From positions 186,001-250,000 of the forward strand of contig NZ_JALIQS010000005.1 in NCBI RefSeq assembly GCF_024704725.1: a stretch of 64,000 nt of DNA, in the 5' to 3' direction. Source of the stretch: Shinella sp. CPCC 101442. Lineage in GTDB: Bacteria > Pseudomonadota > Alphaproteobacteria > Rhizobiales > Rhizobiaceae. The stretch's first letter is position 1. Each line of letters begins with the position of its first letter. The position numbers and the translations under genes were made by a program. The notes beneath the pieces are model-generated. The model was not told the DNA's origin. It saw only the letters and a program-made list of their open reading frames with translations, and did no database searches. Shown here in pieces: positions 1-64,000 of the stretch.

Positions 1-522
1 GGTGCGCTGACCAACTACCTGCTCATCACCCAGATGATCTCGCCGATCGTCCTGATTGTCGGCCTGTTCCGAATGTTTGCCTATTTCGGCCTGGTCAACA
101 GCCTCCTATCGGTCATAATCGCCCACAGCGCCTTCTTCATGGCATTTGCCGTATGGATGCTGCAAAGCTATTTCGCGACAATCCCGAAAGATCTCGAAGA
201 AGCCGCGTGGATGGATGGTGCCAGCCGCTTCAGCGCCTTCGTCCGTGTCTTCCTGCCGCTGTGTCTTCCCGGCGTCGTCGTGACGGCAATCTTCACCTTC
301 GTCAATTCCTGGAATGAATATGCGATGTCGCTGACACTGCTGCGTCAGGTCAGCCAGCAGACCGCACCGGTCCAGATCGCGTTCCTGACAGGGACGCTCT
401 ACCAAATTGAATGGCATCTCATCATGGCCGCGACGCTGCTTGCGTCGGTGCCTGTCGCAATCGTCTTTGCATCCATCCAGCGCTACCTCATCGGGGGAAT
501 GGCGTTGGGTGGCGTCAAGTAG
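1..522 (+). CDS. Sugar-type ABC transporter permease (MalG-like), 5' end outside window
   Basis: Inner-membrane permease subunit of a carbohydrate-type (CUT1) ABC importer. The frame is open from the first base, so the N-terminus lies outside the window. The visible part has several hydrophobic segments and the EAA loop read as LEEAAWMDGASRFSAF, which docks on the ATPase. It is followed by the typical FVNSWNEYAMSLTLL and a C-terminal GGMALGGVK tail. The stop is 10 bases before the ATPase start, so the two are co-transcribed. Substrate is unknown; the downstream PLP enzyme suggests an amino-acid-related or sugar-like solute. Confidence 0.9.
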   Translation, partial: GALTNYLLITQMISPIVLIVGLFRMFAYFGLVNSLLSVIIAHSAFFMAFAVWMLQSYFATIPKDLEEAAWMDGASRFSAFVRVFLPLCLPGVVVTAIFTFVNSWNEYAMSLTLLRQVSQQTAPVQIAFLTGTLYQIEWHLIMAATLLASVPVAIVFASIQRYLIGGMALGGVK

Positions 523-532
523 GAGGAGCAAA

Positions 533-1606
533 GTGGCTTCGATCAATCTCACCAACATTCGCAAGCAATATGGCTCGCTTACGATCATCGACGACATCAA
601 TATTGAAATCGAGGATCGGGAGTTTGTTGTACTGGTCGGCCCGTCTGGATGCGGAAAATCTACGCTTTTGCGGATGATAGCCGGGCTGGAATCGATCTCG
701 GGAGGTACCATCGCCATTGACGGCAAGGTCGTTAACGACGTTGGCCCGCAGCACCGCGACTTGGCGATGGTCTTTCAGACCTATGCGCTTTATCCGCATA
801 TGACGACTGCCCAGAACATCGGCTTTCCCCTCAAACTGCGCGGCGCCAGCAAGGACGAAATTGACCGTGCTATCGCCGGGGTTGCCAACACGCTACATCT
901 CGATGCGCTTCTTGACCGGCAACCGCGCGCCCTTTCCGGCGGGCAGCGTCAACGCGTCGCGATGGGCCGAGCCATGGTACGAGAGCCGCGGGCATTCCTA
1001 TTCGATGAACCATTGAGCAATCTCGATGCGAAACTCAGGCATCATATGCGCATCGAGTTGCGCCAATTGCACACGTCGCTGGGCGCCACGTCGATCTATG
1101 TCACGCATGACCAGATCGAGGCGATGACCATGGCTGACCGCATCGTCGTGATGAACCGAGGCAAAGTCGAGCAGGTGGGCACTCCGCTTGAGCTTTTCGA
1201 CAAACCGGCAAATGTTTTCGTCGCCGGGTTTCTCGGTTCGCCGACGATCAACCTGGGCAACGCAACGCTGTATGCCGCGGACGGATCAGCCAGGCTCGAA
1301 TTCGATGCCGGTTCTGGTCCGATCGACCTCGCCAATGTCGCGCCCTCGGCTCACAGGGACGTCGTGGCCGGAATCCGGCCGCAACACCTGGAAGTTGTTT
1401 CTCCAGAAGGTGCCAAGCTCACCGGAATGGTAGACCTCGTCGAACATACCGGGTGTGAGACGAATGTCATTCTTTCAGTCGGTTCCGAGAAATGGACTGT
1501 CCAATCTCGCAACCGCCAGCATCTCACGCAAGGAGAGCATGTCGGGCTCGTCTTCGACCCGATCAACCTCCACCTCTTCGCAGCCGAAACGAAGGAACGT
1601 ATTTGA
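533..1606 (+). CDS. ABC transporter ATP-binding protein, UgpC/MsmK type
   Basis: Energises the permease encoded just upstream. Walker A is GPSGCGKST, the signature is LSGGQRQR, Walker B is FLFDEPLSNLDAK, and the switch His lies in VTHDQ. A C-terminal regulatory (TOBE/OB) part typical of CUT1 ATPases follows, at about 357 aa, the usual family length. The frame stays open upstream to 407, but the GTG at 533 is preferred: a strong AGGAGGAG stands just before it and homology starts there (VASINLTNIRK). Its stop overlaps the TetR start. Confidence 0.92.
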   Translation: MASINLTNIRKQYGSLTIIDDINIEIEDREFVVLVGPSGCGKSTLLRMIAGLESISGGTIAIDGKVVNDVGPQHRDLAMVFQTYALYPHMTTAQNIGFPLKLRGASKDEIDRAIAGVANTLHLDALLDRQPRALSGGQRQRVAMGRAMVREPRAFLFDEPLSNLDAKLRHHMRIELRQLHTSLGATSIYVTHDQIEAMTMADRIVVMNRGKVEQVGTPLELFDKPANVFVAGFLGSPTINLGNATLYAADGSARLEFDAGSGPIDLANVAPSAHRDVVAGIRPQHLEVVSPEGAKLTGMVDLVEHTGCETNVILSVGSEKWTVQSRNRQHLTQGEHVGLVFDPINLHLFAAETKERI

Positions 1607-2295
1607 TGGTAACAATGCGCAAGCGAGGCTCCGATGGCGGAGCAGAACCGGCTGGTAGAAAGCGTGACCCCGAACGCACGCGGCTCGCGATCATCGAAGC
1701 GGCTCGCGAGGAGTTCGCCGAAAACGGTTACGATGGTGCGCGTACCGATCGCATCGCCACCCGTACCGGCATGAGCAAGGGTGTGCTTTACCACTACTTC
1801 AATTCGAAAGACGAACTGTTCGTCGCCGTTCTGGAGGACATCTATCGGGAACTGCGCTCCCAGAACGAAGCTCTGGTTCTGGCTGATTTCGAGCCGGAAG
1901 CGGGTATTCGCGAACTCATTGCGCATACGTACAATTATTTCGTCAATCATCCCGAGTTCATCGTGTTGGTGAACTCCGAAAACCTGATGAAATCCGAACA
2001 TTTGGCGAGATCCGAGAGTGTCCGCAGCATGTTTTCGCCGCTCTCCCAGCGTTTGGGTGAATTGATCAGCCGCGGCCAAAAACAGGGTATATTCCGCGCG
2101 AATGTCGATATTATTGAGCTTTACATCTCGATAGTTGGTCTGGGCTACTTCTTCTTGTCCAACCGGTGGACGTTGAGCGTCGTTTTCAATCGCGATCTGC
2201 TGGCCGAGGGGGCTGAGGAGAAGCGGCTCGCCCATATGACGGAGATGGTTCTCGACTATCTCCGCAACGTCAAGACGACGGGTGAACCGAAATGA
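1606..2295 (+). CDS. TetR/AcrR family transcriptional regulator
   Basis: About 229 aa. The N-terminal helix-turn-helix is clear: TRLAIIEAAREEFAENG, then RTDRIATRTGMSKGVLYHYF and NSKDELF. The C-terminal ligand domain is all-helical. The ATG at 1606 overlaps the transporter ATPase stop by one base; an alternative ATG lies at 1615. The gene also overlaps the next gene by four bases (ATGA). Sitting inside the operon, it probably controls this transporter and PLP-enzyme cluster, with a ligand related to the transported solute (inference). Confidence 0.9.
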   Translation: MVTMRKRGSDGGAEPAGRKRDPERTRLAIIEAAREEFAENGYDGARTDRIATRTGMSKGVLYHYFNSKDELFVAVLEDIYRELRSQNEALVLADFEPEAGIRELIAHTYNYFVNHPEFIVLVNSENLMKSEHLARSESVRSMFSPLSQRLGELISRGQKQGIFRANVDIIELYISIVGLGYFFLSNRWTLSVVFNRDLLAEGAEEKRLAHMTEMVLDYLRNVKTTGEPK

Positions 2296-3389
2296 GTGAT
2301 GAACCGTTGAAGCTGCCGATGGCCGGAACGCTGCGCTGGCGCGATGTTGTTGAAACCCCGGCAGTACTGATCGACCTCGATATCGTCGAACGAAACATCA
2401 AACGCTGCCAGGATCAGTGCAATCGCCTGGGCGTGGCAATCAGGCCTCACATCAAAACGCATAAACTGCCACTGCTTGCCCATGCACAGCTGGCGGCAGG
2501 GGCAATTGGCATCACTGCGCAAAAGATCGGCGAAGCCGAGATCATGGCCGACGCGGGCATCGAAGACATCCTGATAACCTTCAACATTGTCGGTGACCGC
2601 AAGCTTGAGCGTCTTAAACGACTTGCTGAACGGTCCCGTATATCCGTGGTTGCCGATAGTGCTGCGGTCGTCGAGGGCCTTGCTCGCACATTCGCGAACG
2701 AAGAGCGCGAAATCGGCGTCCTGGTGGAATGCGATACCGGAATGCATCGATGCGGTGTTTTGACATCGGAGAGTGCGCTCGAGCTTGCCCGGCTGATATC
2801 CGAGTCCCCGGGCCTGCGCTTCGCCGGATTGATGACGTATCCAGCTCCTGGTCAAGGCAACACAGCTTGCGAATGGCTGGACCATGCGGCGTGCCTAATC
2901 CGTGCGGCGGGCATTGAGACGCCCATCGTCTCCAGCGGAGGGACCCCCGATCTCTACGCGATGAAACACCACCCAGTCCTGACCGAATACAGGCCGGGTA
3001 GCTACATCTACAACGATCGCTCACTCGTCACTGCCGGCGCATGCGGCGTTGAGGGTTGCGCGCTGACAGTTCTGACGACTGTCATCAGTTCGCCGGAACA
3101 CGGTCGCGCCATCGTGGACGCTGGCACAAAGGTGCTGACCTCCGATCTCTTCGGTATGAGCGGTTACGGCTTGGTGCTGGACCACCCCGATTGGACAGTG
3201 ATTTCACTTAATGAAGAGCATGGGAGGATTGAATACGCTGGTGGGCCAGCGCCGGTGGTGGGCGACCTCCTGCGTATTATTCCCAACCATGCCTGCGTCG
3301 TCTCGAACATGGTCGACTCAGTCCATCTCGTCAGAGGAGAGCACTATGTTCGCGCGGAGCGAGTGGCTGCGCGCGGCCGGGTGACCTGA
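2292..3389 (+). CDS. D-threonine aldolase / D-serine dehydratase-like PLP enzyme (alanine racemase fold)
   Basis: Fold-type III PLP enzyme of about 365 aa. The N-terminal TPAVLIDLDIVERNI strand leads to RPHIKTHK, whose lysine carries PLP. The C-terminal part keeps the family's DAGTKVLTSD block and a PNHACVVSNMVD motif, in which His and Cys bind the metal in D-serine dehydratase-like members. It likely cleaves or dehydrates a D-3-hydroxyamino acid. It is translationally coupled to the TetR gene. The stop lies right at the start of IS630 debris, so the last residues could have been altered by that insertion, although VAARGR is a normal family ending. Confidence 0.85.
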   Translation: MSDEPLKLPMAGTLRWRDVVETPAVLIDLDIVERNIKRCQDQCNRLGVAIRPHIKTHKLPLLAHAQLAAGAIGITAQKIGEAEIMADAGIEDILITFNIVGDRKLERLKRLAERSRISVVADSAAVVEGLARTFANEEREIGVLVECDTGMHRCGVLTSESALELARLISESPGLRFAGLMTYPAPGQGNTACEWLDHAACLIRAAGIETPIVSSGGTPDLYAMKHHPVLTEYRPGSYIYNDRSLVTAGACGVEGCALTVLTTVISSPEHGRAIVDAGTKVLTSDLFGMSGYGLVLDHPDWTVISLNEEHGRIEYAGGPAPVVGDLLRIIPNHACVVSNMVDSVHLVRGEHYVRAERVAARGRVT

Positions 3390-3987
3390 TTTTGTCGGGG
3401 GTTTTCTCATGTGTCGGGGTATAAAAGAGTTCGATGATGGAACTGGCGGCGTTCCAGAGAGCGGAGATGGTTCGTTCGGCCCTTGCCCGCATCAACGCCT
3501 TGAGCTTTGCGAATGCGTTTTCGATGGGGTTAAAGTCGGGACTGTAAGGCGGCAGGTAGAGCAGGCTCGCGCCCGCCGCTTCGATGGCGTCGCGCACACC
3601 GGCGGCCTTGTGGGCGGGCAGATTGTCCACGACGACGATGTCGCCGGGCGCAAGGGTCGGAACCAGCACCTGCTCGACATAGGCGCGGAACACGTTGCCG
3701 TTCATGGCACCGTCGTAGACGAACGGAGCGGTCATACCGGACAGCCTGAGTGCCCCGGTGAAAGTGTTGGTTTTCCAATGGCCGTGCGGCACACCGGCCC
3801 GACAGCGCCCACCGCAGGGCGCACGGCCGCGCAAGCGCGCCATCTTGGTCGACAGGCCGGTCTCGTGGATGAAGACCAGCTTGGCCGGATCGAGATCGGG
3901 TTGGCTGTCGAACCAGGCGCGACGGCGCTTCAGGATATCGGGGCGGTCCTGCTCCAGTGCATGGGCGGGCTTTTTTTGAACGTCCAC
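3331..3987 (-). pseudogene. IS630 transposase OrfB (catalytic half), probably inactive
   Basis: DDE-transposase half, normally made by a -1 frameshift from OrfA. The second and third catalytic residues are visible in VVVDNLPAHK (Asp) and NPIENAFAKLK (Glu). The first catalytic Asp, expected in FIDE, is His here: FIHE, codon on the minus strand at 3865-3867. After SSIIELF the protein leaves family homology and runs into the neighbouring PLP-enzyme gene on the opposite strand. The listed 5' end is only the first codon of the open frame, not a true start. Confidence 0.75.
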
Positions 3988-4359
3988 CCGTGCCCGCCAA
4001 GCCAGTCGCTCAAGGCGCTTCGGCCGATGCGTATAGAGCGTTCCGTATCGAGGCGCCCGATCATCTCGTTTAACGTGATGTCCTTGTGTTCCTCGATCAT
4101 CCCGATGATGAAGTCTGCATATCCGTCGAGGCGCGAGCCGCGCCGTCGCCCTTGCGGTCGCGGTGTCAGTTCGCCGATCTTCGCCCGTGCGATCCAGCGG
4201 ATCGCGCTCGATATTCCAACGCCAAATCGGGATGCCGCCTGCCGGGCCGATGCCCCTTCACCCGCAGCTTTCAAGACACGCAACCGTAAATCTTCGCCGA
4301 GTGCTCTGGCCATAACCAACCTCATATCCGTCCAGGCGGATGCTGAAGCAAAAAATCAG
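3390..4359 (-). mobile_element. IS630-family insertion sequence, decayed
   Basis: Roughly 1 kb containing both halves of an IS630 transposase in the classical two-frame layout. The ends are not firmly defined. A short CTGATTTT at 3386-3393 is mirrored by AAAAATCAG at 4351-4359 and may mark terminal repeats. No clear TA duplication is visible. The C-terminus of OrfB lacks the usual end, so the 3' end of the element is probably damaged. Confidence 0.6.
3930..4325 (-). CDS. IS630 transposase OrfA (DNA-binding half)
   Basis: About 131 aa with the helix-turn-helix domain that binds the element ends: DLRLRVLKAAGEGASARQ, then a second helical part DGYADFIIGMIEEHKDI. Before the stop it passes a run of seven T on the plus strand (3971-3977), i.e. 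A AAA AAA G in the coding sense, the classical -1 slippage site of this family. OrfB continues in the -1 frame there. The gene itself shows no stop or shift. Confidence 0.75.
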   Translation of the reverse strand: MRLVMARALGEDLRLRVLKAAGEGASARQAASRFGVGISSAIRWIARAKIGELTPRPQGRRRGSRLDGYADFIIGMIEEHKDITLNEMIGRLDTERSIRIGRSALSDWLGGHGWTFKKSPPMHWSRTAPIS

Positions 4360-4407
4360 CCCGCGCGTCACATCATAATCGATTCATCGATATCCGGACG
4401 TGCTCTA

Positions 4408-4605
4408 GATCTACCCTTCGCCACGAACGGCCGGATCGCCGTGCAGCTGGTCAAGATGATCGCTACGCAGTCGGCCAATATGTCGAGAGCCCAGGCTTTC
4501 CAGCTCACAGAACTCGCCTGGGGCGTGCTGCGCGACACCGCGGATCCTCGGGAGGGGCGCCTTGCGTTCAAGGAGAAGCGCAAGCCGGCCTATACCGGCC
4601 ACTGA
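4408..4605 (+). pseudogene. Enoyl-CoA hydratase/isomerase C-terminal remnant
   Basis: About 65 codons ending at the stop at 4605. The end DPREGRLAFKEKRKPAYTGH is a typical crotonase C-terminus, and the preceding helices (IAVQLVKMIATQS) fit the same family. Everything upstream is IS630 sequence, so the gene lost its active-site half, presumably by the insertion and a later deletion. Not expected to be functional. Confidence 0.65.
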
Positions 4606-4614
4606 CGGGGGTGC

Positions 4615-5802
4615 TCAGACCGGCGCCTTCGACAGGTGGCGCAGCAGGTCCAATGAGAGACGGTCCGCCTCGTCGTCGCTCGGTAACGGCTGGGAGGAGA
4701 GTTTTGCGATGACGGTCTCTGTTGAAGGATCGACGTAAAGCCATTGACCATGAACGCCGATCGCTGCGAACGCCTTTTCCGGATAGCCTGTCTGGTACCA
4801 TTGGTTCCGGTAGCGGCCGTCCGGAAGCCAGGCATTGCCTGCCGCTCGCCAGGCCCTTTGCGACCCACCCGTGGCAACGGTATCGGCGACCCAGCTCTCC
4901 GACAGGATCCTGGTTCCCGACGGAGATCGGCCTCCGAGCCTGAGAAGTTCCCCGACGCGGGCGAGGTCGCGTGCGGTCATCGAAACGCCGCCGGCTCCGC
5001 GCGGGGCGCCAACGGCATCGACGGTCACGAAGGCGTCCTCCGTCGCGCCGAGCGGTTTCCAGAGCCGCTCGGAAGCATAGTCCGCATATCGCCGGCCGGT
5101 TGCCCGTTCGACGACGATGGCCAGCATGTCCGAGACCGGCGACCGGTAGACAAAGGTTTCCCCATGCGGTGTCCGCCCCTTCCGCAAGGTCGAGAGGAAG
5201 CCGAGAAGGGCGCCCGCTGCGCCACCCGGTTCGACCGGGTTCCAGAGCACCGCGCGGCGATAGCGGCCGTAGTCGCCCTCCGCGGTCAGGTAGTCTTCCG
5301 AAAAATCCAGGCTGACCAGCATGTCGAGCAGGTGCCGGACGGTGGCATCGCCGAAAGCCGAGGCCTGAACCTCTGGAACATATCGGATGACCGGTGCTTC
5401 GGGATCGAGGCATCCATCGTCCATCGCCACGCCGGCAAGCAGCCCGGTGATCGACTTGCTCACCGAAAAGACGACGTGCGGCGCCATCGCAGTCGGATCC
5501 TTATTATATTCCGCCACGATGGTCCCTGCCCGCATGACGACGAGTGCATCCGTGGATGTGGCCGCCATGATGCCCGTCGCCGAGGCGGTCCCGTCCGACA
5601 GTCCGATCTCATGCTGGAACAGGCCGGTCGGATCGCCGACCGCCGGCTGTGTCTCGGCGCGCTCCGCCGCGATCCGGGCGGACGGCACGAATTCCGAGAC
5701 GTTGCGGAAAGACCAGGCGCTCCATGGCGCTTCCCGCCAGTTGGCGAGGCTGACCTCCGATCTCTCGAAACCCCATCGGGTGGAAAATTCGCTCTTCGTC
5801 AT
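4615..5802 (-). CDS. Serine hydrolase of the beta-lactamase/NylB-like family
   Basis: About 395 aa, class C beta-lactamase fold. The SxxK catalytic motif is SVSK in VVFSVSKSITGL; the Tyr motif is YRSPVS; and a late IGVHGQWLYVDP resembles 6-aminohexanoate-dimer hydrolase (NylB), so amide or ester hydrolysis is likelier than drug resistance. The ATG at 5802 is preferred over a TTG at 5850 because homology starts there and a purine-rich stretch precedes it. No signal peptide is seen, so it is probably cytoplasmic. It is divergent from the AraC gene across a 254-base gap with no recognisable gene. Confidence 0.85.
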   Translation of the reverse strand: MTKSEFSTRWGFERSEVSLANWREAPWSAWSFRNVSEFVPSARIAAERAETQPAVGDPTGLFQHEIGLSDGTASATGIMAATSTDALVVMRAGTIVAEYNKDPTAMAPHVVFSVSKSITGLLAGVAMDDGCLDPEAPVIRYVPEVQASAFGDATVRHLLDMLVSLDFSEDYLTAEGDYGRYRRAVLWNPVEPGGAAGALLGFLSTLRKGRTPHGETFVYRSPVSDMLAIVVERATGRRYADYASERLWKPLGATEDAFVTVDAVGAPRGAGGVSMTARDLARVGELLRLGGRSPSGTRILSESWVADTVATGGSQRAWRAAGNAWLPDGRYRNQWYQTGYPEKAFAAIGVHGQWLYVDPSTETVIAKLSSQPLPSDDEADRLSLDLLRHLSKAPV

Positions 5803-6056
5803 CTCTTGCGGCTTCCTGCGTGCGTAGAGGGGCGGTGTGGTCGGGGTCAAACCGGCGTTCCGCGGGATCGGAAAACATCGATGAGAAGACTATCCACGGC
5901 GCGCCGTTCAGGCGCGTCCGAGCAGGCCCATCGGCTTGGCCGAACGGGCCAGGGGCACCCGTGAACCCTGCGCCCCGGTCCGGCCGCGCAAAAAATCCGG
6001 TTGCGTACCATGCCGGGAGGTGTAGCCTTTCATCAAACGCCATGTGACCCATCCCG

Positions 6057-6974
6057 ATGCTGAGACCATTCGAAGAGATCCGTCATCCCAAGGTCGAGAG
6101 CCAGCTCATCGCCGCAGATGAGGAGAAGGCAGCGCTGGCCGGTGGCGGGAAATCCTATGCGACGCCGTGGCACTGGCACGATTGCCTCATGTTCATGTTG
6201 CCGAGCCAGGGTGCTGTCGAACTCACCAGCGAGGGCCAGACGCGGGGAACGTGGCTTTCGCAGGATCGCTTTGCGGTCGTGCCCGCCGGTTCGCCCCATA
6301 CGACGAGGGCCGGTGTCGGGTCGAACCGGCATGTCGCGTTCTATGTCACGCCGAACGCTCTCGAACGGCTGGCCGGGGAACTGGGTTCGCTTGCGGACTT
6401 CCGGCGCCGCACGCGTCTACCGCTTCAGGTTCGCCGGTCGCCGGCGTTGCGGGCTTTGCAGGACGTGGCGTTGCGCGCGGATTTCGGTCGCATTGGCGGC
6501 GCCACGATACGCCGTGACCTTTCGTCCGCGCTTCTCGTGCAGTGCATATCGGATGTGATTTCGGGCGAGGCCCTGTCGAACGCCTCCAGCGGTGCGCACG
6601 GCATGGCGCTTGTCGCCGATGTGCGGGCTTTTCTGACCGCCAATGCCGATCGGGAGATACCACTCGACATGCTGGCGGATCGTTTTGGCATTTCGAGACG
6701 CCACATCACCCGGCTGTTTCGCGAGGGCACAGGCCAGTCGATAGCCGAGTTCCAGGCAGGCCTTCGCCTGGAACAGGCCGAGCGCCTGCTGTGCGAAACC
6801 GCGCTTCCGATCGGCGAGATCGCCTTCCGGGTCGGGTTCGAGAGCGGGGCGGCGCTGGCGCGCGCCATGCGCCGGACGCTGGGTCGTTCGCCATCGGAAA
6901 TTCGCCTCGGCATGGCCCGCATGGTCAAGAACGAGGGCCCGCCCGGATGCGGTGGAAAATCCCACAAAGGCTAA
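6057..6974 (+). CDS. AraC family transcriptional regulator
   Basis: About 305 aa. The N-terminal cupin-like sensing domain (WHWHDCLMFMLPSQG) is followed by two C-terminal helix-turn-helix motifs: IPLDMLADRFGISRRHITRLF, then LPIGEIAFRVGFESGAALARAM. The second carries the family's conserved AF..GF pattern. It probably controls the PhzF-like gene 40 bases downstream, the divergent hydrolase, or both (inference from position). Confidence 0.88.
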   Translation: MLRPFEEIRHPKVESQLIAADEEKAALAGGGKSYATPWHWHDCLMFMLPSQGAVELTSEGQTRGTWLSQDRFAVVPAGSPHTTRAGVGSNRHVAFYVTPNALERLAGELGSLADFRRRTRLPLQVRRSPALRALQDVALRADFGRIGGATIRRDLSSALLVQCISDVISGEALSNASSGAHGMALVADVRAFLTANADREIPLDMLADRFGISRRHITRLFREGTGQSIAEFQAGLRLEQAERLLCETALPIGEIAFRVGFESGAALARAMRRTLGRSPSEIRLGMARMVKNEGPPGCGGKSHKG

Positions 6975-7013
6975 TCTGACTGGATGCAGGCAACGCGCAT
7001 TCAGGATTTTACG

Positions 7014-7901
7014 ATGCAGGATCATTCCAGGCCCGTGGTGGTCAATGTGTTCTCCGCTGGCCCGGGTGGCGGCAACCCGGCCCCGATCGTCCTTGATGCG
7101 TCCGGCATGTCGGACGCGGACATGCAGGGGGTCGCACGCCACCACGGCTTCGAAAGTGGCTTCGTTCTGCCGGCGCCCCCGGGAAGTGGCCACGACTACG
7201 AGCTCCGCTTCTGGGTCCCCAATCACGAGATGTCGATGTGCGGCCACGCGACCGTCGGTGCTGTGTGGCTGCTGGCGCGGGAAGGCATGTTGCGGTCGGA
7301 TATGTTGCGGGTGCTGACCAGGAGCGGCACGGTGAACGTCGCCGTTGGCGGGCGCGGCTCGCCGGCGATCGCCGTCGAGGTCTCGCAGCCTGCAGGCGTG
7401 GTGGACGAGTTGACGGAGAGCGACTTCGACAAGGCCGAGCTTCTCGACATTCTTCGGATCACCGAAACCGACCTTGCGCCGCTGCCGATCCTGAACGCCT
7501 CGACGAGCCGCGTGAAGACCCTGGTGCCGATCGCCGGTGTCGAGACATTGAATGAACTGTCGCCGGATTTCGATCGCATCGAAAAATTCTGCGAAAGCAT
7601 CGGTTCGACGGGACTGTATCCCTACGCCGTCATCGATCTTGACGAGCAGGTCATTGATGCGCGCCAGTTCCCGAAGTCTTCGGGCTATCCCGAGGATGCG
7701 GCCACCGGCATCGCCGCTGCGGCGTTGGCCTTCGGCCTTCTGACGAACGGCATGGTGCGCGATCCCGGCCGTCCGATTCTGGTCAACCAGGGCAGAGCGA
7801 TGAAACGCCCCTCCCTGATATCGGTGCGCCTGGAGACCGTTGGCAGCGACGTCGTCGGTTGCTGGCTGGGCGGACAGGTCACACCCGACGACAGGCCGTA
7901 A
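7014..7901 (+). CDS. PhzF family isomerase/epimerase-like protein
   Basis: About 295 aa, diaminopimelate-epimerase-like fold. The family landmarks are the N-terminal VNVFSAGPGGGNPAPIV, the putative catalytic Glu in HGFESGFV, the CGHATVGAVW loop, and a late GYPEDAATGIAAAALAFG. The ATG at 7014 is chosen because AGGA lies seven bases upstream and family members start close to this strand; an alternative ATG is at 6984. Substrate unknown; most bacterial members outside phenazine loci are uncharacterised. It is convergent with the ribokinase gene. Confidence 0.88.
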   Translation: MQDHSRPVVVNVFSAGPGGGNPAPIVLDASGMSDADMQGVARHHGFESGFVLPAPPGSGHDYELRFWVPNHEMSMCGHATVGAVWLLAREGMLRSDMLRVLTRSGTVNVAVGGRGSPAIAVEVSQPAGVVDELTESDFDKAELLDILRITETDLAPLPILNASTSRVKTLVPIAGVETLNELSPDFDRIEKFCESIGSTGLYPYAVIDLDEQVIDARQFPKSSGYPEDAATGIAAAALAFGLLTNGMVRDPGRPILVNQGRAMKRPSLISVRLETVGSDVVGCWLGGQVTPDDRP

Positions 7902-7995
7902 CCACGGGATATGGCGAGCGCGAAACTGCCGGACCGCTGGCAAAGGCTTTGCGAACCGGCTTCTTCCAATCGGAAACGGAATGTCTTCCAGTTTG

Positions 7996-8907
7996 TCAGG
8001 CGGGGTCGTTCGTGTGAACGCGTATATCCGCATGTCGGGGAATGCCCGTCTGGGCGCCCGGATGAAGGCAGGCGAGGGAGCCGGCGATTGCGGCGTCGCG
8101 CAGGGCGATTTCGGGACTATCCCCGCGGTCGAGGGCAGCCGCGAAATAGCCGCAGAAGGTATCGCCGGCTCCCACCGTATCGATTGGCGAAATGGCGAGG
8201 CCGTCAGCGTGCAGGATATTGCCCTCGACGGCGGCCATGGCGCCCTGTGCGCCGAGCGTCACGACGATCGTCTGGCCATTTCGGGCATGGAGGTTGAGAA
8301 GTGCCTCGCGCTGCGCCTCGGATGACGAAAGCCTTTGTGCCGCCAGAAGCTCGAACTCGGTCTCGTTGGCAATCAGGATGTCGGCCAGCGGGGCCAGATA
8401 GGGGACGTCGAGGGTCGCCGGTGCGATGTTGAGCACGGTGCGTATGCCGCGTGCGCGGGCTAAGCGAAGCGCATATTCCACCAGTTTCGCCGGAATTTCG
8501 AGTTGCAGCATCAAGATGTCGCCGGCTGCCATCGCCGTGAGCGTCTTGTCGACATCCGCTTCCGTCAGGTCGTCATTCGCCCCCACCACGATGGTGATCA
8601 TGTTCTCGCCGTCCTCGCCGATCATGATGACGGCGATCCCCGTTGTTTTCTCGGTGTGGCGAACAGCGCTGATATCGACGCCGTCGGCGTCGAGGATGGA
8701 AAGCGCCGCTTCCCGGAACATATCCCTGCCGACCGCCCCGATCATGCGCACGGCCGCGCCGGCGCGATGGGCGGCCAGCGCCTGATTGGCGCCCTTGCCG
8801 CCGGGAACGCTTTGGGCGGACGAACCGGCGACGGTTTCACCCGGCCTCGGCAGGCGCGTGGACCTGGCAACAAGATCGATGTTGATTGAGCCGAGAACCG
8901 CAATCAT
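7996..8907 (-). CDS. rbsK: Ribokinase (PfkB family carbohydrate kinase)
   Basis: About 303 aa. The N-terminal GSINIDLVARSTRLPRPGET and GGKGANQA motifs bind sugar. The C-terminal DTVGAGDTFCGYF contains the catalytic Asp and anion hole of ribokinases. It phosphorylates ribose or a similar pentose released in the cytoplasm. It is the last gene of the LacI-led operon and overlaps the isochorismatase-fold gene by four bases (ATGA). With the ADP-ribosylglycohydrolase-fold enzyme upstream, it fits salvage of a ribosyl group. Confidence 0.88.
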   Translation of the reverse strand: MIAVLGSINIDLVARSTRLPRPGETVAGSSAQSVPGGKGANQALAAHRAGAAVRMIGAVGRDMFREAALSILDADGVDISAVRHTEKTTGIAVIMIGEDGENMITIVVGANDDLTEADVDKTLTAMAAGDILMLQLEIPAKLVEYALRLARARGIRTVLNIAPATLDVPYLAPLADILIANETEFELLAAQRLSSSEAQREALLNLHARNGQTIVVTLGAQGAMAAVEGNILHADGLAISPIDTVGAGDTFCGYFAAALDRGDSPEIALRDAAIAGSLACLHPGAQTGIPRHADIRVHTNDPA

Positions 8908-9497
8908 TCACTTGCCTCGCAGGTCGCCAGGATTTCGTCGGTCGTCATGACTTTGATCTGGTCGGGAAGGCGTAGCGCCAACCGGTCCAGCACCACCCGG
9001 TGGGCTTGTTCGTCCGGGCTCGCGAGGGCGTCGGAGGCGAGAACGACGAGGTAGCCGAGGTCGATCGCTGCCAGTGCGCTCGAATAAACGCAGACATCGG
9101 TCTCGATGCCGGAGAGGATCAGGGTCTCGACGCCGGCCTGTTGCAGGGCGGGGTGAAGACCTGGCGCGGAAAAGACGGAATAGCCGAGCTTGTCGAAGAC
9201 CTGATCCGGTTTCGCCAATGCGGCAAGCGGGGCGACCAGATCGGTCAGCGCCGGGTCGAGCCTGGCGCCGGTGATCATCGGCCACCGGCGATAGAACGCC
9301 TTCCAGCTTCCATGTGCGGCCTCGATATCCTGCGGCGCGACGAAACGTGCATAGAGGGTGCCCTCGGGAAACCCTTTGCAGAGCCTGAGCACGTTCGGAA
9401 GGATGTCCATGACGATGGGCGAGTGCCACGCGGTCTGTTCAGCCACAAGGCGCTGCATGTCGATGGCGATATGTCTGACAAGCTTCGATGGGTTCAA
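8904..9497 (-). CDS. Isochorismatase/nicotinamidase-like cysteine hydrolase
   Basis: About 197 aa. The catalytic triad pattern of the family is visible: an early Asp in AIDMQRL, a Lys in FDKLGYSVF, and the nucleophilic Cys in SGIETDVCVYSSA. The family hydrolyses amides or ureides (nicotinamide, N-carbamoyl compounds) or isochorismate. In this operon, between a glycohydrolase and a ribokinase, a nicotinamidase-type or amide-cleaving role on the released aglycone is attractive but unproven. It starts 30 bases after the ATPase gene. Confidence 0.85.
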   Translation of the reverse strand: MNPSKLVRHIAIDMQRLVAEQTAWHSPIVMDILPNVLRLCKGFPEGTLYARFVAPQDIEAAHGSWKAFYRRWPMITGARLDPALTDLVAPLAALAKPDQVFDKLGYSVFSAPGLHPALQQAGVETLILSGIETDVCVYSSALAAIDLGYLVVLASDALASPDEQAHRVVLDRLALRLPDQIKVMTTDEILATCEASE

Positions 9498-9527
9498 GAT
9501 ATCCTCCAGAATGGGGGCACGGTTGTC

Positions 9528-10609
<1,082 letters not shown>

Positions 10610-10610
<1 letters not shown>

Positions 10611-12718
10611 CAGACAGCCCTGATCCTGAGTTCGTTGGAGGAAAGTGCACCTTCATGCACCAGCAATCCGAAGCCGCCGTCGTTGAAGGCATCGTGCCCT
10701 GCGTCGTCGGCCGAAAGCGACACGCCGTCGGCTTCGAAGGTGATGCGGTTACCGCTTGCGCTCACCTTCATCGCTATGTTCTTCTCGAAAGTGGTGTCGA
10801 ACGTGGTCTCGGCAAGAACCGTGGTGTTCTCGTCGCGGACCTTGACGATCTGCATCCTGCCGTCCCGCGTGACGCGCGCACCGTAGTAGCGGCGCAGGCC
10901 CTGGACGCGGATGGCAAGGCCCCCGTAGTTGCCGAGATGAAGCATCACGTCGCCCGCGGCTTGATAGTCGGTCCACTGGCGTGTGCCGTGAATGATGATG
11001 CCCTCGCCGACGGCCTGCGAAATGCGGAATGCCGATGGAAAGCGCTTCGAGAAGAAGCTTGTTCCGTTCACCCAGGCCATGCGCCAGAAATCGCCGTCGC
11101 CTGCGGGCCGCTTGAGCGTCAGGTCGGGCGCACCCTCCCAGCGGACAAAGTCAACGATCAGCCGGCCATCCGCGCGCCGCCCGGCAGCCGTTACCGCAAG
11201 GCCGACCTCGCCGATTGGCTGCCCGTCCACCTCGGGTAAGGTCCATTCAAGCAGGGCCTCTCGACCGGGTTCAATGGTGACCGGAGTGAAGTCGGTATCC
11301 TCCAACGTATCGTGTTCGTTGTAGACCCGGATGCGCAGACGCACCTCGATTGCGCCGCGGTTGGCGTCGGGCGCCTTGACGCGGGCCTTGAGTGTCTGGC
11401 CGGGATAGACGAGCGGTGTCGCCATCAGATCGTAGGTGCGCATGTCGAGCACTTCCGGCGGCGAGAAGGTCGGGCTCGTCACGGCTGCGACCTGCGTCGG
11501 GCCCAACGCCTCGTATTCGATGGTCAGCGCGCGACCGCTTTCGAATTCCACGTTGCCGACGCGCGTAGCGCCGGGAACCGCAAGCCCTGCCTGCGGGCGG
11601 AAACCCTGCTGGCTGCCCGGAAGCGAGAAATGGAATTGCGCGCCGTCTTTCGGGGCCGGCAGCGGTTTGCCGCCGGCCAGTTGCTGTCCGAGACTGGCGA
11701 GGACATAGGCCTGGCGAACGGCGTCGTTGATGGAGTTGCCGCCGTCAGCGCTAGAGATCAGCATGCGGTCGGCGATCGGACCGCGGAAATCCGGGCCTTC
11801 CTCCAGGCTGTCGAGCCCGTTCATGATGCCGAACAGGCAGCCGACATTGCCAGCGTTGCAATCCGTGTCCCAGCCAGATGTGTTGATGATCATCTGCGAT
11901 TTCTGGAAATCGTGCGGCGCATAGAGCATTGTCATGATCATGATCGCGTGGTTTGGAACGACGTGGCAGTTGCCCGGATACTTGTCGTAGCCGTAGTGGT
12001 CCTCGATCTTCTGTCGGGTATCACGCCAGTCGAGGTGGGCCTTGTGCCAGGCGCGTACATCGGCGATCAGCTTGGCGATGAGGCTGTCTGCCGGAATTTG
12101 CCTCAGGCCAGTGTCGATCAGGTGATCGATGTCGGAGGAGCCGAAGGCTTCGGCCTCCATCGCCGCCCACAACATTGCGGCATAGACGGATTCGCCGTCA
12201 TGGCTGACCTTGCCGGCCTGTTCGGCGAGCCTGGCTGCGAGTTCCGGCTGGCGCGGCGCCACCATGGCCCAGCCGTCGATGAAGATCTGTGCTCCGATCT
12301 GCTCGGCGACGGCCTGGCCGTTGGTCTCGATCGAACCGGACTGTGGCGCCGGGATGCCCTTCTTGAGGTTCAGCCATGCGGTATGTTCGGTGGAATTGCC
12401 GTTGCCGCCCCACCAGAGGATCGAGCGCTCTTCGACTAAGTAATTCAGCCAGGCTTTGCCGATTTCCTCCGCGGAAAGGTCGGGTCTGATGCCGTAGTCT
12501 TCCAGTGCGCGGACAAAGGTGAAGGTACCGGCCACATCATCGTCCGTGACGACCAGCGGTTGCTTCAGGCGTTCGTGCACGTAATACTCGATAGGCCCGA
12601 GCTCTTCCATGATCTTCTGGTAGGTCCAGCCTTCGAAGGGTCGTCCGAGATAGACGCCGATCAGTTTTCCAAGCACGCCGGCATAGACGCGCTCAAGGTA
12701 ATCGTTGGGAAGCTGCAT
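10610..12718 (-). CDS. ADP-ribosylglycohydrolase-fold protein with large C-terminal extension
   Basis: About 702 aa, far longer than the roughly 300 aa of DraG/ARH enzymes. The N-terminal 360 residues carry the family metal sites: an early TDDDVAGTF and a later SGWDTDCNAGNVGCLFG, the counterpart of the GGDTDTNA block. The C-terminal half is beta-rich and looks like one or two jelly-roll or laminin-G-like modules. The ATG at 12718 (MQLPNDYLERVYAGV) is used; the longer frame to 12859 runs into the permease and lacks homology. No signal peptide, so it is cytoplasmic. Probably cleaves an N- or O-glycosidic bond to ribose of the imported solute (inference). Confidence 0.82.
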
Positions 12719-12749
12719 TGTTTTACTCCACGTATTCCATGAAAATCGA

Positions 12750-13583
12750 TCAGCCTTTGACCGATCCGCCGGCCATGCCTTCGATGAAGCGCTTCTGCAT
12801 GAAGACGAACAGGGCGACGACGGGTATGACGATGATGAGGGCAGCGGCCATGATCTCACCCCAGTCGGAGCTGTACTGTCCGGACAGGAGGAAGAAAGCG
12901 ATGACGGCGGTGACGTTTTCCTGTTTCTGCAGGAAGGTGATGGCGATGAGGAACTCGTTCCAGGAGTTGAGGCCGATGATCAGCGCGACGGTAAGGATGC
13001 CTGGAGAGACGATCGGCAGCATCACCCGCCAGAACACCTGCCAATGGGTCGCTCCATCGACGATCGCCGCTTCCTCGAGCTCCTTCGGAACCGCGATGAA
13101 ATAGGTTCTAAGCAACATGACTGCGAAGGGGCTATAGAGCGCGGTATAGATGAGTGCCACACCGAAGATGTTGTTGATGAGCCCAAGCTTGGCGAAGCCG
13201 AAATAAAGCGGGAAAATATAGAGCTGGATGGGCGCAGTGGTCGTGGCCAGCAGATAGAAGGTGAGAATCTTCCAGGATTTGATCTTGCGTCGAGCGATCA
13301 CATAGGCCGTCAGGGACGACGTCGTGCAGACGAGGACGATGGTCGTGCCCGTGATGATGAACGAATTCAGGAACGTGGTAGAGAACCGCGCATGGTTCCA
13401 GGCGTTCGTGAAATTCTCCCAGCGGATCGTTTCCGGAAGGGCGAGTGGATTCTGGACGATCTGCGCGGCGGGTTTCAGCGAGTTGAGCACCAGAAGCGCG
13501 ATCGGGAACAGGGCGATGAAGGCGAAGAGCGCGAGCAGCGCGTAGGAGACCGTCAGGGTCAGGCGGCTTTCGACCAGTCTCAT
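12750..13583 (-). CDS. Sugar ABC transporter permease, MalG type
   Basis: About 277 aa with six predicted membrane spans and the EAA loop LEEAAIVDGATHWQVFWRV, then LNSWNEFLIAITF. Length and C-terminal GGSVKG are typical of CUT1 permeases of the MalG side. It overlaps the upstream permease by four bases and stands 31 bases before the glycohydrolase gene, all in one operon. Confidence 0.92.
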   Translation of the reverse strand: MRLVESRLTLTVSYALLALFAFIALFPIALLVLNSLKPAAQIVQNPLALPETIRWENFTNAWNHARFSTTFLNSFIITGTTIVLVCTTSSLTAYVIARRKIKSWKILTFYLLATTTAPIQLYIFPLYFGFAKLGLINNIFGVALIYTALYSPFAVMLLRTYFIAVPKELEEAAIVDGATHWQVFWRVMLPIVSPGILTVALIIGLNSWNEFLIAITFLQKQENVTAVIAFFLLSGQYSSDWGEIMAAALIIVIPVVALFVFMQKRFIEGMAGGSVKG

Positions 13584-14425
13584 TGTTCGCCCTCCCGCGT
13601 CTGGATGCGGACATAGAAATAGGTGCCGACGAGACCGAAGAAGCTGATGACCAGCGCGGCGGCCGCGGCCTGGCCGACATTCAAATCATAAAAGGCCTTG
13701 CGGTAGGCGAGCGTCGACATGAGCTCGCTGGAGAAGGCCGGGCCGCCCTGCGTCATGATGTAGACGAAGTCGAAGGCGAGGAACGACCAGATCACCGTCA
13801 TGATCATCATCAGCGTGATGGTCGGCCAGATGCCGGGCAGCAGCACATAACGCATCATCTGGAAATAGGTCGCGCCTTCCAGCCGGGCCGCCTCGATCTG
13901 CTCCTGCGGAACCTGGCGAAGTGCGGCGAAGAAGATCACGCAGAGAAAACCCCACCAGTGCCACAGGTCGACGGTAGCCACGCCGAACAGCGCCAGATGC
14001 GGCTGGGTGAGCGGATTGGGGATCGGCATGCCGTATTTTTGCAGGATGCCGAAAACGCCGGTCACGGGACTGTAGATCATGCCTTGCCAGACACGGGCGG
14101 TGATGGCTGTCGCGATGACGACGGGTATGAAATAGACGACCTGGAACAGATTGCTGCCGCGCCGCACGATGAGCAGCATGGAGGCCGCCAGCAGGCCCAT
14201 CAGGATCGGCACGGTCAGGAAGAGCAGCGTCCAGATGAGATTGTTGCCGAGGGACGTCCAGAACACGCGGTCCGCCGCCAATGCCCGGAAATTGTCGAGG
14301 CCCGCGAAGGTCGGCGTCGAGATGCCGTCCCAATTGTAGAAGGCGAGCACGATTGTCAGCAGCGCAGGTATGGCCACGATGACGATGTTGATAATCATCG
14401 TGGGAACGATGTAAAGCCGATGCAT
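13580..14425 (-). CDS. Sugar ABC transporter permease, MalF type
   Basis: About 281 aa with six membrane spans. The EAA loop is IEAARLEGATYFQMMRYVLLPG, followed by the usual VIWSFLAFDFVYIMTQGGP segment. It pairs with the MalG-type permease that overlaps its 3' end. A stable hairpin separates it from the binding-protein gene upstream, as often seen where the binding protein must be made in excess. Confidence 0.92.
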   Translation of the reverse strand: MHRLYIVPTMIINIVIVAIPALLTIVLAFYNWDGISTPTFAGLDNFRALAADRVFWTSLGNNLIWTLLFLTVPILMGLLAASMLLIVRRGSNLFQVVYFIPVVIATAITARVWQGMIYSPVTGVFGILQKYGMPIPNPLTQPHLALFGVATVDLWHWWGFLCVIFFAALRQVPQEQIEAARLEGATYFQMMRYVLLPGIWPTITLMMIMTVIWSFLAFDFVYIMTQGGPAFSSELMSTLAYRKAFYDLNVGQAAAAALVISFFGLVGTYFYVRIQTREGEQ

Positions 14426-14442
14426 GGGATCTCCTCCGGGGC

Positions 14443-14467
14443 AGGGCGGCGCGGAATGCGCCGCCCT
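14443..14467 (-). promoter_or_regulatory. Intercistronic hairpin after the binding-protein gene
   Basis: A 10-bp perfect stem with a 5-nt loop stands 12 bases after the binding-protein stop and 18 bases before the first permease. There is no T-tract. Such hairpins often protect the upstream mRNA from 3' decay or attenuate downstream expression, giving more binding protein than permease (known pattern; role here inferred). Confidence 0.6.
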
Positions 14468-14478
14468 CGACGGTCATG

Positions 14479-15798
14479 TCAGGCGCGAGGGGGAACGGCG
14501 GGCACCTTGCCGGCGTCTTTTTCCTGCCTGAAGGTCTCGTCGAGCTTCTTGAGGAAGTCCGTGGTGGAGGTCTTCTTGAGCCAGACTTCTTCCAGGCCGC
14601 TGACCAGGTAGGTGTTCGTCGCGGGGGGCAGGAACGTCCAGGTGGTGTAGCCGTAGTTGCCGGCGCCAACGGCGCTCGCCAGTTGCTTCATGCTTTCGGT
14701 GTAGAGCGGCAGGACGCTGTCGGCGAGCTTCACCTGTGAAAGGTCCGCCAGCGGCAGGTTCCATTCCCCCTGCCAGACGGAGTTCATTTCGCTGTAGAAC
14801 CTGTCGGAGAACATGTAGTCGAGCACGGCGGCTGCGCCGTCCGCATTGGCGGATTGCGCGTTCACGGATAGCGTGGAGCCGATGCCCAGCGGGAAGATCG
14901 GGTCGCCGGATGCGCTGGGGAAACCGGCAAAGCCTGGCTCCGCATTGTTCTGAGGGAAGTAGGTCGGAACGTTTGTGAAGCTCCAAGTGCCGGTCGGCCC
15001 CATGCCCGCCTGTCCGGTCGCCAGCTGGGCAAAGCTTTGTTCCAGCGTCAACGAGAAGTAGTTGTCGCCATAGTAGCCCTTGTCCCACCACTCGGCCAGC
15101 TTGTCGACAACGGCGATGAAGGCGGGGTCCGTCCACGGGATCGCGCCGGTCAGCGCCTTGTAGACGTTCTCCGGACCGGCGATCGCGTTCATCGCAATGG
15201 AGAAATGCCACTCGTTGGCGGGGCGCCAGTCGGCATTGCCGGCAGCGAAGGGGACGATGCCCTTGCTTTTCATCTCGTCGGCGAGCGCTTCCAGTTCGGC
15301 AATGGTCGTCGGCGCCTTCCAGTTGTTCGCGGCAAAAAGGGTCTTGTTGTAGAAGAGCCCGAGCGTCTCGTAGGTCTTGGCGAGCGCGTAGAGCTTGCCG
15401 TTGTAGCGGCCGAGATCGAGGAACAGCGGTAGAACGCGTTCGTTCCAGCCTAGTTTCTGGGCGTAGTCGTCGAGGGGCAGAAGCTGGCCGGCCTGCGCCA
15501 TAGCTGCGACATAGCTCGGGCCCGCCGTGAAGACGACGTCCGGACCGGTGCCGGACAGCATGGCGACGCGCAATTGCTTGTCGAGGTCCGAGCCGCGGAC
15601 GTCGATGCTAAGAAGCTGATCGGGATGGGCCGCGTTGAACCCTTCGACGAGAAGCTTCTGAAGCGCCTCCTGGTTTTCGGGCGTTGCGGATTCATACCAG
15701 AAGCTCACGGGCTTCTGGTCGGCTGCGTAACCGAAACGCGACAGGAGAGGCAGGCTGGCCAGACCAAGTCCGGCTTTAAGAACTGTACGACGTTGCAT
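14479..15798 (-). CDS. Extracellular solute-binding protein of a CUT1 ABC transporter
   Basis: About 439 aa. The N-terminus has twin arginines and a hydrophobic core (RRTVLKAGLGLASLPLL) ending near a GYAADQ cleavage site, so export may be by Tat. The mature protein has the family 1 binding-protein pattern, e.g. VVFTAGPSYVAAMAQAGQLLPLD. A strong GGAGGA lies before the ATG. It starts only 20 bases after the LacI stop, which places the whole transporter under the regulator's own promoter. Ligand unknown; the enzymes downstream point to a ribosylated compound. Confidence 0.9.
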   Translation of the reverse strand: MQRRTVLKAGLGLASLPLLSRFGYAADQKPVSFWYESATPENQEALQKLLVEGFNAAHPDQLLSIDVRGSDLDKQLRVAMLSGTGPDVVFTAGPSYVAAMAQAGQLLPLDDYAQKLGWNERVLPLFLDLGRYNGKLYALAKTYETLGLFYNKTLFAANNWKAPTTIAELEALADEMKSKGIVPFAAGNADWRPANEWHFSIAMNAIAGPENVYKALTGAIPWTDPAFIAVVDKLAEWWDKGYYGDNYFSLTLEQSFAQLATGQAGMGPTGTWSFTNVPTYFPQNNAEPGFAGFPSASGDPIFPLGIGSTLSVNAQSANADGAAAVLDYMFSDRFYSEMNSVWQGEWNLPLADLSQVKLADSVLPLYTESMKQLASAVGAGNYGYTTWTFLPPATNTYLVSGLEEVWLKKTSTTDFLKKLDETFRQEKDAGKVPAVPPRA

Positions 15799-15818
15799 AT
15801 TTGGTTCCTCCGATTGTA

Positions 15819-16829
15819 TCAGTGGGCTCTTGTCGAGCCGCGCTCGATGAGTTCGAACGGCATTTCCGTTGCAGTTCCTCGTCCGGTCTTCGTTCCGCGC
15901 AGACGCTCCAGCAGGATTTGCGCAGCGCGCTCTCCCATCTGTCGCTGGAATTGCGCCACCGTCGTCAACGATGGCGTGACAAGCCTCGCGGCGGAAATAT
16001 CGTCGAAGCCGACGACCGCTATTTCATTCGGAATATTGATGTCCCGCTCGCGGAGCGCATGCATGACCCCGATCGCCATGAGATCGTTCGCGGCGAAGAT
16101 CGCCGTTGGCGCAAAGGTGCTTGCGAGCATTGTCTCGGCCGCACGCGTGCCACCGAGTTCGGAGAACTCCTCGTCAACCACGATATGTTCTTCGTATCCT
16201 GCGATCGCGAGCGCAGCGCGATAACCCTCGATGCGATGAGCCTGAGGGCCGCCCCGGCCAGCCACCATTGCGATCCTGCGATGGCCCTGGCCGATCAGAT
16301 GTTCGGTCACCGCGCGTGCGGCAGCCCGGCTATCGACAAACAGGTCGTCCACCGCGATGTCGCCACCCGCCTTTCTGGATGCTTCGATCCGTACGACCGG
16401 AACGCCAGCCTCCACTAGCGGTTCGAAATCCTTGGCGCGAAGCGTGAAGAACACACCAATCACGCCATCGACTCGTCCTTGGCGCGCCCAATCGAGAAAG
16501 TGCCGCTCTCGTTCGGGCAGACCATCCGTATTGACGGCGATGACATCATAGCTGACGCCGTCCGTGACCGTCTGAATACCGCGGATGAGCGAGGGATAGA
16601 ATGGATTGGTGATGTCGGGAACAATGCAGGCGATCGTCATCGACCGGCTTGTCTTGAGTGCTTGCGCAAAACGGTTCGGCACATATCCCAGCTCCTTGGC
16701 CGCGTCGGTTATGCGCCTCCAAGTCTCGGCTGGTATGGAGCCACCACCCCCGCTCAACACCATCGAGACGGTCGCCTGCGATACCCCGGCGGCCTTCGCG
16801 ACGTCTTTTTGTGTTGCTCTTGGTTTCAT
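15819..16829 (-). CDS. LacI family transcriptional regulator, first gene of the transporter operon
   Basis: About 336 aa. The helix-turn-helix ATQKDVAKAAGVSQATVSMVL is followed by the hinge helix region VPNRFAQALKTSRS and a periplasmic-binding-protein-like sensor (IACIVPDITNPFYPSLIRGI). The ATG at 16829 (MKPRAT) is chosen over the longer frame to 16868, which would overlap the palindromic operator. As first gene behind that operator it is almost certainly autoregulatory and controls the entire operon down to rbsK. Confidence 0.92.
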   Translation of the reverse strand: MKPRATQKDVAKAAGVSQATVSMVLSGGGGSIPAETWRRITDAAKELGYVPNRFAQALKTSRSMTIACIVPDITNPFYPSLIRGIQTVTDGVSYDVIAVNTDGLPERERHFLDWARQGRVDGVIGVFFTLRAKDFEPLVEAGVPVVRIEASRKAGGDIAVDDLFVDSRAAARAVTEHLIGQGHRRIAMVAGRGGPQAHRIEGYRAALAIAGYEEHIVVDEEFSELGGTRAAETMLASTFAPTAIFAANDLMAIGVMHALRERDINIPNEIAVVGFDDISAARLVTPSLTTVAQFQRQMGERAAQILLERLRGTKTGRGTATEMPFELIERGSTRAH

Positions 16830-16852
16830 GTCGGCATATCGCTTATACGTAT

Positions 16853-16870
16853 TAGTGATACGTATCACTA
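16853..16870 (-). promoter_or_regulatory. Perfect 18-bp palindrome, probable LacI-family operator
   Basis: TAGTGATACGTATCACTA is a perfect dyad with a central CG, the usual form of LacI-family operators. It lies 24 bases upstream of the LacI start. Its core ATACGTAT recurs at 16845-16852, 13 bases closer to the gene, suggesting a second, weaker site. No other cluster promoter is needed because the downstream genes are tightly spaced. Confidence 0.75.
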
Positions 16871-17037
16871 GCTCGATCGAAATATGTAAGTCAAGGGGGA
16901 AGATGTGAAGTGATATCCGGCATGCCTTCCCAATGCGGTCGGCCGAATTCTTGGGGAGACCGTTGCGAGGGCGTGACTACAAGCTGGAGCCGCGACAGAG
17001 CCGCGCTATGGAGCAGGTGCTCCGAGGGTTAACGCGG

Positions 17038-17931
17038 TCAGTCACGTTGGCTGATCCGGCTGAGGCGTTCGAACGTACCCACCCGAAAACCTCGATAGGC
17101 TTCATCAAGCTCATTGAGTGATCCAGCGACGAACGGACCGCGATGGACCAGCGGTTCGTCGATTGGCGTGCCGGCGTAGAGAACAGCCCGCGCGCCAGTA
17201 TCTCCCGCCTGCAGAAGGAATTCCGTTTCGGCCGCTTCAGCACAGTCGAACCAAGCTACGTCACCGTCACCAAGCTGTGCGCCGCCGACCTGCAACGACC
17301 CTCCTATGACATAGAAGAAGCCTGTCTGTGCCCCCGGCAGGGTTTGAGCGACGCCGGCGCCAGCGTCAAGATGGAAGTCCGCCATGGTTATGGGCACGCG
17401 ATTGTGCGTCGGCGAAACAAGATCGCCCGTCCGCCCACTATAGAGCCGCACCTCGACGCCCGATTCTCGACGAGTGGGCAACGTGCTCAACGGCACGATC
17501 TGCAGGTCTGGCGTCGTCGTCCTTTCCGCAGAGGGCAGGGCGATCCAGATTTGGAGAATACGTGCCCAGCCGTTTGCGCTGAGGTCTTCGCTATGGATGA
17601 CACCTCGCCCTGAGGTCATCCACTCCACGTCACCTGTCTCAAGCACACCGATTGCCGGATCGTTGAGCGAGCCTTCGAGCATGAGTGTCACCGTTTCGAT
17701 ACCGGCGTGCGGGTGCTCATCCCCCACTGGTTGTCCGGAATGGAAGTCGAGCCGGTCGTCCATCAAGATGACGAACGGGTCGGTGCGGTTGAGCTGCTCT
17801 GGCCCGAACACCTGGGCTGCCGTGTGACCTGGTCCAGCGAAGCCTGCAGCAGGAGTTCCAGCCTGCGTGATCCGTGAGATGCTCCGAGGAAGAGGCCGAC
17901 CCGGCGTTTGGGATGTGGAAGCCGTAGACAT
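17038..17931 (-). CDS. Pirin family protein (cupin)
   Basis: About 297 aa bicupin. The metal ligands of pirins are visible: HPHAGIETVT gives two His, and GRGVIHSED gives His and Glu. Bacterial pirins include quercetin dioxygenase-like enzymes and redox-responsive regulators; which applies is not evident. AGGA precedes the ATG. It is the last gene of a five-gene minus-strand group with an SDR, an F420-reductase-fold protein, an LLM oxidoreductase and an azoreductase, all redox proteins. Confidence 0.9.
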   Translation of the reverse strand: MSTASTSQTPGRPLPRSISRITQAGTPAAGFAGPGHTAAQVFGPEQLNRTDPFVILMDDRLDFHSGQPVGDEHPHAGIETVTLMLEGSLNDPAIGVLETGDVEWMTSGRGVIHSEDLSANGWARILQIWIALPSAERTTTPDLQIVPLSTLPTRRESGVEVRLYSGRTGDLVSPTHNRVPITMADFHLDAGAGVAQTLPGAQTGFFYVIGGSLQVGGAQLGDGDVAWFDCAEAAETEFLLQAGDTGARAVLYAGTPIDEPLVHRGPFVAGSLNELDEAYRGFRVGTFERLSRISQRD

Positions 17932-18021
17932 GATTTTTCCTATCCTTGTGTGTCGAGGTAGCCCGCTGTCAGCAGGGCACCCAATGAACCCAGTCGGGCC
18001 TTTGCTTTGAAACGCATCTCG

Positions 18022-18765
18022 TCAGGCCGCTGACCAACCTCCATCGGAAGGCAATACTGCGCCGTTGATGTTCTCGGCCTCATCGCTTGCCAACCAGAGA
18101 ATGTTCGCCGCGAGGCTTTCGGCGGAAGCGGCCGGCGGCACGATGACCGCTGAGAGAGGCATGATCCTCTCTTCGGCGAGCGCAGACGTCGGCCGCGCCT
18201 CGATCCCCGTTGCAACAGCACCCGGGGCGATTGCATTCACCCGGATGCCTTTCGGCCCATAGATGAAGGCCGTGTGTTTGGTGAGGCCGATCACAGCATG
18301 TTTGGACGTCGTATAGGCGGCCCCAGCGGCCGATCCACGCAGCCCCGCCGCCGACGTGATATTCACGATCGCCCCCTTGCCGGCCGAGATCATGAGCGGG
18401 AGAACCGCACGGGTCAGGCGCATCAGCGCCGTGACATTGACATCGAGCACCCTGTCCCAGGTCGCGTCGTCGACCTCGCCGATGGGAAGGAACTTGTGCA
18501 TGATCCCCGCGACATTGGCGAGTACGTCCACCCGACCGTTGGTCAAGGCCAACGCCGCGTCGACGGTTTCCTGGCTTGCGATGTTCCCGGTCACGGTGAC
18601 GACCGAGTCGCCCAACTCCGCGGCCAGTGCTTCAAGTCCCGCCGCGTTTACATCGGTGGCAATGACGCGGGCGCCCTCTGCGCTGAATGCGCGCGCCGTC
18701 GCCCGCCCGATGCCGCTGCTGGCGCCTGTTACGATGACTGTTCTTCCGGCAAATCTGTTTGGCAT
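18022..18765 (-). CDS. Short-chain dehydrogenase/reductase
   Basis: About 247 aa classical SDR. Cofactor motif TGASSGIG, then NVAG, catalytic Ser in ITSAAG, and the YTTSK active site. An acidic residue after the second strand (ATDVN) suggests NAD preference. The substrate is not evident. It lies 67 bases after the F420-reductase-fold gene and 91 bases before pirin; the gaps are long enough for internal promoters. Confidence 0.9.
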   Translation of the reverse strand: MPNRFAGRTVIVTGASSGIGRATARAFSAEGARVIATDVNAAGLEALAAELGDSVVTVTGNIASQETVDAALALTNGRVDVLANVAGIMHKFLPIGEVDDATWDRVLDVNVTALMRLTRAVLPLMISAGKGAIVNITSAAGLRGSAAGAAYTTSKHAVIGLTKHTAFIYGPKGIRVNAIAPGAVATGIEARPTSALAEERIMPLSAVIVPPAASAESLAANILWLASDEAENINGAVLPSDGGWSAA

Positions 18766-18831
18766 GATGTGTTCATTCTTGGATCTGTGTTGATGCCTGG
18801 GTTTCGTCGATTGCCGTGCTGTTCAGCGGCG

Positions 18832-19563
18832 TCACGGGGCGGACTGAATTCCGATGCTTGAAAGCTCCGTGTGCATGCTCGCCTCTCGAATGAGGGCGTG
18901 GAGTTCAGCGACGGTGACGTCGGCCCCGAAGGCGGGATTTCCCGGTTGCAGGGCGATACCTGACGCGAGCGAATCCAGGGGAACCGGGTCGAAGCCAAGG
19001 GAGTCGACGAGTGCTGCGACCCTGGCGACGTCTGCTTCGTTGTCTCCGGCGACGGCGATCGCCTTGCGGCCCAGGGTGCCAGCGGGTTTCGGCTCGTCCT
19101 GAAGGTCGTGGTAGCCCATGTGACCCAAGGCTTTTACGACGCGGGACTCGAACAAGAAGTCCTGAACGATCTCGCTGGTGGAGGTGCGCGGGTCGCTGAG
19201 GTCGTCGCGGACTCCGTCCGTCTCCGGCCAATAGTTCATCGCATCGATCACGAGTTTGTCGCGCAACTGATCGTTGGGGAGGCTCCGGTACTTGCCAAGA
19301 GGCAACGCCAGGATCACGACGTCCGCGTTGCGGGCGGCATCGGCTGCATTCACGGCGAACGCGCCAGGGGCAAATACGTCGACCGTGATCGCGATCCGTG
19401 CGGGGTCATCGGAGGCGGCGATGAGCACGCGGTAGCCGGCCGCGAGTGCGAGGCGGGCAAGGACCAGGCCCACTTTCCCCGCGCCGAGGATTGCGATCGT
19501 GCGGATCGGATTGACGGCGTCCAGAGCTTGGCCGGTCGGTGTCGCGGGGCGCGGGATATTCAT
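18832..19563 (-). CDS. NADPH-dependent F420 reductase-fold / NAD(P)-binding protein
   Basis: About 243 aa. The N-terminal Rossmann motif is [18 protein letters not shown], followed by [11 protein letters not shown] and [13 protein letters not shown], the pattern of F420:NADP oxidoreductase relatives. Most Rhizobiales do not make F420, so this is probably a flavin or NADP reductase of the same fold (inference). A strong GGAGGAG precedes the ATG. It sits beside the LLM-class oxidoreductase and may supply it with reductant. Confidence 0.75.
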
Positions 19564-19603
19564 GATCTCTCCTCCTTGGATGGCTCCTTCGGGTTGCTCG
19601 GCG

Positions 19604-20647
19604 TCAGTCGGCCAGCAGCTCTCGCACGCGTGGGACGACTTCTAGGCCGAACCGTTCGATGCTCTCGACCTTGTCTGCGTGCGGCATCCGGCTCGCGGCG
19701 GCGACGAAGTCGAACCGGGTGGCGCCGGCGACCTTCATTCCATGGGCAATGCGCTGTGCGACGGTCTCGGGAGAGCCGACGACGAGGGACCCGGCCCGCA
19801 CCTCGGCGTCGAACCGCTCGCGCCGGAACGGGGCCCAGCCGCGCTTGGGGGCTTCGGTGTTCATCATCGCCTGCCAAACGGGCCAGAACGTCTCGACCGC
19901 CTCGGCGTCGGTGTCGGCGATGTAGCCATGCACATGCAGGCCCACGGGCTGGGGCTCCTGTCTGAACTTCTCCATGCTCCGCCGGTACACATCCACCAGC
20001 GGCGCGAAGCGCTCGATCGACCCACCGATCACGCCGAGCATAAGCGGCAGCCCGAACCGGGCGGCGCGGATGGCCGAGTTGGGGCTCCCCCCGACACCCA
20101 CCCAGACCGGGATCGATCCCTGCGCGACAGGAGGCTCCAGCACCTGATCGACGAGCGGCGGCCGGAACTTGCCCGACCAAGTGACCGGCTGGTCCCGCAG
20201 CAGCTTGATGAGCAGGTCGAGCTTCTCCTCGAACAGCTCCTCGTAGTCGGAGAGGTCGTAGCCGAACAACGGGAACGACTCGATCGCCGAACCCCGGCCG
20301 ACGATGAGCTGCGCGCGACCACCCGAGACGGCGTCCAAGGTCGCGAACTCGGTGTATACCCGCACCGGGTCCTGGGTACTCAGCACAGTCACCGCCGTGC
20401 CCAGGCGCAGGGTCGAGGTGCGCCCCGCGATCGCGCCGAGCATCACCGGAGCGGCGGTATCCATCATCCCCGGGCGATAGTGCTCGGCGATCCCAAACGA
20501 GTCGAGGCCAGCGCGCTCGGCGACGACGGCCTCTTCGACGACCTCGCGGACGACCTGCCGGCCATCGACCTTCGTTCCGTCCGGGTTGTTGGTCTGGAAG
20601 GCGAAGGTTCCGATTCCAAATTCCAGATCGTGTCCATGATCAGCCAT
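19604..20647 (-). CDS. LLM class flavin-dependent oxidoreductase (luciferase-like)
   Basis: About 347 aa luciferase-like monooxygenase. Typical blocks are [49 protein letters not shown] and [13 protein letters not shown]. The ATG at 20647 is used because AGGGA stands just before it; the longer frame to 20713 lacks homology. It uses reduced flavin to oxygenate a substrate that cannot be named from sequence. Confidence 0.88.
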
Positions 20648-20736
20648 GGCGGTCCCTTTCATCGATCTTTGTCGGTGTTTTGAGTTTCGCCGAATGCAGC
20701 GGTGTTGCGTCATTCACCGGCATTGCGGATTGCAGG

Positions 20737-21363
20737 TCAGGCGGCAGCGGCAAGCGCCGGGCGGAACTCCGCGACGATTTCGTCCAGCGCCTTTGCGATG
20801 GCGGCTTCACGGTGCTCGGGGCCGAAGGCCAGTTTCTCGGCGCGCACAAAGGTCACGTCGGTGATGCCGATGAAGTTCAGGAGCGTGCGCAGATGCGGCT
20901 CCTGCGCATCCATGACGCTCATCGGACCTTCGCTGTAGAGCCCGCCGCGCGTCAGGACCACGACCGCGCGCTTGCCTTTCACCAGCCCCTCGGGACCGGC
21001 TTCGGTGTAGCGGAACGTGATGCCGGCACGCAGGATGTAGTCGAACCAGCTTTTGAGCCCCGACGGGATGCCGAAATTGTACATCGGTGCGCCGATCAGC
21101 AGGACGTCGGCGTCGTTGACCTCCTCGATCAGCTTGTCCGACAGGGCGCGCGCCTTCTCCTGCACCGGATTGACGGGTGCCGACCTCAGGCCGGTGGCTG
21201 CTTCGATATCAAGGTGTGGGATCGGATGGGTACCGAGATCGCGCTCGACGATCCGCGCCGCCGGATTGGCTGCCTGAAAGTTCGACAGAGCACCGTGGAC
21301 GAGCTTGTTCGAGGCGGAAGCCTCGGCGAGGATGCTGCTGCGGATAGCGAGTACTTTTGTCAT
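20737..21363 (-). CDS. azoR: FMN-dependent NADH-azoreductase / NAD(P)H quinone oxidoreductase
   Basis: About 208 aa flavodoxin-like protein. The conserved N-terminal LAIRSSILAEASASNKL, the PMYNFGIPSGLKSWFDYI loop and a TRGG segment match AzoR/AcpD. AAGGAG precedes the ATG at 21363. It is the first gene of the redox group and is divergently transcribed from a LysR regulator across about 100 bases, the common arrangement for regulated azoreductases. A role in quinone or electrophile detoxification is likely. Confidence 0.9.
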   Translation of the reverse strand: MTKVLAIRSSILAEASASNKLVHGALSNFQAANPAARIVERDLGTHPIPHLDIEAATGLRSAPVNPVQEKARALSDKLIEEVNDADVLLIGAPMYNFGIPSGLKSWFDYILRAGITFRYTEAGPEGLVKGKRAVVVLTRGGLYSEGPMSVMDAQEPHLRTLLNFIGITDVTFVRAEKLAFGPEHREAAIAKALDEIVAEFRPALAAAA

Positions 21364-21470
21364 GGCCGAAACTCCTTTGGGGGACGATTTGTCCTGCCTA
21401 ATCTGGCGTTTCTCAAACCGAGCCACTAGAGTGTAAAAATTCGCTGCGATGTTGCGCTTGGAGGAACACC

Positions 21471-22364
21471 TTGACGACAGGACTGGACGATATGCGCTGC
21501 CTCGTGGAGGTCATAGACACGGGTGGACTGAACCGCGCGGCGATCCGGCTCGGCTTGTCGAAGTCCATCGTCAGCCGCCGTATCGCAGCGATCGAAGAGG
21601 ATCTCGGGGTACAGCTTCTGACCCGCACCACCCGCGGCATCGTGCCGACCGAAGCCGGGCTGGAGTTCCGTCGTCGCTGCGATCGCATCCTGGCCGAGGT
21701 GGCGGAGGCGCGTGACGTTGTCTCTGGAAAGGGCGGCGACCTCGGTGGAAGACTGCGCGTGGCCGCTCCACAAGTGCTGGGGCAACGCTACGTCGCGCCG
21801 GTGCTGGGGCGGCTGGCGCGGGATTATCCACGGCTGGAGATCGACGTGGCTTTCAGCGATCGTGTCGTGGATATGGTCGGCGAGGGTTTCGACCTGGCCG
21901 TCCGTATCGGTGAGCCGCGCGAGGCCAGCCTGATCGGGCGCAAGATCGCGCCCGTCCGGGCGATGCTTGTCGCGTCGCCCGCCTATCTCAATCAGAATGG
22001 CCGCCCTTCAACGCTCGCGGAGCTGGGCGGGCATGAGTGCCTTGTCTACTCGGGTGGCGGAGACTGGCAGTTTCGGCAGGGCCGCCGATGGGTCTCCGTG
22101 CGTCCTTCGGGACGGCTGCGCACGGACAGCGGCGATACCATCGTGCATTGGGCCGCCACCGGACTGGGCATTGGCAATGTGCCGAGTTTCCTGGTGGATG
22201 AAGCTTTGGCGTCAGGCTTGCTGGAGGAGGTGCTGCCCGAATTCGCGCAGCCCGAATACGGCATCTATGCGCTTCGCCCGCCGGGCAGCTATGTCCCCGC
22301 CAAGGTGCGAATGCTGATCGATGCCCTGGTTGTCGAGATAGGAAGTTGCTCTCGTCCGAATTGA
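21471..22364 (+). CDS. LysR family transcriptional regulator
   Basis: About 297 aa. The N-terminal winged helix reads LVEVIDTGGLNRAAIRLGLSKSIVSRRIAAIEEDLG in outline, followed by a type-2 periplasmic-binding effector domain. The TTG at 21471 is chosen because GGAGGA stands just before it; the next ATG is at 21492. It is divergent from azoR and probably controls it, as for the MhqR/YodB-like azoreductase regulators in function, though not in family. Confidence 0.9.
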   Translation: MTTGLDDMRCLVEVIDTGGLNRAAIRLGLSKSIVSRRIAAIEEDLGVQLLTRTTRGIVPTEAGLEFRRRCDRILAEVAEARDVVSGKGGDLGGRLRVAAPQVLGQRYVAPVLGRLARDYPRLEIDVAFSDRVVDMVGEGFDLAVRIGEPREASLIGRKIAPVRAMLVASPAYLNQNGRPSTLAELGGHECLVYSGGGDWQFRQGRRWVSVRPSGRLRTDSGDTIVHWAATGLGIGNVPSFLVDEALASGLLEEVLPEFAQPEYGIYALRPPGSYVPAKVRMLIDALVVEIGSCSRPN

Positions 22365-22393
22365 TGTGCGCGGGGTTGCTGCCATCGCGAAGG

Positions 22394-22560
22394 TTACGCT
22401 GATGAACCTGCCCGCATTGTTTCGATAATCGCGTGCAAGCCGGCTGATAGATATTTGCGTGCCGGATAGTACAGGTAAAGCCACTCTTCCGGCATGATCC
22501 AATCGTCGAGGCAGCTTATCAGCCGATTGCTCTCGATGAATGGGGTCGGAACAAGGTCTG
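22394..22560 (-). pseudogene. LysR-type regulator C-terminal remnant
   Basis: Read on the minus strand, about 55 codons ending in TAA at 22394-22396 give a typical LysR-type end: DLVPTPFIESNRL, then LDDWIMPEEWLYLYYPARK and an alanine-rich helix. The homology stops abruptly at about 22560, where the Tn3-type resolvase region begins. The rest of the gene was removed by that insertion or a later deletion, so this point marks the left junction of the mobile island. Confidence 0.6.
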
Positions 22561-22574
22561 TTCAAAATCGTACG

Positions 22575-23168
22575 CTAAGGTCGAACCGATCGTGAACTTT
22601 CATCACGAACCCGCATGATGGTCTGCCGGCTGGTCGCGAATTTCCTAGCGATGGCTGAAACGCTCATCCCTACCGCAAGATCTTCGCGGACATCCTGCTT
22701 CTGTTTTTCGCTGAGCGTCGAGGGGCGGCCGAGGGCTTTTCCTTCCGACTTGGCTCGCTTGAGGCCGGATTGGGTCCGCTCGATCAGCAAATCCCGCTCG
22801 AACTGGGCGACGGCATTGAGCACGTTCATGGCCATGGTGCCTGCCGAGCTGGTCAGATCAGCGCCGCCGAGTGCGAGGCAATAGACCCTCACGCCCATTT
22901 CGGCCAGGGTTCTGACCGTGGTGCTGACGTCGGTCGCATCACGGCCGAGGCGGTCGAGTTTGGTCACGATCAGAATGTCGCCGGACTCCAGCTTGTCCAT
23001 GAGCTGGGAAAAGCCGCGGCGCTGCGCAATGGCGGTGCTGCCGGAAACTGTCTCGGTGACGATCCGGCGCGGCTCGACGTGGAAACCGGCGGCTTCGATT
23101 TCCTGGAGTTGGTTCTCGGTGGTTTGCCCAGTCGTGGAGACGCGGACATAGGCAAAGGTGCGGGGCAT
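22575..23168 (-). CDS. tnpR: Tn3-family resolvase (small serine recombinase)
   Basis: About 197 aa. The catalytic Ser lies in FAYVRVSTTGQT; the central DRLGRDATDV and ERDLLIERTQSGL blocks and the C-terminal SVSAIARKFATSRQTIMRV helix-turn-helix are complete. The ATG at 23168 is preferred to the TTG at 23177. It is divergent from the tnpA remnant. It appears intact although its transposase is dead, so it could still resolve cointegrates at a matching res site. Confidence 0.88.
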   Translation of the reverse strand: MPRTFAYVRVSTTGQTTENQLQEIEAAGFHVEPRRIVTETVSGSTAIAQRRGFSQLMDKLESGDILIVTKLDRLGRDATDVSTTVRTLAEMGVRVYCLALGGADLTSSAGTMAMNVLNAVAQFERDLLIERTQSGLKRAKSEGKALGRPSTLSEKQKQDVREDLAVGMSVSAIARKFATSRQTIMRVRDESSRSVRP

Positions 23169-23177
23169 AAGGCTCAA

Positions 23178-23323
23178 ATTCGTCTGAATAGGCTGTCCAG
23201 AATACCCAATCTGTTCGAAATACTGTCAAGATAATTTGTGGACAGGGTGTTTTGCCCTGTACGCAATCGTCCGTTTCCGGACAGAGGATTGGCTACTCGC
23301 GTACATTGTAAGGAGTAAAAACG
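23178..23323 (+). other. Probable res/promoter region between tnpR and tnpA
   Basis: The divergent gap holds several short inverted motifs expected of a res site. CTGTCCA and TGGACAG form the outer arms of one about 53-bp interval, and there is a GTCCG..CGGAC hairpin at about 23269-23282. An AAGGAG ribosome site precedes the tnpA GTG start. The exact subsites were not delimited. Confidence 0.5.
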
Positions 23324-26205
23324 GTGGCCCGGCGAACGCTTCTCAAGGCTCATGATCGTCAGGAGCTTTTCGACATTCCGACCGACGAAGACGGCCTGAT
23401 CCGCCATTGTTCCCTATCGCCGGCCGATCGGCTGGAAATCGAGCTTCGCGGGCGCAAGCACAACCAGCTCGGCTTTGCGGTGCAGCTCTGCCTGATGCGC
23501 TTATCCCGGCCGGACGCTCATGCCGAACGAGATCCCTCCGGGTGCGATGCTCAATTATGTCGCCGAGTAGATCGACGTAGACCCCAGGCTATTTGCGCTC
23601 TACGCCCGCAGAGAGGAAACTCGCCGTGATCACACCGCACACCTGCTGCGCTACCTCGAATTAAAAAGTCCAACGGGCAAGGACCGCCGCGCGGCGCTGC
23701 TGGCAGCTATCAAGGCAGCTTCGACAACAGATAAGGGGGCGGCGATCGCAAAGGCAATCATTGCCACCTACCGGGAACGCCGGGTTCTGTTGCCAGTGGC
23801 GAACATGATCGAACGCATGGGGCTGGCAGCGCGCGCGCTGCTGCCCGCCATCGCGCTGAGAGCGTCCTGATCTCGGATATCGACCCGGAAAAGCTCGAAG
23901 CCCTCGACGCCCTGCTGAACGTTGATCCGGCGATCGGACAGACGCGCTTTCATTGGCTGCGTTCTGCTCCCGACGCCCCCGGAGCGGGCAACCTGGTTGG
24001 AATGACGGAACGTATCGCATTCCTGCGCTCGCTCGGGATTGATCCTCGTTTGCAGGCCCGCGTCCCCTCTGGACGATGGGACCAGACGGTCCGAGAGGGG
24101 GATGCAGCACCGGCCTGGCTTGCCGGAGACTTCGGTGCCAGTCGTCGGCGCGCCACGATCGTGGTGCAGGTCATCAAACTCGGCCAGAAGCTCACCGACG
24201 ATGCGGTGACCATGTTCATCAAGCTGATGGGCTGGCTGTTCTCCCAGGCGAACAACCGGAAAAAGCAGCGTCACATGAACACCCGCATGGAAACGTCCAG
24301 GGCGTTGCGGCTGTTCCTCGACACAATCGTCGCCCTGCAGACTGCCCATGATGCCGATGAAGATGCGATCGAGACGGTAAACCGGCATGTCGGCTGGCAC
24401 CGGCTGCTGCAGATCAAACCCGGTCTTGAGGCGATGGTGAAGAGCGCCGACGCTTCGCCGCTAATTTTGGTGGCCGAGCAACATGGAAACATCCGCAAGT
24501 TCGCGGGGCCTTCCTTCAGGCATTCACGTTCCGCTCGCGCCGCCGGCACGATCCACTGCTTGCGGCGGTCGCGACCCTGAAAATGCTCTATGTGGAAGGA
24601 CGTCGTATCCTGCCGGATCGTGTGCCGGTCGGCCATCTGGGAGCGACCGAAAGGAAACTGATCTTCGACGATGGCAAGCCGGATCGGCGGCTTTATGAAA
24701 TCGCCACGTTCGCTCATTTACGGGACCGGCTGCATTCGCGGGATGTGTGGGTCGAGGGCAGCCGGTCGTTCCGGCCGATAGACGAAGATCTCATGCCGAA
24801 GCCAACCTTTGTCGTTCTGAAGGGGCAAGATCAGCTCGGCCTCGGTGTCCAGAGCGACGGTGCGGCCTGGCTCGCCGAGGTCCGGGAGATGATGGACGTC
24901 AATCTCAAAAGGCTGGCCTGGCGCGCCCGTTTCGGCAAGCTCGATGGCGTCAGGATGGAAAACGGCACGTTGATCGTGACGCCGCATACCAGTGACGTTC
25001 CCGCCGCGGCGGAAGCCCTCAATGCCGAAATCACGGAGATGTATTCTCTGGTCGAGGTGCCCGATCTTCTGCGGGAAGTGCATGAATGGACCGGATTTGC
25101 CGACCAGTTCACCCATGTCGGGACAGGAGATGCGCCGCTGAACATATCCGCCATGCTGGCCGGCGTGCTTGCCGACGGCACGAATCTCGGCCCGAAACGC
25201 ATGGCGGGGGCGTCGAAGGGGATCAGCGCCCACCAGATCGGCTGGATGCGCAGCTTCCATGCCCGCTCCGAAACCTATCGGGCCGCACAGGCCTGCGTCA
25301 CCGACGCCCATACCCGCCATCCGCATTCGCAAATCTGGGGCGACGGAACGACAGCCATCATCCGATGGGCAATTCTTCCGCGCCAGTGACCGGGCCGCCA
25401 GCCGCAGCGACATCAACCTGCATTATGGCAGTGAGCCGGGCTCGAAGTTCTACAGCGGGCTTTCCGACCAATACGGCTATTACAGCATCCTGCCGATTAG
25501 CCCGACCGAAAGCGAGGCTGTCTATGTGCTCGACGGCCTGTTCGACCACGCCACGATTCTGGAGATCGAGGAGCTGTTTACCGATACCGGCGGCGCCAGC
25601 GATCATGTTTTTGCGCTGTTCTGCCTAATCGGCAAGCGCTTTGCACCCCGACTTCGCGATATCAAGGACCGGAAACTGCACACCTTCGAGAAGGCCGATA
25701 GCTATCCGGCGCTGGCAAATCATATCGGCGTGCCGATCAACACTGCCCTCATCATGGAACATTGGGACGAACTCCTGCGCCTTGCCGCGTCGATCACGAC
25801 GCGCACCGTCGCGCCGTCGGCGATCCTCAAGAAGTTCTCCGCGTCGTCGAAATCCAGCGATCTGGCCAAAGCGTTACGCGAGCTCGGCCGCATCGAGCGC
25901 ACCCTGTTCATGATCGAGTGGTATTCCAGCCCGGCGCTACGCCGGCGTTGCCAGGCCGGGCTCAACAAGGGCGAGGCCGCTCACAAGCTCAAACGCGCCG
26001 TCTTTTTCCACGAGCGCGGCGAGATCCGTGATCGCTCCTTTGACAGTCAGGCCTTCCGAGCTTCAGGCCTCAACCTGGCGGTCAGCACCATCGTCCATTG
26101 GAACACCGTCTATCTCAGCCGGGCAAGGACCCATCTGCGACAGCAGGGCCGGAATACTCCCGACGCGTTGCTGAAACACGTCTCCCCGCTCAGTTGGGAC
26201 AATTA
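23324..26205 (+). pseudogene. tnpA: Tn3-family transposase TnpA, multiply frameshifted and 3'-truncated
   Basis: Starts normally at GTG (MARRTLLKAHDRQELFD) after a good ribosome site. Homology then continues almost to the end but changes frame near 23518, hits an in-frame TAG at 23568-23570, and shifts again near 23840, 24508 and 25355. The catalytic core is recognisable: HPHSQIWGDGTTA, SDGQFFRASDRAA and NKGEAAHKLKRAVFFHERGEI. After KHVSPLSW at about 26200 the expected end (EHINLTGDY in relatives) is replaced by unrelated sequence, so the element's right end is missing. Non-functional. Confidence 0.85.
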
Positions 26206-26334
26206 TTTCCCGGCATCCGCACGTCAACCCTGCCGATGCGGGTTACTGAGGCGTTTGCCCAGATATATCTATTGTAGCGAGGTTAGAAAGTTGATTGCCG
26301 CCAACTTATTATCCTCATAGGTCTTAGCTTCAGC

Positions 26335-28551
26335 TTATTCCCTCGTAACGCGCAATGCGACTCCCGGCAGCGCTTCAATATCCAGACGTTCCCGCAAGGT
26401 TACGAGCGTCATCAATTCCCATGACAGAAATCCATCGAATTTCGCGATGTTCGGCTTCGAAATGCCCTCCATCAGCGCTTCCGTCGATGGAAGGTCACCC
26501 TGGGCGAACGCCTTCAGATAGCAATCGACACCGTCGACATTGCACTCCTGCAGTTCAATCACGAATGCAAACGGTGCTGTCTTGAACTCCCGGCTCAGAA
26601 AGGCCAGAGCGAGCGTATTAAGCTTTTTGGTCCCCACCCACGGGAAAACGATGACCCCATCGCCGTACGGGATGACGGATTGCTTCTCAAGCTGGAGTTT
26701 GCGAAAGGTCTCGCGCGCACCCACTAGCAGTTCTCCGGCCACGCGGTCGATGTAAGGATACTCTTCGTCCGAGGAGAGGACCTGGCGCATCTTTTCGGCG
26801 ATGTGATCATGGATATTACCGCCGTTCCCACTAAATCTTGGGGGCTTTCCGCCACGGTTTGGCCGAACGGAAATCACGCGCGTGGCATCGTCGACAGAGA
26901 GTACCAGCCACCGACGTCCTGCGAAGATCAACGTCTCACCGTTCTTGATTGCGGAATCCAGGGGATAGTTTCCGAGGATCCGCGCTTCATGCATGACCCT
27001 ATATTCGCGCTCGGTTGCGAAGACCGGATAGAATTCATGGGATTCAGTGATTTTCTCGCCGTTCCCCCCGATCATCAAAAGTCCGTCAGGAGACTGCTCG
27101 ATAAGCTGGTTTTCTGGCGACGCCATGCATCTAAGCAAGTCGGCAAAGAGCCCCTTGCCGACCGATCTAAATGGTCCGCGTTCGCATAGAATGCGATAGG
27201 CAATATGTGGCCGGATACCGGTTTTCTGCAAGATCAGCGCGAGGATCTGATGGAGGAGAGTGGATAGATGGAAACCCGAAGGTTCAGGCGGTTCGCACCA
27301 GCCCTCCTTGAGGCACTCGATCATAGCAATTGATTGTATGAGGCCGAGGTTGAGGCGATCCACGGGATGTTGGCCGCGTCCGGGCTCTCTTTCGATGACA
27401 AAGAGTCTCATGATCGCCGGGTTGCCCGCGCGCCGACCAGACCTGCCAAGACGCTGTCGAAGGGATGACACCGTAAAGCCCGGGCCGATCTGCGCGACGC
27501 TTTCCACGTCGCCAATGTCGATGCCCAGTTCAAGCGTGGTGGTCGCGACGGCGGTTGTCGGTCTCGGATCGTCTCTCAGCCGAATTTCCAGGTCCTCGCG
27601 CTCCGAGCGCGACAGACTGCCATGATGCGGGAAGAATTCATTCGGAAGATTGCTTTCTTCGCACATGGTGCGCAGCCGATCGGCGTATAGTTCGACCCGC
27701 TGCCTGGAGCCAGCAAACAGGAGGTTTCTGCTTCCCCGAAGAAACCTGGAGAGGTCGTACGCGACGCGGGGTGGGATGCCATGGCTTTCGGTTTCTCCCG
27801 GTTCCGTTTCTTGTCCTTCTCCGTCTACATCCGGCGATGGCTCGTCCTCGATATAGCCCCTTATCTGGAGCTTTAAGCCGTTGCCTTCATCATTTCCATG
27901 CACGAGCGTGACGGATGCGCCCTCACCCGGCCGCATGGCTTCTGCGGCAAGCCCCATGTCGCCCAATGTTGCCGATAGACCAACCCGGTCGATGCGTTCC
28001 CGCCCACATTCGATCTCGATCCGGTTCAGGATCGATTGGAGCTGCATACCTCGCTCCGTTCCGATGAAGGCGTGGAGTTCGTCGATGACGACCGCCTCCA
28101 GCGCGGAAAACAGAAAGCGGATTTCACGCCCCCGCCGGACAAGGAGTGCCTCGAGGGATTCCGGTGTGATCAGCACAATTCCGCTTGGACTTTTACGTGC
28201 CCGTGCCTTGGCATCGGCCGACACGTCACCGTGCCATTTGTGCAGCCCAACATCGCAGGCGTCGCAAAGACTCTCGAGGCGGCGGTGCTGGTCGTTGAGA
28301 AGCGCCTTTAATGGGCTGACGTAGAGAATAGCAAAGCCGTCACGGTTCTGTTTTGCAAGGACGCGGGTTAGGAGGGGGAGGATCGCGGCCTCGGTCTTTC
28401 CCGCTGCCGTGCGAGCGGAAATGACCACGTCTCCACCAGAGAGGACGGCCGGGATGGCCTTTTCCTGAACGTCCCGAAGTCTCTGCCATTTCTTCTGCCA
28501 TATCCAGCGCTGGATGGGCTGGGCGAGACGGTCAAATCCGGAAGGTTGCAA
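26335..28551 (-). CDS. sngC: Lhr-like DEAD/DEAH-box helicase of a Shango-type defence system
   Basis: About 738 aa superfamily 2 helicase. Motif I is ARTAAGKTEAA, Ia YVSPLKALLNDQ, II VIDELHAF, III LSATLGD, and VI RLGRSGRRAGN. The C-terminal third is a family-specific domain with a GEKITESHEFYPVFA segment. Start is TTG at 28551, 20 bases inside the end of the ATPase gene; no later ATG precedes motif I. Last gene of the three-gene operon. In Shango the helicase is essential with the TerB protein and the ATPase (recalled). BREX type 2 BrxHI is a related alternative, but no PglW/X/Y/Z genes are here. Confidence 0.82.
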   Translation of the reverse strand: MQPSGFDRLAQPIQRWIWQKKWQRLRDVQEKAIPAVLSGGDVVISARTAAGKTEAAILPLLTRVLAKQNRDGFAILYVSPLKALLNDQHRRLESLCDACDVGLHKWHGDVSADAKARARKSPSGIVLITPESLEALLVRRGREIRFLFSALEAVVIDELHAFIGTERGMQLQSILNRIEIECGRERIDRVGLSATLGDMGLAAEAMRPGEGASVTLVHGNDEGNGLKLQIRGYIEDEPSPDVDGEGQETEPGETESHGIPPRVAYDLSRFLRGSRNLLFAGSRQRVELYADRLRTMCEESNLPNEFFPHHGSLSRSEREDLEIRLRDDPRPTTAVATTTLELGIDIGDVESVAQIGPGFTVSSLRQRLGRSGRRAGNPAIMRLFVIEREPGRGQHPVDRLNLGLIQSIAMIECLKEGWCEPPEPSGFHLSTLLHQILALILQKTGIRPHIAYRILCERGPFRSVGKGLFADLLRCMASPENQLIEQSPDGLLMIGGNGEKITESHEFYPVFATEREYRVMHEARILGNYPLDSAIKNGETLIFAGRRWLVLSVDDATRVISVRPNRGGKPPRFSGNGGNIHDHIAEKMRQVLSSDEEYPYIDRVAGELLVGARETFRKLQLEKQSVIPYGDGVIVFPWVGTKKLNTLALAFLSREFKTAPFAFVIELQECNVDGVDCYLKAFAQGDLPSTEALMEGISKPNIAKFDGFLSWELMTLVTLRERLDIEALPGVALRVTRE

Positions 28552-29854
28552 GTTCGTCGTCCGGATTGTCGGCTTCGGAGATAACGTCGTGGTCTTGGGG
28601 CCCTTGCTGGTCTTCCGCGACGTTCACCTGCTTCAGGAAATCCTGCCAACCGACGCCCGGGTTCTGCTCCAGGACCGCCAGGAGATCGACGAAAGCCTTG
28701 ACGGTGTTTCTCGGTGTTCTGAAATAGGAGTCGCCGATCGTGTTCGAGCAATGGTCCATGAACGCGACAAGAGCCTCGTCGGGGACCAGGTGCCTTTCGG
28801 CTTCGCCAGCCGCAAACACATCCCGCAACCGTTCGAGGAGGTGGTAAAGCTCTTCAGGCGTCAGGCTTGGGAGATTTAGGACCGGCCCAGAGTAGTCCGC
28901 TATACCGTTCACGGCGAACGTATTCTCGGCAAGTCGGCTTTGAAGCGCCTGATAGGAGTAAAGACCACGCCGCGTATCGAGCAGGAATTCGGGAGTGCCG
29001 CCCATGATGAAACCGATGCCTTCGGTCGTGCCTTGGAGAACATCGTTCAGGATGCGCAGGATTTGCTCGTAGTTCTGGTTGCGCGCTTGAGAGCTCTGGA
29101 GTTTGTATAGGTTCACGAGTTCATCGAGACAGACGAGAAGTCCGCCAAACCCTGCGATCCTGACAAAACGCGCAAGCAATCTTAGGCCATCGTAGAACGA
29201 AGTGTCGTCGATGATCGTTCGAACGCCGAGGTCCTGGCGAGCCTCCGTTTTCGTCGTATACTCTCCCCGCAACCAGCGAAGTGCCGCGTCCTGCAGGGTG
29301 CCGTTCCCTTCTTCGTATCCCCGGGCATATGCCGCAATCACGGTCGCAAAGTCGTAACCGCCGACCATCTCGCGTATGTCGCCAAGGCCGTCCCGTATAG
29401 CGTTTTCCACGGAGACGCCTCTAGCGGCCGCGCGCTCTGTAGCCTTCTGAATGTAGCTCTCGAGGATGTTTCTGAGCGCCCCGCCATCCGGGGCCGTTCG
29501 CGTCGAGAGACTTCGGACGAGTTCGGCGTAGAGCGTCCTTGCTTGGCCGTTTGAGGCGTGGATACGACGGTCGGGAGAAAGATCAGCCTGGCAGACAGCG
29601 AGCTTACTCTGGAGAGCGATCTGCCGCACGAGAAAGAGGAAGAACGTTTTCCCCGCGCCGTAAGCGCCAATTACAAACCGAATGCTCGCCCCACCATCGC
29701 CCACTCGACGGATATCGCTGATCATGGCTTCGATCTCGCGCTGCCGCCCGACTTGGATGTGTTGAAGGCCCAATCGCGGCACAACACCTGCCCGCAGGGC
29801 GCTAATAATGGTGTCTCGGTCACGCGGTCGGATGACGGGTGGCTTCGTCGTCAT
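28532..29854 (-). CDS. sngB: AAA-type ATPase (BrxD/DUF2791-like) of a Shango-type defence system
   Basis: About 440 aa. The N-terminal part has VGRQREIEAM, then Walker A GAYGAGKTFF; Walker B is LLVCLDELVNL, and a sensor-like FIMGGTPEFLLD follows. This is the DUF2791/BrxD class of P-loop ATPase. It overlaps the TerB gene by four bases (ATGA) and the helicase by 20 bases, so the three proteins are made together. It probably forms a complex with the helicase on DNA (inference). Confidence 0.82.
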   Translation of the reverse strand: MTTKPPVIRPRDRDTIISALRAGVVPRLGLQHIQVGRQREIEAMISDIRRVGDGGASIRFVIGAYGAGKTFFLFLVRQIALQSKLAVCQADLSPDRRIHASNGQARTLYAELVRSLSTRTAPDGGALRNILESYIQKATERAAARGVSVENAIRDGLGDIREMVGGYDFATVIAAYARGYEEGNGTLQDAALRWLRGEYTTKTEARQDLGVRTIIDDTSFYDGLRLLARFVRIAGFGGLLVCLDELVNLYKLQSSQARNQNYEQILRILNDVLQGTTEGIGFIMGGTPEFLLDTRRGLYSYQALQSRLAENTFAVNGIADYSGPVLNLPSLTPEELYHLLERLRDVFAAGEAERHLVPDEALVAFMDHCSNTIGDSYFRTPRNTVKAFVDLLAVLEQNPGVGWQDFLKQVNVAEDQQGPQDHDVISEADNPDDELATFRI

Positions 29855-32800
29855 GCTGATATGCCTTCCATTGTGGCGTTGGATATCGCCGCTTCGGGCG
29901 AGGGGAGTAGATGCAGATTTATCTCGACAGGATCGTCGCCTTCGATGAGCAACTCGTCAAAACGATCCATTGCCCAGTCGTTGACGGCCTCACGAGCAGC
30001 ACCCGGCATCAGGCCTGCATCACGCGCAAGATGTTCGAAATCCGCGGCCGACCACGATGAACGCAGGCGTAGCTCGTTCAAAAGAGCGCCATATCGTTGT
30101 TCCAGGCCTTCGAAGCTTTCCCCTTCGGAGAGCGCGGCCTCTATGTCTACGGCGACGGGTTCAAATGTCGTGGGGTCATCATCGGCGAATATGTCAGCAA
30201 GCACATTCGCGGTCACACTCGTTTCGGACCGGATGCTCTGAAGCCTGGAGAGATCGATCCGGGTCGTAAGTTTGTCGCTGGGCGAACCATCCTGGGTCGT
30301 CGCCGATGTCCTGTCTGCCGTAGCGGTCGGGGAATTCGGCCCGGCATGAAGCCGATCGTAAAGCACCTGATTTCCAAGTCCCATTCGCTTGAAAATGAGT
30401 TCCAGCTTTCGAACCTCTGCTGCGTGAAGGTTGCCGTCAGCGGATGCAACGCAAATAAGCTCGTCGGCCACGGACATTTTGCTGTCGGGGCTGACGTCTT
30501 TCAGGCGCTTCATCCAATCTTCAAGACGGTCCGGATAAACTTCGTTCACCCGCACTTCGGCTCGCAGGCGGTTGCGTTCGTCGCTCGTCAGCGACGGCTC
30601 ACGCTCGATGCGTTGAATGAGTGCGTCCCTCTCGCGTTCATCGAAATGGCCGTCAGCATGCCCGATAATAAGGCCAAGCATTACGGCAAGTTGCACATGA
30701 CGAAATCGGTCGGGGGGTTCGGCTGTTGCCTCGGCGTCAATAGGGAACACCAAGGCCGGGTCGTTCCAGCCAAGCGTCTTTGTTGCGAACCCAGGGTCGA
30801 ACGTTACGCCAAACCCGAAAGCTGCAAGGAGTTGAGAGACTTCTCTTAGTTTCGGCTTGGTTGGAGGAGTCCCGATATCCGCGCCTGCAATTCGGGCAAC
30901 ATCTTCCACGGTTATTATCGCCGCATCACGTGACAGGATTGCGAACTGATCAAGGGGATTACCTTCGAGAAGGCCAGCTTGCTGCATGCGCAGCGGTTTC
31001 GGCAGTTTCGATACCGCCATGAGGTTTGGTGTCAGACCCGGCAGCCTGCCGAGCGTGCGGCTGTAATCGTCCAGGGCGTCCGAGCAGGCGTCGAAGATTC
31101 GTCGAGCGACCCCAATTGGCTGGGAGTGGTGAGCGATGTCCGGAATGTTGCCACCCAAGACGTCGATATCGACTTCGAACGATCCGCTGCATGCCTTGTA
31201 ATGCTTCTGAAGAGGCTTTGCGCGAGCCGCCTTATAGCAAAAGCCTGAAGGGTATTCGGCCAGCATCTGCTGCGCGAAAAGTTGTCGCATGAGTTCCGGC
31301 GCGCGCCTTGCAGGTGTTCTGGCGCGTGTCTCGGGATGCGTCACGGCAAACCGATAAAGCAGATCGGGCTCCATCGCACGGCCATCCCGAACTCGGACAC
31401 CGAGCGCAATCTTGATCGCAGTTGGCACCTCGTACCCGTTCGGCTCCACGCGAGCGAGGAATTGAGCAGATGGCTCCCCGCTCTTCAACTCGACCGCAGT
31501 CAGGAGTTCGGTTGCGTAACGATTGAATGAGTGGTTGCTGCCATAAACGTCAAGGAGACGTTTGACCTCGGCTGCGACGACTGCCGCATCGGAAGTGCTC
31601 CTTTCCAGCACCAATCGGCGTTCAAGACCATAAAAGTAGAGGAAGACGTAACCGATATACGCGCTTGGATCGGAGCGGTCTCCGGCAAGCCAGTCTAGAT
31701 AGCTTCGGCGAGCCTCAGGCGTGATCGAGGAATACGACGGCCAATAGCCCATCGTACGCCCCTCCCGATCTCCCCATTGCGCGACCCGCAAGTCCGGATT
31801 GATCAGACAGTTTTCCGCCTCATGGCGACGGCCTTGCTTGTCAAGGGATTTCCCAACGTAGATCAGGCCTTTCGATATCTTGACGCCTGCAACAATGACC
31901 TCAGAACCTTGCTCCCTCCATCCACTGGACGACACACAGGTGGCAGGAGGGTCTGCTCGTGTATCGAAATGCTGCCGTTGAGCTTCGTCATACCTTTTTC
32001 TTGAAGCTTCAGCGTTGTCGATTACCCACTGCTTTACGGACGCGGCGTGCGCAGTGAGAGTTGTCGCGTTGGTGGCGCTCGCCGTCGGCCGTTCCTCGAT
32101 CGGGCTTGGGATGTCATTATTCGGGGTAAATACTGGAGGTGGGCGCTTCGCGGCGTCGTCCTGCTCAAAGCGGATTGCTGTAATCGGTTTTGCGGGCGAG
32201 GGGGTTTGCTCAGGCCGCTTCGGTAGTGGGGTGCCGCCCGAACGGCCAATAGGTTCTCTCGATACTTGGCTCGCGCTTCGAGAACTATCGCGAGTGTTCT
32301 CCGTTGCTGCCAAATCCAGTTGCGGGGGCGACCACTCAGCTTTTGCTTTGGCCTTCTTTCGATGACGCGCGAAAATGAATACTCCGAGTATGAGCGCGGC
32401 TATCACATAGATGCCTCTCACTTCGCTGTCGTTGGCTGAGGGCGGGGAGCTGTCATTCGTTCCCACGTCTAACGCAGGTGTGAGTGTCACCGCCTCAGGC
32501 TTGATGTGGGTTTCGACCGGATCCTGGGTTCTCTCCTTAGATTCTATAGTTTCCGAAGAAACACGGTTGGTCTTTTGGTCGGTTGTCGTCTCGGCGACAG
32601 GTATTGACCTCGCTTCAGGAATGGTTTGCTCACCTACCGGGTCGGTAGTGGGCTTGCTTTTACTGCTCTCCAGACCAGGGTACTCTGGAAAGAGTGCGGA
32701 GGTCGTGTCGTCGTCGATTTTGCCGGTCACGACCAAGCCATGACTTTTCTGAAAGTCCCTAAGAGCCTTGGCGGATTTTTTTCCCCACAGGCCGTCAGCC

Positions 32801-32937
32801 GCTCCCGGGTTGAAACCTCTATTGATCAAGGCTTATTGGATTTCCTTGGGCGTGCGCTCATCGGCTGCCGCCGACGCTGCTGCTAGGACGGCCAGTGCAA
32901 ACACTCCAGTAACCGCGAAAGCCTTGCGCAATTTCAA
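29851..32937 (-). pseudogene. sngA: TerB-domain protein of a Shango-type defence system, interrupted by one in-frame stop
   Basis: From a TTG at 32937 the frame encodes a good signal peptide (LRKAFAVTGVFALAVLAAASAAADE), then meets TAA at 32833-32835. It resumes in the same frame from TTG at 32829 for 992 aa. Numbered from there: peptidoglycan-binding-like domain 1-48 (INRGFNPGAADGLWGKKSAK), Ser/Thr/Pro-rich linker, one membrane span 138-154, TerB-N about 310-520 (VIVAGVKISKGLIYVG), TerB about 717-830 with two metal-type motifs GHADGHFDERE and ASADGNLHAAE, and TerB-C about 858-985. If translation restarts at 32829, a membrane-anchored TerB protein without its secreted leader results; otherwise the gene is dead. 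Confidence 0.75.
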
Positions 32938-33049
32938 TTTTTGCTCATCCCCCGTTGAGGTCAGTATACACGGAGAGCGTGCGCAGCCAAGCCGCTGTTT
33001 CGGTTTGCCTTTTAAGGAGCCGCTTGCTCTTCGTCTTATTGATCGCACA

Positions 33050-33168
33050 ACCTCGTCGCGCGCGATGATCTTGCCGCCCGCGATCGCCAGCGACTGGCAC
33101 CAGGGCAGGCCGGGATCGCCGGTATAGATCCGGCCGTTGGTGAAGCCGAGGTCGACCGTGCCTGAAAA
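33050..33168 (-). pseudogene. Amidohydrolase family N-terminal remnant
   Basis: Some 40 codons on the minus strand read TVDLGFTNGRIYTGDPGLPW, then CQSLAIAGGKIIARDE. This is the N-terminal beta-sandwich start of YtcJ-like amidohydrolases. It is bounded on one side by a tnpA fragment and on the other by the defence operon leader, with no metal-binding part left. It shows that a gene once here was cut from both sides. Confidence 0.55.
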
Positions 33169-33402
33169 GGGCGCGGCCCGCGCCGTTGCTCGCCGTCGTG
33201 CTGAGAGTGCGCTGATCTCTGATCTCGATCCCGAGAAACTCAAAACCCTTGATGCCCTGTTGGCCGTTGATCCAGCAAACGGGCAGACGCGCTTTCACTG
33301 GCTGCGCTCCGCACCCGACGCACCGGGTGCGGAGAATCTGGTCGGGTCGACGGAGCGCATCATGTTCCTGCGCTCGCTCGGGATCGATCCCCGTTTGCAG
33401 GG
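33168..33402 (+). pseudogene. Second Tn3-family tnpA fragment
   Basis: About 78 codons homologous to the part of TnpA at 23830-24060, in the same orientation: ESALISDLDPEKLKTLDALL, GQTRFHWLRSAPDAPG, ERIMFLRSLGIDPRLQ. It stops sharply at 33402. Nucleotide identity to the first copy is only roughly 75-80 percent by eye, so it derives from a different Tn3 relative, not from duplication of the first. Confidence 0.75.
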
Positions 33403-33786
33403 GGCAGGCCAGGCCGAGGCCAGGTTCATCGCCCGCAGCATCATCCGCATCGCGTCCTTTCCGCTTTTGGCAATTGCCGGGTTGCCGGTCAGCCGGTGTA
33501 CGAAACGGTCGAGTGGCGCCAGATCGGGCGTCGTCTGCAGCGTGATCAATGGGCCGTCGCCGAGCGCAAAGACGACTGTCTCGGCGTGGAATTCTTCTCC
33601 CAATTGCAATGTCAGCGTTACAGGCAAATAATAGTAGAGATCGTCCTCCGTAAGGCTCGTTTCCGAAGACGGAAAGTCGACCTTCCAGGCTTCGCGAGCG
33701 ACAGCAATCGCGTCCTGGTCATCGGCCAGCAGCCGAATCCAGACCTTCTCCGATGCGGCGACGCCGACCTTTTCCAACGTGTTCAT
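33403..33786 (-). pseudogene. corA: CorA-like magnesium transporter, N-terminal part only
   Basis: The gene starts at ATG 33786 after an AAGAGGCG. It reads LEKVGVAASEKVWIRLLADD, then a CorA-type cytoplasmic domain (DDLYYYLPVTLTLQLG, ALGDGPLITLQTTPDLAPLDRF). Homology ends at about 33403 where the tnpA fragment begins, before the membrane helices and the GMN motif. It is not a working transporter. It follows a small membrane protein gene on the same strand. Confidence 0.6.
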
Positions 33787-33829
33787 ATTTCGCCTCTTCT
33801 TCTGTCGTGTTGGCGTGGGTTGACGGAGC

Positions 33830-34033
33830 CTAGTTGCTCGTCGAGGTCGAAAACCCCTGATGGGACGGTGACGACGAGGAGGTGAGGGTCTCCTGCCTGG
33901 ACGGTTGCAGGTAGTGGACGATGAGCAAGGCACCGCAGATCAACAGATAAAGTATGACGGTCGAGAAAATGACCTCTCGCTCCAGCGGCGGGGGACCGTT
34001 GTTGGTTGCGGCGGTCTTGGTGATGCGATCCAA
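33830..34033 (-). CDS. Small single-span membrane protein
   Basis: 67 aa with one hydrophobic helix (FSTVILYLLICGALLIVHYL) and a Ser/Thr-rich C-terminus. The start is uncertain: the frame opens with TTG at 34033. An ATG with a good AGGAG, 19 bases upstream, is in another frame and gives only 35 residues, which suggests a one-base indel near the 5' end or TTG initiation. It lies 43 bases before the corA remnant and was probably co-transcribed. Function unknown. Confidence 0.45.
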   Translation of the reverse strand: MDRITKTAATNNGPPPLEREVIFSTVILYLLICGALLIVHYLQPSRQETLTSSSSPSHQGFSTSTSN

Positions 34034-34389
34034 CTTGTAATCAACATGTGAGTTCTCCTGTGGTGTTCATCGATCGGCAACGGCAAACCTTCGCAAGGCG
34101 GGTGATGTCGCCGTTGCGTGCTGCAGGATGCTAGATGTTGTTTGCGATCGTGGGGAAGCGCGGCGGCGATGAAGCCGCTACGCCGCGGTCGGCAGAACGG
34201 ACCGCCGACTGTCCCCTTCCTGAGGAAGAGGATCGGTCGCCCAGCGGCATTCCAGATGTCCGTTTTGCGGATTGTGCCGCCAGGTGCAGGCACGCCCTCT
34301 CTGTGGCGCGGAAATGCCGCCAGCCGAAAGCCTCGGACGGTCGATCGCCATGATCGGGCATGCCAGTGTGAGAGCGTCTACAGCAACGC
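34034..34389. other. No recognisable gene
   Basis: About 356 bases between the small membrane protein and the sigma-54 activator remnant. Open frames exist on both strands, but none shows family motifs. It may hold unrecognisable 5' remains of the activator gene and the promoter of the minus-strand pair. Confidence 0.4.
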
Positions 34390-34765
34390 GCTCGGGGAAG
34401 ACGAGGAGATCGTGCGTCACCTGATGGAAAGCCTCGCACCAGGAATACCCATAACCGACGCGGCGATTGCTACCCTTTCGCTCCGCCCCTGGCCTGGAAA
34501 TATCCGCGAACTGAGGACAACGTTGCAGCGCGCGCTGCTGCGTCGCCGCGCGCCCTTTGTCGACGAAAGCTGCTTCGAGGATATCGGTATCCCGGCGCAC
34601 GCGGATCAGGACAGTTGTGATCTCTGCCGGTCGCGCCCGTTGAGCCGAGCGAAATGCCGGGAAATCCGCTCTGTTTACCGGGCAACGGCGTGCAACATCT
34701 CGCAGACGGCGCGCAAGCTCGATCTATCGCGAACGACGGTTTACAAGCACGTTCGAGAAAAGTAG
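34390..34765 (+). pseudogene. Sigma-54-dependent activator, C-terminal remnant
   Basis: The end of an AAA+ enhancer-binding protein. ATLSLRPWPGNIRELRTTLQRALL is the conserved WPGN(I/V)REL block, followed by a Fis-type helix-turn-helix (ATACNISQTARKLDLSRTTVYKHV). Walker motifs and the GAFTGA loop are absent upstream. The spacing between blocks resembles AcoR-type activators. 5'-truncated and presumably silent; the start coordinate is only where homology becomes visible. Confidence 0.6.
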
Positions 34766-35075
34766 CCGGCGTGCAAGCCAATTCGGCCGCTCTGGAATGA
34801 TGAACCGTTCAATGTCCCATGCGAGCCGCGGGCACGATCAGCCCTTTGCATCGCGGATATAGGCTTCGCCAAGAACCTCCGAGCCTTGAGGGCAGGATTC
34901 TGTCTTCGGCGGGTGTCGGCTGGTGATCAAGTATGCGCTTCAGCCACTGATGGCTGCCGTATTCGGCAGCATATGTTCGAGACGCTGACGGCCGATCGTG
35001 ACAATCAGGCGAGTGGGGACGCTGTTCGCCGCTTGCGAAGTTGGTCGACATAGTCTGCGGCTCGGATCGGTCCGT
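34766..35075. other. No recognisable gene
   Basis: About 310 bases after the activator remnant and before the stop of the ribbon-helix-helix gene. Short frames on both strands show no family motif. It may include the last trace of another broken gene. Confidence 0.4.
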
Positions 35076-35384
35076 CTACTCTGCGGCGACGATGTGGAAC
35101 TCCCGCGCGCCGTCACATTTCTTCGTATCACCCATGATGAAGATGAGACAGCTCGTTCGCAGCAGAGACGCGAAATTCGACACCGAACCGTTGATTTCCA
35201 GCGCCTCGTCATAGAGCGTCGAGAGAAAGCGGGATGTCGATTGGCCTTGGCCCGCGGCCATCTCGTCGAGCAAATCCCAGAAGGCCGCCTCGATCTGGAT
35301 GCTCGTCGAATGGCCGCCGATCCGCACCGAGCGGTTGACAGGCCGATAGCGTTGCGGGTCCTGGCCCGCAAAGACCTCACACAT
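35076..35384 (-). CDS. Ribbon-helix-helix domain protein
   Basis: 102 aa. The central STSIQIEAAFWDLLDEMAAGQG followed by STSRFLSTLYDEAL is the RHH_4-type domain found in many alphaproteobacterial small proteins, sometimes mislabelled as aryl-sulfate sulfotransferase. The N-terminal MCEVFAGQDPQRY is a known family leader. Presumably a dimeric DNA-binding protein; target unknown. It is divergent from the VOC gene. Confidence 0.75.
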   Translation of the reverse strand: MCEVFAGQDPQRYRPVNRSVRIGGHSTSIQIEAAFWDLLDEMAAGQGQSTSRFLSTLYDEALEINGSVSNFASLLRTSCLIFIMGDTKKCDGAREFHIVAAE

Positions 35385-35597
35385 GGTTTATCCTCCAGTC
35401 TTGTTTTTATACAGGCGATTATGCGGCGGCCTTTGATTTTGGTCAAATCATCCCGTGTCGTCGTGAAACACGAAAAATCCTTCGCGTAAAACTCCAGAAA
35501 CGAAAATCGGCGTGCGGTAATGGGCTGCTACCCACGGGCGTGATTCTGGGCGCTATCTTCACTCCGCAAGTCGTACCGCAAGCAGGGGAAGGGCAGC

Positions 35598-35993
35598 GTG
35601 GCAAAGTCCATTCATTCGATGATCCGTGTTCTGGACGAAGACCGGTCCGCGGATTTCTACAACAAGGCCTTCGGGCTCGCGGTCGCCGACAGGCTCGAGT
35701 TCGAGACCTTCACGCTCGTCTACATGAGCAATGCCGAGAGCGAGTTCGAACTCGAGCTGACGATCAACAAGGGCCGCACCGAAGCCTACAATCTCGGCGA
35801 CGGTTACGGCCATCTCGCCGTATCGGTCACCGACCTCGACGGCGAGCATGCCCGCATCTCGGGGCTCGGTTTCACCACCGGCAAGATCGTCGAGTTCAAT
35901 CGCGACGGCGGCCTTCTCGCCCGCTTCTTCTTCGTGACGGATCCGGACGGCTACAGGATCGAAGTCCTGCAACGGCACGGCCGCTTCAAATGA
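35598..35993 (+). CDS. Glyoxalase/VOC family protein (lactoylglutathione lyase-like)
   Basis: 131 aa with the paired beta-alpha-beta-beta-beta modules of the VOC fold. MAKSIHSMIRVLDEDRSADFY places a metal-type His early; GYGHLAVSV and DPDGYRIEVLQ give the later His and Glu ligands as in GloA. GTG start at 35598 after a purine-rich AGGGGAAGGG. It precedes the dehydrogenase genes by 57 bases and may be co-transcribed. Lactoylglutathione lyase activity is plausible but not certain. Confidence 0.82.
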   Translation: MAKSIHSMIRVLDEDRSADFYNKAFGLAVADRLEFETFTLVYMSNAESEFELELTINKGRTEAYNLGDGYGHLAVSVTDLDGEHARISGLGFTTGKIVEFNRDGGLLARFFFVTDPDGYRIEVLQRHGRFK

Positions 35994-36050
35994 ACGGGCT
36001 GGCGGCCGGAGGTGGACCGCCGGTCTCAGACACAATGGGAGGAACCTGAC

Positions 36051-36581
36051 ATGACGACGATCTACGAGCAGCGCCCGGGACTTTCCCGCCGCGAGCTTCT
36101 GAAGCGCGGCACGATTGGCGCGGCACTCATCATCACCGGCGGTGCGGTGATCAGCGCCGACAAGGCCTGGGGCCTGGAGACGGCAGCGCTGAAGCCGGAG
36201 ACGATGGCGACGCTGATCAAGCTTGCTCGAGATATCTACCCGCATGATACGGTCGCCGACCGCTTCTATGCCATCGCGGTGAAAGGCCACGACACCAAGG
36301 CCGGCACAGATGCGGCGCACAAGGAGCTGATCGAGGCGGGCGTCGCCGATCTCGACAAGCGGGCCGGCGAGGGCGGTTATCGCGGCCTCGGCTGGGAGGA
36401 TGACCGTGTGAAGATTCTCCGCGACATCGAGACAACGCCCTTCTTCCAGGCGGTGCGCGGCGATCTCGTCGTCTCCTTCTATAACCAGAAGGAGCTGTGG
36501 CCGCATTTCGGCTACGAGGGCGAATCCTATTCCAAGGGCGGCTACATCGCCCGCGGCTTCGACGACATCGAATGGCTTTGA
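36051..36581 (+). CDS. Gluconate 2-dehydrogenase-like small subunit with Tat signal
   Basis: 176 aa. The twin-arginine signal is LSRRELLKRGTIGAALIITGG. The mature protein has ETMATLIKLARDIYPHD, the subunit 3 pattern that accompanies GMC-type membrane dehydrogenases and carries the large subunit through Tat. ATG at 36051 after GGAGGA; the longer frame to 36012 lacks homology. It lies 77 bases before the large subunit. Confidence 0.82.
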   Translation: MTTIYEQRPGLSRRELLKRGTIGAALIITGGAVISADKAWGLETAALKPETMATLIKLARDIYPHDTVADRFYAIAVKGHDTKAGTDAAHKELIEAGVADLDKRAGEGGYRGLGWEDDRVKILRDIETTPFFQAVRGDLVVSFYNQKELWPHFGYEGESYSKGGYIARGFDDIEWL

Positions 36582-36658
36582 CGGCGGTATGACGGAACGC
36601 GCCGGAGGAGGCGCGACCGCGGCTTTGACGCCGACCGCACATGTTTCGGGAGGAAACC

Positions 36659-38230
36659 ATGACAGCTCCTTATGATCTCAATGACGATGGCGTGGTCGTC
36701 ATCATCGGTTCTGGTGCCGGAGGCGGCACGCTGGGCAATGAACTGGCGCAGAAGGGCATCGACGTCGTCGTGCTCGAGGCCGGCGCACGCATCGAACACG
36801 AGGACTTCATCAACGACGAGTGGGACAGCTTCGCCCAGCTCGCCTGGCTCGACCACCGCACGACGGGCGGCGGCTGGCGCGTCTCGAAGGACTTTCCGAA
36901 TCTTCCGGCCTGGATCGTCAAGGCCGTCGGCGGCACCACGACACACTGGGCCGGCGCATCGTTGCGCTTCCAGGAACACGAGTTCAAGACGCTCACCCAC
37001 TACGGCAAGGTCGAAGGCGCCAACCTGCTCGACTGGCCGGTAACACTCGCCGAACTTGAGCCCTACTATGCCAAGGCCGAAGACAAGATGGGCGTGACCC
37101 GCACCCATGGCATCGAGGGCCTGCCCGGTAACAACAACTTCAAGATTCTCAAGGCTGGCGCCGACAAGCTCGGCTACAAGGAATGCCACACCGGCAACAT
37201 GGCGATCAATTCGGCCGACCGCGACGACCGCATGAGCTGTCAGCAGACCGGCTTCTGTTTCCAGGGCTGCAAATGGGGCGCCAAATGGTCGACGCTCTAT
37301 ACGGAAATCCCGAAGGGCGAAGCGACCGGCCGGCTGGAAGTGCGACCGAATTCTCACGTCGTCAAGATCGAGCATGACGACAGTGGCAAGGTGACGGCTG
37401 TCGTCTATGCGGACAAGGACGGCAAGCTTCAAAGCCAGAAGGCCCGCATCATCTGCGTCGCAGGCAACTCCATCGAAAGCCCACGCCTCCTTCTCAACTC
37501 CGCATCGAGCAAATATCCGGACGGGCTTGCAAACTCCTCTGGCCAGGTCGGCAAAAATTATATGCGCCACACGACGGGCTCGGTCTATGCGGTGTTCGAA
37601 AAGCCGGTGCATTTCTACCGCGGCACCACCATGGCCGGCATCGTCCGCGATGAGGCGAAACACGATCCGTCGCGCGGCTTCGTCGGCGGCTATGAGTTGG
37701 AGACGCTGGCGCTCGGCGTGCCCTTCATGGCGGCGTTCCTCGATCCCGGCGGCTGGGGCCGCCCCTTCGCCTCCGCCATGGATAGCTACGCCAACATGGC
37801 CGGCCTCTGGATCGTCGGCGAGGACATGCCGCAGGAACAGAACGCGGTGAAGCTGCACGGCGATCTGAAGGACACATACGGCATGCCGATCCCGGATGTC
37901 TGGTTCACAGACCACCCGAACGATATCGCCATGCGCAACCATGCCTACAAGCAGGGCGAGGCGCTCTATGCGGCGGTCGGCGCGACGCGCAGCTTCCCGA
38001 CGCCACCCTATCCCTCGACGCACAATCTCGGCACCAACCGCATGAGCGAGAAGGCCCAGGACGGCGTCGTCAACAAATGGGGCCAGACGCACGACATCAA
38101 GAACCTGTTCGTCTCTGACGGTAGCCAGTTTACCACGGGAGCTGCCGAAAACCCGACGCTGACCATCGTCACGCTTGCCATCCGACAGGCCGATTACATT
38201 GCCAAGGAGATGGGAGCCGGGTCGATCTGA
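36659..38230 (+). CDS. GMC family oxidoreductase, large subunit of a periplasmic dehydrogenase
   Basis: About 523 aa flavoprotein. The FAD-binding motif is VVIIGSGAGGGTLGNELA; VGGTTTHWAGASLRF, CKWGAKWSTLYTEIP and the C-terminal VSDGSQFTTGAAENPTLTIVTLAIR block (His/Asn region: STHNLGTNRM) match the gluconate 2-dehydrogenase/sorbitol-type group. It oxidises a sugar, sugar acid or polyol in the periplasm and normally passes electrons to a cytochrome c subunit. That third gene is truncated here, so electron transfer may be lost or supplied elsewhere. ATG at 36659 after GGAGGAAA. Confidence 0.88.
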   Translation: MTAPYDLNDDGVVVIIGSGAGGGTLGNELAQKGIDVVVLEAGARIEHEDFINDEWDSFAQLAWLDHRTTGGGWRVSKDFPNLPAWIVKAVGGTTTHWAGASLRFQEHEFKTLTHYGKVEGANLLDWPVTLAELEPYYAKAEDKMGVTRTHGIEGLPGNNNFKILKAGADKLGYKECHTGNMAINSADRDDRMSCQQTGFCFQGCKWGAKWSTLYTEIPKGEATGRLEVRPNSHVVKIEHDDSGKVTAVVYADKDGKLQSQKARIICVAGNSIESPRLLLNSASSKYPDGLANSSGQVGKNYMRHTTGSVYAVFEKPVHFYRGTTMAGIVRDEAKHDPSRGFVGGYELETLALGVPFMAAFLDPGGWGRPFASAMDSYANMAGLWIVGEDMPQEQNAVKLHGDLKDTYGMPIPDVWFTDHPNDIAMRNHAYKQGEALYAAVGATRSFPTPPYPSTHNLGTNRMSEKAQDGVVNKWGQTHDIKNLFVSDGSQFTTGAAENPTLTIVTLAIRQADYIAKEMGAGSI

Positions 38231-38237
38231 GGTTTAC

Positions 38238-38281
38238 CGCGATCCTCCCCGGCCGCCTCCGGGCGGCCGGGGAGGATCGCG
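38238..38281 (+). terminator. 20-bp perfect hairpin after the GMC gene
   Basis: Two perfect 20-base arms with a 4-base TCCG loop begin 8 bases after the stop codon. No T-tract follows, so it may act as an mRNA-stabilising or attenuating structure between the large subunit and the next gene rather than as a full terminator. Confidence 0.6.
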
Positions 38282-38308
38282 AGCGGCTCCATCGAGCCGT
38301 GCCACCTC

Positions 38309-38334
38309 CGGCCGGCTTCGGCCGGCCGTCTTTT
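38309..38334 (+). terminator. Rho-independent terminator with TTCG tetraloop
   Basis: CGGCCGGC and GCCGGCCG pair as an 8-bp GC stem around the very stable TTCG loop, followed by TCTTTT. It lies between the GMC gene and the truncated cytochrome gene, so the latter may have been only weakly expressed from this transcript. Confidence 0.65.
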
Positions 38335-38356
38335 GCGTGTGCCAAACGGAGCAAAC

Positions 38357-38401
38357 ATGAAAGCCACCGCCGTTCTCGCCTACCTTGCTATTCCCCTTGC
38401 C
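38357..38401 (+). pseudogene. Start of a third dehydrogenase subunit gene (probable cytochrome c), truncated
   Basis: After GGAG an ATG opens MKATAVLAYLAIPLA, a convincing signal peptide start, and then unrelated AT-richer sequence follows. Gluconate 2-dehydrogenase-type operons place a diheme or triheme cytochrome c gene at this position, and this leader fits it. The rest was replaced by the recombinase debris. The frame stays open to 38524 but without a CxxCH heme site. Identification is by position and leader only. Confidence 0.45.
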
Positions 38402-38567
38402 GCGTATACGCATTGTATTTCCCTGTTTTCGCTGCCGGGAAATTTCTCGAAACGCCTGATTGAATTTAGGAATTTTCCGATGGTCTATAATAAGAGCAGC
38501 CGAAAAATCGAAAAATCCCTGTAAATCAACCAATATCAGGGAAACCTGCTTCCGAGACGAGTTCGCT

Positions 38568-39582
38568 TCAGACTGCTTTCGCTACCAACGATACAGCCCC
38601 CCATCCCCTGTGTGCTTTCATGAGCTCGGATTTTGGGTGGAGAAACGGGTCTAGCCAGCTTTCTACAGCGAGGTGCAAGCGCCCTTCATCGTCTCGGCTT
38701 ACCGTTATCGATTTCACTATCTCCCGAATCAGCCGAGACAGTTCTCCCATCTCGTCCAGTAGGTACAACGCCATCTCAAACTTTGGGCGGTGAACTGAAA
38801 TCTTTTCGGCAAACGCTTTGATTGCTGATGGATGTACGGAGATGCTACGGAGTTGAGGGAGAGTTTTGATCTCGTTTTCTAGCTGCGTCCTTTCTTGAGC
38901 TTGCGCTTTGATGCGACTGTCGATTACGCGGCTGTCGCCAATGCCGTCTATAAGCATATCGGTCAGTCGCTCATTATCTTTTTCTATTACAGCCAACCGG
39001 CGGCCAATGTGTTTTCGCCGCGCGTCATCGTCTTCCACTTTTTTATGGAGCGTCGACATGTACGTCTGGGCGTATGCATGAATCTGAGTAGGAGTGGCAA
39101 GTTCGCGTGTAAGGCTGTCAATAGTCAGGACCTATACATCATCTAGATAAAAGGTTTTCGGAGCAGTACAGGCACCGGAATTTACATGTGCTGAACAGCG
39201 CAGCCGCGTTCGTCCGGTCTTGTCCAAACCCGAAACGGCCATTCCAGAGCCGCATGCGCCACACTTCAGAAGGCCAGATAGCAGCCGCTTCGGACGGCGT
39301 TGCGACCCGATCTCCCCGTTATTAATTGACCGACCTGTCAATTGCTGTCGGACGGCCTCGAACAAATGATCTGATATGATTCGTAGTTCGGGTATGCTTG
39401 CGTGTTCCCACTCGCTTGGCGGATTCGACCGGCTGACGCGCCTACCAGTGTCTGGATCTTTGACCATCCGATTTTTATTCCATACAAGGTGGCCAATATA
39501 AATCGGATTTTGCAGTATTCCTGAACCACGTTCAGCCGAACCAATGAGGGTGGACGGGGACCACAGTTTTCCGCGTGGTGAA
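38568..39582 (-). pseudogene. Large serine recombinase, N-terminally truncated and with an internal stop
   Basis: The preserved part begins inside the recombinase domain: SPRGKLWSPSTLIGSAERGS, ILQNPIYIGHLVWNKNRMVK. A zinc ribbon follows (LLKCGACGSGM..RLRCSAH), then a C-terminal coiled-coil (ERLTDMLIDGIGDSRVIDSR). A TAG at 39132-39134 interrupts the frame between ribbon and coil, and the frame then continues unchanged to 38568. The catalytic serine domain is absent because a mini-IS joins at 39579. Not functional as an integrase. Confidence 0.78.
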
Positions 39583-39661
39583 TAGCCCCTAGATTTGCTC
39601 ATGATGCTCTTCTTGCCTCAAAATTAGGAAAGAAGGCGTCTACAAATCTAGGGGCTATTCA
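39579..39661 (-). mobile_element. 83-bp IS3-type mini-element with 19-bp terminal inverted repeats
   Basis: TGAATAGCCCCTAGATTTG at 39579-39597 is the perfect inverse of 39643-39661. The interior, read on the minus strand, holds a purine-rich stretch and ATGAGCAAA, which looks like the start of an IS3-family orfA. This is best explained as an IS3-type element reduced to its left end joined to its right inverted repeat. The ATG at 39602 reads through the repeat into the recombinase frame, making a chimeric frame of 156 codons. No target duplication is visible. Confidence 0.6.
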
Positions 39662-39904
39662 GCGGAGTCTTCCAGTGGTTCCAATTCAAAGGGGGCTGAC
39701 GCTAGGCGATCGTAGGCGGTGCGGCACCGTCGGTAAGTGCAACCACCTTGCCTTCACAATCGCCGAAAACCTGAGATAGGTAAACTGTTCTTCGTGAGGC
39801 CCAGTGGGCGGAAATAGAGACTGTCCTCAATCATCTCGCAGAGAAGGCTACCCTACGACAGGAGCGGCCGCTGCGAGGAAGATATGCCTCCTCGCAGCCT
39901 TTGG

Positions 39905-42900
39905 TCAGAATTGTTTTCCGGCTCGCACGGTTGCACCGACGGATTTCTGGCCGTCGCCCTCGATATTGAGCAGCAGGCTAGCCTCGAGCATCCAGAAGTC
40001 CAAGGTCTGCATGGCGACACCGGCGGTGAGCGAGCCGTAGAAGCCCGAGCCGTCGAGGCCTGCGTAACCGGCGGTCACGCCCAGCTTCGGTGTCATCGTC
40101 GCGCCGCTCTCCAGCGTGAAGGAGCGTGCGATCTCCGCACCGAGGCTCACCCGGAACTGTTCCGCGTCGAAGCCATCGATATCCAGCTCCTCGCCATCGT
40201 CGTTGTGCACCGTATAGTCGTCGACTTTTTCGTTGAAATAGACGGCCCTGAGCTTCGGCGTCAGCACCGTCGCCTCGCCGATCTGCCACTCACCCTTGAT
40301 GGCCGTGTCGATCATCCAGCGTTGCGTGTCGAACGAACCGTCCCAGAAGGCTGTGTCGATGTCGTTCGCCGAGCCGCCATACAGCAGGCTCGTATCCCAG
40401 AACACGCCCTTGCCGATCTCCAGCGAAGCATAGGGGCCGGCGAGCCAGCCGTTGCCGGTCAGTTCCGAATCCGCGTCGCTCGGATCGGTCATCCGATCGA
40501 GATGGAAGGACAGACCGACCAGCGCCTTGTCCGAGATCAGATAGTCGGCGCCCAGATTGAGCATGGCGAAGCTGCCCCACTTGCCGCCGTTCTGGTCACG
40601 CTTGTGCGCCAGGAAGGCACCGTCGACCCAGACGTTGAAGGCGGAGGAAGCCGCACCTTCAATACCGTCGGCACGATCGCGGGCGGCATCCATCTGCGCA
40701 AGGCTGGTAGAGAAGCTCGCCGTCATGCCGTCTTCCGAAGGCGTCATGCGCGCCGTCACGGTATCCGTCGCCTGCTCCAACTGCCGCCGCTCCTGAAGAC
40801 CCGGCACATGGATGCCATTGGCGATCAGACCCTGGCGCGTCTCCACGAAACCCCGCACGAGCGCGTCGATGTCCTCTGCGACCTGCTGGACGTCGTGATG
40901 GAGATTGTAGGTGACCGTCCCGACATTGGAAGAACCGAGTGCGCTCACCAATCGGTACCCGACCTTTGCCGCGCCGGAGAAGGCGGGGTTCGGGCTGAAC
41001 TGCAGGTACCAGCCGATCGGCTCGCCCACCGGCCCCACCTGGGCGACCTGCCCGCGGATGATCTTCGCCGTGCCGGCATTGGCAGGCTCCACGAAGGTCG
41101 TCTCGGCTGCGGTGAACGGTCCACCGGTTGCACCACCGTTGAGGTAGACATCGGCAGGCGATCCGCCCGCAGGAACGTCCACCACATGGTTCGAGGCCGT
41201 GACCTGACGCGCGGTGACACTCAGCGAATAGGTTGCCGAACCGGTGGCGCCGTTGTTGTCGCGGACCGCGATGCTGAAGGTATAGTTACCTTTGCTCGCT
41301 GCATCGAGCGGACCGGTCAGTTCGCCTGTCGAGACATTCAGCACCATGCCCTTCGGCAGCTTGCCGGAGGCCAGACTGTAGAGCAGCGGCGCCGTGCCGC
41401 CGGTCGCCTTGATCTGCTGATTATAGGCTTCACCCGCCATCGTCTTGCCAAGGTTGCCCGCGGGCGGCGTGAAGGCGAAGATCACGACAGGCACCTTGAC
41501 GACGATCTCATAGGTGGCAGATCCCGTCGCGCCATAGGCATCGGTTGCGGTAACGGTGAAGCCGAAGCTGCCTGCCGCCGACGGCGTCCCGCCGATCGTG
41601 CCCGCTGCTCCATCGAGTGTGAGGCCTGCCGGCAGCGTTCCCGCCGTGACCGCATAGCTGTATGGCGCCGTGCCCTTCGAGGCGGTCAGCGCGCGGCGAT
41701 AGCTCTTGCCGACCGTGCCGCGCGGCAGCGTACCGGCTACCGGCGACAGAACGATCTTCGGAGGCGTCACGATCACGGTCACGGTCGCCGGCGACGACGT
41801 GCCGGATGCATTGGTGGCCGTGTAGGCGAAGCTGTCCGTGCCGGAATAGCCGGCGACGGGTTTGTAGGTGATCGCCTTCTTGGAGGCCGTCGCGGTGCCG
41901 TGCGAGGCGGCCGTCGCAACGGCAACGGACGTCGCGGCCCCGCCAGTGATATTCAGCGTTACCGCCTTGGCCGGCGAATTGGCTGCGACCGTCAGCGTCA
42001 CCGCATTGGCGATAGGCACCTGTCCGCCAATGACGAGGCTGTAGCTTGCCGTGCCCATGGCTCCATGGGTATCCGTTGCGGTGACAGCAAAGGCAAAGTT
42101 GCCCGCCGCCGTCGGCTTTCCGCCGAGCTTGCCCGTCGCGTCATCCAGCGTGAGGCCCGCCGGCAGCGCTCCTGACGTGACCGCATAGCTGTAGGGTGCC
42201 GTGCCCTTGCTGGCCGAGAACGTCTGGTTGTAGGCTCCGCCGACCGTGCCCTCCGGCAGCGCACCCGCCGCGGGCGAGAGCGCAAGCGTTGGTGCCGTCA
42301 CCGTCACGGTGACGGTTGCCGGCGACGACGTGCCAGATGCATTGGTGGCCGTATAGGTGAAACTGTCCGTGCCGGAGTAGCCGGCGGCCGGCTTGTAGGT
42401 GATCTTCTTGCCGGAGGCCGTTGCCGTGCCATGTGCTGCGGCCGAGGCCACCGCAACGGATGTCGCCGTACCACCGGTGATGTTGAGCGTCACCGCTTTG
42501 GCCGATGCATTGGCCGCGACCGTCAGCGTCACCGCATTGGCAACAGGCACCTGTCCGCCGATGGCGAGGCTGTAGCTTGCCAATCCGATCGCGCCATAGG
42601 CATCGGTCGCGGTGACATCAAAGCTGTAGCTCCCGCCCGCCTCAGGCTTTCCCGAAATCTCACCGACAGCGGTCAGCGTCAGGCCGCCCGGCAGCGTGCC
42701 GCTGGTGACGGCATAGCTGTAGGGCGCCGTGCCGTTCGAGGCGGTGAAGGTCAGGCTGTAGGCCGCGCCGGCCGTGCCGGTGGGCAGTGCCCCCGCAGCC
42801 GGCGACAGAGCGATCGTCGGCGCCGTCACGGTCACCGTCACGGTTGCTGGCGAGGATGTGCCGGTCGCATTGGTGGCCGTGTAGGTGAAGCTGTCCGTGC

Positions 42901-45900
42901 CGGAATAACCGGTCGTCGGCGTGTAGGTGATCGTCGTTCCGGAGGCCGTCGCCGTTCCATGCGAGGCCGCCGTCGCCACCGCGACCGTGCTGGCCGCGCC
43001 GCCGGTGATGTTCAGCGCCACCGCCTTCGCCGACGCATTGGCCGCCACCGTCAACGTCACCGCATTGGCGACAGGCACCTGTCCGCCGATGACGAGGCTG
43101 TAACTTGCCACTCCTATCGCGCCATAGGCATCGGTCGCCGTGACATCGAAGCTGTAGCTCCCGCCCGCCTCAGGCGTTCCCGAGATCTCACCGGCAGCGG
43201 TCAGCGTCAGGCCGCTCGGCAGCGTGCCGCTGGTGATGGCATAGCTGTAGGGCGCCGTGCCGTTCGAGGCGGTAAAGGTCTGGCTGTAGACCGTGCCGGC
43301 CGTGCCGGTAGGCAGTGCCCCCGCAGCCGGCGACAGAGCGATCGTCGGCGCCGTCACGGTCACCGTCACGGTTGCTGGCGAGGATGTGCCGGTCGCATTG
43401 GTGGCCGTGTAGGTGAAGCTGTCCGTGCCGGAGTAACCGGTCGTCGGCGTGTAGGTGATCGTCGTTCCGGAGGCCGTCGCCGTGCCATGCGAGGCCGCCG
43501 TCGCCACCGCGACCGTGCTGGCCGCGCCGCCCGTGATATTGAGCGTCACCGGCTGGGCCGACGCATTGGCCGCCACCGTCAACGTCACCGCATTGGCAAT
43601 CGGCAGCTGGGCGCCGATGGCCAGGCTGTAGCTTGCCGTGACCGTGGCGCCATGGGTGTCGGTCGCCGTCACATCGAAGCTGTAGGACCCATCGGCATCG
43701 GGTGTTCCCGAGATATCACCGGTAGCGGTCAGCGTCAGGCCGCTTGGCAGCGTGCCGCTGGTGACGGCATAGCTATAGGGCGCCGTGCCGTTCGAGGCGG
43801 TAAAGGTCTGGCTGTAGGCCGTGCCGGCCGTACCGGCGGGCAGTGCCCCCGCAGCTGGCGAGAGAGCGATCGTCGGCGTGACGATCATCACGGAATAGGC
43901 GTTTGAATTCGAATAGGGACCCTGTCCGGTCGAACTGTCCGTTCCCGTGATCGTGAAGTTGAATGTGCCGCTGGCTGTCGGCGTGCCCGACACGGTACCG
44001 CCCGCCGCCAGCGTGAGGCCGGCGGGAAGCGCGCCCGCGGTAACGGCATAGCTGTAGGGTGCCGTTCCGTCCGCCGCCGTGATGGTCTGGCTGTAGGCAA
44101 GACCTGTCGTTCCGCCCGGCAGAGCACCCGCCGCAGGCGATAGCACGATCGTTGCCGCATCGACGGTCAGTGCATAGGCCTGAGCACCCGTATAGGGGCC
44201 GGATGCCGTCGCGCTGTCGGTTGCGGTGACGGTAAAGTTGTAGGTTCCGCCCCCCGTCGGCGTGCCCGAGATGGAGCCATTGGGATCGAGCGCCAGACCT
44301 GCAGGCAACGATCCGGCCGTGACCGCGAAGGTCACCGGAGCAAGACCGCCCGTGCTGGTCAGCGTCGCACCGTACGGCACGCCGATGCCTGCGTCCGACA
44401 GCGTCGCGGGATTGATGGTGATCGTCGGAGCGCCAATGGTGAGGCTGGCCGAAGCCGTGCTGGTATAGCTGCCGTTTCCGCCCGAACTGTCGGTTGCGGT
44501 GATCACGACCGTGGCATTGCCCGCCACCGTCGGCGTGCCGGAAATGACGCCCGAGCTGCTGATCGACAGGCCGCCAGGCAGGCCTGTGGCCGAGAAATTG
44601 GAATAGGGAGCATTACCGCCGCTGATGCTGACGGCCGCCATCGCGCTGTTATAGGCCTCGCCGACCGTGCCGGTGGCGGCCGGCAGCGTGACCAAGAAGA
44701 CGGGATCGTTCACCGTCACGAAGACCTGGCCGACATTTGAGGTGCCGCCCTGGTTGGTCGCGACATAGTTGAAGACGTCAGTACCGCGGAAACCGACGGG
44801 TGGCGTATAGCTGACAAGACCGGCGCTATCGACGCTGACCGCCGCGCCATAGGACGATGCCCCCACCTGGAAGCCGGTCGGGCTTTCGGTCGCCAGCGCC
44901 GCAAGGCTGAAGGTCGTGGCCGAGGCCGAGCCCGTATTGTAGACGAATCCCGATACCGCCGTGGACGAGACCACCGGCGCCGGCGGCAGCGAGACCGTCA
45001 GTGTCGCCGTCGCATTGGCGGTGTAGGGACCTGCCCCGAGCGAGCTGTCAGTGATGTTGACGCTCACCGTGAAGACGCCGTTGGTATCCGGCATGCCGCT
45101 GATGACGCCGCTGCCGCTGTCGGTCAGGCCTGATGGCAGGCCGCTGATGCTGTTGATCGTGTAGGAGGCCCGACCGCCCGAGACCGTCACCGCAGCGCTG
45201 CCGCCGTTATAGGTCCTGCCGACCGTGGCCGTGGTCGAGGCCAGTGATACCGTAATCGTCGGATTGCCGATCGTAATCGTCACCGTGGCCGGGCTCGACG
45301 TGCCGCCCAGATTGGTGCCCGTGAAGGTGAAACTGTCATTGGCATTGCGGTAGCCGACCGGCGGGGTATAGGTCGCCGTGCCGCTGCTGTCGATGCTGAC
45401 AGAGCCGCCCTGGGCCGTCGTCGCCGAGCCGACCGCATAGCTGGTCGGAGTGTTGGTGACATTGCCCGCCACGCTGATCGACACGCTCGTGTTCGAGCCG
45501 ACATTGTACGGTACGATCGATCCATAGGTGAAGCTGCTGCCCACCGGCGGCGCGACATAGGTGTATTGGTCGGAAGCGCTCGTCGCGCTCGTCCCACCCA
45601 CCGTCGTAACCGTGATGTCGTATGTGCCCGCCGAACTCACCGGCGCCGTCGCCGTGATCTGCGTGTTGCTGTTGATCGTATAGGTCGCGTTCGTCGCCCC
45701 GAACTTCACCGCCCCCGTGCCAGCCGCAGCCGAGAACCCGGTGCCTGTGATGGTAACCGTCGTGCCGCCCGCCGTTGGGCCCGCGGTGGGGGACACCGAC
45801 GTCACCGTCGGCTGGGACACATAGGTATATTGGTCGGCAGCACTCGTTGCGCTCGTACCGCCGACAGTGGTGACGCGGATGTCCACCGTGCCTGCCGAAC

Positions 45901-47347
45901 CGGCCGGCGCCGTCGCCGTGATCCGCGCGTCGTCAATGACCGTAAACCCGCTCGCTGCCGTGCCGCCGAACGTCACCGCCGTCGCGCTGATTAGGCCTGT
46001 GCCCGTGATGGTGACCGTCGTGCCGCCCGCCGTCGGGCCCGCTGTCGAAGACAGCGACGTCACCGTGGGCGCCGCCACGTGGGTGTACTGGTCAGCAGCG
46101 CTCGTTGCGCTCGTACCGCCGACGGTGGTGACGCGGATGTCCACCGTGCCCGCCGAACCGGCCGGCGCCGTCGCTGTGATCCGCGTGTCGCTAATGACCG
46201 TAAACCCGGTCGCCGCCGTGCCGCCGAACGTCACCGCCGTCGCGCTGGTTAGACCTGTGCCCGTGATGGTGACCGTCGTGCCGCCCGCCGTCGGACCCGC
46301 TGTCGGAGACACCGATGTCACCGTCGGCGCCGAAACATAGGTGTACTGATCCGCCGCACTCGTCGCGCTCGTACCCCCGGGTGTTGTGACGGTGATGTCG
46401 TACGTGCCTGCCCAATTGGCTGGCGCCGTCGCCGTGATCTGCGTGTTGCTGTTGATCGTATAGGTCGCGTTCGTCGCTCCGAACTTCACCGCCCCGGTGC
46501 CAGCGGCAGCCGAAAACCCGGTGCCCGTGATGACTACCGTCGTCCCACCACTCGTCGGACCCGCTGTCGGAGACACCGATGTCACCGTCGGCGCCGCCAC
46601 GTAGGTATACTGATCCGCCGCGCTCGCCGCACTCGTGCCCCCGGGCGTTGTGACGGTGATGTCCGCCGTGCCCACCGAACCGGCCGGCGCCGTCGCCGTG
46701 ATCTGCGTGTTGCTGTTGATCGTATAGGTCGCATTCGTCGTCCCGAACTTCACCGCCCCCGTGCCAGCCGCAGCCGAGAACCCGGTGCCCGTGATGACGA
46801 CCGTCATGCCACCACCCGTCGGGCCGGCAGTTGGAGACACCGCCGTCACCGTTGGCGCCACAGCATAGGTGAAATTGATCACCGCAGGCGTATCGGCAAT
46901 CGGAGGATTGGCGTTGTTCGCGCCCGTAAACATGTAGCCGGAATAGGTATCCGTGCCCGAAGGCGGGGCAGTCAGCAGCTTTATCTCGAGCTGGGCGGTA
47001 TCGATGTCGAACTTGAATTCATACTCTCCGCCATTGCTTCCAGACGCACTCTCGGCCTCCATCGCACCGGTGCCGTTGTTTGCACCGAGGCCATAGTCGT
47101 TCGTGATGTCCATCGACGTATTGTAGAAACTGCTGTAGTCGCCGTTCCAGGTCGTCTCGCAGGAACTGGTGGTGATCGTTTGTGTGTCACCGACGGCGGT
47201 GAACGCCACATTCCATGTGCAAGCTTGGGCGGCAGCGGTGCCGGCCAGCCAGAGCAGTCCCCCCAACGCAGGGGCGCGAACCAGGCCAAAAAGCTTTGCC
47301 GATACGGATTTCGGCGCCTTGATGGCATCGGCAGAAGGAATTTGCAT
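39905..47347 (-). CDS. Giant autotransporter with TIG/IPT and Ig-like repeats
   Basis: About 2480 aa, presumably a type V secreted adhesin. The signal region APALGGLLWLAGTAAAQA precedes the mature start CTWNVAF. Then come six IPT/TIG modules (84-87 aa; VTSVSPTAGPTAGGTTVTITG), cadherin/Big-like modules, putative Ig (He_PIG) repeats, and 176-aa tandem units. The C-terminus is a 12-strand-type beta-barrel of about 290 aa (FNVWVDGAFLAHKRD to a final KQF ending in Phe). The start is uncertain: ATG 47347 is used, but the frame is open to 47689 and an extended signal peptide is possible. No strong ribosome site is seen. Long Arg-rich antisense frames over the repeats are shadows. Confidence 0.85.
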   Translation of the reverse strand: MQIPSADAIKAPKSVSAKLFGLVRAPALGGLLWLAGTAAAQACTWNVAFTAVGDTQTITTSSCETTWNGDYSSFYNTSMDITNDYGLGANNGTGAMEAESASGSNGGEYEFKFDIDTAQLEIKLLTAPPSGTDTYSGYMFTGANNANPPIADTPAVINFTYAVAPTVTAVSPTAGPTGGGMTVVITGTGFSAAAGTGAVKFGTTNATYTINSNTQITATAPAGSVGTADITVTTPGGTSAASAADQYTYVAAPTVTSVSPTAGPTSGGTTVVITGTGFSAAAGTGAVKFGATNATYTINSNTQITATAPANWAGTYDITVTTPGGTSATSAADQYTYVSAPTVTSVSPTAGPTAGGTTVTITGTGLTSATAVTFGGTAATGFTVISDTRITATAPAGSAGTVDIRVTTVGGTSATSAADQYTHVAAPTVTSLSSTAGPTAGGTTVTITGTGLISATAVTFGGTAASGFTVIDDARITATAPAGSAGTVDIRVTTVGGTSATSAADQYTYVSQPTVTSVSPTAGPTAGGTTVTITGTGFSAAAGTGAVKFGATNATYTINSNTQITATAPVSSAGTYDITVTTVGGTSATSASDQYTYVAPPVGSSFTYGSIVPYNVGSNTSVSISVAGNVTNTPTSYAVGSATTAQGGSVSIDSSGTATYTPPVGYRNANDSFTFTGTNLGGTSSPATVTITIGNPTITVSLASTTATVGRTYNGGSAAVTVSGGRASYTINSISGLPSGLTDSGSGVISGMPDTNGVFTVSVNITDSSLGAGPYTANATATLTVSLPPAPVVSSTAVSGFVYNTGSASATTFSLAALATESPTGFQVGASSYGAAVSVDSAGLVSYTPPVGFRGTDVFNYVATNQGGTSNVGQVFVTVNDPVFLVTLPAATGTVGEAYNSAMAAVSISGGNAPYSNFSATGLPGGLSISSSGVISGTPTVAGNATVVITATDSSGGNGSYTSTASASLTIGAPTITINPATLSDAGIGVPYGATLTSTGGLAPVTFAVTAGSLPAGLALDPNGSISGTPTGGGTYNFTVTATDSATASGPYTGAQAYALTVDAATIVLSPAAGALPGGTTGLAYSQTITAADGTAPYSYAVTAGALPAGLTLAAGGTVSGTPTASGTFNFTITGTDSSTGQGPYSNSNAYSVMIVTPTIALSPAAGALPAGTAGTAYSQTFTASNGTAPYSYAVTSGTLPSGLTLTATGDISGTPDADGSYSFDVTATDTHGATVTASYSLAIGAQLPIANAVTLTVAANASAQPVTLNITGGAASTVAVATAASHGTATASGTTITYTPTTGYSGTDSFTYTATNATGTSSPATVTVTVTAPTIALSPAAGALPTGTAGTVYSQTFTASNGTAPYSYAITSGTLPSGLTLTAAGEISGTPEAGGSYSFDVTATDAYGAIGVASYSLVIGGQVPVANAVTLTVAANASAKAVALNITGGAASTVAVATAASHGTATASGTTITYTPTTGYSGTDSFTYTATNATGTSSPATVTVTVTAPTIALSPAAGALPTGTAGAAYSLTFTASNGTAPYSYAVTSGTLPGGLTLTAVGEISGKPEAGGSYSFDVTATDAYGAIGLASYSLAIGGQVPVANAVTLTVAANASAKAVTLNITGGTATSVAVASAAAHGTATASGKKITYKPAAGYSGTDSFTYTATNASGTSSPATVTVTVTAPTLALSPAAGALPEGTVGGAYNQTFSASKGTAPYSYAVTSGALPAGLTLDDATGKLGGKPTAAGNFAFAVTATDTHGAMGTASYSLVIGGQVPIANAVTLTVAANSPAKAVTLNITGGAATSVAVATAASHGTATASKKAITYKPVAGYSGTDSFAYTATNASGTSSPATVTVIVTPPKIVLSPVAGTLPRGTVGKSYRRALTASKGTAPYSYAVTAGTLPAGLTLDGAAGTIGGTPSAAGSFGFTVTATDAYGATGSATYEIVVKVPVVIFAFTPPAGNLGKTMAGEAYNQQIKATGGTAPLLYSLASGKLPKGMVLNVSTGELTGPLDAASKGNYTFSIAVRDNNGATGSATYSLSVTARQVTASNHVVDVPAGGSPADVYLNGGATGGPFTAAETTFVEPANAGTAKIIRGQVAQVGPVGEPIGWYLQFSPNPAFSGAAKVGYRLVSALGSSNVGTVTYNLHHDVQQVAEDIDALVRGFVETRQGLIANGIHVPGLQERRQLEQATDTVTARMTPSEDGMTASFSTSLAQMDAARDRADGIEGAASSAFNVWVDGAFLAHKRDQNGGKWGSFAMLNLGADYLISDKALVGLSFHLDRMTDPSDADSELTGNGWLAGPYASLEIGKGVFWDTSLLYGGSANDIDTAFWDGSFDTQRWMIDTAIKGEWQIGEATVLTPKLRAVYFNEKVDDYTVHNDDGEELDIDGFDAEQFRVSLGAEIARSFTLESGATMTPKLGVTAGYAGLDGSGFYGSLTAGVAMQTLDFWMLEASLLLNIEGDGQKSVGATVRAGKQF
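41760..43900 (-). repeat. Tandem ~528-bp units in the autotransporter gene
   Basis: About four near-identical units of 528 bp (176 codons). Each encodes an He_PIG-type Ig module (LSPAAGALPTGTAGTVYSQT) and a tandem-95/Big-type module (SHGTATASGTTITYTPTTGY). Matching points recur at 42315, 42843 and 43371. Such units can expand or contract by recombination, changing stalk length. Confidence 0.8.
45760..46860 (-). repeat. Tandem 252-261-bp IPT/TIG units in the autotransporter gene
   Basis: The DNA encoding the N-terminal IPT/TIG modules repeats every 252 to 261 bases, e.g. at 45765, 46017, 46269 and 46530 for the TVVPPAVG-antisense segment. Some neighbouring copies are almost identical, implying recent duplication or gene conversion. 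Confidence 0.75.
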
Positions 47348-47689
47348 GGCCACGGTACGCCGCTCGCGCTTAGAGCCGGGGAGAGCAGCCATGAAAAGCC
47401 GCGTGGCCGACACAAACCGCCCAAGGCAGGACGCCGGTACCGAGAAAGGCCGCGCGATAACACGCTGAAATGCCGGAGCGGGATTACGATTGGGAAGCGC
47501 GCCCGATGAGGAAAAAAGGCCGCGAAGAGGCTTGAGCAAGCGCGCTAAAATCGCCGAAAACACCAGAAGCAAAGCGCAAATGAGGCTCTCATAGCCGCGC
47601 TTGGAGATAGCGCCGAGGCCTCCCCAGGCTCCAGTTCCCCATGCCCACATCGAAATCGTCCCCCAGCGACGGCATCGCGCCATCAACAA

Positions 47690-48048
47690 ATCAATAAATC
47701 ACACCAATATTGCATATCTCCCCGAATATCGGGGGGATGTCCAGCATCAGTTGTATTTTCCACATAGGACACGCAGCTAAGGCTGACCCATATCCGAAAC
47801 GCCTCACACATCGCGGACATCGAGTACCTTGCTCCGGCGCATCTATGGAGCCAAACTCACGCTTCAGGCACGCCTAACGGAAGATCCGGAGGGAGTCTCC
47901 GTCCATTTTTGACTTGCCTTGAGATGGCATCAAAAAACGATCACCGTACAAAGGCGGCTCCGGGTTTCTATTGGCATTGCCGCTCAATTGTCGTGAACGA
48001 TGGCGAAAATGCTCGGGGTGCTTGGTGCGCACCTCACGGTCTAGGCTC
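47690..48048. other. No gene; region upstream of the autotransporter
   Basis: About 360 bases, relatively AT-rich near 47690-47760, with a small hairpin at 47720-47734 (CCCCGA/TCGGGG). It probably holds the autotransporter promoter. No coding frame with family motifs was found. Confidence 0.5.
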
Positions 48049-49307
48049 GGCTCTGACGCACTTTTGCTGAAGCGGAAAGGCTACCTTACACCCACCAATC
48101 GAGCCTGCAGTAGGTCGAGTTTTGCCCTCCCGTACATCTGACGTTTGATGAGCTTCAGCCGCGTATCTGGCCTTCAGTCTACCCATTCGACCACGGGGAG
48201 ATTATCGCGTTTCTGACTGCCGCGAGGCCTCTTGCGAGACCGCCTGCAAACGAGCCCATCAGGCTGTCCTTTGCAGCGGCGAGCCGGTCATCGAGCTTCC
48301 GCGCGTTCTTCAAGCGGATCATGGATTGGATGTCACCAATAACTGAGCGCGCGACCACCAACTCAGGTACGTTCCCTTCGGTTGCCGCTACCAAAATGGC
48401 TTCTGCCTTTGCGAGGTCATTACGTGCAGTGGTCATCAGCCGGGCGATCACCCGTGCCGACGGCGTTCTTGCGAGGCCAATCCGATTGGCTTTTTCGGCA
48501 AGACGCCGACGCTGAGCCCATTGCGAGATGACACCGCTCTGTCCCCGAAAGCCTTTTGCTTTCATTTCTCGCCAGAGCGCCAATGCGTTTCGCGCCCCTT
48601 CCTCCCAACGCGCGTTGAGCCAGGGCAGCCAGCTATTCAGAGAGCTGGGCCGTATGCGGAACACATCGAGACGCTGTCCCCGCAAGACGTCTCGGACGAG
48701 CTTCCGGCTGTGGCCGGTCTCTCGCACGATCTGTCGTGACCTTGCCTGAAGGCAAAATCATCAATGCCGATGACATTGAGATCGTCGTGCTGATCAACGG
48801 TGCGACGGCGAACCACCCGCAGCAGCGTATCATTGCTCACCGGCATCATCAGGCGATGGGCGAAAGCAGCAGCAGGTCTGCCTCCAAGCGCCAGGCCAAG
48901 GTGATGGACGATCATCTCGAGCCGCTGAGTCCGGCGACCGTAGCGAGCTAGCACGTCCTTGTCGAACTGTTCGCAGAAGATACGCCGCCCGCAAAGAACT
49001 GCATCGCACCAGAAGCGACGCGCCACAATCCTCAGTTCGACGCGCCGACCGCTGAGAGGAAGGTCCAAAGGCCGGCGCATATACTGACTTTGAATTCTCC
49101 GGCTCATACGCCCGCAGTCCGGACAAACTGCTGAGAGATGGCGTGGGCGCAGCCGAACTCGAACACTGTCCGCGACAAGCTCAACTTCATCGACTGCAAA
49201 GCCAGATGGTGCGAGGCTTGCGATCGGAAGTCGCTGTTGCATGAGCTGATCCTCCGGTGAATCAGCAGAATCTTCTTCCGAGACAGCAGCAAAACTGAGT
49301 CAGAGCC
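48049..49307 (-). mobile_element. ISL3-family insertion sequence, decayed, both ends present
   Basis: The 22-base termini GGCTCTGACGCACTTTTGCTGA (48049-48070) and the inverse of 49286-49307 match at 19 of 22 positions by eye. The enclosed transposase is of the ISL3 family. The 8-base flanks (48041-48048 and 49308-49315) differ, so a target duplication is no longer visible. Confidence 0.75.
48081..49242 (-). pseudogene. ISL3-family transposase, internally deleted
   Basis: The first part (from ATG 49242) has the zinc finger CPDCGRMSRR and the start of the DDE domain, VIGIDDFAFRQGH. Family sequence then jumps directly to RETGHSRKLVRDVLRG in another frame, so roughly 130-140 residues with the second catalytic Asp are missing. 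After SPWSNG there is TAG (48179-48181) where Gln is expected in SNGQTEGQ. A further shift restores LKLIKRQMYGRAKLDLLQ up to the natural end at 48081. Dead. Confidence 0.8.
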
Positions 49308-49407
49308 TAAATTAGAGCGAGATGCTTTCGAACTAAACCTATGAATTGGTCACAACTCCGCCCCTCTTCCTCTGCCGGTATTCTTATGAGGATAGTGCCC
49401 CGTAGCG

Positions 49408-49857
49408 TTACGGTTTAATGTCGTAGGTCACCCAGTTCGTCTTGCTGGCCACGCGGTCGTAGACGCCACGGCCCCGATAATTGTTCTCCGCCGTAATCCA
49501 GCGCACCACCGACCAGCCGTTTTCGGCCGCAACGTCGCGCACCGCTTCGATCAAGGCGTCGGCGACGCCGAGCCCGCGCGCGTCCGGGGAGACGAAAAGA
49601 TCGTCCAGGAAGCAGCCGGTCGTCGCCGAAAGCGGGCGAGCGAAGGGGCGGAAATGGGTAAGTCCGAGCACTTTCCCGTCAGGGCTGACGGCCAGCAGTC
49701 CGCGAGATTCCTTTGTCTCGTGGAGCAGCCAGGACCAGACGGTTTCCCGCATCTCGTGCGTCTGGGCCACTTTGTAGAAGTCGGCATAGCCCTGATAGAG
49801 CGTGTCCCACTGCGATCTGTCATCGGCGCGAACCGGGCGAATGGAAAAGTTTGTCAC
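49408..49857 (-). CDS. GNAT family N-acetyltransferase
   Basis: 149 aa. The acetyl-CoA-binding segment DDLFVSPDARGLGVADALIEAV carries the family's R-G-x-G-x-A pattern. The C-terminus has RWITAENNYRGRGVYDRVA. GTG start at 49857 after AGGAGG. It follows the MFS gene by 20 bases and is probably co-transcribed. Substrate unknown; the neighbouring exporter suggests modification of a small amine or antibiotic-like molecule, as an inference only. Confidence 0.88.
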   Translation of the reverse strand: MTNFSIRPVRADDRSQWDTLYQGYADFYKVAQTHEMRETVWSWLLHETKESRGLLAVSPDGKVLGLTHFRPFARPLSATTGCFLDDLFVSPDARGLGVADALIEAVRDVAAENGWSVVRWITAENNYRGRGVYDRVASKTNWVTYDIKP

Positions 49858-49877
49858 GGTGAAATCCTCCTACAAAT

Positions 49878-51062
49878 TCATTGAGCCGCCGACACGACCT
49901 TTTTCTGTCTTCCGGCAAGACGGATGAGGGCAAGCGCCAGTTCGGCGAGAGCGAGAGACAGCACGACGACGAGAAACCAGTGGTTGCCAATATGCACGAT
50001 CAGCCAGCCGCCGAGCATGGGAAAACCGAAAATACCGACGAAATACGCAATGACGAACCATGTTAGCGCCGCCGAGCGAAGCGGCGATGGCGCATCGTTG
50101 ACCGCTTGGGTCTGAATGATCGAATAGACCAGCCCATAGCCGAGGCCGAGCGTGATTGCCGAGGCCAGCTGAACGAGAACACCTGCCGGAAAGCCGAAGG
50201 CCAGGCCGACGCCAAGCGACATCAACACCAACAGAAGCACCGCCATGCGGTCCGAATCCGCCTTTGTCAGCGTTGGTGCCAGGAAGAAACGAGAGCCAAC
50301 GACCGTTATGGCATAGGCACCGAAATAGGTCCCTGCCTCCAGCGTGGTTCCGCGGATGAGCGATGTCTGGAAGGTCATCAGGCCAGTGAAGACGGAGGCG
50401 CCGAGCCCGACCATCAGGATGGGGAACAGCGCACGACTGCGGACCAAAGCGGGCAGGGCGCGCACCCAGGCGGTCGATTCTTCGGTGTTTTGCGCCGCGC
50501 GCGGACGCGGGGAAATGACTTCGAAGGAGAACAGCATGGCTGAAGCCACGGCGCAGGCGCCGGCAATCACGCTGAACGCTGCGGCGGTGCTCAGCCCGAG
50601 ATGGTTGATCAACGCCGTCGAGGCTATGGGGCTGAGGCCGATGCCGCTCATCTGGAACACACCGAAGCGAAGAAACCAGAAGCCGCGATCCTGATCCGTC
50701 ACGCGGCCGGACAATGCCAATGGGGCAGCAAGGTAGAAAGCCCCCCAACCGAGCCCGATGAAGAGGCCCGCGATGGTCAGCAGCGGCGAAATAGCGGTCT
50801 GCGCGGCGATGAGCGCATAGCCGATCGCCACCAGAAGGGCGCCGAGCGACGCCATGCGCGCAGCACCCAGCCGACCGGCAAACCAGCCGACGAGCGGAAC
50901 GCCGACGAGCGTACCCACCATGGCGCCGAACAACGTCTTGCCTGTCTCGATCTCACTTCCGCCAAGCGTGCGGAAATGTTCCGTCATCAGGAAGGTCGCC
51001 CCATAACCGAGTGCGGTCAGGAGTGTTGCCGTGAAAAGAAGGTAGGCGTGGGACGAGCGCAT
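49878..51062 (-). CDS. MFS transporter
   Basis: About 394 aa with 12 predicted membrane spans. The first loop carries a weak motif A (GWFAGRLGAARMASLGAL). No specific family motif for the substrate is seen. It is divergent from the MocR regulator across 105 bases containing a long inverted repeat. Exporter or sugar-efflux type is likely. Confidence 0.88.
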   Translation of the reverse strand: MRSSHAYLLFTATLLTALGYGATFLMTEHFRTLGGSEIETGKTLFGAMVGTLVGVPLVGWFAGRLGAARMASLGALLVAIGYALIAAQTAISPLLTIAGLFIGLGWGAFYLAAPLALSGRVTDQDRGFWFLRFGVFQMSGIGLSPIASTALINHLGLSTAAAFSVIAGACAVASAMLFSFEVISPRPRAAQNTEESTAWVRALPALVRSRALFPILMVGLGASVFTGLMTFQTSLIRGTTLEAGTYFGAYAITVVGSRFFLAPTLTKADSDRMAVLLLVLMSLGVGLAFGFPAGVLVQLASAITLGLGYGLVYSIIQTQAVNDAPSPLRSAALTWFVIAYFVGIFGFPMLGGWLIVHIGNHWFLVVVLSLALAELALALIRLAGRQKKVVSAAQ

Positions 51063-51084
51063 GGGAGGTTCCGGTTGATGTTAT

Positions 51085-51128
51085 GTGGACCTTTCATTTC
51101 GCGTTTTCTGCCGATATTAAAGGTCCAC
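51085..51128. promoter_or_regulatory. Inverted repeat between MFS and MocR genes, probable MocR operator
   Basis: GTGGACCTTT (51085-51094) and AAAGGTCCAC (51119-51128) are perfect inverse copies, 34 bases centre to centre, in the divergent promoter region. MocR/PdxR regulators bind paired sites spaced by a few helical turns (known), so this is a plausible operator controlling both genes. Confidence 0.6.
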
Positions 51129-51167
51129 TTCATCAATGGGAGCCGGACCACTCGGCGGGATGGGCAG

Positions 51168-52643
51168 ATGACACTGGATATCACCCGACGGCGCGAGAGT
51201 GCCGCCCACCTGGTGGATATCGATATCGATCGCGCAAGCAACGTTGCCATCGGGCGGCAGATCTATCTCGCCTTGCGGCAGGCGATCGTTGCCGGCCGCA
51301 TGGCGGCCGGGGTGCGGCTGCCATCGACGCGTGCAGCCACTGCCCTGTGGAACGTGTCACGCGGAAGCGTCGTTCAAGCCTACGACATGCTGCTCAGCGA
51401 GGGGTATATCGATGGCCGTCCCGGGTCGGGAACCTATGTTGCCGACGACGTGCCGATGCGCGGGAGAGCCGGGAAGGAAAACAAAGCCAGGGACCCGGCT
51501 GTGTTGTGTGTATCGAGGGCCGCGGCGCTGATGCTGTCGACGCCTGCACTTGAGCCGCCGCCGCAGGTCGCATTCGTTCCCGGGCGCGCGGCGCTGGATG
51601 AGAAATCCCGCGCGATCCTGACGCGGCTTGGGCATCGCCATGTTGATGCCGCCTCTGGCATCTACGGCGACCCTCGTGGATTGCCGCAGTTGCGCGAGGC
51701 CATCGCGACCTATCTGTCGGCCGCGCGCGGGCTGCGTTGCGATTCTGAGCGAGTGGTCATTACGTCGGGTGCGCAACAGGCGATCGACCTCGCCGCCCGA
51801 ACGCTCATTGACCCCGGCGAGCGTGTTGCGATCGAGGATCCCAGTTATCCGCCGGCACGGCTCGCCTTCAGCGCCATTGGTGCGGCACTGACGCCGATCC
51901 CGGTGGATGGCGCGGGAATCCAAGTGGATATCTTGCAGCAATCCGGCACGGATATTCGCGCCGTCTACGTTACGCCGTCACATCAATACCCCACGGGCAG
52001 TGCGCTTTCCATGGCGCGCCGAATGGCCCTGATCGATTGGGCGGCGGCGAGGAACGCGTGGATCGTCGAAGACGATTACGACAGCGAGTTTCGCTACGAC
52101 GAGCGGCCGCTCGCTGCCCTGCAAGGTATCGATGAGCATGGCCGCGTCATCTATATCGGCACCTTCAGCAAGGCGCTGCTGCCGGGCCTGCGCCTTGGCT
52201 ATCTTGTCGTGCCGGAAGCGCTGGTACCGGCGTTTCGCAGCGTTCGGGCGGTGTTTGACCGCTTTCCAGCAACGTTCCATCAGCTGGTGGTAGCCGATTT
52301 TCTGATGGAAGGGCATTTTTCCGGACATCTGCGTCGGCAGCGCGAAACCTATCGGACGTCACGCGACACGCTGTTTCAGTTTTTGCAAGAACGGACATCG
52401 GCCCATCTAAAGACCGAACTTCCGCAGCAGGGCATTCATTTGCTTGCCGAGCCGCTCGATAATCTCATCGACATCGAGATCGCGGAAGCAGCTGGCCGGG
52501 CAGGCATTACGCTGCTGCCGATCTCGCCAATGTCACTTCTCGAAAAGCCCCGACACGGCATTCTGCTCGGCTTCTCTGCGTTGTCAGAAAGGGACGCTGA
52601 TATCGCGACGTATCGACTAGCCAAGGTTCTGGACGCGATTTGA
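51168..52643 (+). CDS. MocR/PdxR-type regulator (GntR helix-turn-helix fused to aminotransferase domain)
   Basis: About 491 aa. The N-terminal winged helix is ALRQAIVAGRMAAGVRLPSTRAATALWNVSRGSVVQAY in outline. The C-terminal fold-type I aminotransferase domain has SGAQQAIDLAARTLIDPG, VEDDYDSEF and the PLP-lysine motif YIGTFSKALLPGLRLGY. The ATG at 51168 is used; the frame upstream runs antisense through the MFS gene. It probably senses PLP or a PLP-amino-acid adduct and controls the divergent MFS-GNAT pair. Confidence 0.9.
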   Translation: MTLDITRRRESAAHLVDIDIDRASNVAIGRQIYLALRQAIVAGRMAAGVRLPSTRAATALWNVSRGSVVQAYDMLLSEGYIDGRPGSGTYVADDVPMRGRAGKENKARDPAVLCVSRAAALMLSTPALEPPPQVAFVPGRAALDEKSRAILTRLGHRHVDAASGIYGDPRGLPQLREAIATYLSAARGLRCDSERVVITSGAQQAIDLAARTLIDPGERVAIEDPSYPPARLAFSAIGAALTPIPVDGAGIQVDILQQSGTDIRAVYVTPSHQYPTGSALSMARRMALIDWAAARNAWIVEDDYDSEFRYDERPLAALQGIDEHGRVIYIGTFSKALLPGLRLGYLVVPEALVPAFRSVRAVFDRFPATFHQLVVADFLMEGHFSGHLRRQRETYRTSRDTLFQFLQERTSAHLKTELPQQGIHLLAEPLDNLIDIEIAEAAGRAGITLLPISPMSLLEKPRHGILLGFSALSERDADIATYRLAKVLDAI

Positions 52644-52729
52644 CCTGTTTTCATCGGGATGACGCACCTAGTCTGCTTACATTCCCACTTGTCACACGTT
52701 TCTCAGCCGGCTACGTCGATGAATTAAAC

Positions 52730-52746
52730 ATGACTATTAAAGTCAT
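52730..52746 (+). promoter_or_regulatory. Probable iron-responsive (IRO/RirA-type) operator
   Basis: ATGACTATTAAAGTCAT is a near-palindrome fitting the TGA-N9-TCA iron-rhizobial operator recognised by RirA in Rhizobiales. It lies about 50 bases upstream of the AraC start, where it could overlap the promoter. It fits the siderophore-uptake genes that follow. Confidence 0.55.
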
Positions 52747-52794
52747 ATTAATGGCCGTTATACTGGGCCGTAATTTGGCGAAAGAGGGCGAGCC

Positions 52795-53718
52795 GTGACA
52801 GATGTCGTTTCGTTTGGAGGCGAGCCTTCCGCTACAGCGACAATTGCGGAACCGGTGGAAATGCAGGGCGACTCGCGACGTTGGCGCGAAGCCGGTCCCG
52901 GCATGTTCCTCGGCATCACCGATCTTTCGTTGGCGCAGCCGCTTGCCTATCAGAGCCGAACCTTTCCCGCGATCTGCCTGTCGGTCGTACTCGAAGGCTA
53001 TGCGACCAACACGACTGAAGGCATCGAGGGTGGCTTCTGCCCGGATGAGGTATGGATCACGTCCACTGGTGAGAGCCAGCCGACGAGCATGACCATCCAT
53101 CCCGACCAGCCCGTGCGCGTCGTGGAACTGCTCCTGACCCCCGCCTGGGCGGAGCATAACCTTTCTGCCATGAAGGATGATCCGACCTTCGAGGCCATGC
53201 AGCGTGCCATGCGCCAGCCCGTCATGATCCGCCGGCATCCGCTGGACGCGCGGCTTCGGCAGATCGCGTGGTCCGTGCTTAATCCATCTGCGGTCGGCGC
53301 CTTCGTCAACGTGCATCTCGACGCCAGCGCAATGAGCCTGCTCGGCTACCTTGCTGAAGCGTTCCGGCCGTCCGAGGTCGCGGCGACGGCTGGTCTCACA
53401 GCAAAATCGCTGGAGCGCATGCTGGAGATCCGGCGGCATATCGATGCCAATGCCGCGGCAATCGATTCCCTTGCCGCGCTCGCTGCCCGCTTCGCCATCA
53501 GCCAGAGCAAGCTCAAGCAGGATTTCCACCGCGCCTTTGGTGCCAGTGCGCGGGAATACCTTCTCGAACGGCGCCTCCTGATCGGGCGCAATGCCATCCT
53601 GCGTGATGGATTGAGCATTGCCGAAGCGGCCTACAAGGCTGGCTACCAACACCCGGCGAACTTCACCGCCGCCTTTACGAAGCATTTCAGCTACCCGCCT
53701 AGCCGATTGAAATCTTGA
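52795..53718 (+). CDS. AraC family regulator of siderophore uptake (PchR/YbtA-like)
   Basis: About 307 aa. The C-terminal double helix-turn-helix is IDSLAALAARFAISQSKLKQDFHRAFG, then LSIAEAAYKAGYQHPANFTAAFTKHF with the PSRLKS end typical of the family. The N-terminal domain resembles PchR-type sensors (PAICLSVVLEGYATNTTEG). GTG start at 52795. It stands before a TonB receptor and two ABC genes, as ybtA does beside the yersiniabactin receptor, and may need the iron-loaded siderophore for activation. Confidence 0.85.
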   Translation: MTDVVSFGGEPSATATIAEPVEMQGDSRRWREAGPGMFLGITDLSLAQPLAYQSRTFPAICLSVVLEGYATNTTEGIEGGFCPDEVWITSTGESQPTSMTIHPDQPVRVVELLLTPAWAEHNLSAMKDDPTFEAMQRAMRQPVMIRRHPLDARLRQIAWSVLNPSAVGAFVNVHLDASAMSLLGYLAEAFRPSEVAATAGLTAKSLERMLEIRRHIDANAAAIDSLAALAARFAISQSKLKQDFHRAFGASAREYLLERRLLIGRNAILRDGLSIAEAAYKAGYQHPANFTAAFTKHFSYPPSRLKS

Positions 53719-53836
53719 ACGATTTTAAACTGGATAAGAATCGTAAGCTTTTTGTCGAAACGCATAAGCCGATCGCCTCGACCCTCCCGCCCGCCATGAT
53801 GATAATCCGCGCCAAATCGGGTTCGAGGATTAATCA

Positions 53837-56011
53837 ATGAAGACTGCTATCGGCCTTGCCGCGCTTCTGGCTGGCATCAGCCTGCCTGTTCTTGCTCTTG
53901 CGCAGGAGGCCCCCCAGGGAACCGCCCTGGAGCCGATCATCGTGACGGCGCAAAAACGCAGGGCCGAAAGCAAGGACATACCGGCCAGCATCGCGGTGAA
54001 GACGGGCGAAACGCTTTCGCTGCGCAAGACGAAGCGCCGCGAGGATGCAATCGCTGCCGAGCCGAACGCCCAGACGGGGGCGGTCACGGCAAAGCTCTAT
54101 ACATCCTTCACGGCCATCCGCGGTGTCGGCTCCGCCCTCATAGAGAGCGATCCATCCGTCGGCATCTACGTGGACGGCGTGGGTATCGGCAATGCGCAGG
54201 CCCATAGCGGCACTCTGCTCGATGTCGATCGCATCGAAATCCTGCGTGGTCCGCAGGGAACGCTTTATGGCCGCAACAATATTGCCGGCTCCGTCAACAT
54301 CATCTCCAACCTTCCCGATCCGGATCATACCGGCGGGGAAATCGGCGTGGACTTTGGTCGGTTCGGCACGCTTGGAACGACCGGCATCTTCAACACGCCG
54401 ATCGGCGACAATGGCTGGGCGGTGCGCGGCGCTCTCTCGACCTCGAAGACGGACGGTTTCCTTCATTCGACGGTGGATGGCAGTGATCTTGGCGGCGGCA
54501 AGGACGTGCATGGCCGCCTGAGTATCGCCGGCGACATCACCGACAATCTCGAATTTCTCGGCATCGTCGATATCGAGCGCCAGGTGCTGGACGGCGAGAT
54601 GTTCGGCATGCCGGAGGCGGATTTCCTGAAGGGCAGGCGCGGCGTCGCGGTCGATGATCCGACCCGCATCGACAGCGACCTCGCCACTGCCTCGGGCCAA
54701 CTGACCTACCAGCTCGACAATGGCGACAAGATCGTCTCGATCACCGGCTTCCAGAAAAGCGCGGTGGAAGTGAGCGGCAATGGCTTCCCACTCGGCTATT
54801 TCGCCGCCTATGACGCGCTTTTCCAGTCTATGGGTTTCCCGGACTTCCGTTATCGTGCGGACAACCCGTTCGACGGCCGTTATCGCCAGTGGTCGCAGGA
54901 GGTGCGTTACGTTTCCGAGGACAACGAACGCTTCAACTGGGTCACCGGTCTCTACGGCGAGTTTTCCCGGGCATCGCGTGTCTATGGCGCCAACAGCACC
55001 TTCACGGGTGGCGAGGCGACGCTTTCGACCCGCGGCGATACGGATACGGTTTCACTCTCCGCCTTCGCGGACGGCACCTATGCACTGAACGACCAGTGGA
55101 AACTCTTCGGCGGCATTCGCATCGGCCATGATCGAAAGACCTTCGATTATGACTTCAACGCCAATGCCACGGCTCAGCTTCTCGGCCTGACGGGAGCCTT
55201 TGCGCCGGGATACAGCGCGAAGCTTTCCGAAGCCTATGTCACACCGCGCGTTGGCCTGCAGTTCGAGCCGATGGATGGGCTGAATCTTTATGGTGGTATT
55301 TCCAGCGGCTACAAGTCTGGCGGCTTCAATTCCGGTTTCGTCGGTCTTGGTGATGAGGGGCCTTATGATTCGGAACGCATCGTCAGCTACGAGCTCGGCC
55401 TGAAGTCGGCAACGCTCGACAACCGGCTCAAGGTGGAGGCATCCGTCTTCTATATTGATTGGCGCGACCAGCAGGTTCAGGGCTTCAACGTGCTGACCGG
55501 TGCAACGCCGATTTCCAATGCTCCGCGCAGCGAATCCTGGGGGGGAGAACTGTCCGTCGCCTACGATCTCGACGATCACTGGACGCTTACGGCCGGAGCC
55601 GGATATGCGGATGCGACCTACAAGGACTATCGCAACGCGCGGGCGCTCGATGGTTCCGGCACGGTTGATGTTAGCGGCAACCAGCAGCAGTTCGTCTCGC
55701 GCTTCACCGGCTCGGCGGGTGTCACCTATCAATGGGAGACCGGATGGGACGATCTCGTCGGCAAGGTCGGCGTGAACTATCGCTATCGTTCCAGCTACTA
55801 TTTCGATGTCCAGAACACGATCAGCCAGAAGGGCTACGGCCTCGTGGACGCCTATGCCGGCCTCGAGAACGACCGTTATGCGGCCTATGTCTTCGCCAAG
55901 AATATCGGCGATGTCGACTATCGCATCGTCGCCGCCGATCTCGGCACTGGTAAGCTCGTCTCTCCGGGGGACCCGCTGACCCTCGGCGGCAGCTTCAAGG
56001 TCAAGTTCTGA
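53837..56011 (+). CDS. TonB-dependent outer-membrane siderophore receptor
   Basis: About 724 aa. The signal peptide MKTAIGLAALLAGISLPVLA is followed by a TonB box (PIIVTAQKR). The plug contains YVDGVGIGNAQAH and IEILRGPQGTLYGRNNIAGSVNI. The barrel ends in a terminal Phe (GGSFKVKF), needed for outer-membrane assembly. It is the outer-membrane step of the uptake system with the AraC gene upstream and the ABC pair 7 bases downstream. Ligand probably a ferric siderophore. Confidence 0.9.
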   Translation: MKTAIGLAALLAGISLPVLALAQEAPQGTALEPIIVTAQKRRAESKDIPASIAVKTGETLSLRKTKRREDAIAAEPNAQTGAVTAKLYTSFTAIRGVGSALIESDPSVGIYVDGVGIGNAQAHSGTLLDVDRIEILRGPQGTLYGRNNIAGSVNIISNLPDPDHTGGEIGVDFGRFGTLGTTGIFNTPIGDNGWAVRGALSTSKTDGFLHSTVDGSDLGGGKDVHGRLSIAGDITDNLEFLGIVDIERQVLDGEMFGMPEADFLKGRRGVAVDDPTRIDSDLATASGQLTYQLDNGDKIVSITGFQKSAVEVSGNGFPLGYFAAYDALFQSMGFPDFRYRADNPFDGRYRQWSQEVRYVSEDNERFNWVTGLYGEFSRASRVYGANSTFTGGEATLSTRGDTDTVSLSAFADGTYALNDQWKLFGGIRIGHDRKTFDYDFNANATAQLLGLTGAFAPGYSAKLSEAYVTPRVGLQFEPMDGLNLYGGISSGYKSGGFNSGFVGLGDEGPYDSERIVSYELGLKSATLDNRLKVEASVFYIDWRDQQVQGFNVLTGATPISNAPRSESWGGELSVAYDLDDHWTLTAGAGYADATYKDYRNARALDGSGTVDVSGNQQQFVSRFTGSAGVTYQWETGWDDLVGKVGVNYRYRSSYYFDVQNTISQKGYGLVDAYAGLENDRYAAYVFAKNIGDVDYRIVAADLGTGKLVSPGDPLTLGGSFKVKF

Positions 56012-56018
56012 GTTTGCG

Positions 56019-57809
56019 ATGAGAGGGAACGAGACAGGCGAGCCCGAAGGGGCAGGGCGGGAAAACGATGTGGCGGGCAAGGGTGCGGCCGGCCAACTCT
56101 GGTCCCTCACACGGGGACGGCGTGGCCGAATGGGGACCGTCATCGCGCTTGCGACCGTCTCTGCGGCCTTGGAAACGGCTGGTGCGGCGCTGGTCGCGCT
56201 CGCCGTGGGCGCACTGGTCGCGGTGGATCGGAGTGGGGCGTTGTTCTGGTCTGCCGGCCTTTTGGTCGCGGTGCTCCTGTCCTGCATCCTGCAAACGGCC
56301 TCCAACCTTCTTGCGCATCGCACAGCGATCGACATCCAGGCGGAAACGAGGCTCGCCATCGGCCGAAAGCTCTGGTCTGCGCCCCTTGGAGCTATCCAGC
56401 GCATTGATGCCGCTCAGCTTCGCCGCACGCTTATGGAGGATGTCGAGCGCATCGAGGACGGCGTCGCCCATCTGATCCCCGATCTGGTTACCGCCCTCGT
56501 CGCGCCGCTCTTCATCGGCCTCGCCATGCTGGTTATTGACTGGCGTCTGGCACTGGCCGTTTTCCTGCCGGTCCTAGCCGGCTTCCTCATTTTCTCATTC
56601 ATTCTGCGCGATGATGGCGGTCTGTCGGCACGTTTCGTCGCGGCGCAGGCGGGGGTGGACACAGCCCTGCAGGAGGCTGTCAGCATGGTGCCCGTCATCA
56701 AGGCCTACGGCATAGCTCCCGAGAACTTGCGCCGGGCGGAGGGCGCCTTTCAGGAACTGGGAGATGTCGTGGGCCGGTGGCTTGCCTTTGCAGCATCAGG
56801 GACGAATTGGTTTTTCCTCGCCACGACGTCCAGCCTCCTTTTCGTGGCCCCGCTTGGGCTATGGCTCTATCCGTTGCCGGATAGCATCTCCGTCCTGATG
56901 TTTTTTCTGCTGGGGGCCTTCTTCCTGTCCTCCATCGGCGCGCGTCTCTTCGGCGCGATGGGACGCCTCAGGATTCAGGAGGCGTCGCTTTCCCGCGTCG
57001 GTGCCTTGCTCCGGTTGCCAGACCTGCCGTTGCTCGAAAGCGCGTCAGCCGAGGGCGAGAATATTCGCTTCGACAAGGTCGGGTTTTCCTATGGAACGGG
57101 TTTTATGCTCGAAGACATCGATCTAGACATCGACCCCGGCCAGAAGATCGCCCTTGTTGGGCCGAGCGGGTCCGGCAAGTCGACGCTGGCGCGGCTTCTT
57201 CTGCGTTTCTTCGACCCAGATACCGGGTGCATCACGCTCGGCGGACGCGATATCCGCTCTTTTGCGCAAGCCGATCTTGCCGAGAGGTTCACCGCGGTAT
57301 TTCAGGACAACTTCCTGTTTTCCCAAACGATCCGCGCCAACATAGCGATCGGGCGTCCTGGAGCAAGCGACGCGGAGATTGCCGAGGCCGCGCGTCTTGC
57401 CCGGGCGGATGATTTAATCCGCGCGCTGCCGGAGGGTTACGACACCGTGCTGCATAGGGGGGAGGGGTTGTCCGGAGGACAGAAACAGCGGATCGCGATT
57501 GCCCGCGCTTTTCTCAAGAATGCGCCAATCCTCGTTCTCGACGAGGCGGCAGCCTATCTTGATCCTGACGGTCAATATGAGATCCAGGCGGCCTTGAATG
57601 CGCTGGCTACAGGTCGGACGGTGATCGCCATCGCCCACCGCCTGTCTTCGGTGCGTCACTTCGATCGTATCGTCTATCTTGAGGGCGGGCGGATCACCGA
57701 ATACGGCTCGCACGATGCCCTTATGGCTTTAGACGGGGCCTATGCGCGGCAATGGCGCTCACATGCTGCCGCCCGATCCTTCACCCTTCGAATGTCTGGA
57801 GCGGTCTGA
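56019..57809 (+). CDS. Half-size ABC transporter, exporter fold (YbtP/IrtA-like)
   Basis: About 596 aa with an N-terminal six-helix membrane domain and a C-terminal nucleotide-binding domain. Walker A GPSGSGKST, Q-loop VFQDNFLF, signature LSGGQKQR, Walker B ILVLDEAAAYLDPDG, H-loop IAHRLSS. Paired with the next gene it should form a heterodimer. YbtPQ and IrtAB have the exporter fold but import ferric siderophores (known), which fits the absence of a periplasmic binding protein gene here. Confidence 0.88.
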   Translation: MRGNETGEPEGAGRENDVAGKGAAGQLWSLTRGRRGRMGTVIALATVSAALETAGAALVALAVGALVAVDRSGALFWSAGLLVAVLLSCILQTASNLLAHRTAIDIQAETRLAIGRKLWSAPLGAIQRIDAAQLRRTLMEDVERIEDGVAHLIPDLVTALVAPLFIGLAMLVIDWRLALAVFLPVLAGFLIFSFILRDDGGLSARFVAAQAGVDTALQEAVSMVPVIKAYGIAPENLRRAEGAFQELGDVVGRWLAFAASGTNWFFLATTSSLLFVAPLGLWLYPLPDSISVLMFFLLGAFFLSSIGARLFGAMGRLRIQEASLSRVGALLRLPDLPLLESASAEGENIRFDKVGFSYGTGFMLEDIDLDIDPGQKIALVGPSGSGKSTLARLLLRFFDPDTGCITLGGRDIRSFAQADLAERFTAVFQDNFLFSQTIRANIAIGRPGASDAEIAEAARLARADDLIRALPEGYDTVLHRGEGLSGGQKQRIAIARAFLKNAPILVLDEAAAYLDPDGQYEIQAALNALATGRTVIAIAHRLSSVRHFDRIVYLEGGRITEYGSHDALMALDGAYARQWRSHAAARSFTLRMSGAV

Positions 57810-59536
57810 TGGGCGTGCACGACAGCCTTCCTGATTTCGGTTCCGTGGGTGATGCAGGGCTGGTCGGCCGCGTGGTCGATGGCATTCTGCTCGGTGCACA
57901 GCCGGTCGTCGCTGCATTTTTCCTGTGGCGGGCGATCGGCGGAGATCCAGCCTCTGCGGCTTTGTGGTGCATCGTGGCTCTTGTAGGAATTGCCCTTCTG
58001 CGCCGCCTTTTGCTGTGGCCCGCCTCACGCCGGCTTTATGCGCTTGCCTATGACGGCGGGGTGCGTATGAGGCGCACCATCCTGGGCCGCCTCGTGCGCA
58101 TGCCACTCGGCGCATTTCGTGCCATCAGCGGCGGGAAGGTCATGCAGGCCGTCTCGGAAGACGTTCTCTGGCTGGAAAACCATGCGTCCCATACGCGCCC
58201 GGAAATCGCCGTCAATGCTGCAGCACTGACCATTTGTCTCGCTGGAGCGGTTGTCGTCTGGCCGGTTACCGGATTGTCGGCCATCCTCGGCATGGCGATC
58301 GGCTTGGCTCTTCTTGTCTTTGCCCGGCGCAGGCTTGCCGTGGGGCTGGAGCGCCGGGCGCGCAGCCTGACAGAGGTGTCGTTGATGCTGCAGGAGCAGG
58401 CCGAAGGCGTTTCGGTGCTGCGGGCCTTTGCCGGTGGCACGGATGACGGTGGCGTTTTCGCCCGCGCCGTCGAGCGCCTGCGAGATGGCGCATGGCGCGG
58501 CGTGCGTAAGGTCACACCGATTGCCGTGCTGTTTCGTATGGTGATCGATCTGTCGGCCGCGCTAGCGATTTTCCTGGCGGTTCTTACCTTTGGCGATGCA
58601 TCGAGTGTCGACGCTGCCCGGCTCGCAATCTCGGCGCTTCTTGTGGTCTGTGCGACCATTCCGGCGCGAAACTTTGCAAGTCTCTCGGCCATGCTGGAGC
58701 TCGCGCGGATCGGCCGCGCGAATGTCTGTGAGCTTCTTGCCATTCCGCTACCTCCAGTCGGCCGTGATGGCCGCCCCGAGGCCTTCGACGTGTGTTATGA
58801 AAATGTGACGTTCACGCATCGGGGACGAAAGGCGCCCGCTCTGGCAGACATCTCGTTTACGGCGACGCGAGGGGAAATGACGGTCTTCATCGGCGCCAAT
58901 GGCAGCGGAAAGACCACCTGCATGCAACTCCTCATGCGATTTTGGGAGCCGGATCGCGGCAGAATCCTGATCGGCGGTCAGGATATCCGCGATATCGACA
59001 GTCGGGCGCTCGCCTCAATGATCGCTCCGGTCTTTCAGGAGGCCCTGCTGTTTAATGAAACCATTGCGGACAATATCCGCGTCGGTAGGCCGTCTGCTTC
59101 CGATGCGGAGGTGGAGGCCGCAGCCAGAGCCGCCGCCATTCACGACGCGATCATGCGCTTTGAGCTCGGTTACCAGACCCGCGCCGGTGCGCTGGGCGCC
59201 CGACTTTCCGGCGGCGAACGTCAGCGGATCTGTATCGCCCGGGCGATTTTGAAGGACGCGCCGATCGTCATTCTCGATGAGGCGACGTCGGCGCTCGATC
59301 CGGAAAACGAAGAGGCGATCCAGCGGGCTATATCAGCACTTGCCGTTGGCCGTAGCCTTTTCGTCATCGCCCATGATCTTTCCTCTGTGGTGGCCGCGGA
59401 TCGGATCGTGCTTCTCGACGGAGGCAGGATCGAAGCCAGCGGGAGCCACGAAGCTCTGCTGACCTCATCTCCGAGCTATCAACGGTTGTGGAGGCGCTCA
59501 GTCGAAATGCGCGGCTGGAAGATGGCGCAGAGCTGA
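57809..59536 (+). CDS. Half-size ABC transporter, exporter fold (YbtQ/IrtB-like)
   Basis: About 575 aa. N-terminal membrane domain, then Walker A GANGSGKTT, VFQEALLFNET, signature LSGGERQR, Walker B IVILDEATSALDPENE and H-loop IAHDLSS. The ATG at 57809 overlaps the partner's stop by one base (TGATG); the frame from 57752 lies inside the partner and is not used. Partner of the previous gene in a heterodimeric inner-membrane siderophore transporter. Confidence 0.88.
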   Translation: MGVHDSLPDFGSVGDAGLVGRVVDGILLGAQPVVAAFFLWRAIGGDPASAALWCIVALVGIALLRRLLLWPASRRLYALAYDGGVRMRRTILGRLVRMPLGAFRAISGGKVMQAVSEDVLWLENHASHTRPEIAVNAAALTICLAGAVVVWPVTGLSAILGMAIGLALLVFARRRLAVGLERRARSLTEVSLMLQEQAEGVSVLRAFAGGTDDGGVFARAVERLRDGAWRGVRKVTPIAVLFRMVIDLSAALAIFLAVLTFGDASSVDAARLAISALLVVCATIPARNFASLSAMLELARIGRANVCELLAIPLPPVGRDGRPEAFDVCYENVTFTHRGRKAPALADISFTATRGEMTVFIGANGSGKTTCMQLLMRFWEPDRGRILIGGQDIRDIDSRALASMIAPVFQEALLFNETIADNIRVGRPSASDAEVEAAARAAAIHDAIMRFELGYQTRAGALGARLSGGERQRICIARAILKDAPIVILDEATSALDPENEEAIQRAISALAVGRSLFVIAHDLSSVVAADRIVLLDGGRIEASGSHEALLTSSPSYQRLWRRSVEMRGWKMAQS

Positions 59537-59679
59537 CTTTTTGCTCTGCTGTGGTGGATATATTCCTTGGGGACCACTCGAAGGGGAGGGGGTGGGGTGT
59601 CTATCACCTACGTGCCGCGCCGGCGTCTTTGCGATTGAGGTAGCGGGTGGCTCAGTCAAGTTCCAGCGGCGGTGCCGCC

Positions 59680-60200
59680 AGCCGGTTCGAAATGAACCGT
59701 ATAAGGAGCGGCGAGAGCATGATCGATAAGATCCACGACTGCAGGCGCATGCCGAACGTTCTCTGCGGAATGTAGTGCCACCGATCTTGCGCGAAACCGC
59801 CTGCATCCTCGTCACCAGCGGTTGCATGCGCGCCTCATAGCTGTCGAGCGCTTCCGGAAGGCTTTTTCTCGCGAGTTTCGATGCGAGAATGCAAGCGCCA
59901 GCCATCGCCGTTGACGTTCCCTGGCCGGCAAGAAAGGTAAGGCACCAAGCGGAATCGCCCAGCAACCCTATGCGACCTTTCGACCATTTCGGAATTTCGA
60001 TCAGCGATGCCGTGTCAAGAAGGCCTGGTCTCAGTCGATTGCAGATGTGAGGGCGGAGGCGACCGGTTCTGGCCAATGGCCAAATTCCGTCCGCAGGATG
60101 GCTCGGCGCGCCTCGACATCGAGGCGATCCGTCCTTTCGCCCCGCCAGCAGAATGAACTTCGTCCATTCAAAGAAAACCGCGAAAAGGCCTGTCTCGCCA
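59680..60200 (-). pseudogene. FAD-dependent monooxygenase remnant
   Basis: The minus strand keeps two pieces in different frames. One reads RTDRLDVEARRAILRTEFGHWPEP (about 60050-60150). The other reads LIEIPKWSKGRIGLLGDSAW, CLTFLAGQGTSTAMAGACILA, DSYEARMQPLVTRMQ (about 59800-60010). The GDSA and GQGTSTAMAGA blocks are the second FAD-binding motif of PHBH-type monooxygenases. The N-terminal Rossmann domain is missing and at least one frameshift separates the pieces. Confidence 0.68.
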
Positions 60201-60713
60201 GTGGTCTAAACGTCAAACTCATAGTTATTTTTGGTTGGGGAAAGTAGTTCGCGTTGATGGGCGGGAAGCCAGGATCGCATGGGCCAATAAACTAGCCTTT
60301 GCCAGAAGGAGCCTAACATTCGATGGCAAATTATTAGAGTTTATACATTCATCCGAGCCGGAAGAACCAAATTGGCCAGAAACCGACAAGTTGACGGATG
60401 AATGAGCGTCAGTGAAAGGCGCTGATTGATTTTAAGTGTTTTTTGCAGCCACTTTGCGCGTACAATGGAGGGAAATTGCACATCCTACGTGGCCTTCGTA
60501 CATTTCGCCTTTGTCACGAGGTGCGCCAAAAAGTGCAAATTTTCCGGTGATATCAACCACTTGAGGATACACCGTGTCCAGAACGCGTTTCTAAAACGGT
60601 ATGCCCCTACATCTCATCGCGAAAGTTGGTCTCAAATGGTTACGGGATTGTAGGTTTGGCTCCCTTTGAGAGCCGCTACCGACTTGCGTGAATTTGTTTG
60701 TGCGTCGTTTTCA
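60201..60713. other. No recognisable gene
   Basis: About 510 bases, more AT-rich than the neighbours, between the monooxygenase remnant and the stop of a LysR gene. Short frames on the plus strand show no family motif. No terminator or repeat stands out. Confidence 0.5.
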
Positions 60714-61667
60714 TCAACTCGCCACGAGGCTGGAATATCGATCTGGTAGGGCGACGGCGTAGCGTTCGGGTCCGATTTCCGAAAAGAAATCACGTGCTAG
60801 CTCGGTAAAGCGGCGGAGGAAGAGCGGCTTTGCGCCTCCGTATCGATCCGCAATCATTAGGCGTGGCGTCGGCAGGACTTCGATCAGGGGGCGGCGTACG
60901 AGCCGGTCGCTATCGGGGCTTCCAAGCCCGATGGGGCGCATGTTGAGGATCGACATACCAAAGCCCGATGCCACGGCGGCGCGAACGGTATCGTAGCCGC
61001 GCGTGCGAAACGAAATCTGCGGCCTCTGCCCTGCGAGATCGAAAAGCGTCACGAGATATCCGGAGGTCTGCGGGAGGTCGAGCAGCACCAGTGGGCGCGT
61101 CACCAGTTCGGCAAGGTTGAGGTATTCCTTCTGGGCGAGGGGATCGTCGACATGAAGCAGGGCATGCGCCGGCACATGCGCGAGGGTGACCGCATCCGAG
61201 GGAAGGCCGGGGCCGATGTCATAGGCCACGATTGCATCGACTATGTTCGTTTCAAGCCAGGTCAGGAGCTGCGGCTGTTCGCCCTCGAAGAGCTGGATTT
61301 CCGTGCCGTACCCCGCGACGAACCGATGCAGGAGCTCTGGCATGAACAGGGCGCCGAAGGGCTCGAAACAGCCGATCTTCAGGACCGGCGGCATCCCGGA
61401 TGTGAATTTGTCCATCGTGCGCTCAAATTCGGCCTCGGCGGAGAGCAGACGCCGGGCCGACGCGATGAAGCGCTCACCGGCCGGTGTGAGCATGACGCCC
61501 TTGGAGGGGCGGCGGTCAAAGAGCCGCGAGCCCATCTCACCTTCGGCCTGTCCTACTGCCGCCAGAATGGATGATTGAGCAATGCGGCAGGCGCGCGCCG
61601 CAGCCGATATCGATCCCGTTTCCGCGACAAGCACGAGATAGCGAAGCTGGCGAAGGGTCAAATTCAT
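60714..61667 (-). CDS. LysR family transcriptional regulator
   Basis: About 317 aa. N-terminal winged helix LRQLRYLVLVAETGSISAAARACRIAQSSILAAVGQ in outline, then a LysR substrate-binding domain (LKIGCFEPFGALFMPELLHRF). It is divergent from the amidase gene across about 100 bases and probably regulates the amidase and permease operon in response to an amide or a related compound (inference). Confidence 0.9.
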   Translation of the reverse strand: MNLTLRQLRYLVLVAETGSISAAARACRIAQSSILAAVGQAEGEMGSRLFDRRPSKGVMLTPAGERFIASARRLLSAEAEFERTMDKFTSGMPPVLKIGCFEPFGALFMPELLHRFVAGYGTEIQLFEGEQPQLLTWLETNIVDAIVAYDIGPGLPSDAVTLAHVPAHALLHVDDPLAQKEYLNLAELVTRPLVLLDLPQTSGYLVTLFDLAGQRPQISFRTRGYDTVRAAVASGFGMSILNMRPIGLGSPDSDRLVRRPLIEVLPTPRLMIADRYGGAKPLFLRRFTELARDFFSEIGPERYAVALPDRYSSLVAS

Positions 61668-61767
61668 TCATTCATTCCATGTAGTAAGAACCATCATATT
61701 TTGCATTTTATAGGATGCATTGTTTCGGTCATGTTGTCTTCACTGGTTTTCAGGAGGGAAGACGCCG

Positions 61768-63174
61768 TTGAACAGCCGCCAGTCCATCTCGCCAATCTCC
61801 GATGCGCCTGACCTTTGCCGCATGGATGTCGCTGCCCTGACCGCGGCCTTCCGGGCCGGCGCGCTTTCGCCGGTGGAGGTCACCCGCGCGGCTCTTGCCC
61901 GGGCCGAGGACGTCCAGCAGCGTTTCAATGCCTTCACCTTCATCGATCATGCGGGGGCACTGGAGGCGGCCTGCGCGGCCGAAGCCCGCTGGCGGACAGG
62001 CGCGGCGCTTTCGGCCATCGATGGCGTGCCCACCACTCTCAAGGACATCGTGCATGTCGAAGGCTGGACGGTGCGGTATGGAAGCCGGGCCACCGATGCC
62101 ATGCCGATGACCCGCGACGCGCCCTCCGTAGCGGGCATGCGTGCGGCCGGGGCCGTCTTCATCGGCCAGACCACGACGCCGGAATTCGGCTGGAAGGCCG
62201 TGACCGACAGTCCGGCTTTCGGGATCACGCGCAACCCGTGGAATCCGGAGCGGACGCCGGGTGGCTCCTCCGGTGGCGCGGCTGTCGCTTCTGCGACTGG
62301 CGCTGGTGTTCTCCATCTCGGCACGGATGGCGGTGGATCGATCCGGGTGCCGGCGGCCTTCACCGGAACCTTCGGCCTGAAGCCGACCTTCGGCCGTGTC
62401 CCGGCCGATCCGCCAAGCGTCTTCGGAACAGTCGCTCATATCGGCCCGATGACACGCAGCCCGGCGGATGCGCGGGCGATGCTTTCCGCCATGGGCGGAC
62501 GAAGCCTGCGCGACTGGAGCCAGCCCTGGGGCGGGATGCCCTCGCTCGACCCCCGACCTTTCGACTGGAAGGGGCGGAAGGTCGCTCTCTGGATGACGCC
62601 GCCAACGGGATCGCTCGATCCTGCTATCGAACGGGCGGTCTCGCATTCCGTCCGACAGATCGAAGCGGCAGGCGCAATCGTCGAGCCGGTTCGATTGCCC
62701 GCCGACGACCTGCACGAGATGTTCCACGCGCACTGGATGACGGGTGCGGCGAGCCGCCTCGCCCAAATCCCGCCCGGTATGCATGAGAACCTCGATCCTG
62801 GATTTATCGAGGCCGCGGCGGAAGGATCTCGCTTCAGCCTGATCGATTATATTTCCGCCCAACAGGCCCGCGCCCGTTTTGGTGCGGCGATGGACCGCCT
62901 GCTCGCAGACTATGATCTCCTTCTTTCTCCAACCACCGCCTGCCTGCCCTTTGCGGTTGGGCGGGAGGTACCAGAGGGTTCCGGCCTGTCGCGATGGACC
63001 GAATGGGCAGGTTTCAGCTACCCGATCAACCTATCGCAGCAGCCGGCATGCACCCTTTCCTGCGGAATGGCAGAAGGACTGCCGATCGGCCTGCAGATCG
63101 TCGGCCCCCGCGGTGGAGACGGCTTCGTACTCGATGCCGCCGAGGCGGCTAGCCGCTTGGTGGGAGGACAGTGA
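61768..63174 (+). CDS. Amidase signature family amidase
   Basis: About 468 aa. The Ser-cisSer-Lys triad is visible: Lys in TTLKDIVHVEG, cis-Ser in TPGGSSGGAAVA, and nucleophilic Ser in GTDGGGSIRVPA. The TTG at 61768 is chosen because AGGAGGG lies nine bases upstream; the longer frame to 61720 overlaps the promoter region. It hydrolyses a carboxamide in the cytoplasm. It is coupled to the following permease by a TGATG overlap, suggesting that the imported compound is an amide. Confidence 0.88.
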   Translation: MNSRQSISPISDAPDLCRMDVAALTAAFRAGALSPVEVTRAALARAEDVQQRFNAFTFIDHAGALEAACAAEARWRTGAALSAIDGVPTTLKDIVHVEGWTVRYGSRATDAMPMTRDAPSVAGMRAAGAVFIGQTTTPEFGWKAVTDSPAFGITRNPWNPERTPGGSSGGAAVASATGAGVLHLGTDGGGSIRVPAAFTGTFGLKPTFGRVPADPPSVFGTVAHIGPMTRSPADARAMLSAMGGRSLRDWSQPWGGMPSLDPRPFDWKGRKVALWMTPPTGSLDPAIERAVSHSVRQIEAAGAIVEPVRLPADDLHEMFHAHWMTGAASRLAQIPPGMHENLDPGFIEAAAEGSRFSLIDYISAQQARARFGAAMDRLLADYDLLLSPTTACLPFAVGREVPEGSGLSRWTEWAGFSYPINLSQQPACTLSCGMAEGLPIGLQIVGPRGGDGFVLDAAEAASRLVGGQ

Positions 63175-64000
63175 TGCCGGATATCGTCTCACTTTCCCTC
63201 AATGCGCTGACGCTGATGAGCATCCTGATGCTCGTCGCCTTGGGACTTGCGATCATCTACGGCCTGATGGGCATCATCAATCTCAGCCACGGCGAGTTCG
63301 TGACCATCGGAGCCTATACGCTGTTCACAGTACAGGCGGCGGGCGGCTCGTTCTGGCTTGCGCTGATCGTTGCGCCGGCTGTCGGGTATCTTCTCGGCAC
63401 GGTTCTTGAAGTCACCGTGATCCGGCGTCTCTACGACAGGCCCATCTCCACCATTCTCGCCACCTGGGGCCTGAGCCTCATCCTGCAGCAGGCAATCATC
63501 CTGACCTATGGTGCGGCACCCCGGCCGGTGACCGCACCGTTCGAGGCCTCGGTGCACCTGCTTGGCACCACATATCCCGCCTACCGACTCTTCCTGATCG
63601 TCTTCGCCTTCGCGGTCATGGCGGGTTGCGTGCTGGCCTTCCGGAAGACGCCCTTCGGCCTTGATGTCCGGGCGGTGATCCAGAATGCAAGCATGGCGCG
63701 GGTGCTCGGCGTGAATGCCGAAAGGGTCTATCGCCGGGCCTTTGCAAGCGGAGCGGCGCTCGCGGCCCTCGCCGGCGTTCTCATAGCCCCGCTCGTTGCC
63801 GTGACGGCGTTAATGGGCGTCAATTATCTCGCGCGGTCCTTCTTCGTCGTCCTCGTCGGCGGTGCGGGCTCCATCCCCGGTGTCGTCGCCGGGTCTGCCT
63901 TCGTGGGAGGATTGGAGTCGCTGCTCTCCACCACCGTACCGATTACAGTGGCGCAAGCCAGTGTGCTGATCCTTGCGGTCGTTATCGTGCGGTTCCGTCC
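63174..64000 (+). CDS. Branched-chain amino acid/amide ABC transporter permease (LivH/UrtB type), 3' end outside window
   Basis: At least 275 residues from ATG 63174 to the window end with no stop. LALGLAIIYGLMGIINLSHGEF is the family N-terminal signature, followed by ISTILATWGLSLILQQ and the EAA-like VIQNASMARVLGVNAERVYRRAFASG. Multiple membrane helices. In the HAAT family such permeases import branched amino acids, urea or amides. Being coupled to an amidase, it likely imports an amide. The partner permease, ATPases and binding protein should lie downstream of the window. Confidence 0.9.
   Translation, partial: MPDIVSLSLNALTLMSILMLVALGLAIIYGLMGIINLSHGEFVTIGAYTLFTVQAAGGSFWLALIVAPAVGYLLGTVLEVTVIRRLYDRPISTILATWGLSLILQQAIILTYGAAPRPVTAPFEASVHLLGTTYPAYRLFLIVFAFAVMAGCVLAFRKTPFGLDVRAVIQNASMARVLGVNAERVYRRAFASGAALAALAGVLIAPLVAVTALMGVNYLARSFFVVLVGGAGSIPGVVAGSAFVGGLESLLSTTVPITVAQASVLILAVVIVRFR

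Follow-up and report, generated by a model that had tools for sequence, protein, structure and literature searches.

A Shango operon of Shinella with a predicted wall-binding domain on an interrupted SngA

On sequence evidence, positions 26335-32937 (minus strand) of a 64,000-nt window from Shinella sp. CPCC 101442 (GCF_024704725.1, contig NZ_JALIQS010000005.1, positions 186,001-250,000; "the window" denotes this whole stretch) are a Shango operon, sngA-sngB-sngC, and a divergent architectural variant of that system. Specifically, its SngA bears a predicted wall-binding domain, a hint that Shango may monitor the cell envelope. An in-frame stop interrupts sngA, and the copy in the window has probably lost its wall tether.

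Operon identity and surroundings

The operon sits between the remnants of two Tn3-family transposons and is laid out as follows.

33173..33401, plus strand: right Tn3-family remnant, a 229-base tnpA fragment of a second copy, 79% identical to the left tnpA
32833..32937, minus strand: sngA 5' piece, with a TTG start, a putative signal peptide and the start of the peptidoglycan (PG)-binding domain, ending at an in-frame TAA
29851..32829, minus strand: sngA main frame, 992 aa from TTG 32829, with remnant PG-binding domain, linker, transmembrane (TM) helix and TerB_N-TerB-TerB_C
28532..29854, minus strand: sngB, 440 aa, a BrxC/BrxD-family ATPase with Walker A GAYGAGKT
26335..28551, minus strand: sngC, 738 aa, an SF2 helicase with intact Walker A, DELH and QRLGRSGR motifs
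22541..26203, plus strand: left Tn3-family remnant, with its left end, an open tnpR (22575-23177, minus strand) and a tnpA split over several frames

Shango models are by a wide margin the best PADLOC matches of all three proteins (SngA 264.7 bits, 7.4e-79; SngB 581.7, 2.6e-175; SngC 838.7, 1.3e-252); in SngB and SngC the match extends over almost the full protein, in SngA over the TerB part. This bears out the preliminary description, which had recognized Shango from a TerB protein, an ATPase and a helicase in that order, the order also given for the tested Shango of Pseudomonas aeruginosa PA14 (PMC10250203). Gene coordinates likewise confirm the overlaps it had reported, of 4 bases between sngA and sngB (29851-29854) and 20 bases between sngB and sngC (28532-28551). 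Its domain calls hold as well: Pfam recognizes TerB_N, TerB and TerB_C in the first protein and BrxC_BrxD in the second, described as BrxD-like, while the third, described as an Lhr-like helicase, matches DEAD and Helicase_C and has as its closest solved relatives by sequence YprA together with 5v9x and 7lhl, which are named only ATP-dependent DNA helicase and which we take to be Lhr. For SngB, a sequence search at E 0.01 returned no solved relative. Proteins of all three Shango types thus stand in the order sngA-sngB-sngC in one operon, and each of 80 related loci (80 of 80) has a SngA relative upstream of SngB. Neither of the two findings named beforehand as speaking against Shango, a firm assignment to another system or a lack of TerB similarity in the large protein, turned up.

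The genes are not all intact, however. The proposed span does hold three minus-strand genes, with sngB and sngC open, but the first of them, if begun at TTG 32937, is broken by a TAA at 32833-32835. This stop, the PG-binding domain and the TM helix were all missing from the preliminary description.

The Tn3-family debris that had been noted at the operon borders is present on both sides; the left tnpA is cut near codon 959 of 991, and no right end was found for this copy. A composite transposon was rejected, as the two pieces share one orientation, are only 79% identical and the left one lacks its right end, and so was a tRNA-anchored island, with no tRNA in 15000-42000. The suggestion of a typical defence island fared no better: among ten neighbouring proteins, PADLOC at E 0.01 matched four, three of them weakly and one, a luciferase-like monooxygenase, through an oxidoreductase model (2.4e-21), and for these ten a defence island is rejected in the absence of any convincing defence gene. 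GC and GC3 of the operon are lower than in two neighbouring genes, which points to its horizontal acquisition.

SngA and its peptidoglycan-binding domain

The distinctive features of the operon lie in and just ahead of sngA.

32963..32990, minus strand: promoter-like site, TTGGCT-N16-TATACT
32692..32820, minus strand: PG-binding domain PF01471 (PG_binding_1), main-frame residues 4-46, 43.0 bits against a cut-off of 23
32368..32424, minus strand: predicted TM segment, residues 136-154, with an Arg/Lys-rich flank after it; hydropathy 2.06
31309..31908, minus strand: TerB_N, Pfam 165.4 bits
30373..30687, minus strand: TerB, Pfam 41.9 bits, with Foldseek matches to TerB-like 2ou3 and 2h5n
29902..30264, minus strand: TerB_C, Pfam match over cut-off

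Compared with the PADLOC SngA profile (528 positions), which matches only residues 279-975, the protein in the window adds about 280 residues with the PG-binding domain and TM segment, plus the stop codon. The main-frame PF01471 match is incomplete, beginning at profile position 15 of 57, with the earlier part lying upstream of or around the stop. A disordered linker joins this domain to the TM helix, ahead of the TerB_N-TerB-TerB_C core. None of 200 shuffles reaches the hydropathy of the TM segment, and the structure model places a helix there (residues 135-164). When the whole model was searched with Foldseek, the high-probability relatives were TerB-like only (2ou3, 0.99, E 0.1; 2h5n, 0.98), with no match under E 0.001 and no functional clue for TerB_N or TerB_C. 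The evidence for the promoter is conservation, GTGTATA recurring at the place of its -10 element in 9 of 12 aligned relatives from the same clade, because the number of such sites in 26000-33300 is near chance (4 found, 2.8 expected).

The PG-binding domain characterizes one alphaproteobacterial Shango clade: PF01471 is present in 18 of 18 members with a visible N-terminus and in none of 45 full-length SngA proteins outside it. A profile built from 14 clade domains recovers those 14 as well as L019 and L023 (16 carriers), and none of the 45 outsiders at E 10. Among its 19 matches to solved sequences, 12 bear the names of cell-wall enzymes or of proteins that bind the wall, and the other seven are the protease CtpB (five), one effector and OpcA (one). 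Structure prediction agrees, in that the modelled clade domain matches wall-binding modules at a Foldseek probability of 1.00 (E 0.03-0.1), including, for the L008 model, those of SltB2, gp144 and SleB (1.00, E 0.03-0.04); the fold is also found, ranked lower, in metalloproteinase prodomains. Identity to the nearest relative is 64% in the PG-binding domain and 28% in the adjoining linker, which marks the domain as the constrained part; relative identity only was used here, synonymous sites being near saturation in the dN/dS comparison with L002. The TM stretch shows 13% identity, a value that may stem from the alignment there. All 17 clade sequences examined carry a net-basic flank behind the hydrophobic segment, and 12 of the 17 segments attain the hydropathy value of 1.6 that served as cut-off outside the clade (below it are L003, L004, L006, L007 and L019); shuffles score as high in 21 of 200 cases for L019 and 32 of 200 for L094. 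By that rule, 25 of the 45 SngA proteins outside the clade have an N-terminal hydrophobic helix. Among the matches listed in a literature search of titles and abstract openings, none described SngA or Shango as having a PG-binding domain; Millman 2022, reportedly the first account of E. coli Shango, may mention one.

The reading that we favour, with a modest degree of confidence, is a wall-anchored Shango in which a trans-envelope SngA marks or senses phage entry and recruits SngB and SngC, and of which the copy in the window is probably an impaired example. The topology of SngA in this model comes from sequence anatomy and prediction, whereas sensing and recruitment are what we infer from it. 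The signal peptide would export the PG-binding domain, a flexible linker would span the periplasm to the single TM helix, and a second flexible linker would hold the TerB_N-TerB-TerB_C core in the cytosol. Wall-bound SngA, as a tethered membrane sensor somewhat like ZorB of Zorya, might then mark or sense the spot at which the envelope is disturbed by a phage and DNA enters, and the TerB core might recruit or license the SngB ATPase and SngC helicase against the incoming DNA there.

PF01471 could instead be a passive anchor rather than a sensor. It is quite possible, though we consider it the less probable case, that this is an ordinary cytosolic Shango whose PG-binding module is such an anchor or an inherited fusion without a role in defence. 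All 45 full-length outsiders lack the domain, and by the hydropathy rule (cut-off 1.6) 20 of them show no N-terminal TM helix, so that wall binding cannot be needed for Shango generally; moreover, fusions of other kinds occur here and there at the N-terminus (LprI, HTH, DUF805 and FHA in one protein each, Sel1 in two), as they would if this end of the protein tolerates additions. Against this account stand the retention of the domain in every visible clade member and its conservation above that of the linker.

The in-frame stop

The start and signal region of the 5' piece align with intact relatives. Translation from TTG 32937 would meet the TAA after 34 codons, inside the PG-binding domain, and the signal peptide is thereby cut off from the remainder of the protein. 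A whole-genome profile search also reports "1 TAA" within its match. Because the stop splits off the signal peptide, the product, if made by renewed initiation at the TTG two codons past the TAA, should lack both export and a complete wall-binding domain. As such, the operon here is probably impaired or reduced to a cytosolic function.

Whether it has any function left is the point of a further account, also short of the favoured one in probability, by which the operon is a decaying, nonfunctional remnant. On this view sngB, its start codon overlapping the stop codon of sngA (ATGA), may be weakened too by the interruption of sngA. A TAA at codon 35 amid flanking transposon wreckage is compatible with decay, as are breaks elsewhere: in a scripted count that includes many draft assemblies, the sngA core is broken in 7 of 71 relatives, against 1 of 90 for sngB and 1 of 71 for sngC (p 0.06 for sngA against sngC; p 0.004 when sngB and sngC are taken together, 2 of 161), which is suggestive only of more frequent breaks in sngA. 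Decay is harder to reconcile with the 992 sngA codons and the whole of sngB and sngC that stay open downstream of the stop, with intact catalytic motifs and a TTG so close behind it.

In keeping with decay, sngA is also damaged on two Mesorhizobium plasmids, one with an IS256 inside sngA and the other with an sngA that lacks its first half and adjoins a Tn3 element. Breaks that part the PG-binding domain from the TerB core occur in the window and in L012, L104 and L105.

The TAA, seen in a single assembly of the strain, could also be a sequencing or assembly error, in which case the strain would have an intact wall-anchored Shango. We regard this as unlikely. In its favour, no further stop interrupts any of the three gene frames, and none of the 12 aligned clade relatives has a stop at this place; on the other side stand the ratings of the assembly (completeness 100%, contamination 0.23%), figures that say nothing on single bases.

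A wider and decidedly more speculative proposal, which we think rather improbable, is that Shango as such is an envelope-breach sensor, with SngA often attached to the membrane and the PG antenna of this clade, convergent with ZorB, reporting to a DNA-destroying ATPase-helicase. If true, wall damage or phage tail penetration would be signalled via the TM helix and the TerB domains to a BREX-like pair of ATPase and helicase that destroys DNA on entry, and the four breaks between antenna and core would be natural variants in which a sensor that is costly to keep has been switched off.

Relation to known defence systems

A mechanism for Shango appears not to have been described yet. The matches listed in the search of titles and abstract openings include no report of one, and a 2026 review ranks it among systems of unknown mechanism (PMC12926258); the same row of that review names Hachiman, a mechanism for which is reported in PMC12278908, so the review weighs little. 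A SngA with a wall-binding domain raises a direct question: does Shango act where the DNA enters, as has been suggested for Zorya? The intact Rhizobium and Mesorhizobium operons, such as that of Mesorhizobium plasmid pMspAR02c (L102), permit a clean deletion of the PG-binding domain, and the window strain looks as if it naturally carries a copy from which the exported part of SngA is missing.

The nearest relatives in protein content are the Shango systems of PA14 and E. coli, which have the same three protein families and order (PMC10250203). The resemblance to BREX type 2 that the preliminary description had seen is real, with SngB matching the BrxD model at 183.1 bits and SngC the BrxHI model at 410.4, and its remark that the Pgl genes are absent is borne out for PglZ. 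The PglZ phosphatase is core to BREX, and no PF08665 match was found at E 0.001 in the whole 6.1 Mb assembly, by a search that was positive in 2 of 14 control genomes. PADLOC, too, favours Shango (582 against 183 for SngB, 839 against 410 for SngC), and a SngA relative precedes SngB throughout the related loci. The idea of a remnant of BREX type 2, or of a BrxD/BrxHI accessory pair joined by a TerB protein, is therefore rejected as extremely improbable.

The iSTAND NTPase conflict systems (PMC7159879) likewise couple an NTPase to wall-associating domains behind a TM segment; their NTPases and domains differ from those of Shango, and the terms TerB and DUF2791 are absent from the main text of that paper.

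With Zorya the likeness is one of plan only, and no Zorya model is among the PADLOC matches listed for 13 proteins (for sngC, 25 of 47 families). Both would join an envelope-spanning part with a periplasmic PG-binding domain to cytosolic effectors, and the PG-binding domain of ZorB is required for Zorya defence (PMC11890865). In ZorB, however, this domain is Pal-like, and together with ZorA the protein makes up an ion-driven motor (PMC11890865), whereas SngA has PF01471, one predicted TM helix and TerB domains.

A Shango operon between transposon remnants

The preliminary description assigned three overlapping minus-strand genes (26335-32937) to the Shango anti-phage system, and it was right about their frames, their lengths and the two overlaps of 4 and 20 bases. 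Specifically, the best PADLOC models are SngA (264.7 bits), SngB (581.7) and SngC (838.7), and a Pfam scan finds the expected TerB_N, TerB and TerB_C in the first product, BrxC_BrxD in the second and DEAD plus Helicase_C in the third. The BrxD/BrxHI likeness noted earlier recurs in PADLOC (BrxD, 183.1 bits for SngB; BrxHI, 410.4 for SngC), and the Pgl genes reported missing fit a genome-wide search for PglZ that returned no match. TerB_C and BrxC_BrxD each match once in the genome, both inside the operon. Walker A of SngB is intact on motif inspection, as are Walker A, DELH and QRLGRSGR of SngC; a pattern search for Walker B in SngB had no match. The gene order, also as first claimed, is that of the tested PA14 operon in the available part of its source (PMC10250203). 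On these sequence matches, membership in Shango is secure.

Features in and around the operon
22541-26203: left Tn3-family element, from its left end to tnpA codon 959; tnpA split over several frames
26335-28551, minus: sngC
28532-29854, minus: sngB
29851-32829, minus: sngA main frame
33173-33401: right fragment of another tnpA, 229 bases
38568-39602, minus: recombinase and zinc ribbon piece (39132-39602) with an adjoining frame lacking a Pfam match; another mobile-DNA trace, beyond the right remnant
39905-47689, minus: open frame of 2594 residues that, by eye, contains many Ig-like repeats and ends like an autotransporter; a probable giant surface protein

The two tnpA-bearing remnants substantiate the Tn3-family debris described at the operon borders. 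The left element is ~89% identical to elements on Rhizobium and Shinella plasmids, and sngC ends ~130 bases past it. GC content is 57.5% in the operon versus 61.3% in the window, and GC3 is 0.60-0.68 versus 0.81-0.84 in two neighbouring genes, which suggests horizontal acquisition. Neighbours with Pfam matches encode a pirin, an F420/NADP oxidoreductase, luciferase-like and flavodoxin-like proteins, a LysR regulator, a glyoxalase, a GMC oxidoreductase and the recombinase piece.

Among the genome-collection loci (the best 80 of 113), all 80 have an SngA relative upstream of SngB, with a frame not open at the 5' end in 72, and an SngC relative is present in 73. An order-level search matched 11 of 297 genomes, the window's own and 10 others. 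No SngC relative (E 1e-5) was found in 7 of 92 loci (L034, L048, L053, L056, L058, L059, L062), which are mostly cyanobacterial; L058 stops directly after sngB, but since others continue for ~3 to 6 kb, two-gene SngA-SngB forms may exist. Separately, 666 plasmid records carry an SngA relative at E<=1e-30 (Klebsiella 446, Salmonella 144), the TerB part of enterobacterial copies being about 28-32% identical among the matches listed. One Klebsiella example (L106; NZ_CP018424.1, 166027-179982) has the TerB-ATPase-helicase set near repA, and Shango may be common enterobacterial plasmid cargo.

A putative wall-binding domain on SngA

The peptidoglycan-binding domain PF01471 (PG_binding_1, hereafter PGB) matches residues 4-46 of the 992-residue SngA frame at 43 bits (cut-off 23). 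The 5' piece from TTG 32937 opens with a putative signal peptide whose end reads AxA, as judged by eye and by rule. At 32990-32963, TTGGCT-N16-TATACT resembles a promoter, and 9 of 12 aligned clade relatives have GTGTATA at the -10 place (exceptions L010, L013, L015). In the structure prediction (mean pLDDT 75), ~85 residues of very low confidence behind the PGB, read as a disordered linker, precede a helix (135-164), a second low-confidence stretch and a confident TerB core. Segment 136-154 (Kyte-Doolittle 2.06, equalled by 0/200 shuffles) is directly followed by RHRKKAKAK; because the positive-inside rule applies to this basic flank, the predicted topology places the N-terminus outside and TerB inside. 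Identity to the relative L002 is 64% in the PGB, 28% in the linker, 13% as aligned in the 136-165 stretch, 34% in the cytosolic linker, 80% in TerB_N, 82% in TerB and 68% in the last 167 residues; by this sequence measure, the PGB is conserved while the spacers drift.

After twelve fragmentary or frameshifted SngA were dropped from the 72 with a frame not open at the 5' end (L012, L017, L034, L038, L046, L048, L050, L053, L065, L069, L073, L081), 60 SngA plus the window's were scanned with Pfam: TerB_N and TerB_C occur in 61/61, TerB in 59/61 and PG_binding_1 in 16/61, namely the window and 15 loci. All 16 carriers fall in one 22-row clade (support 100/100) of the 91-row SngB tree; five label changes were counted because six clade rows are unlabelled. 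Of these, L012 and L094, the genome from which L084 comes, encode the PGB too, and the contigs of L014, L017, L018 and L083/L093 end before its position. The domain is thus present in 18/18 visible clade members versus 0/45 outside (Fisher 4e-16, relatedness ignored), and a profile of 14 carriers (L019 and L023 excluded) matches none of the other 45 SngA even at E 10. Clade members of named origin are all Alphaproteobacteria, including Rhizobium, Agrobacterium, Mesorhizobium, Brucella pecoris, Ciceribacter and Methylobacterium.

Against solved sequences, the same profile has 19 matches at E 0.001. By name, 12 of them act on the cell wall or bind it (among these SleB, SltB3, SltB2, endolysins and L,D-transpeptidase), and the rest are the protease CtpB (five), an effector protein and OpcA. 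Foldseek places the 67-residue PGB model of L008 (pLDDT 80) with wall modules at probability 1.00 and E 0.03-0.1, with no match under E 0.001 and metalloproteinase prodomains ranking lower. The fold by itself does not prove the ligand, and peptidoglycan binding is putative.

Outside the clade, the hydropathy rule finds an N-terminal hydrophobic helix in 25/45 full-length SngA, including L037 (signal peptide), L042 (multi-pass domain) and L078 (probably amphipathic), and none in 20/45; L030, L067 and L074 lie slightly under the rule, and in several helix-negative proteins the start, for example MLNWLKKL, looks amphipathic by eye. At the same cut-off (1.6), 12/17 clade segments qualify, and at most 12/200 shuffles score as high in 15/17 (L019, 21; L094, 32). 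Among the 61 SngA, the PGB is the sole added N-terminal Pfam module that occurs more than twice; LprI, HTH, DUF805 and FHA occur once each and Sel1 twice. In these sequences, membrane attachment looks common and the N-terminal modules exchangeable. The HTH, DUF805, FHA and Sel1 modules seemingly sit on L030, L042, L080, L028 and L029 (assigned by eye). In L037 (3067-5964), an alphaproteobacterial MAG, a signal-peptide look and LprI, a lysozyme inhibitor, precede the hydrophobic segment; LprI, present in 1/37 scanned proteins, is assumed to be on L037, where it is a possible second exported module.

Interrupted sngA copies

In the assembled sequence, codon 35 from TTG 32937 is TAA (32833-32835), within the first helix of the PGB. 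A genome profile search finds exactly one TAA inside the SngA match, a stop at this position is absent from 12/12 aligned relatives, and intact copies exist among relatives. A TTG two codons past TAA starts the 992-codon frame; its product would lack the signal peptide and first part of the PGB, and the window copy has probably lost its wall anchor.

Adding three Mesorhizobium records (L102, L104, L105) to the 18 visible members, sngA is broken in 4/21 clade copies, with the N-terminus always cut off from the whole TerB core or the greater part of it. Besides the window, these are L012 (frame change between PGB and transmembrane segment), L104 (M. huakuii; IS256 insertion, sngC broken too) and L105 (Mesorhizobium sp. 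L-2-11), which lacks the first half of sngA and has a Tn3 element nearby as a possible cause. The three keep sngB open, and L102 (plasmid pMspAR02c) has an open sngA. On plasmid MesoLjLa2 (L105, 784-6857), Tn3 transposase and recombinase lie immediately upstream of the truncated gene, a Tn3-Shango neighbourhood shared with the window. In the wider set, script calls give a broken core in 7/71 sngA, 1/90 sngB and 1/71 sngC, an sngA excess (p 0.06 versus sngC, 0.02 versus sngB, 0.004 versus both pooled) limited by draft quality and shared ancestry. L098 has two stops within its SngA match.

A model of wall-anchored SngA

Domain order, conservation and topology are observed or predicted, as are the intact Walker A of the ATPase and the intact motifs of the helicase. 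In the model judged most likely, SngA would anchor to the wall, sense or mark envelope disturbance where phage enters and, via TerB, engage SngB and SngC on the DNA as it comes in. The main rival is that the wall-binding module is a passive anchor. As far as the searched literature goes, this predicted wall-anchored form of SngA is architecturally new, and its interest lies in this testable mechanism rather than in the mere presence of a Shango operon. The nearest precedent is Zorya, an analogy and not kinship: in the available part of the source, the peptidoglycan-binding domain of ZorB binds peptidoglycan and is required for defence (PMC11890865).
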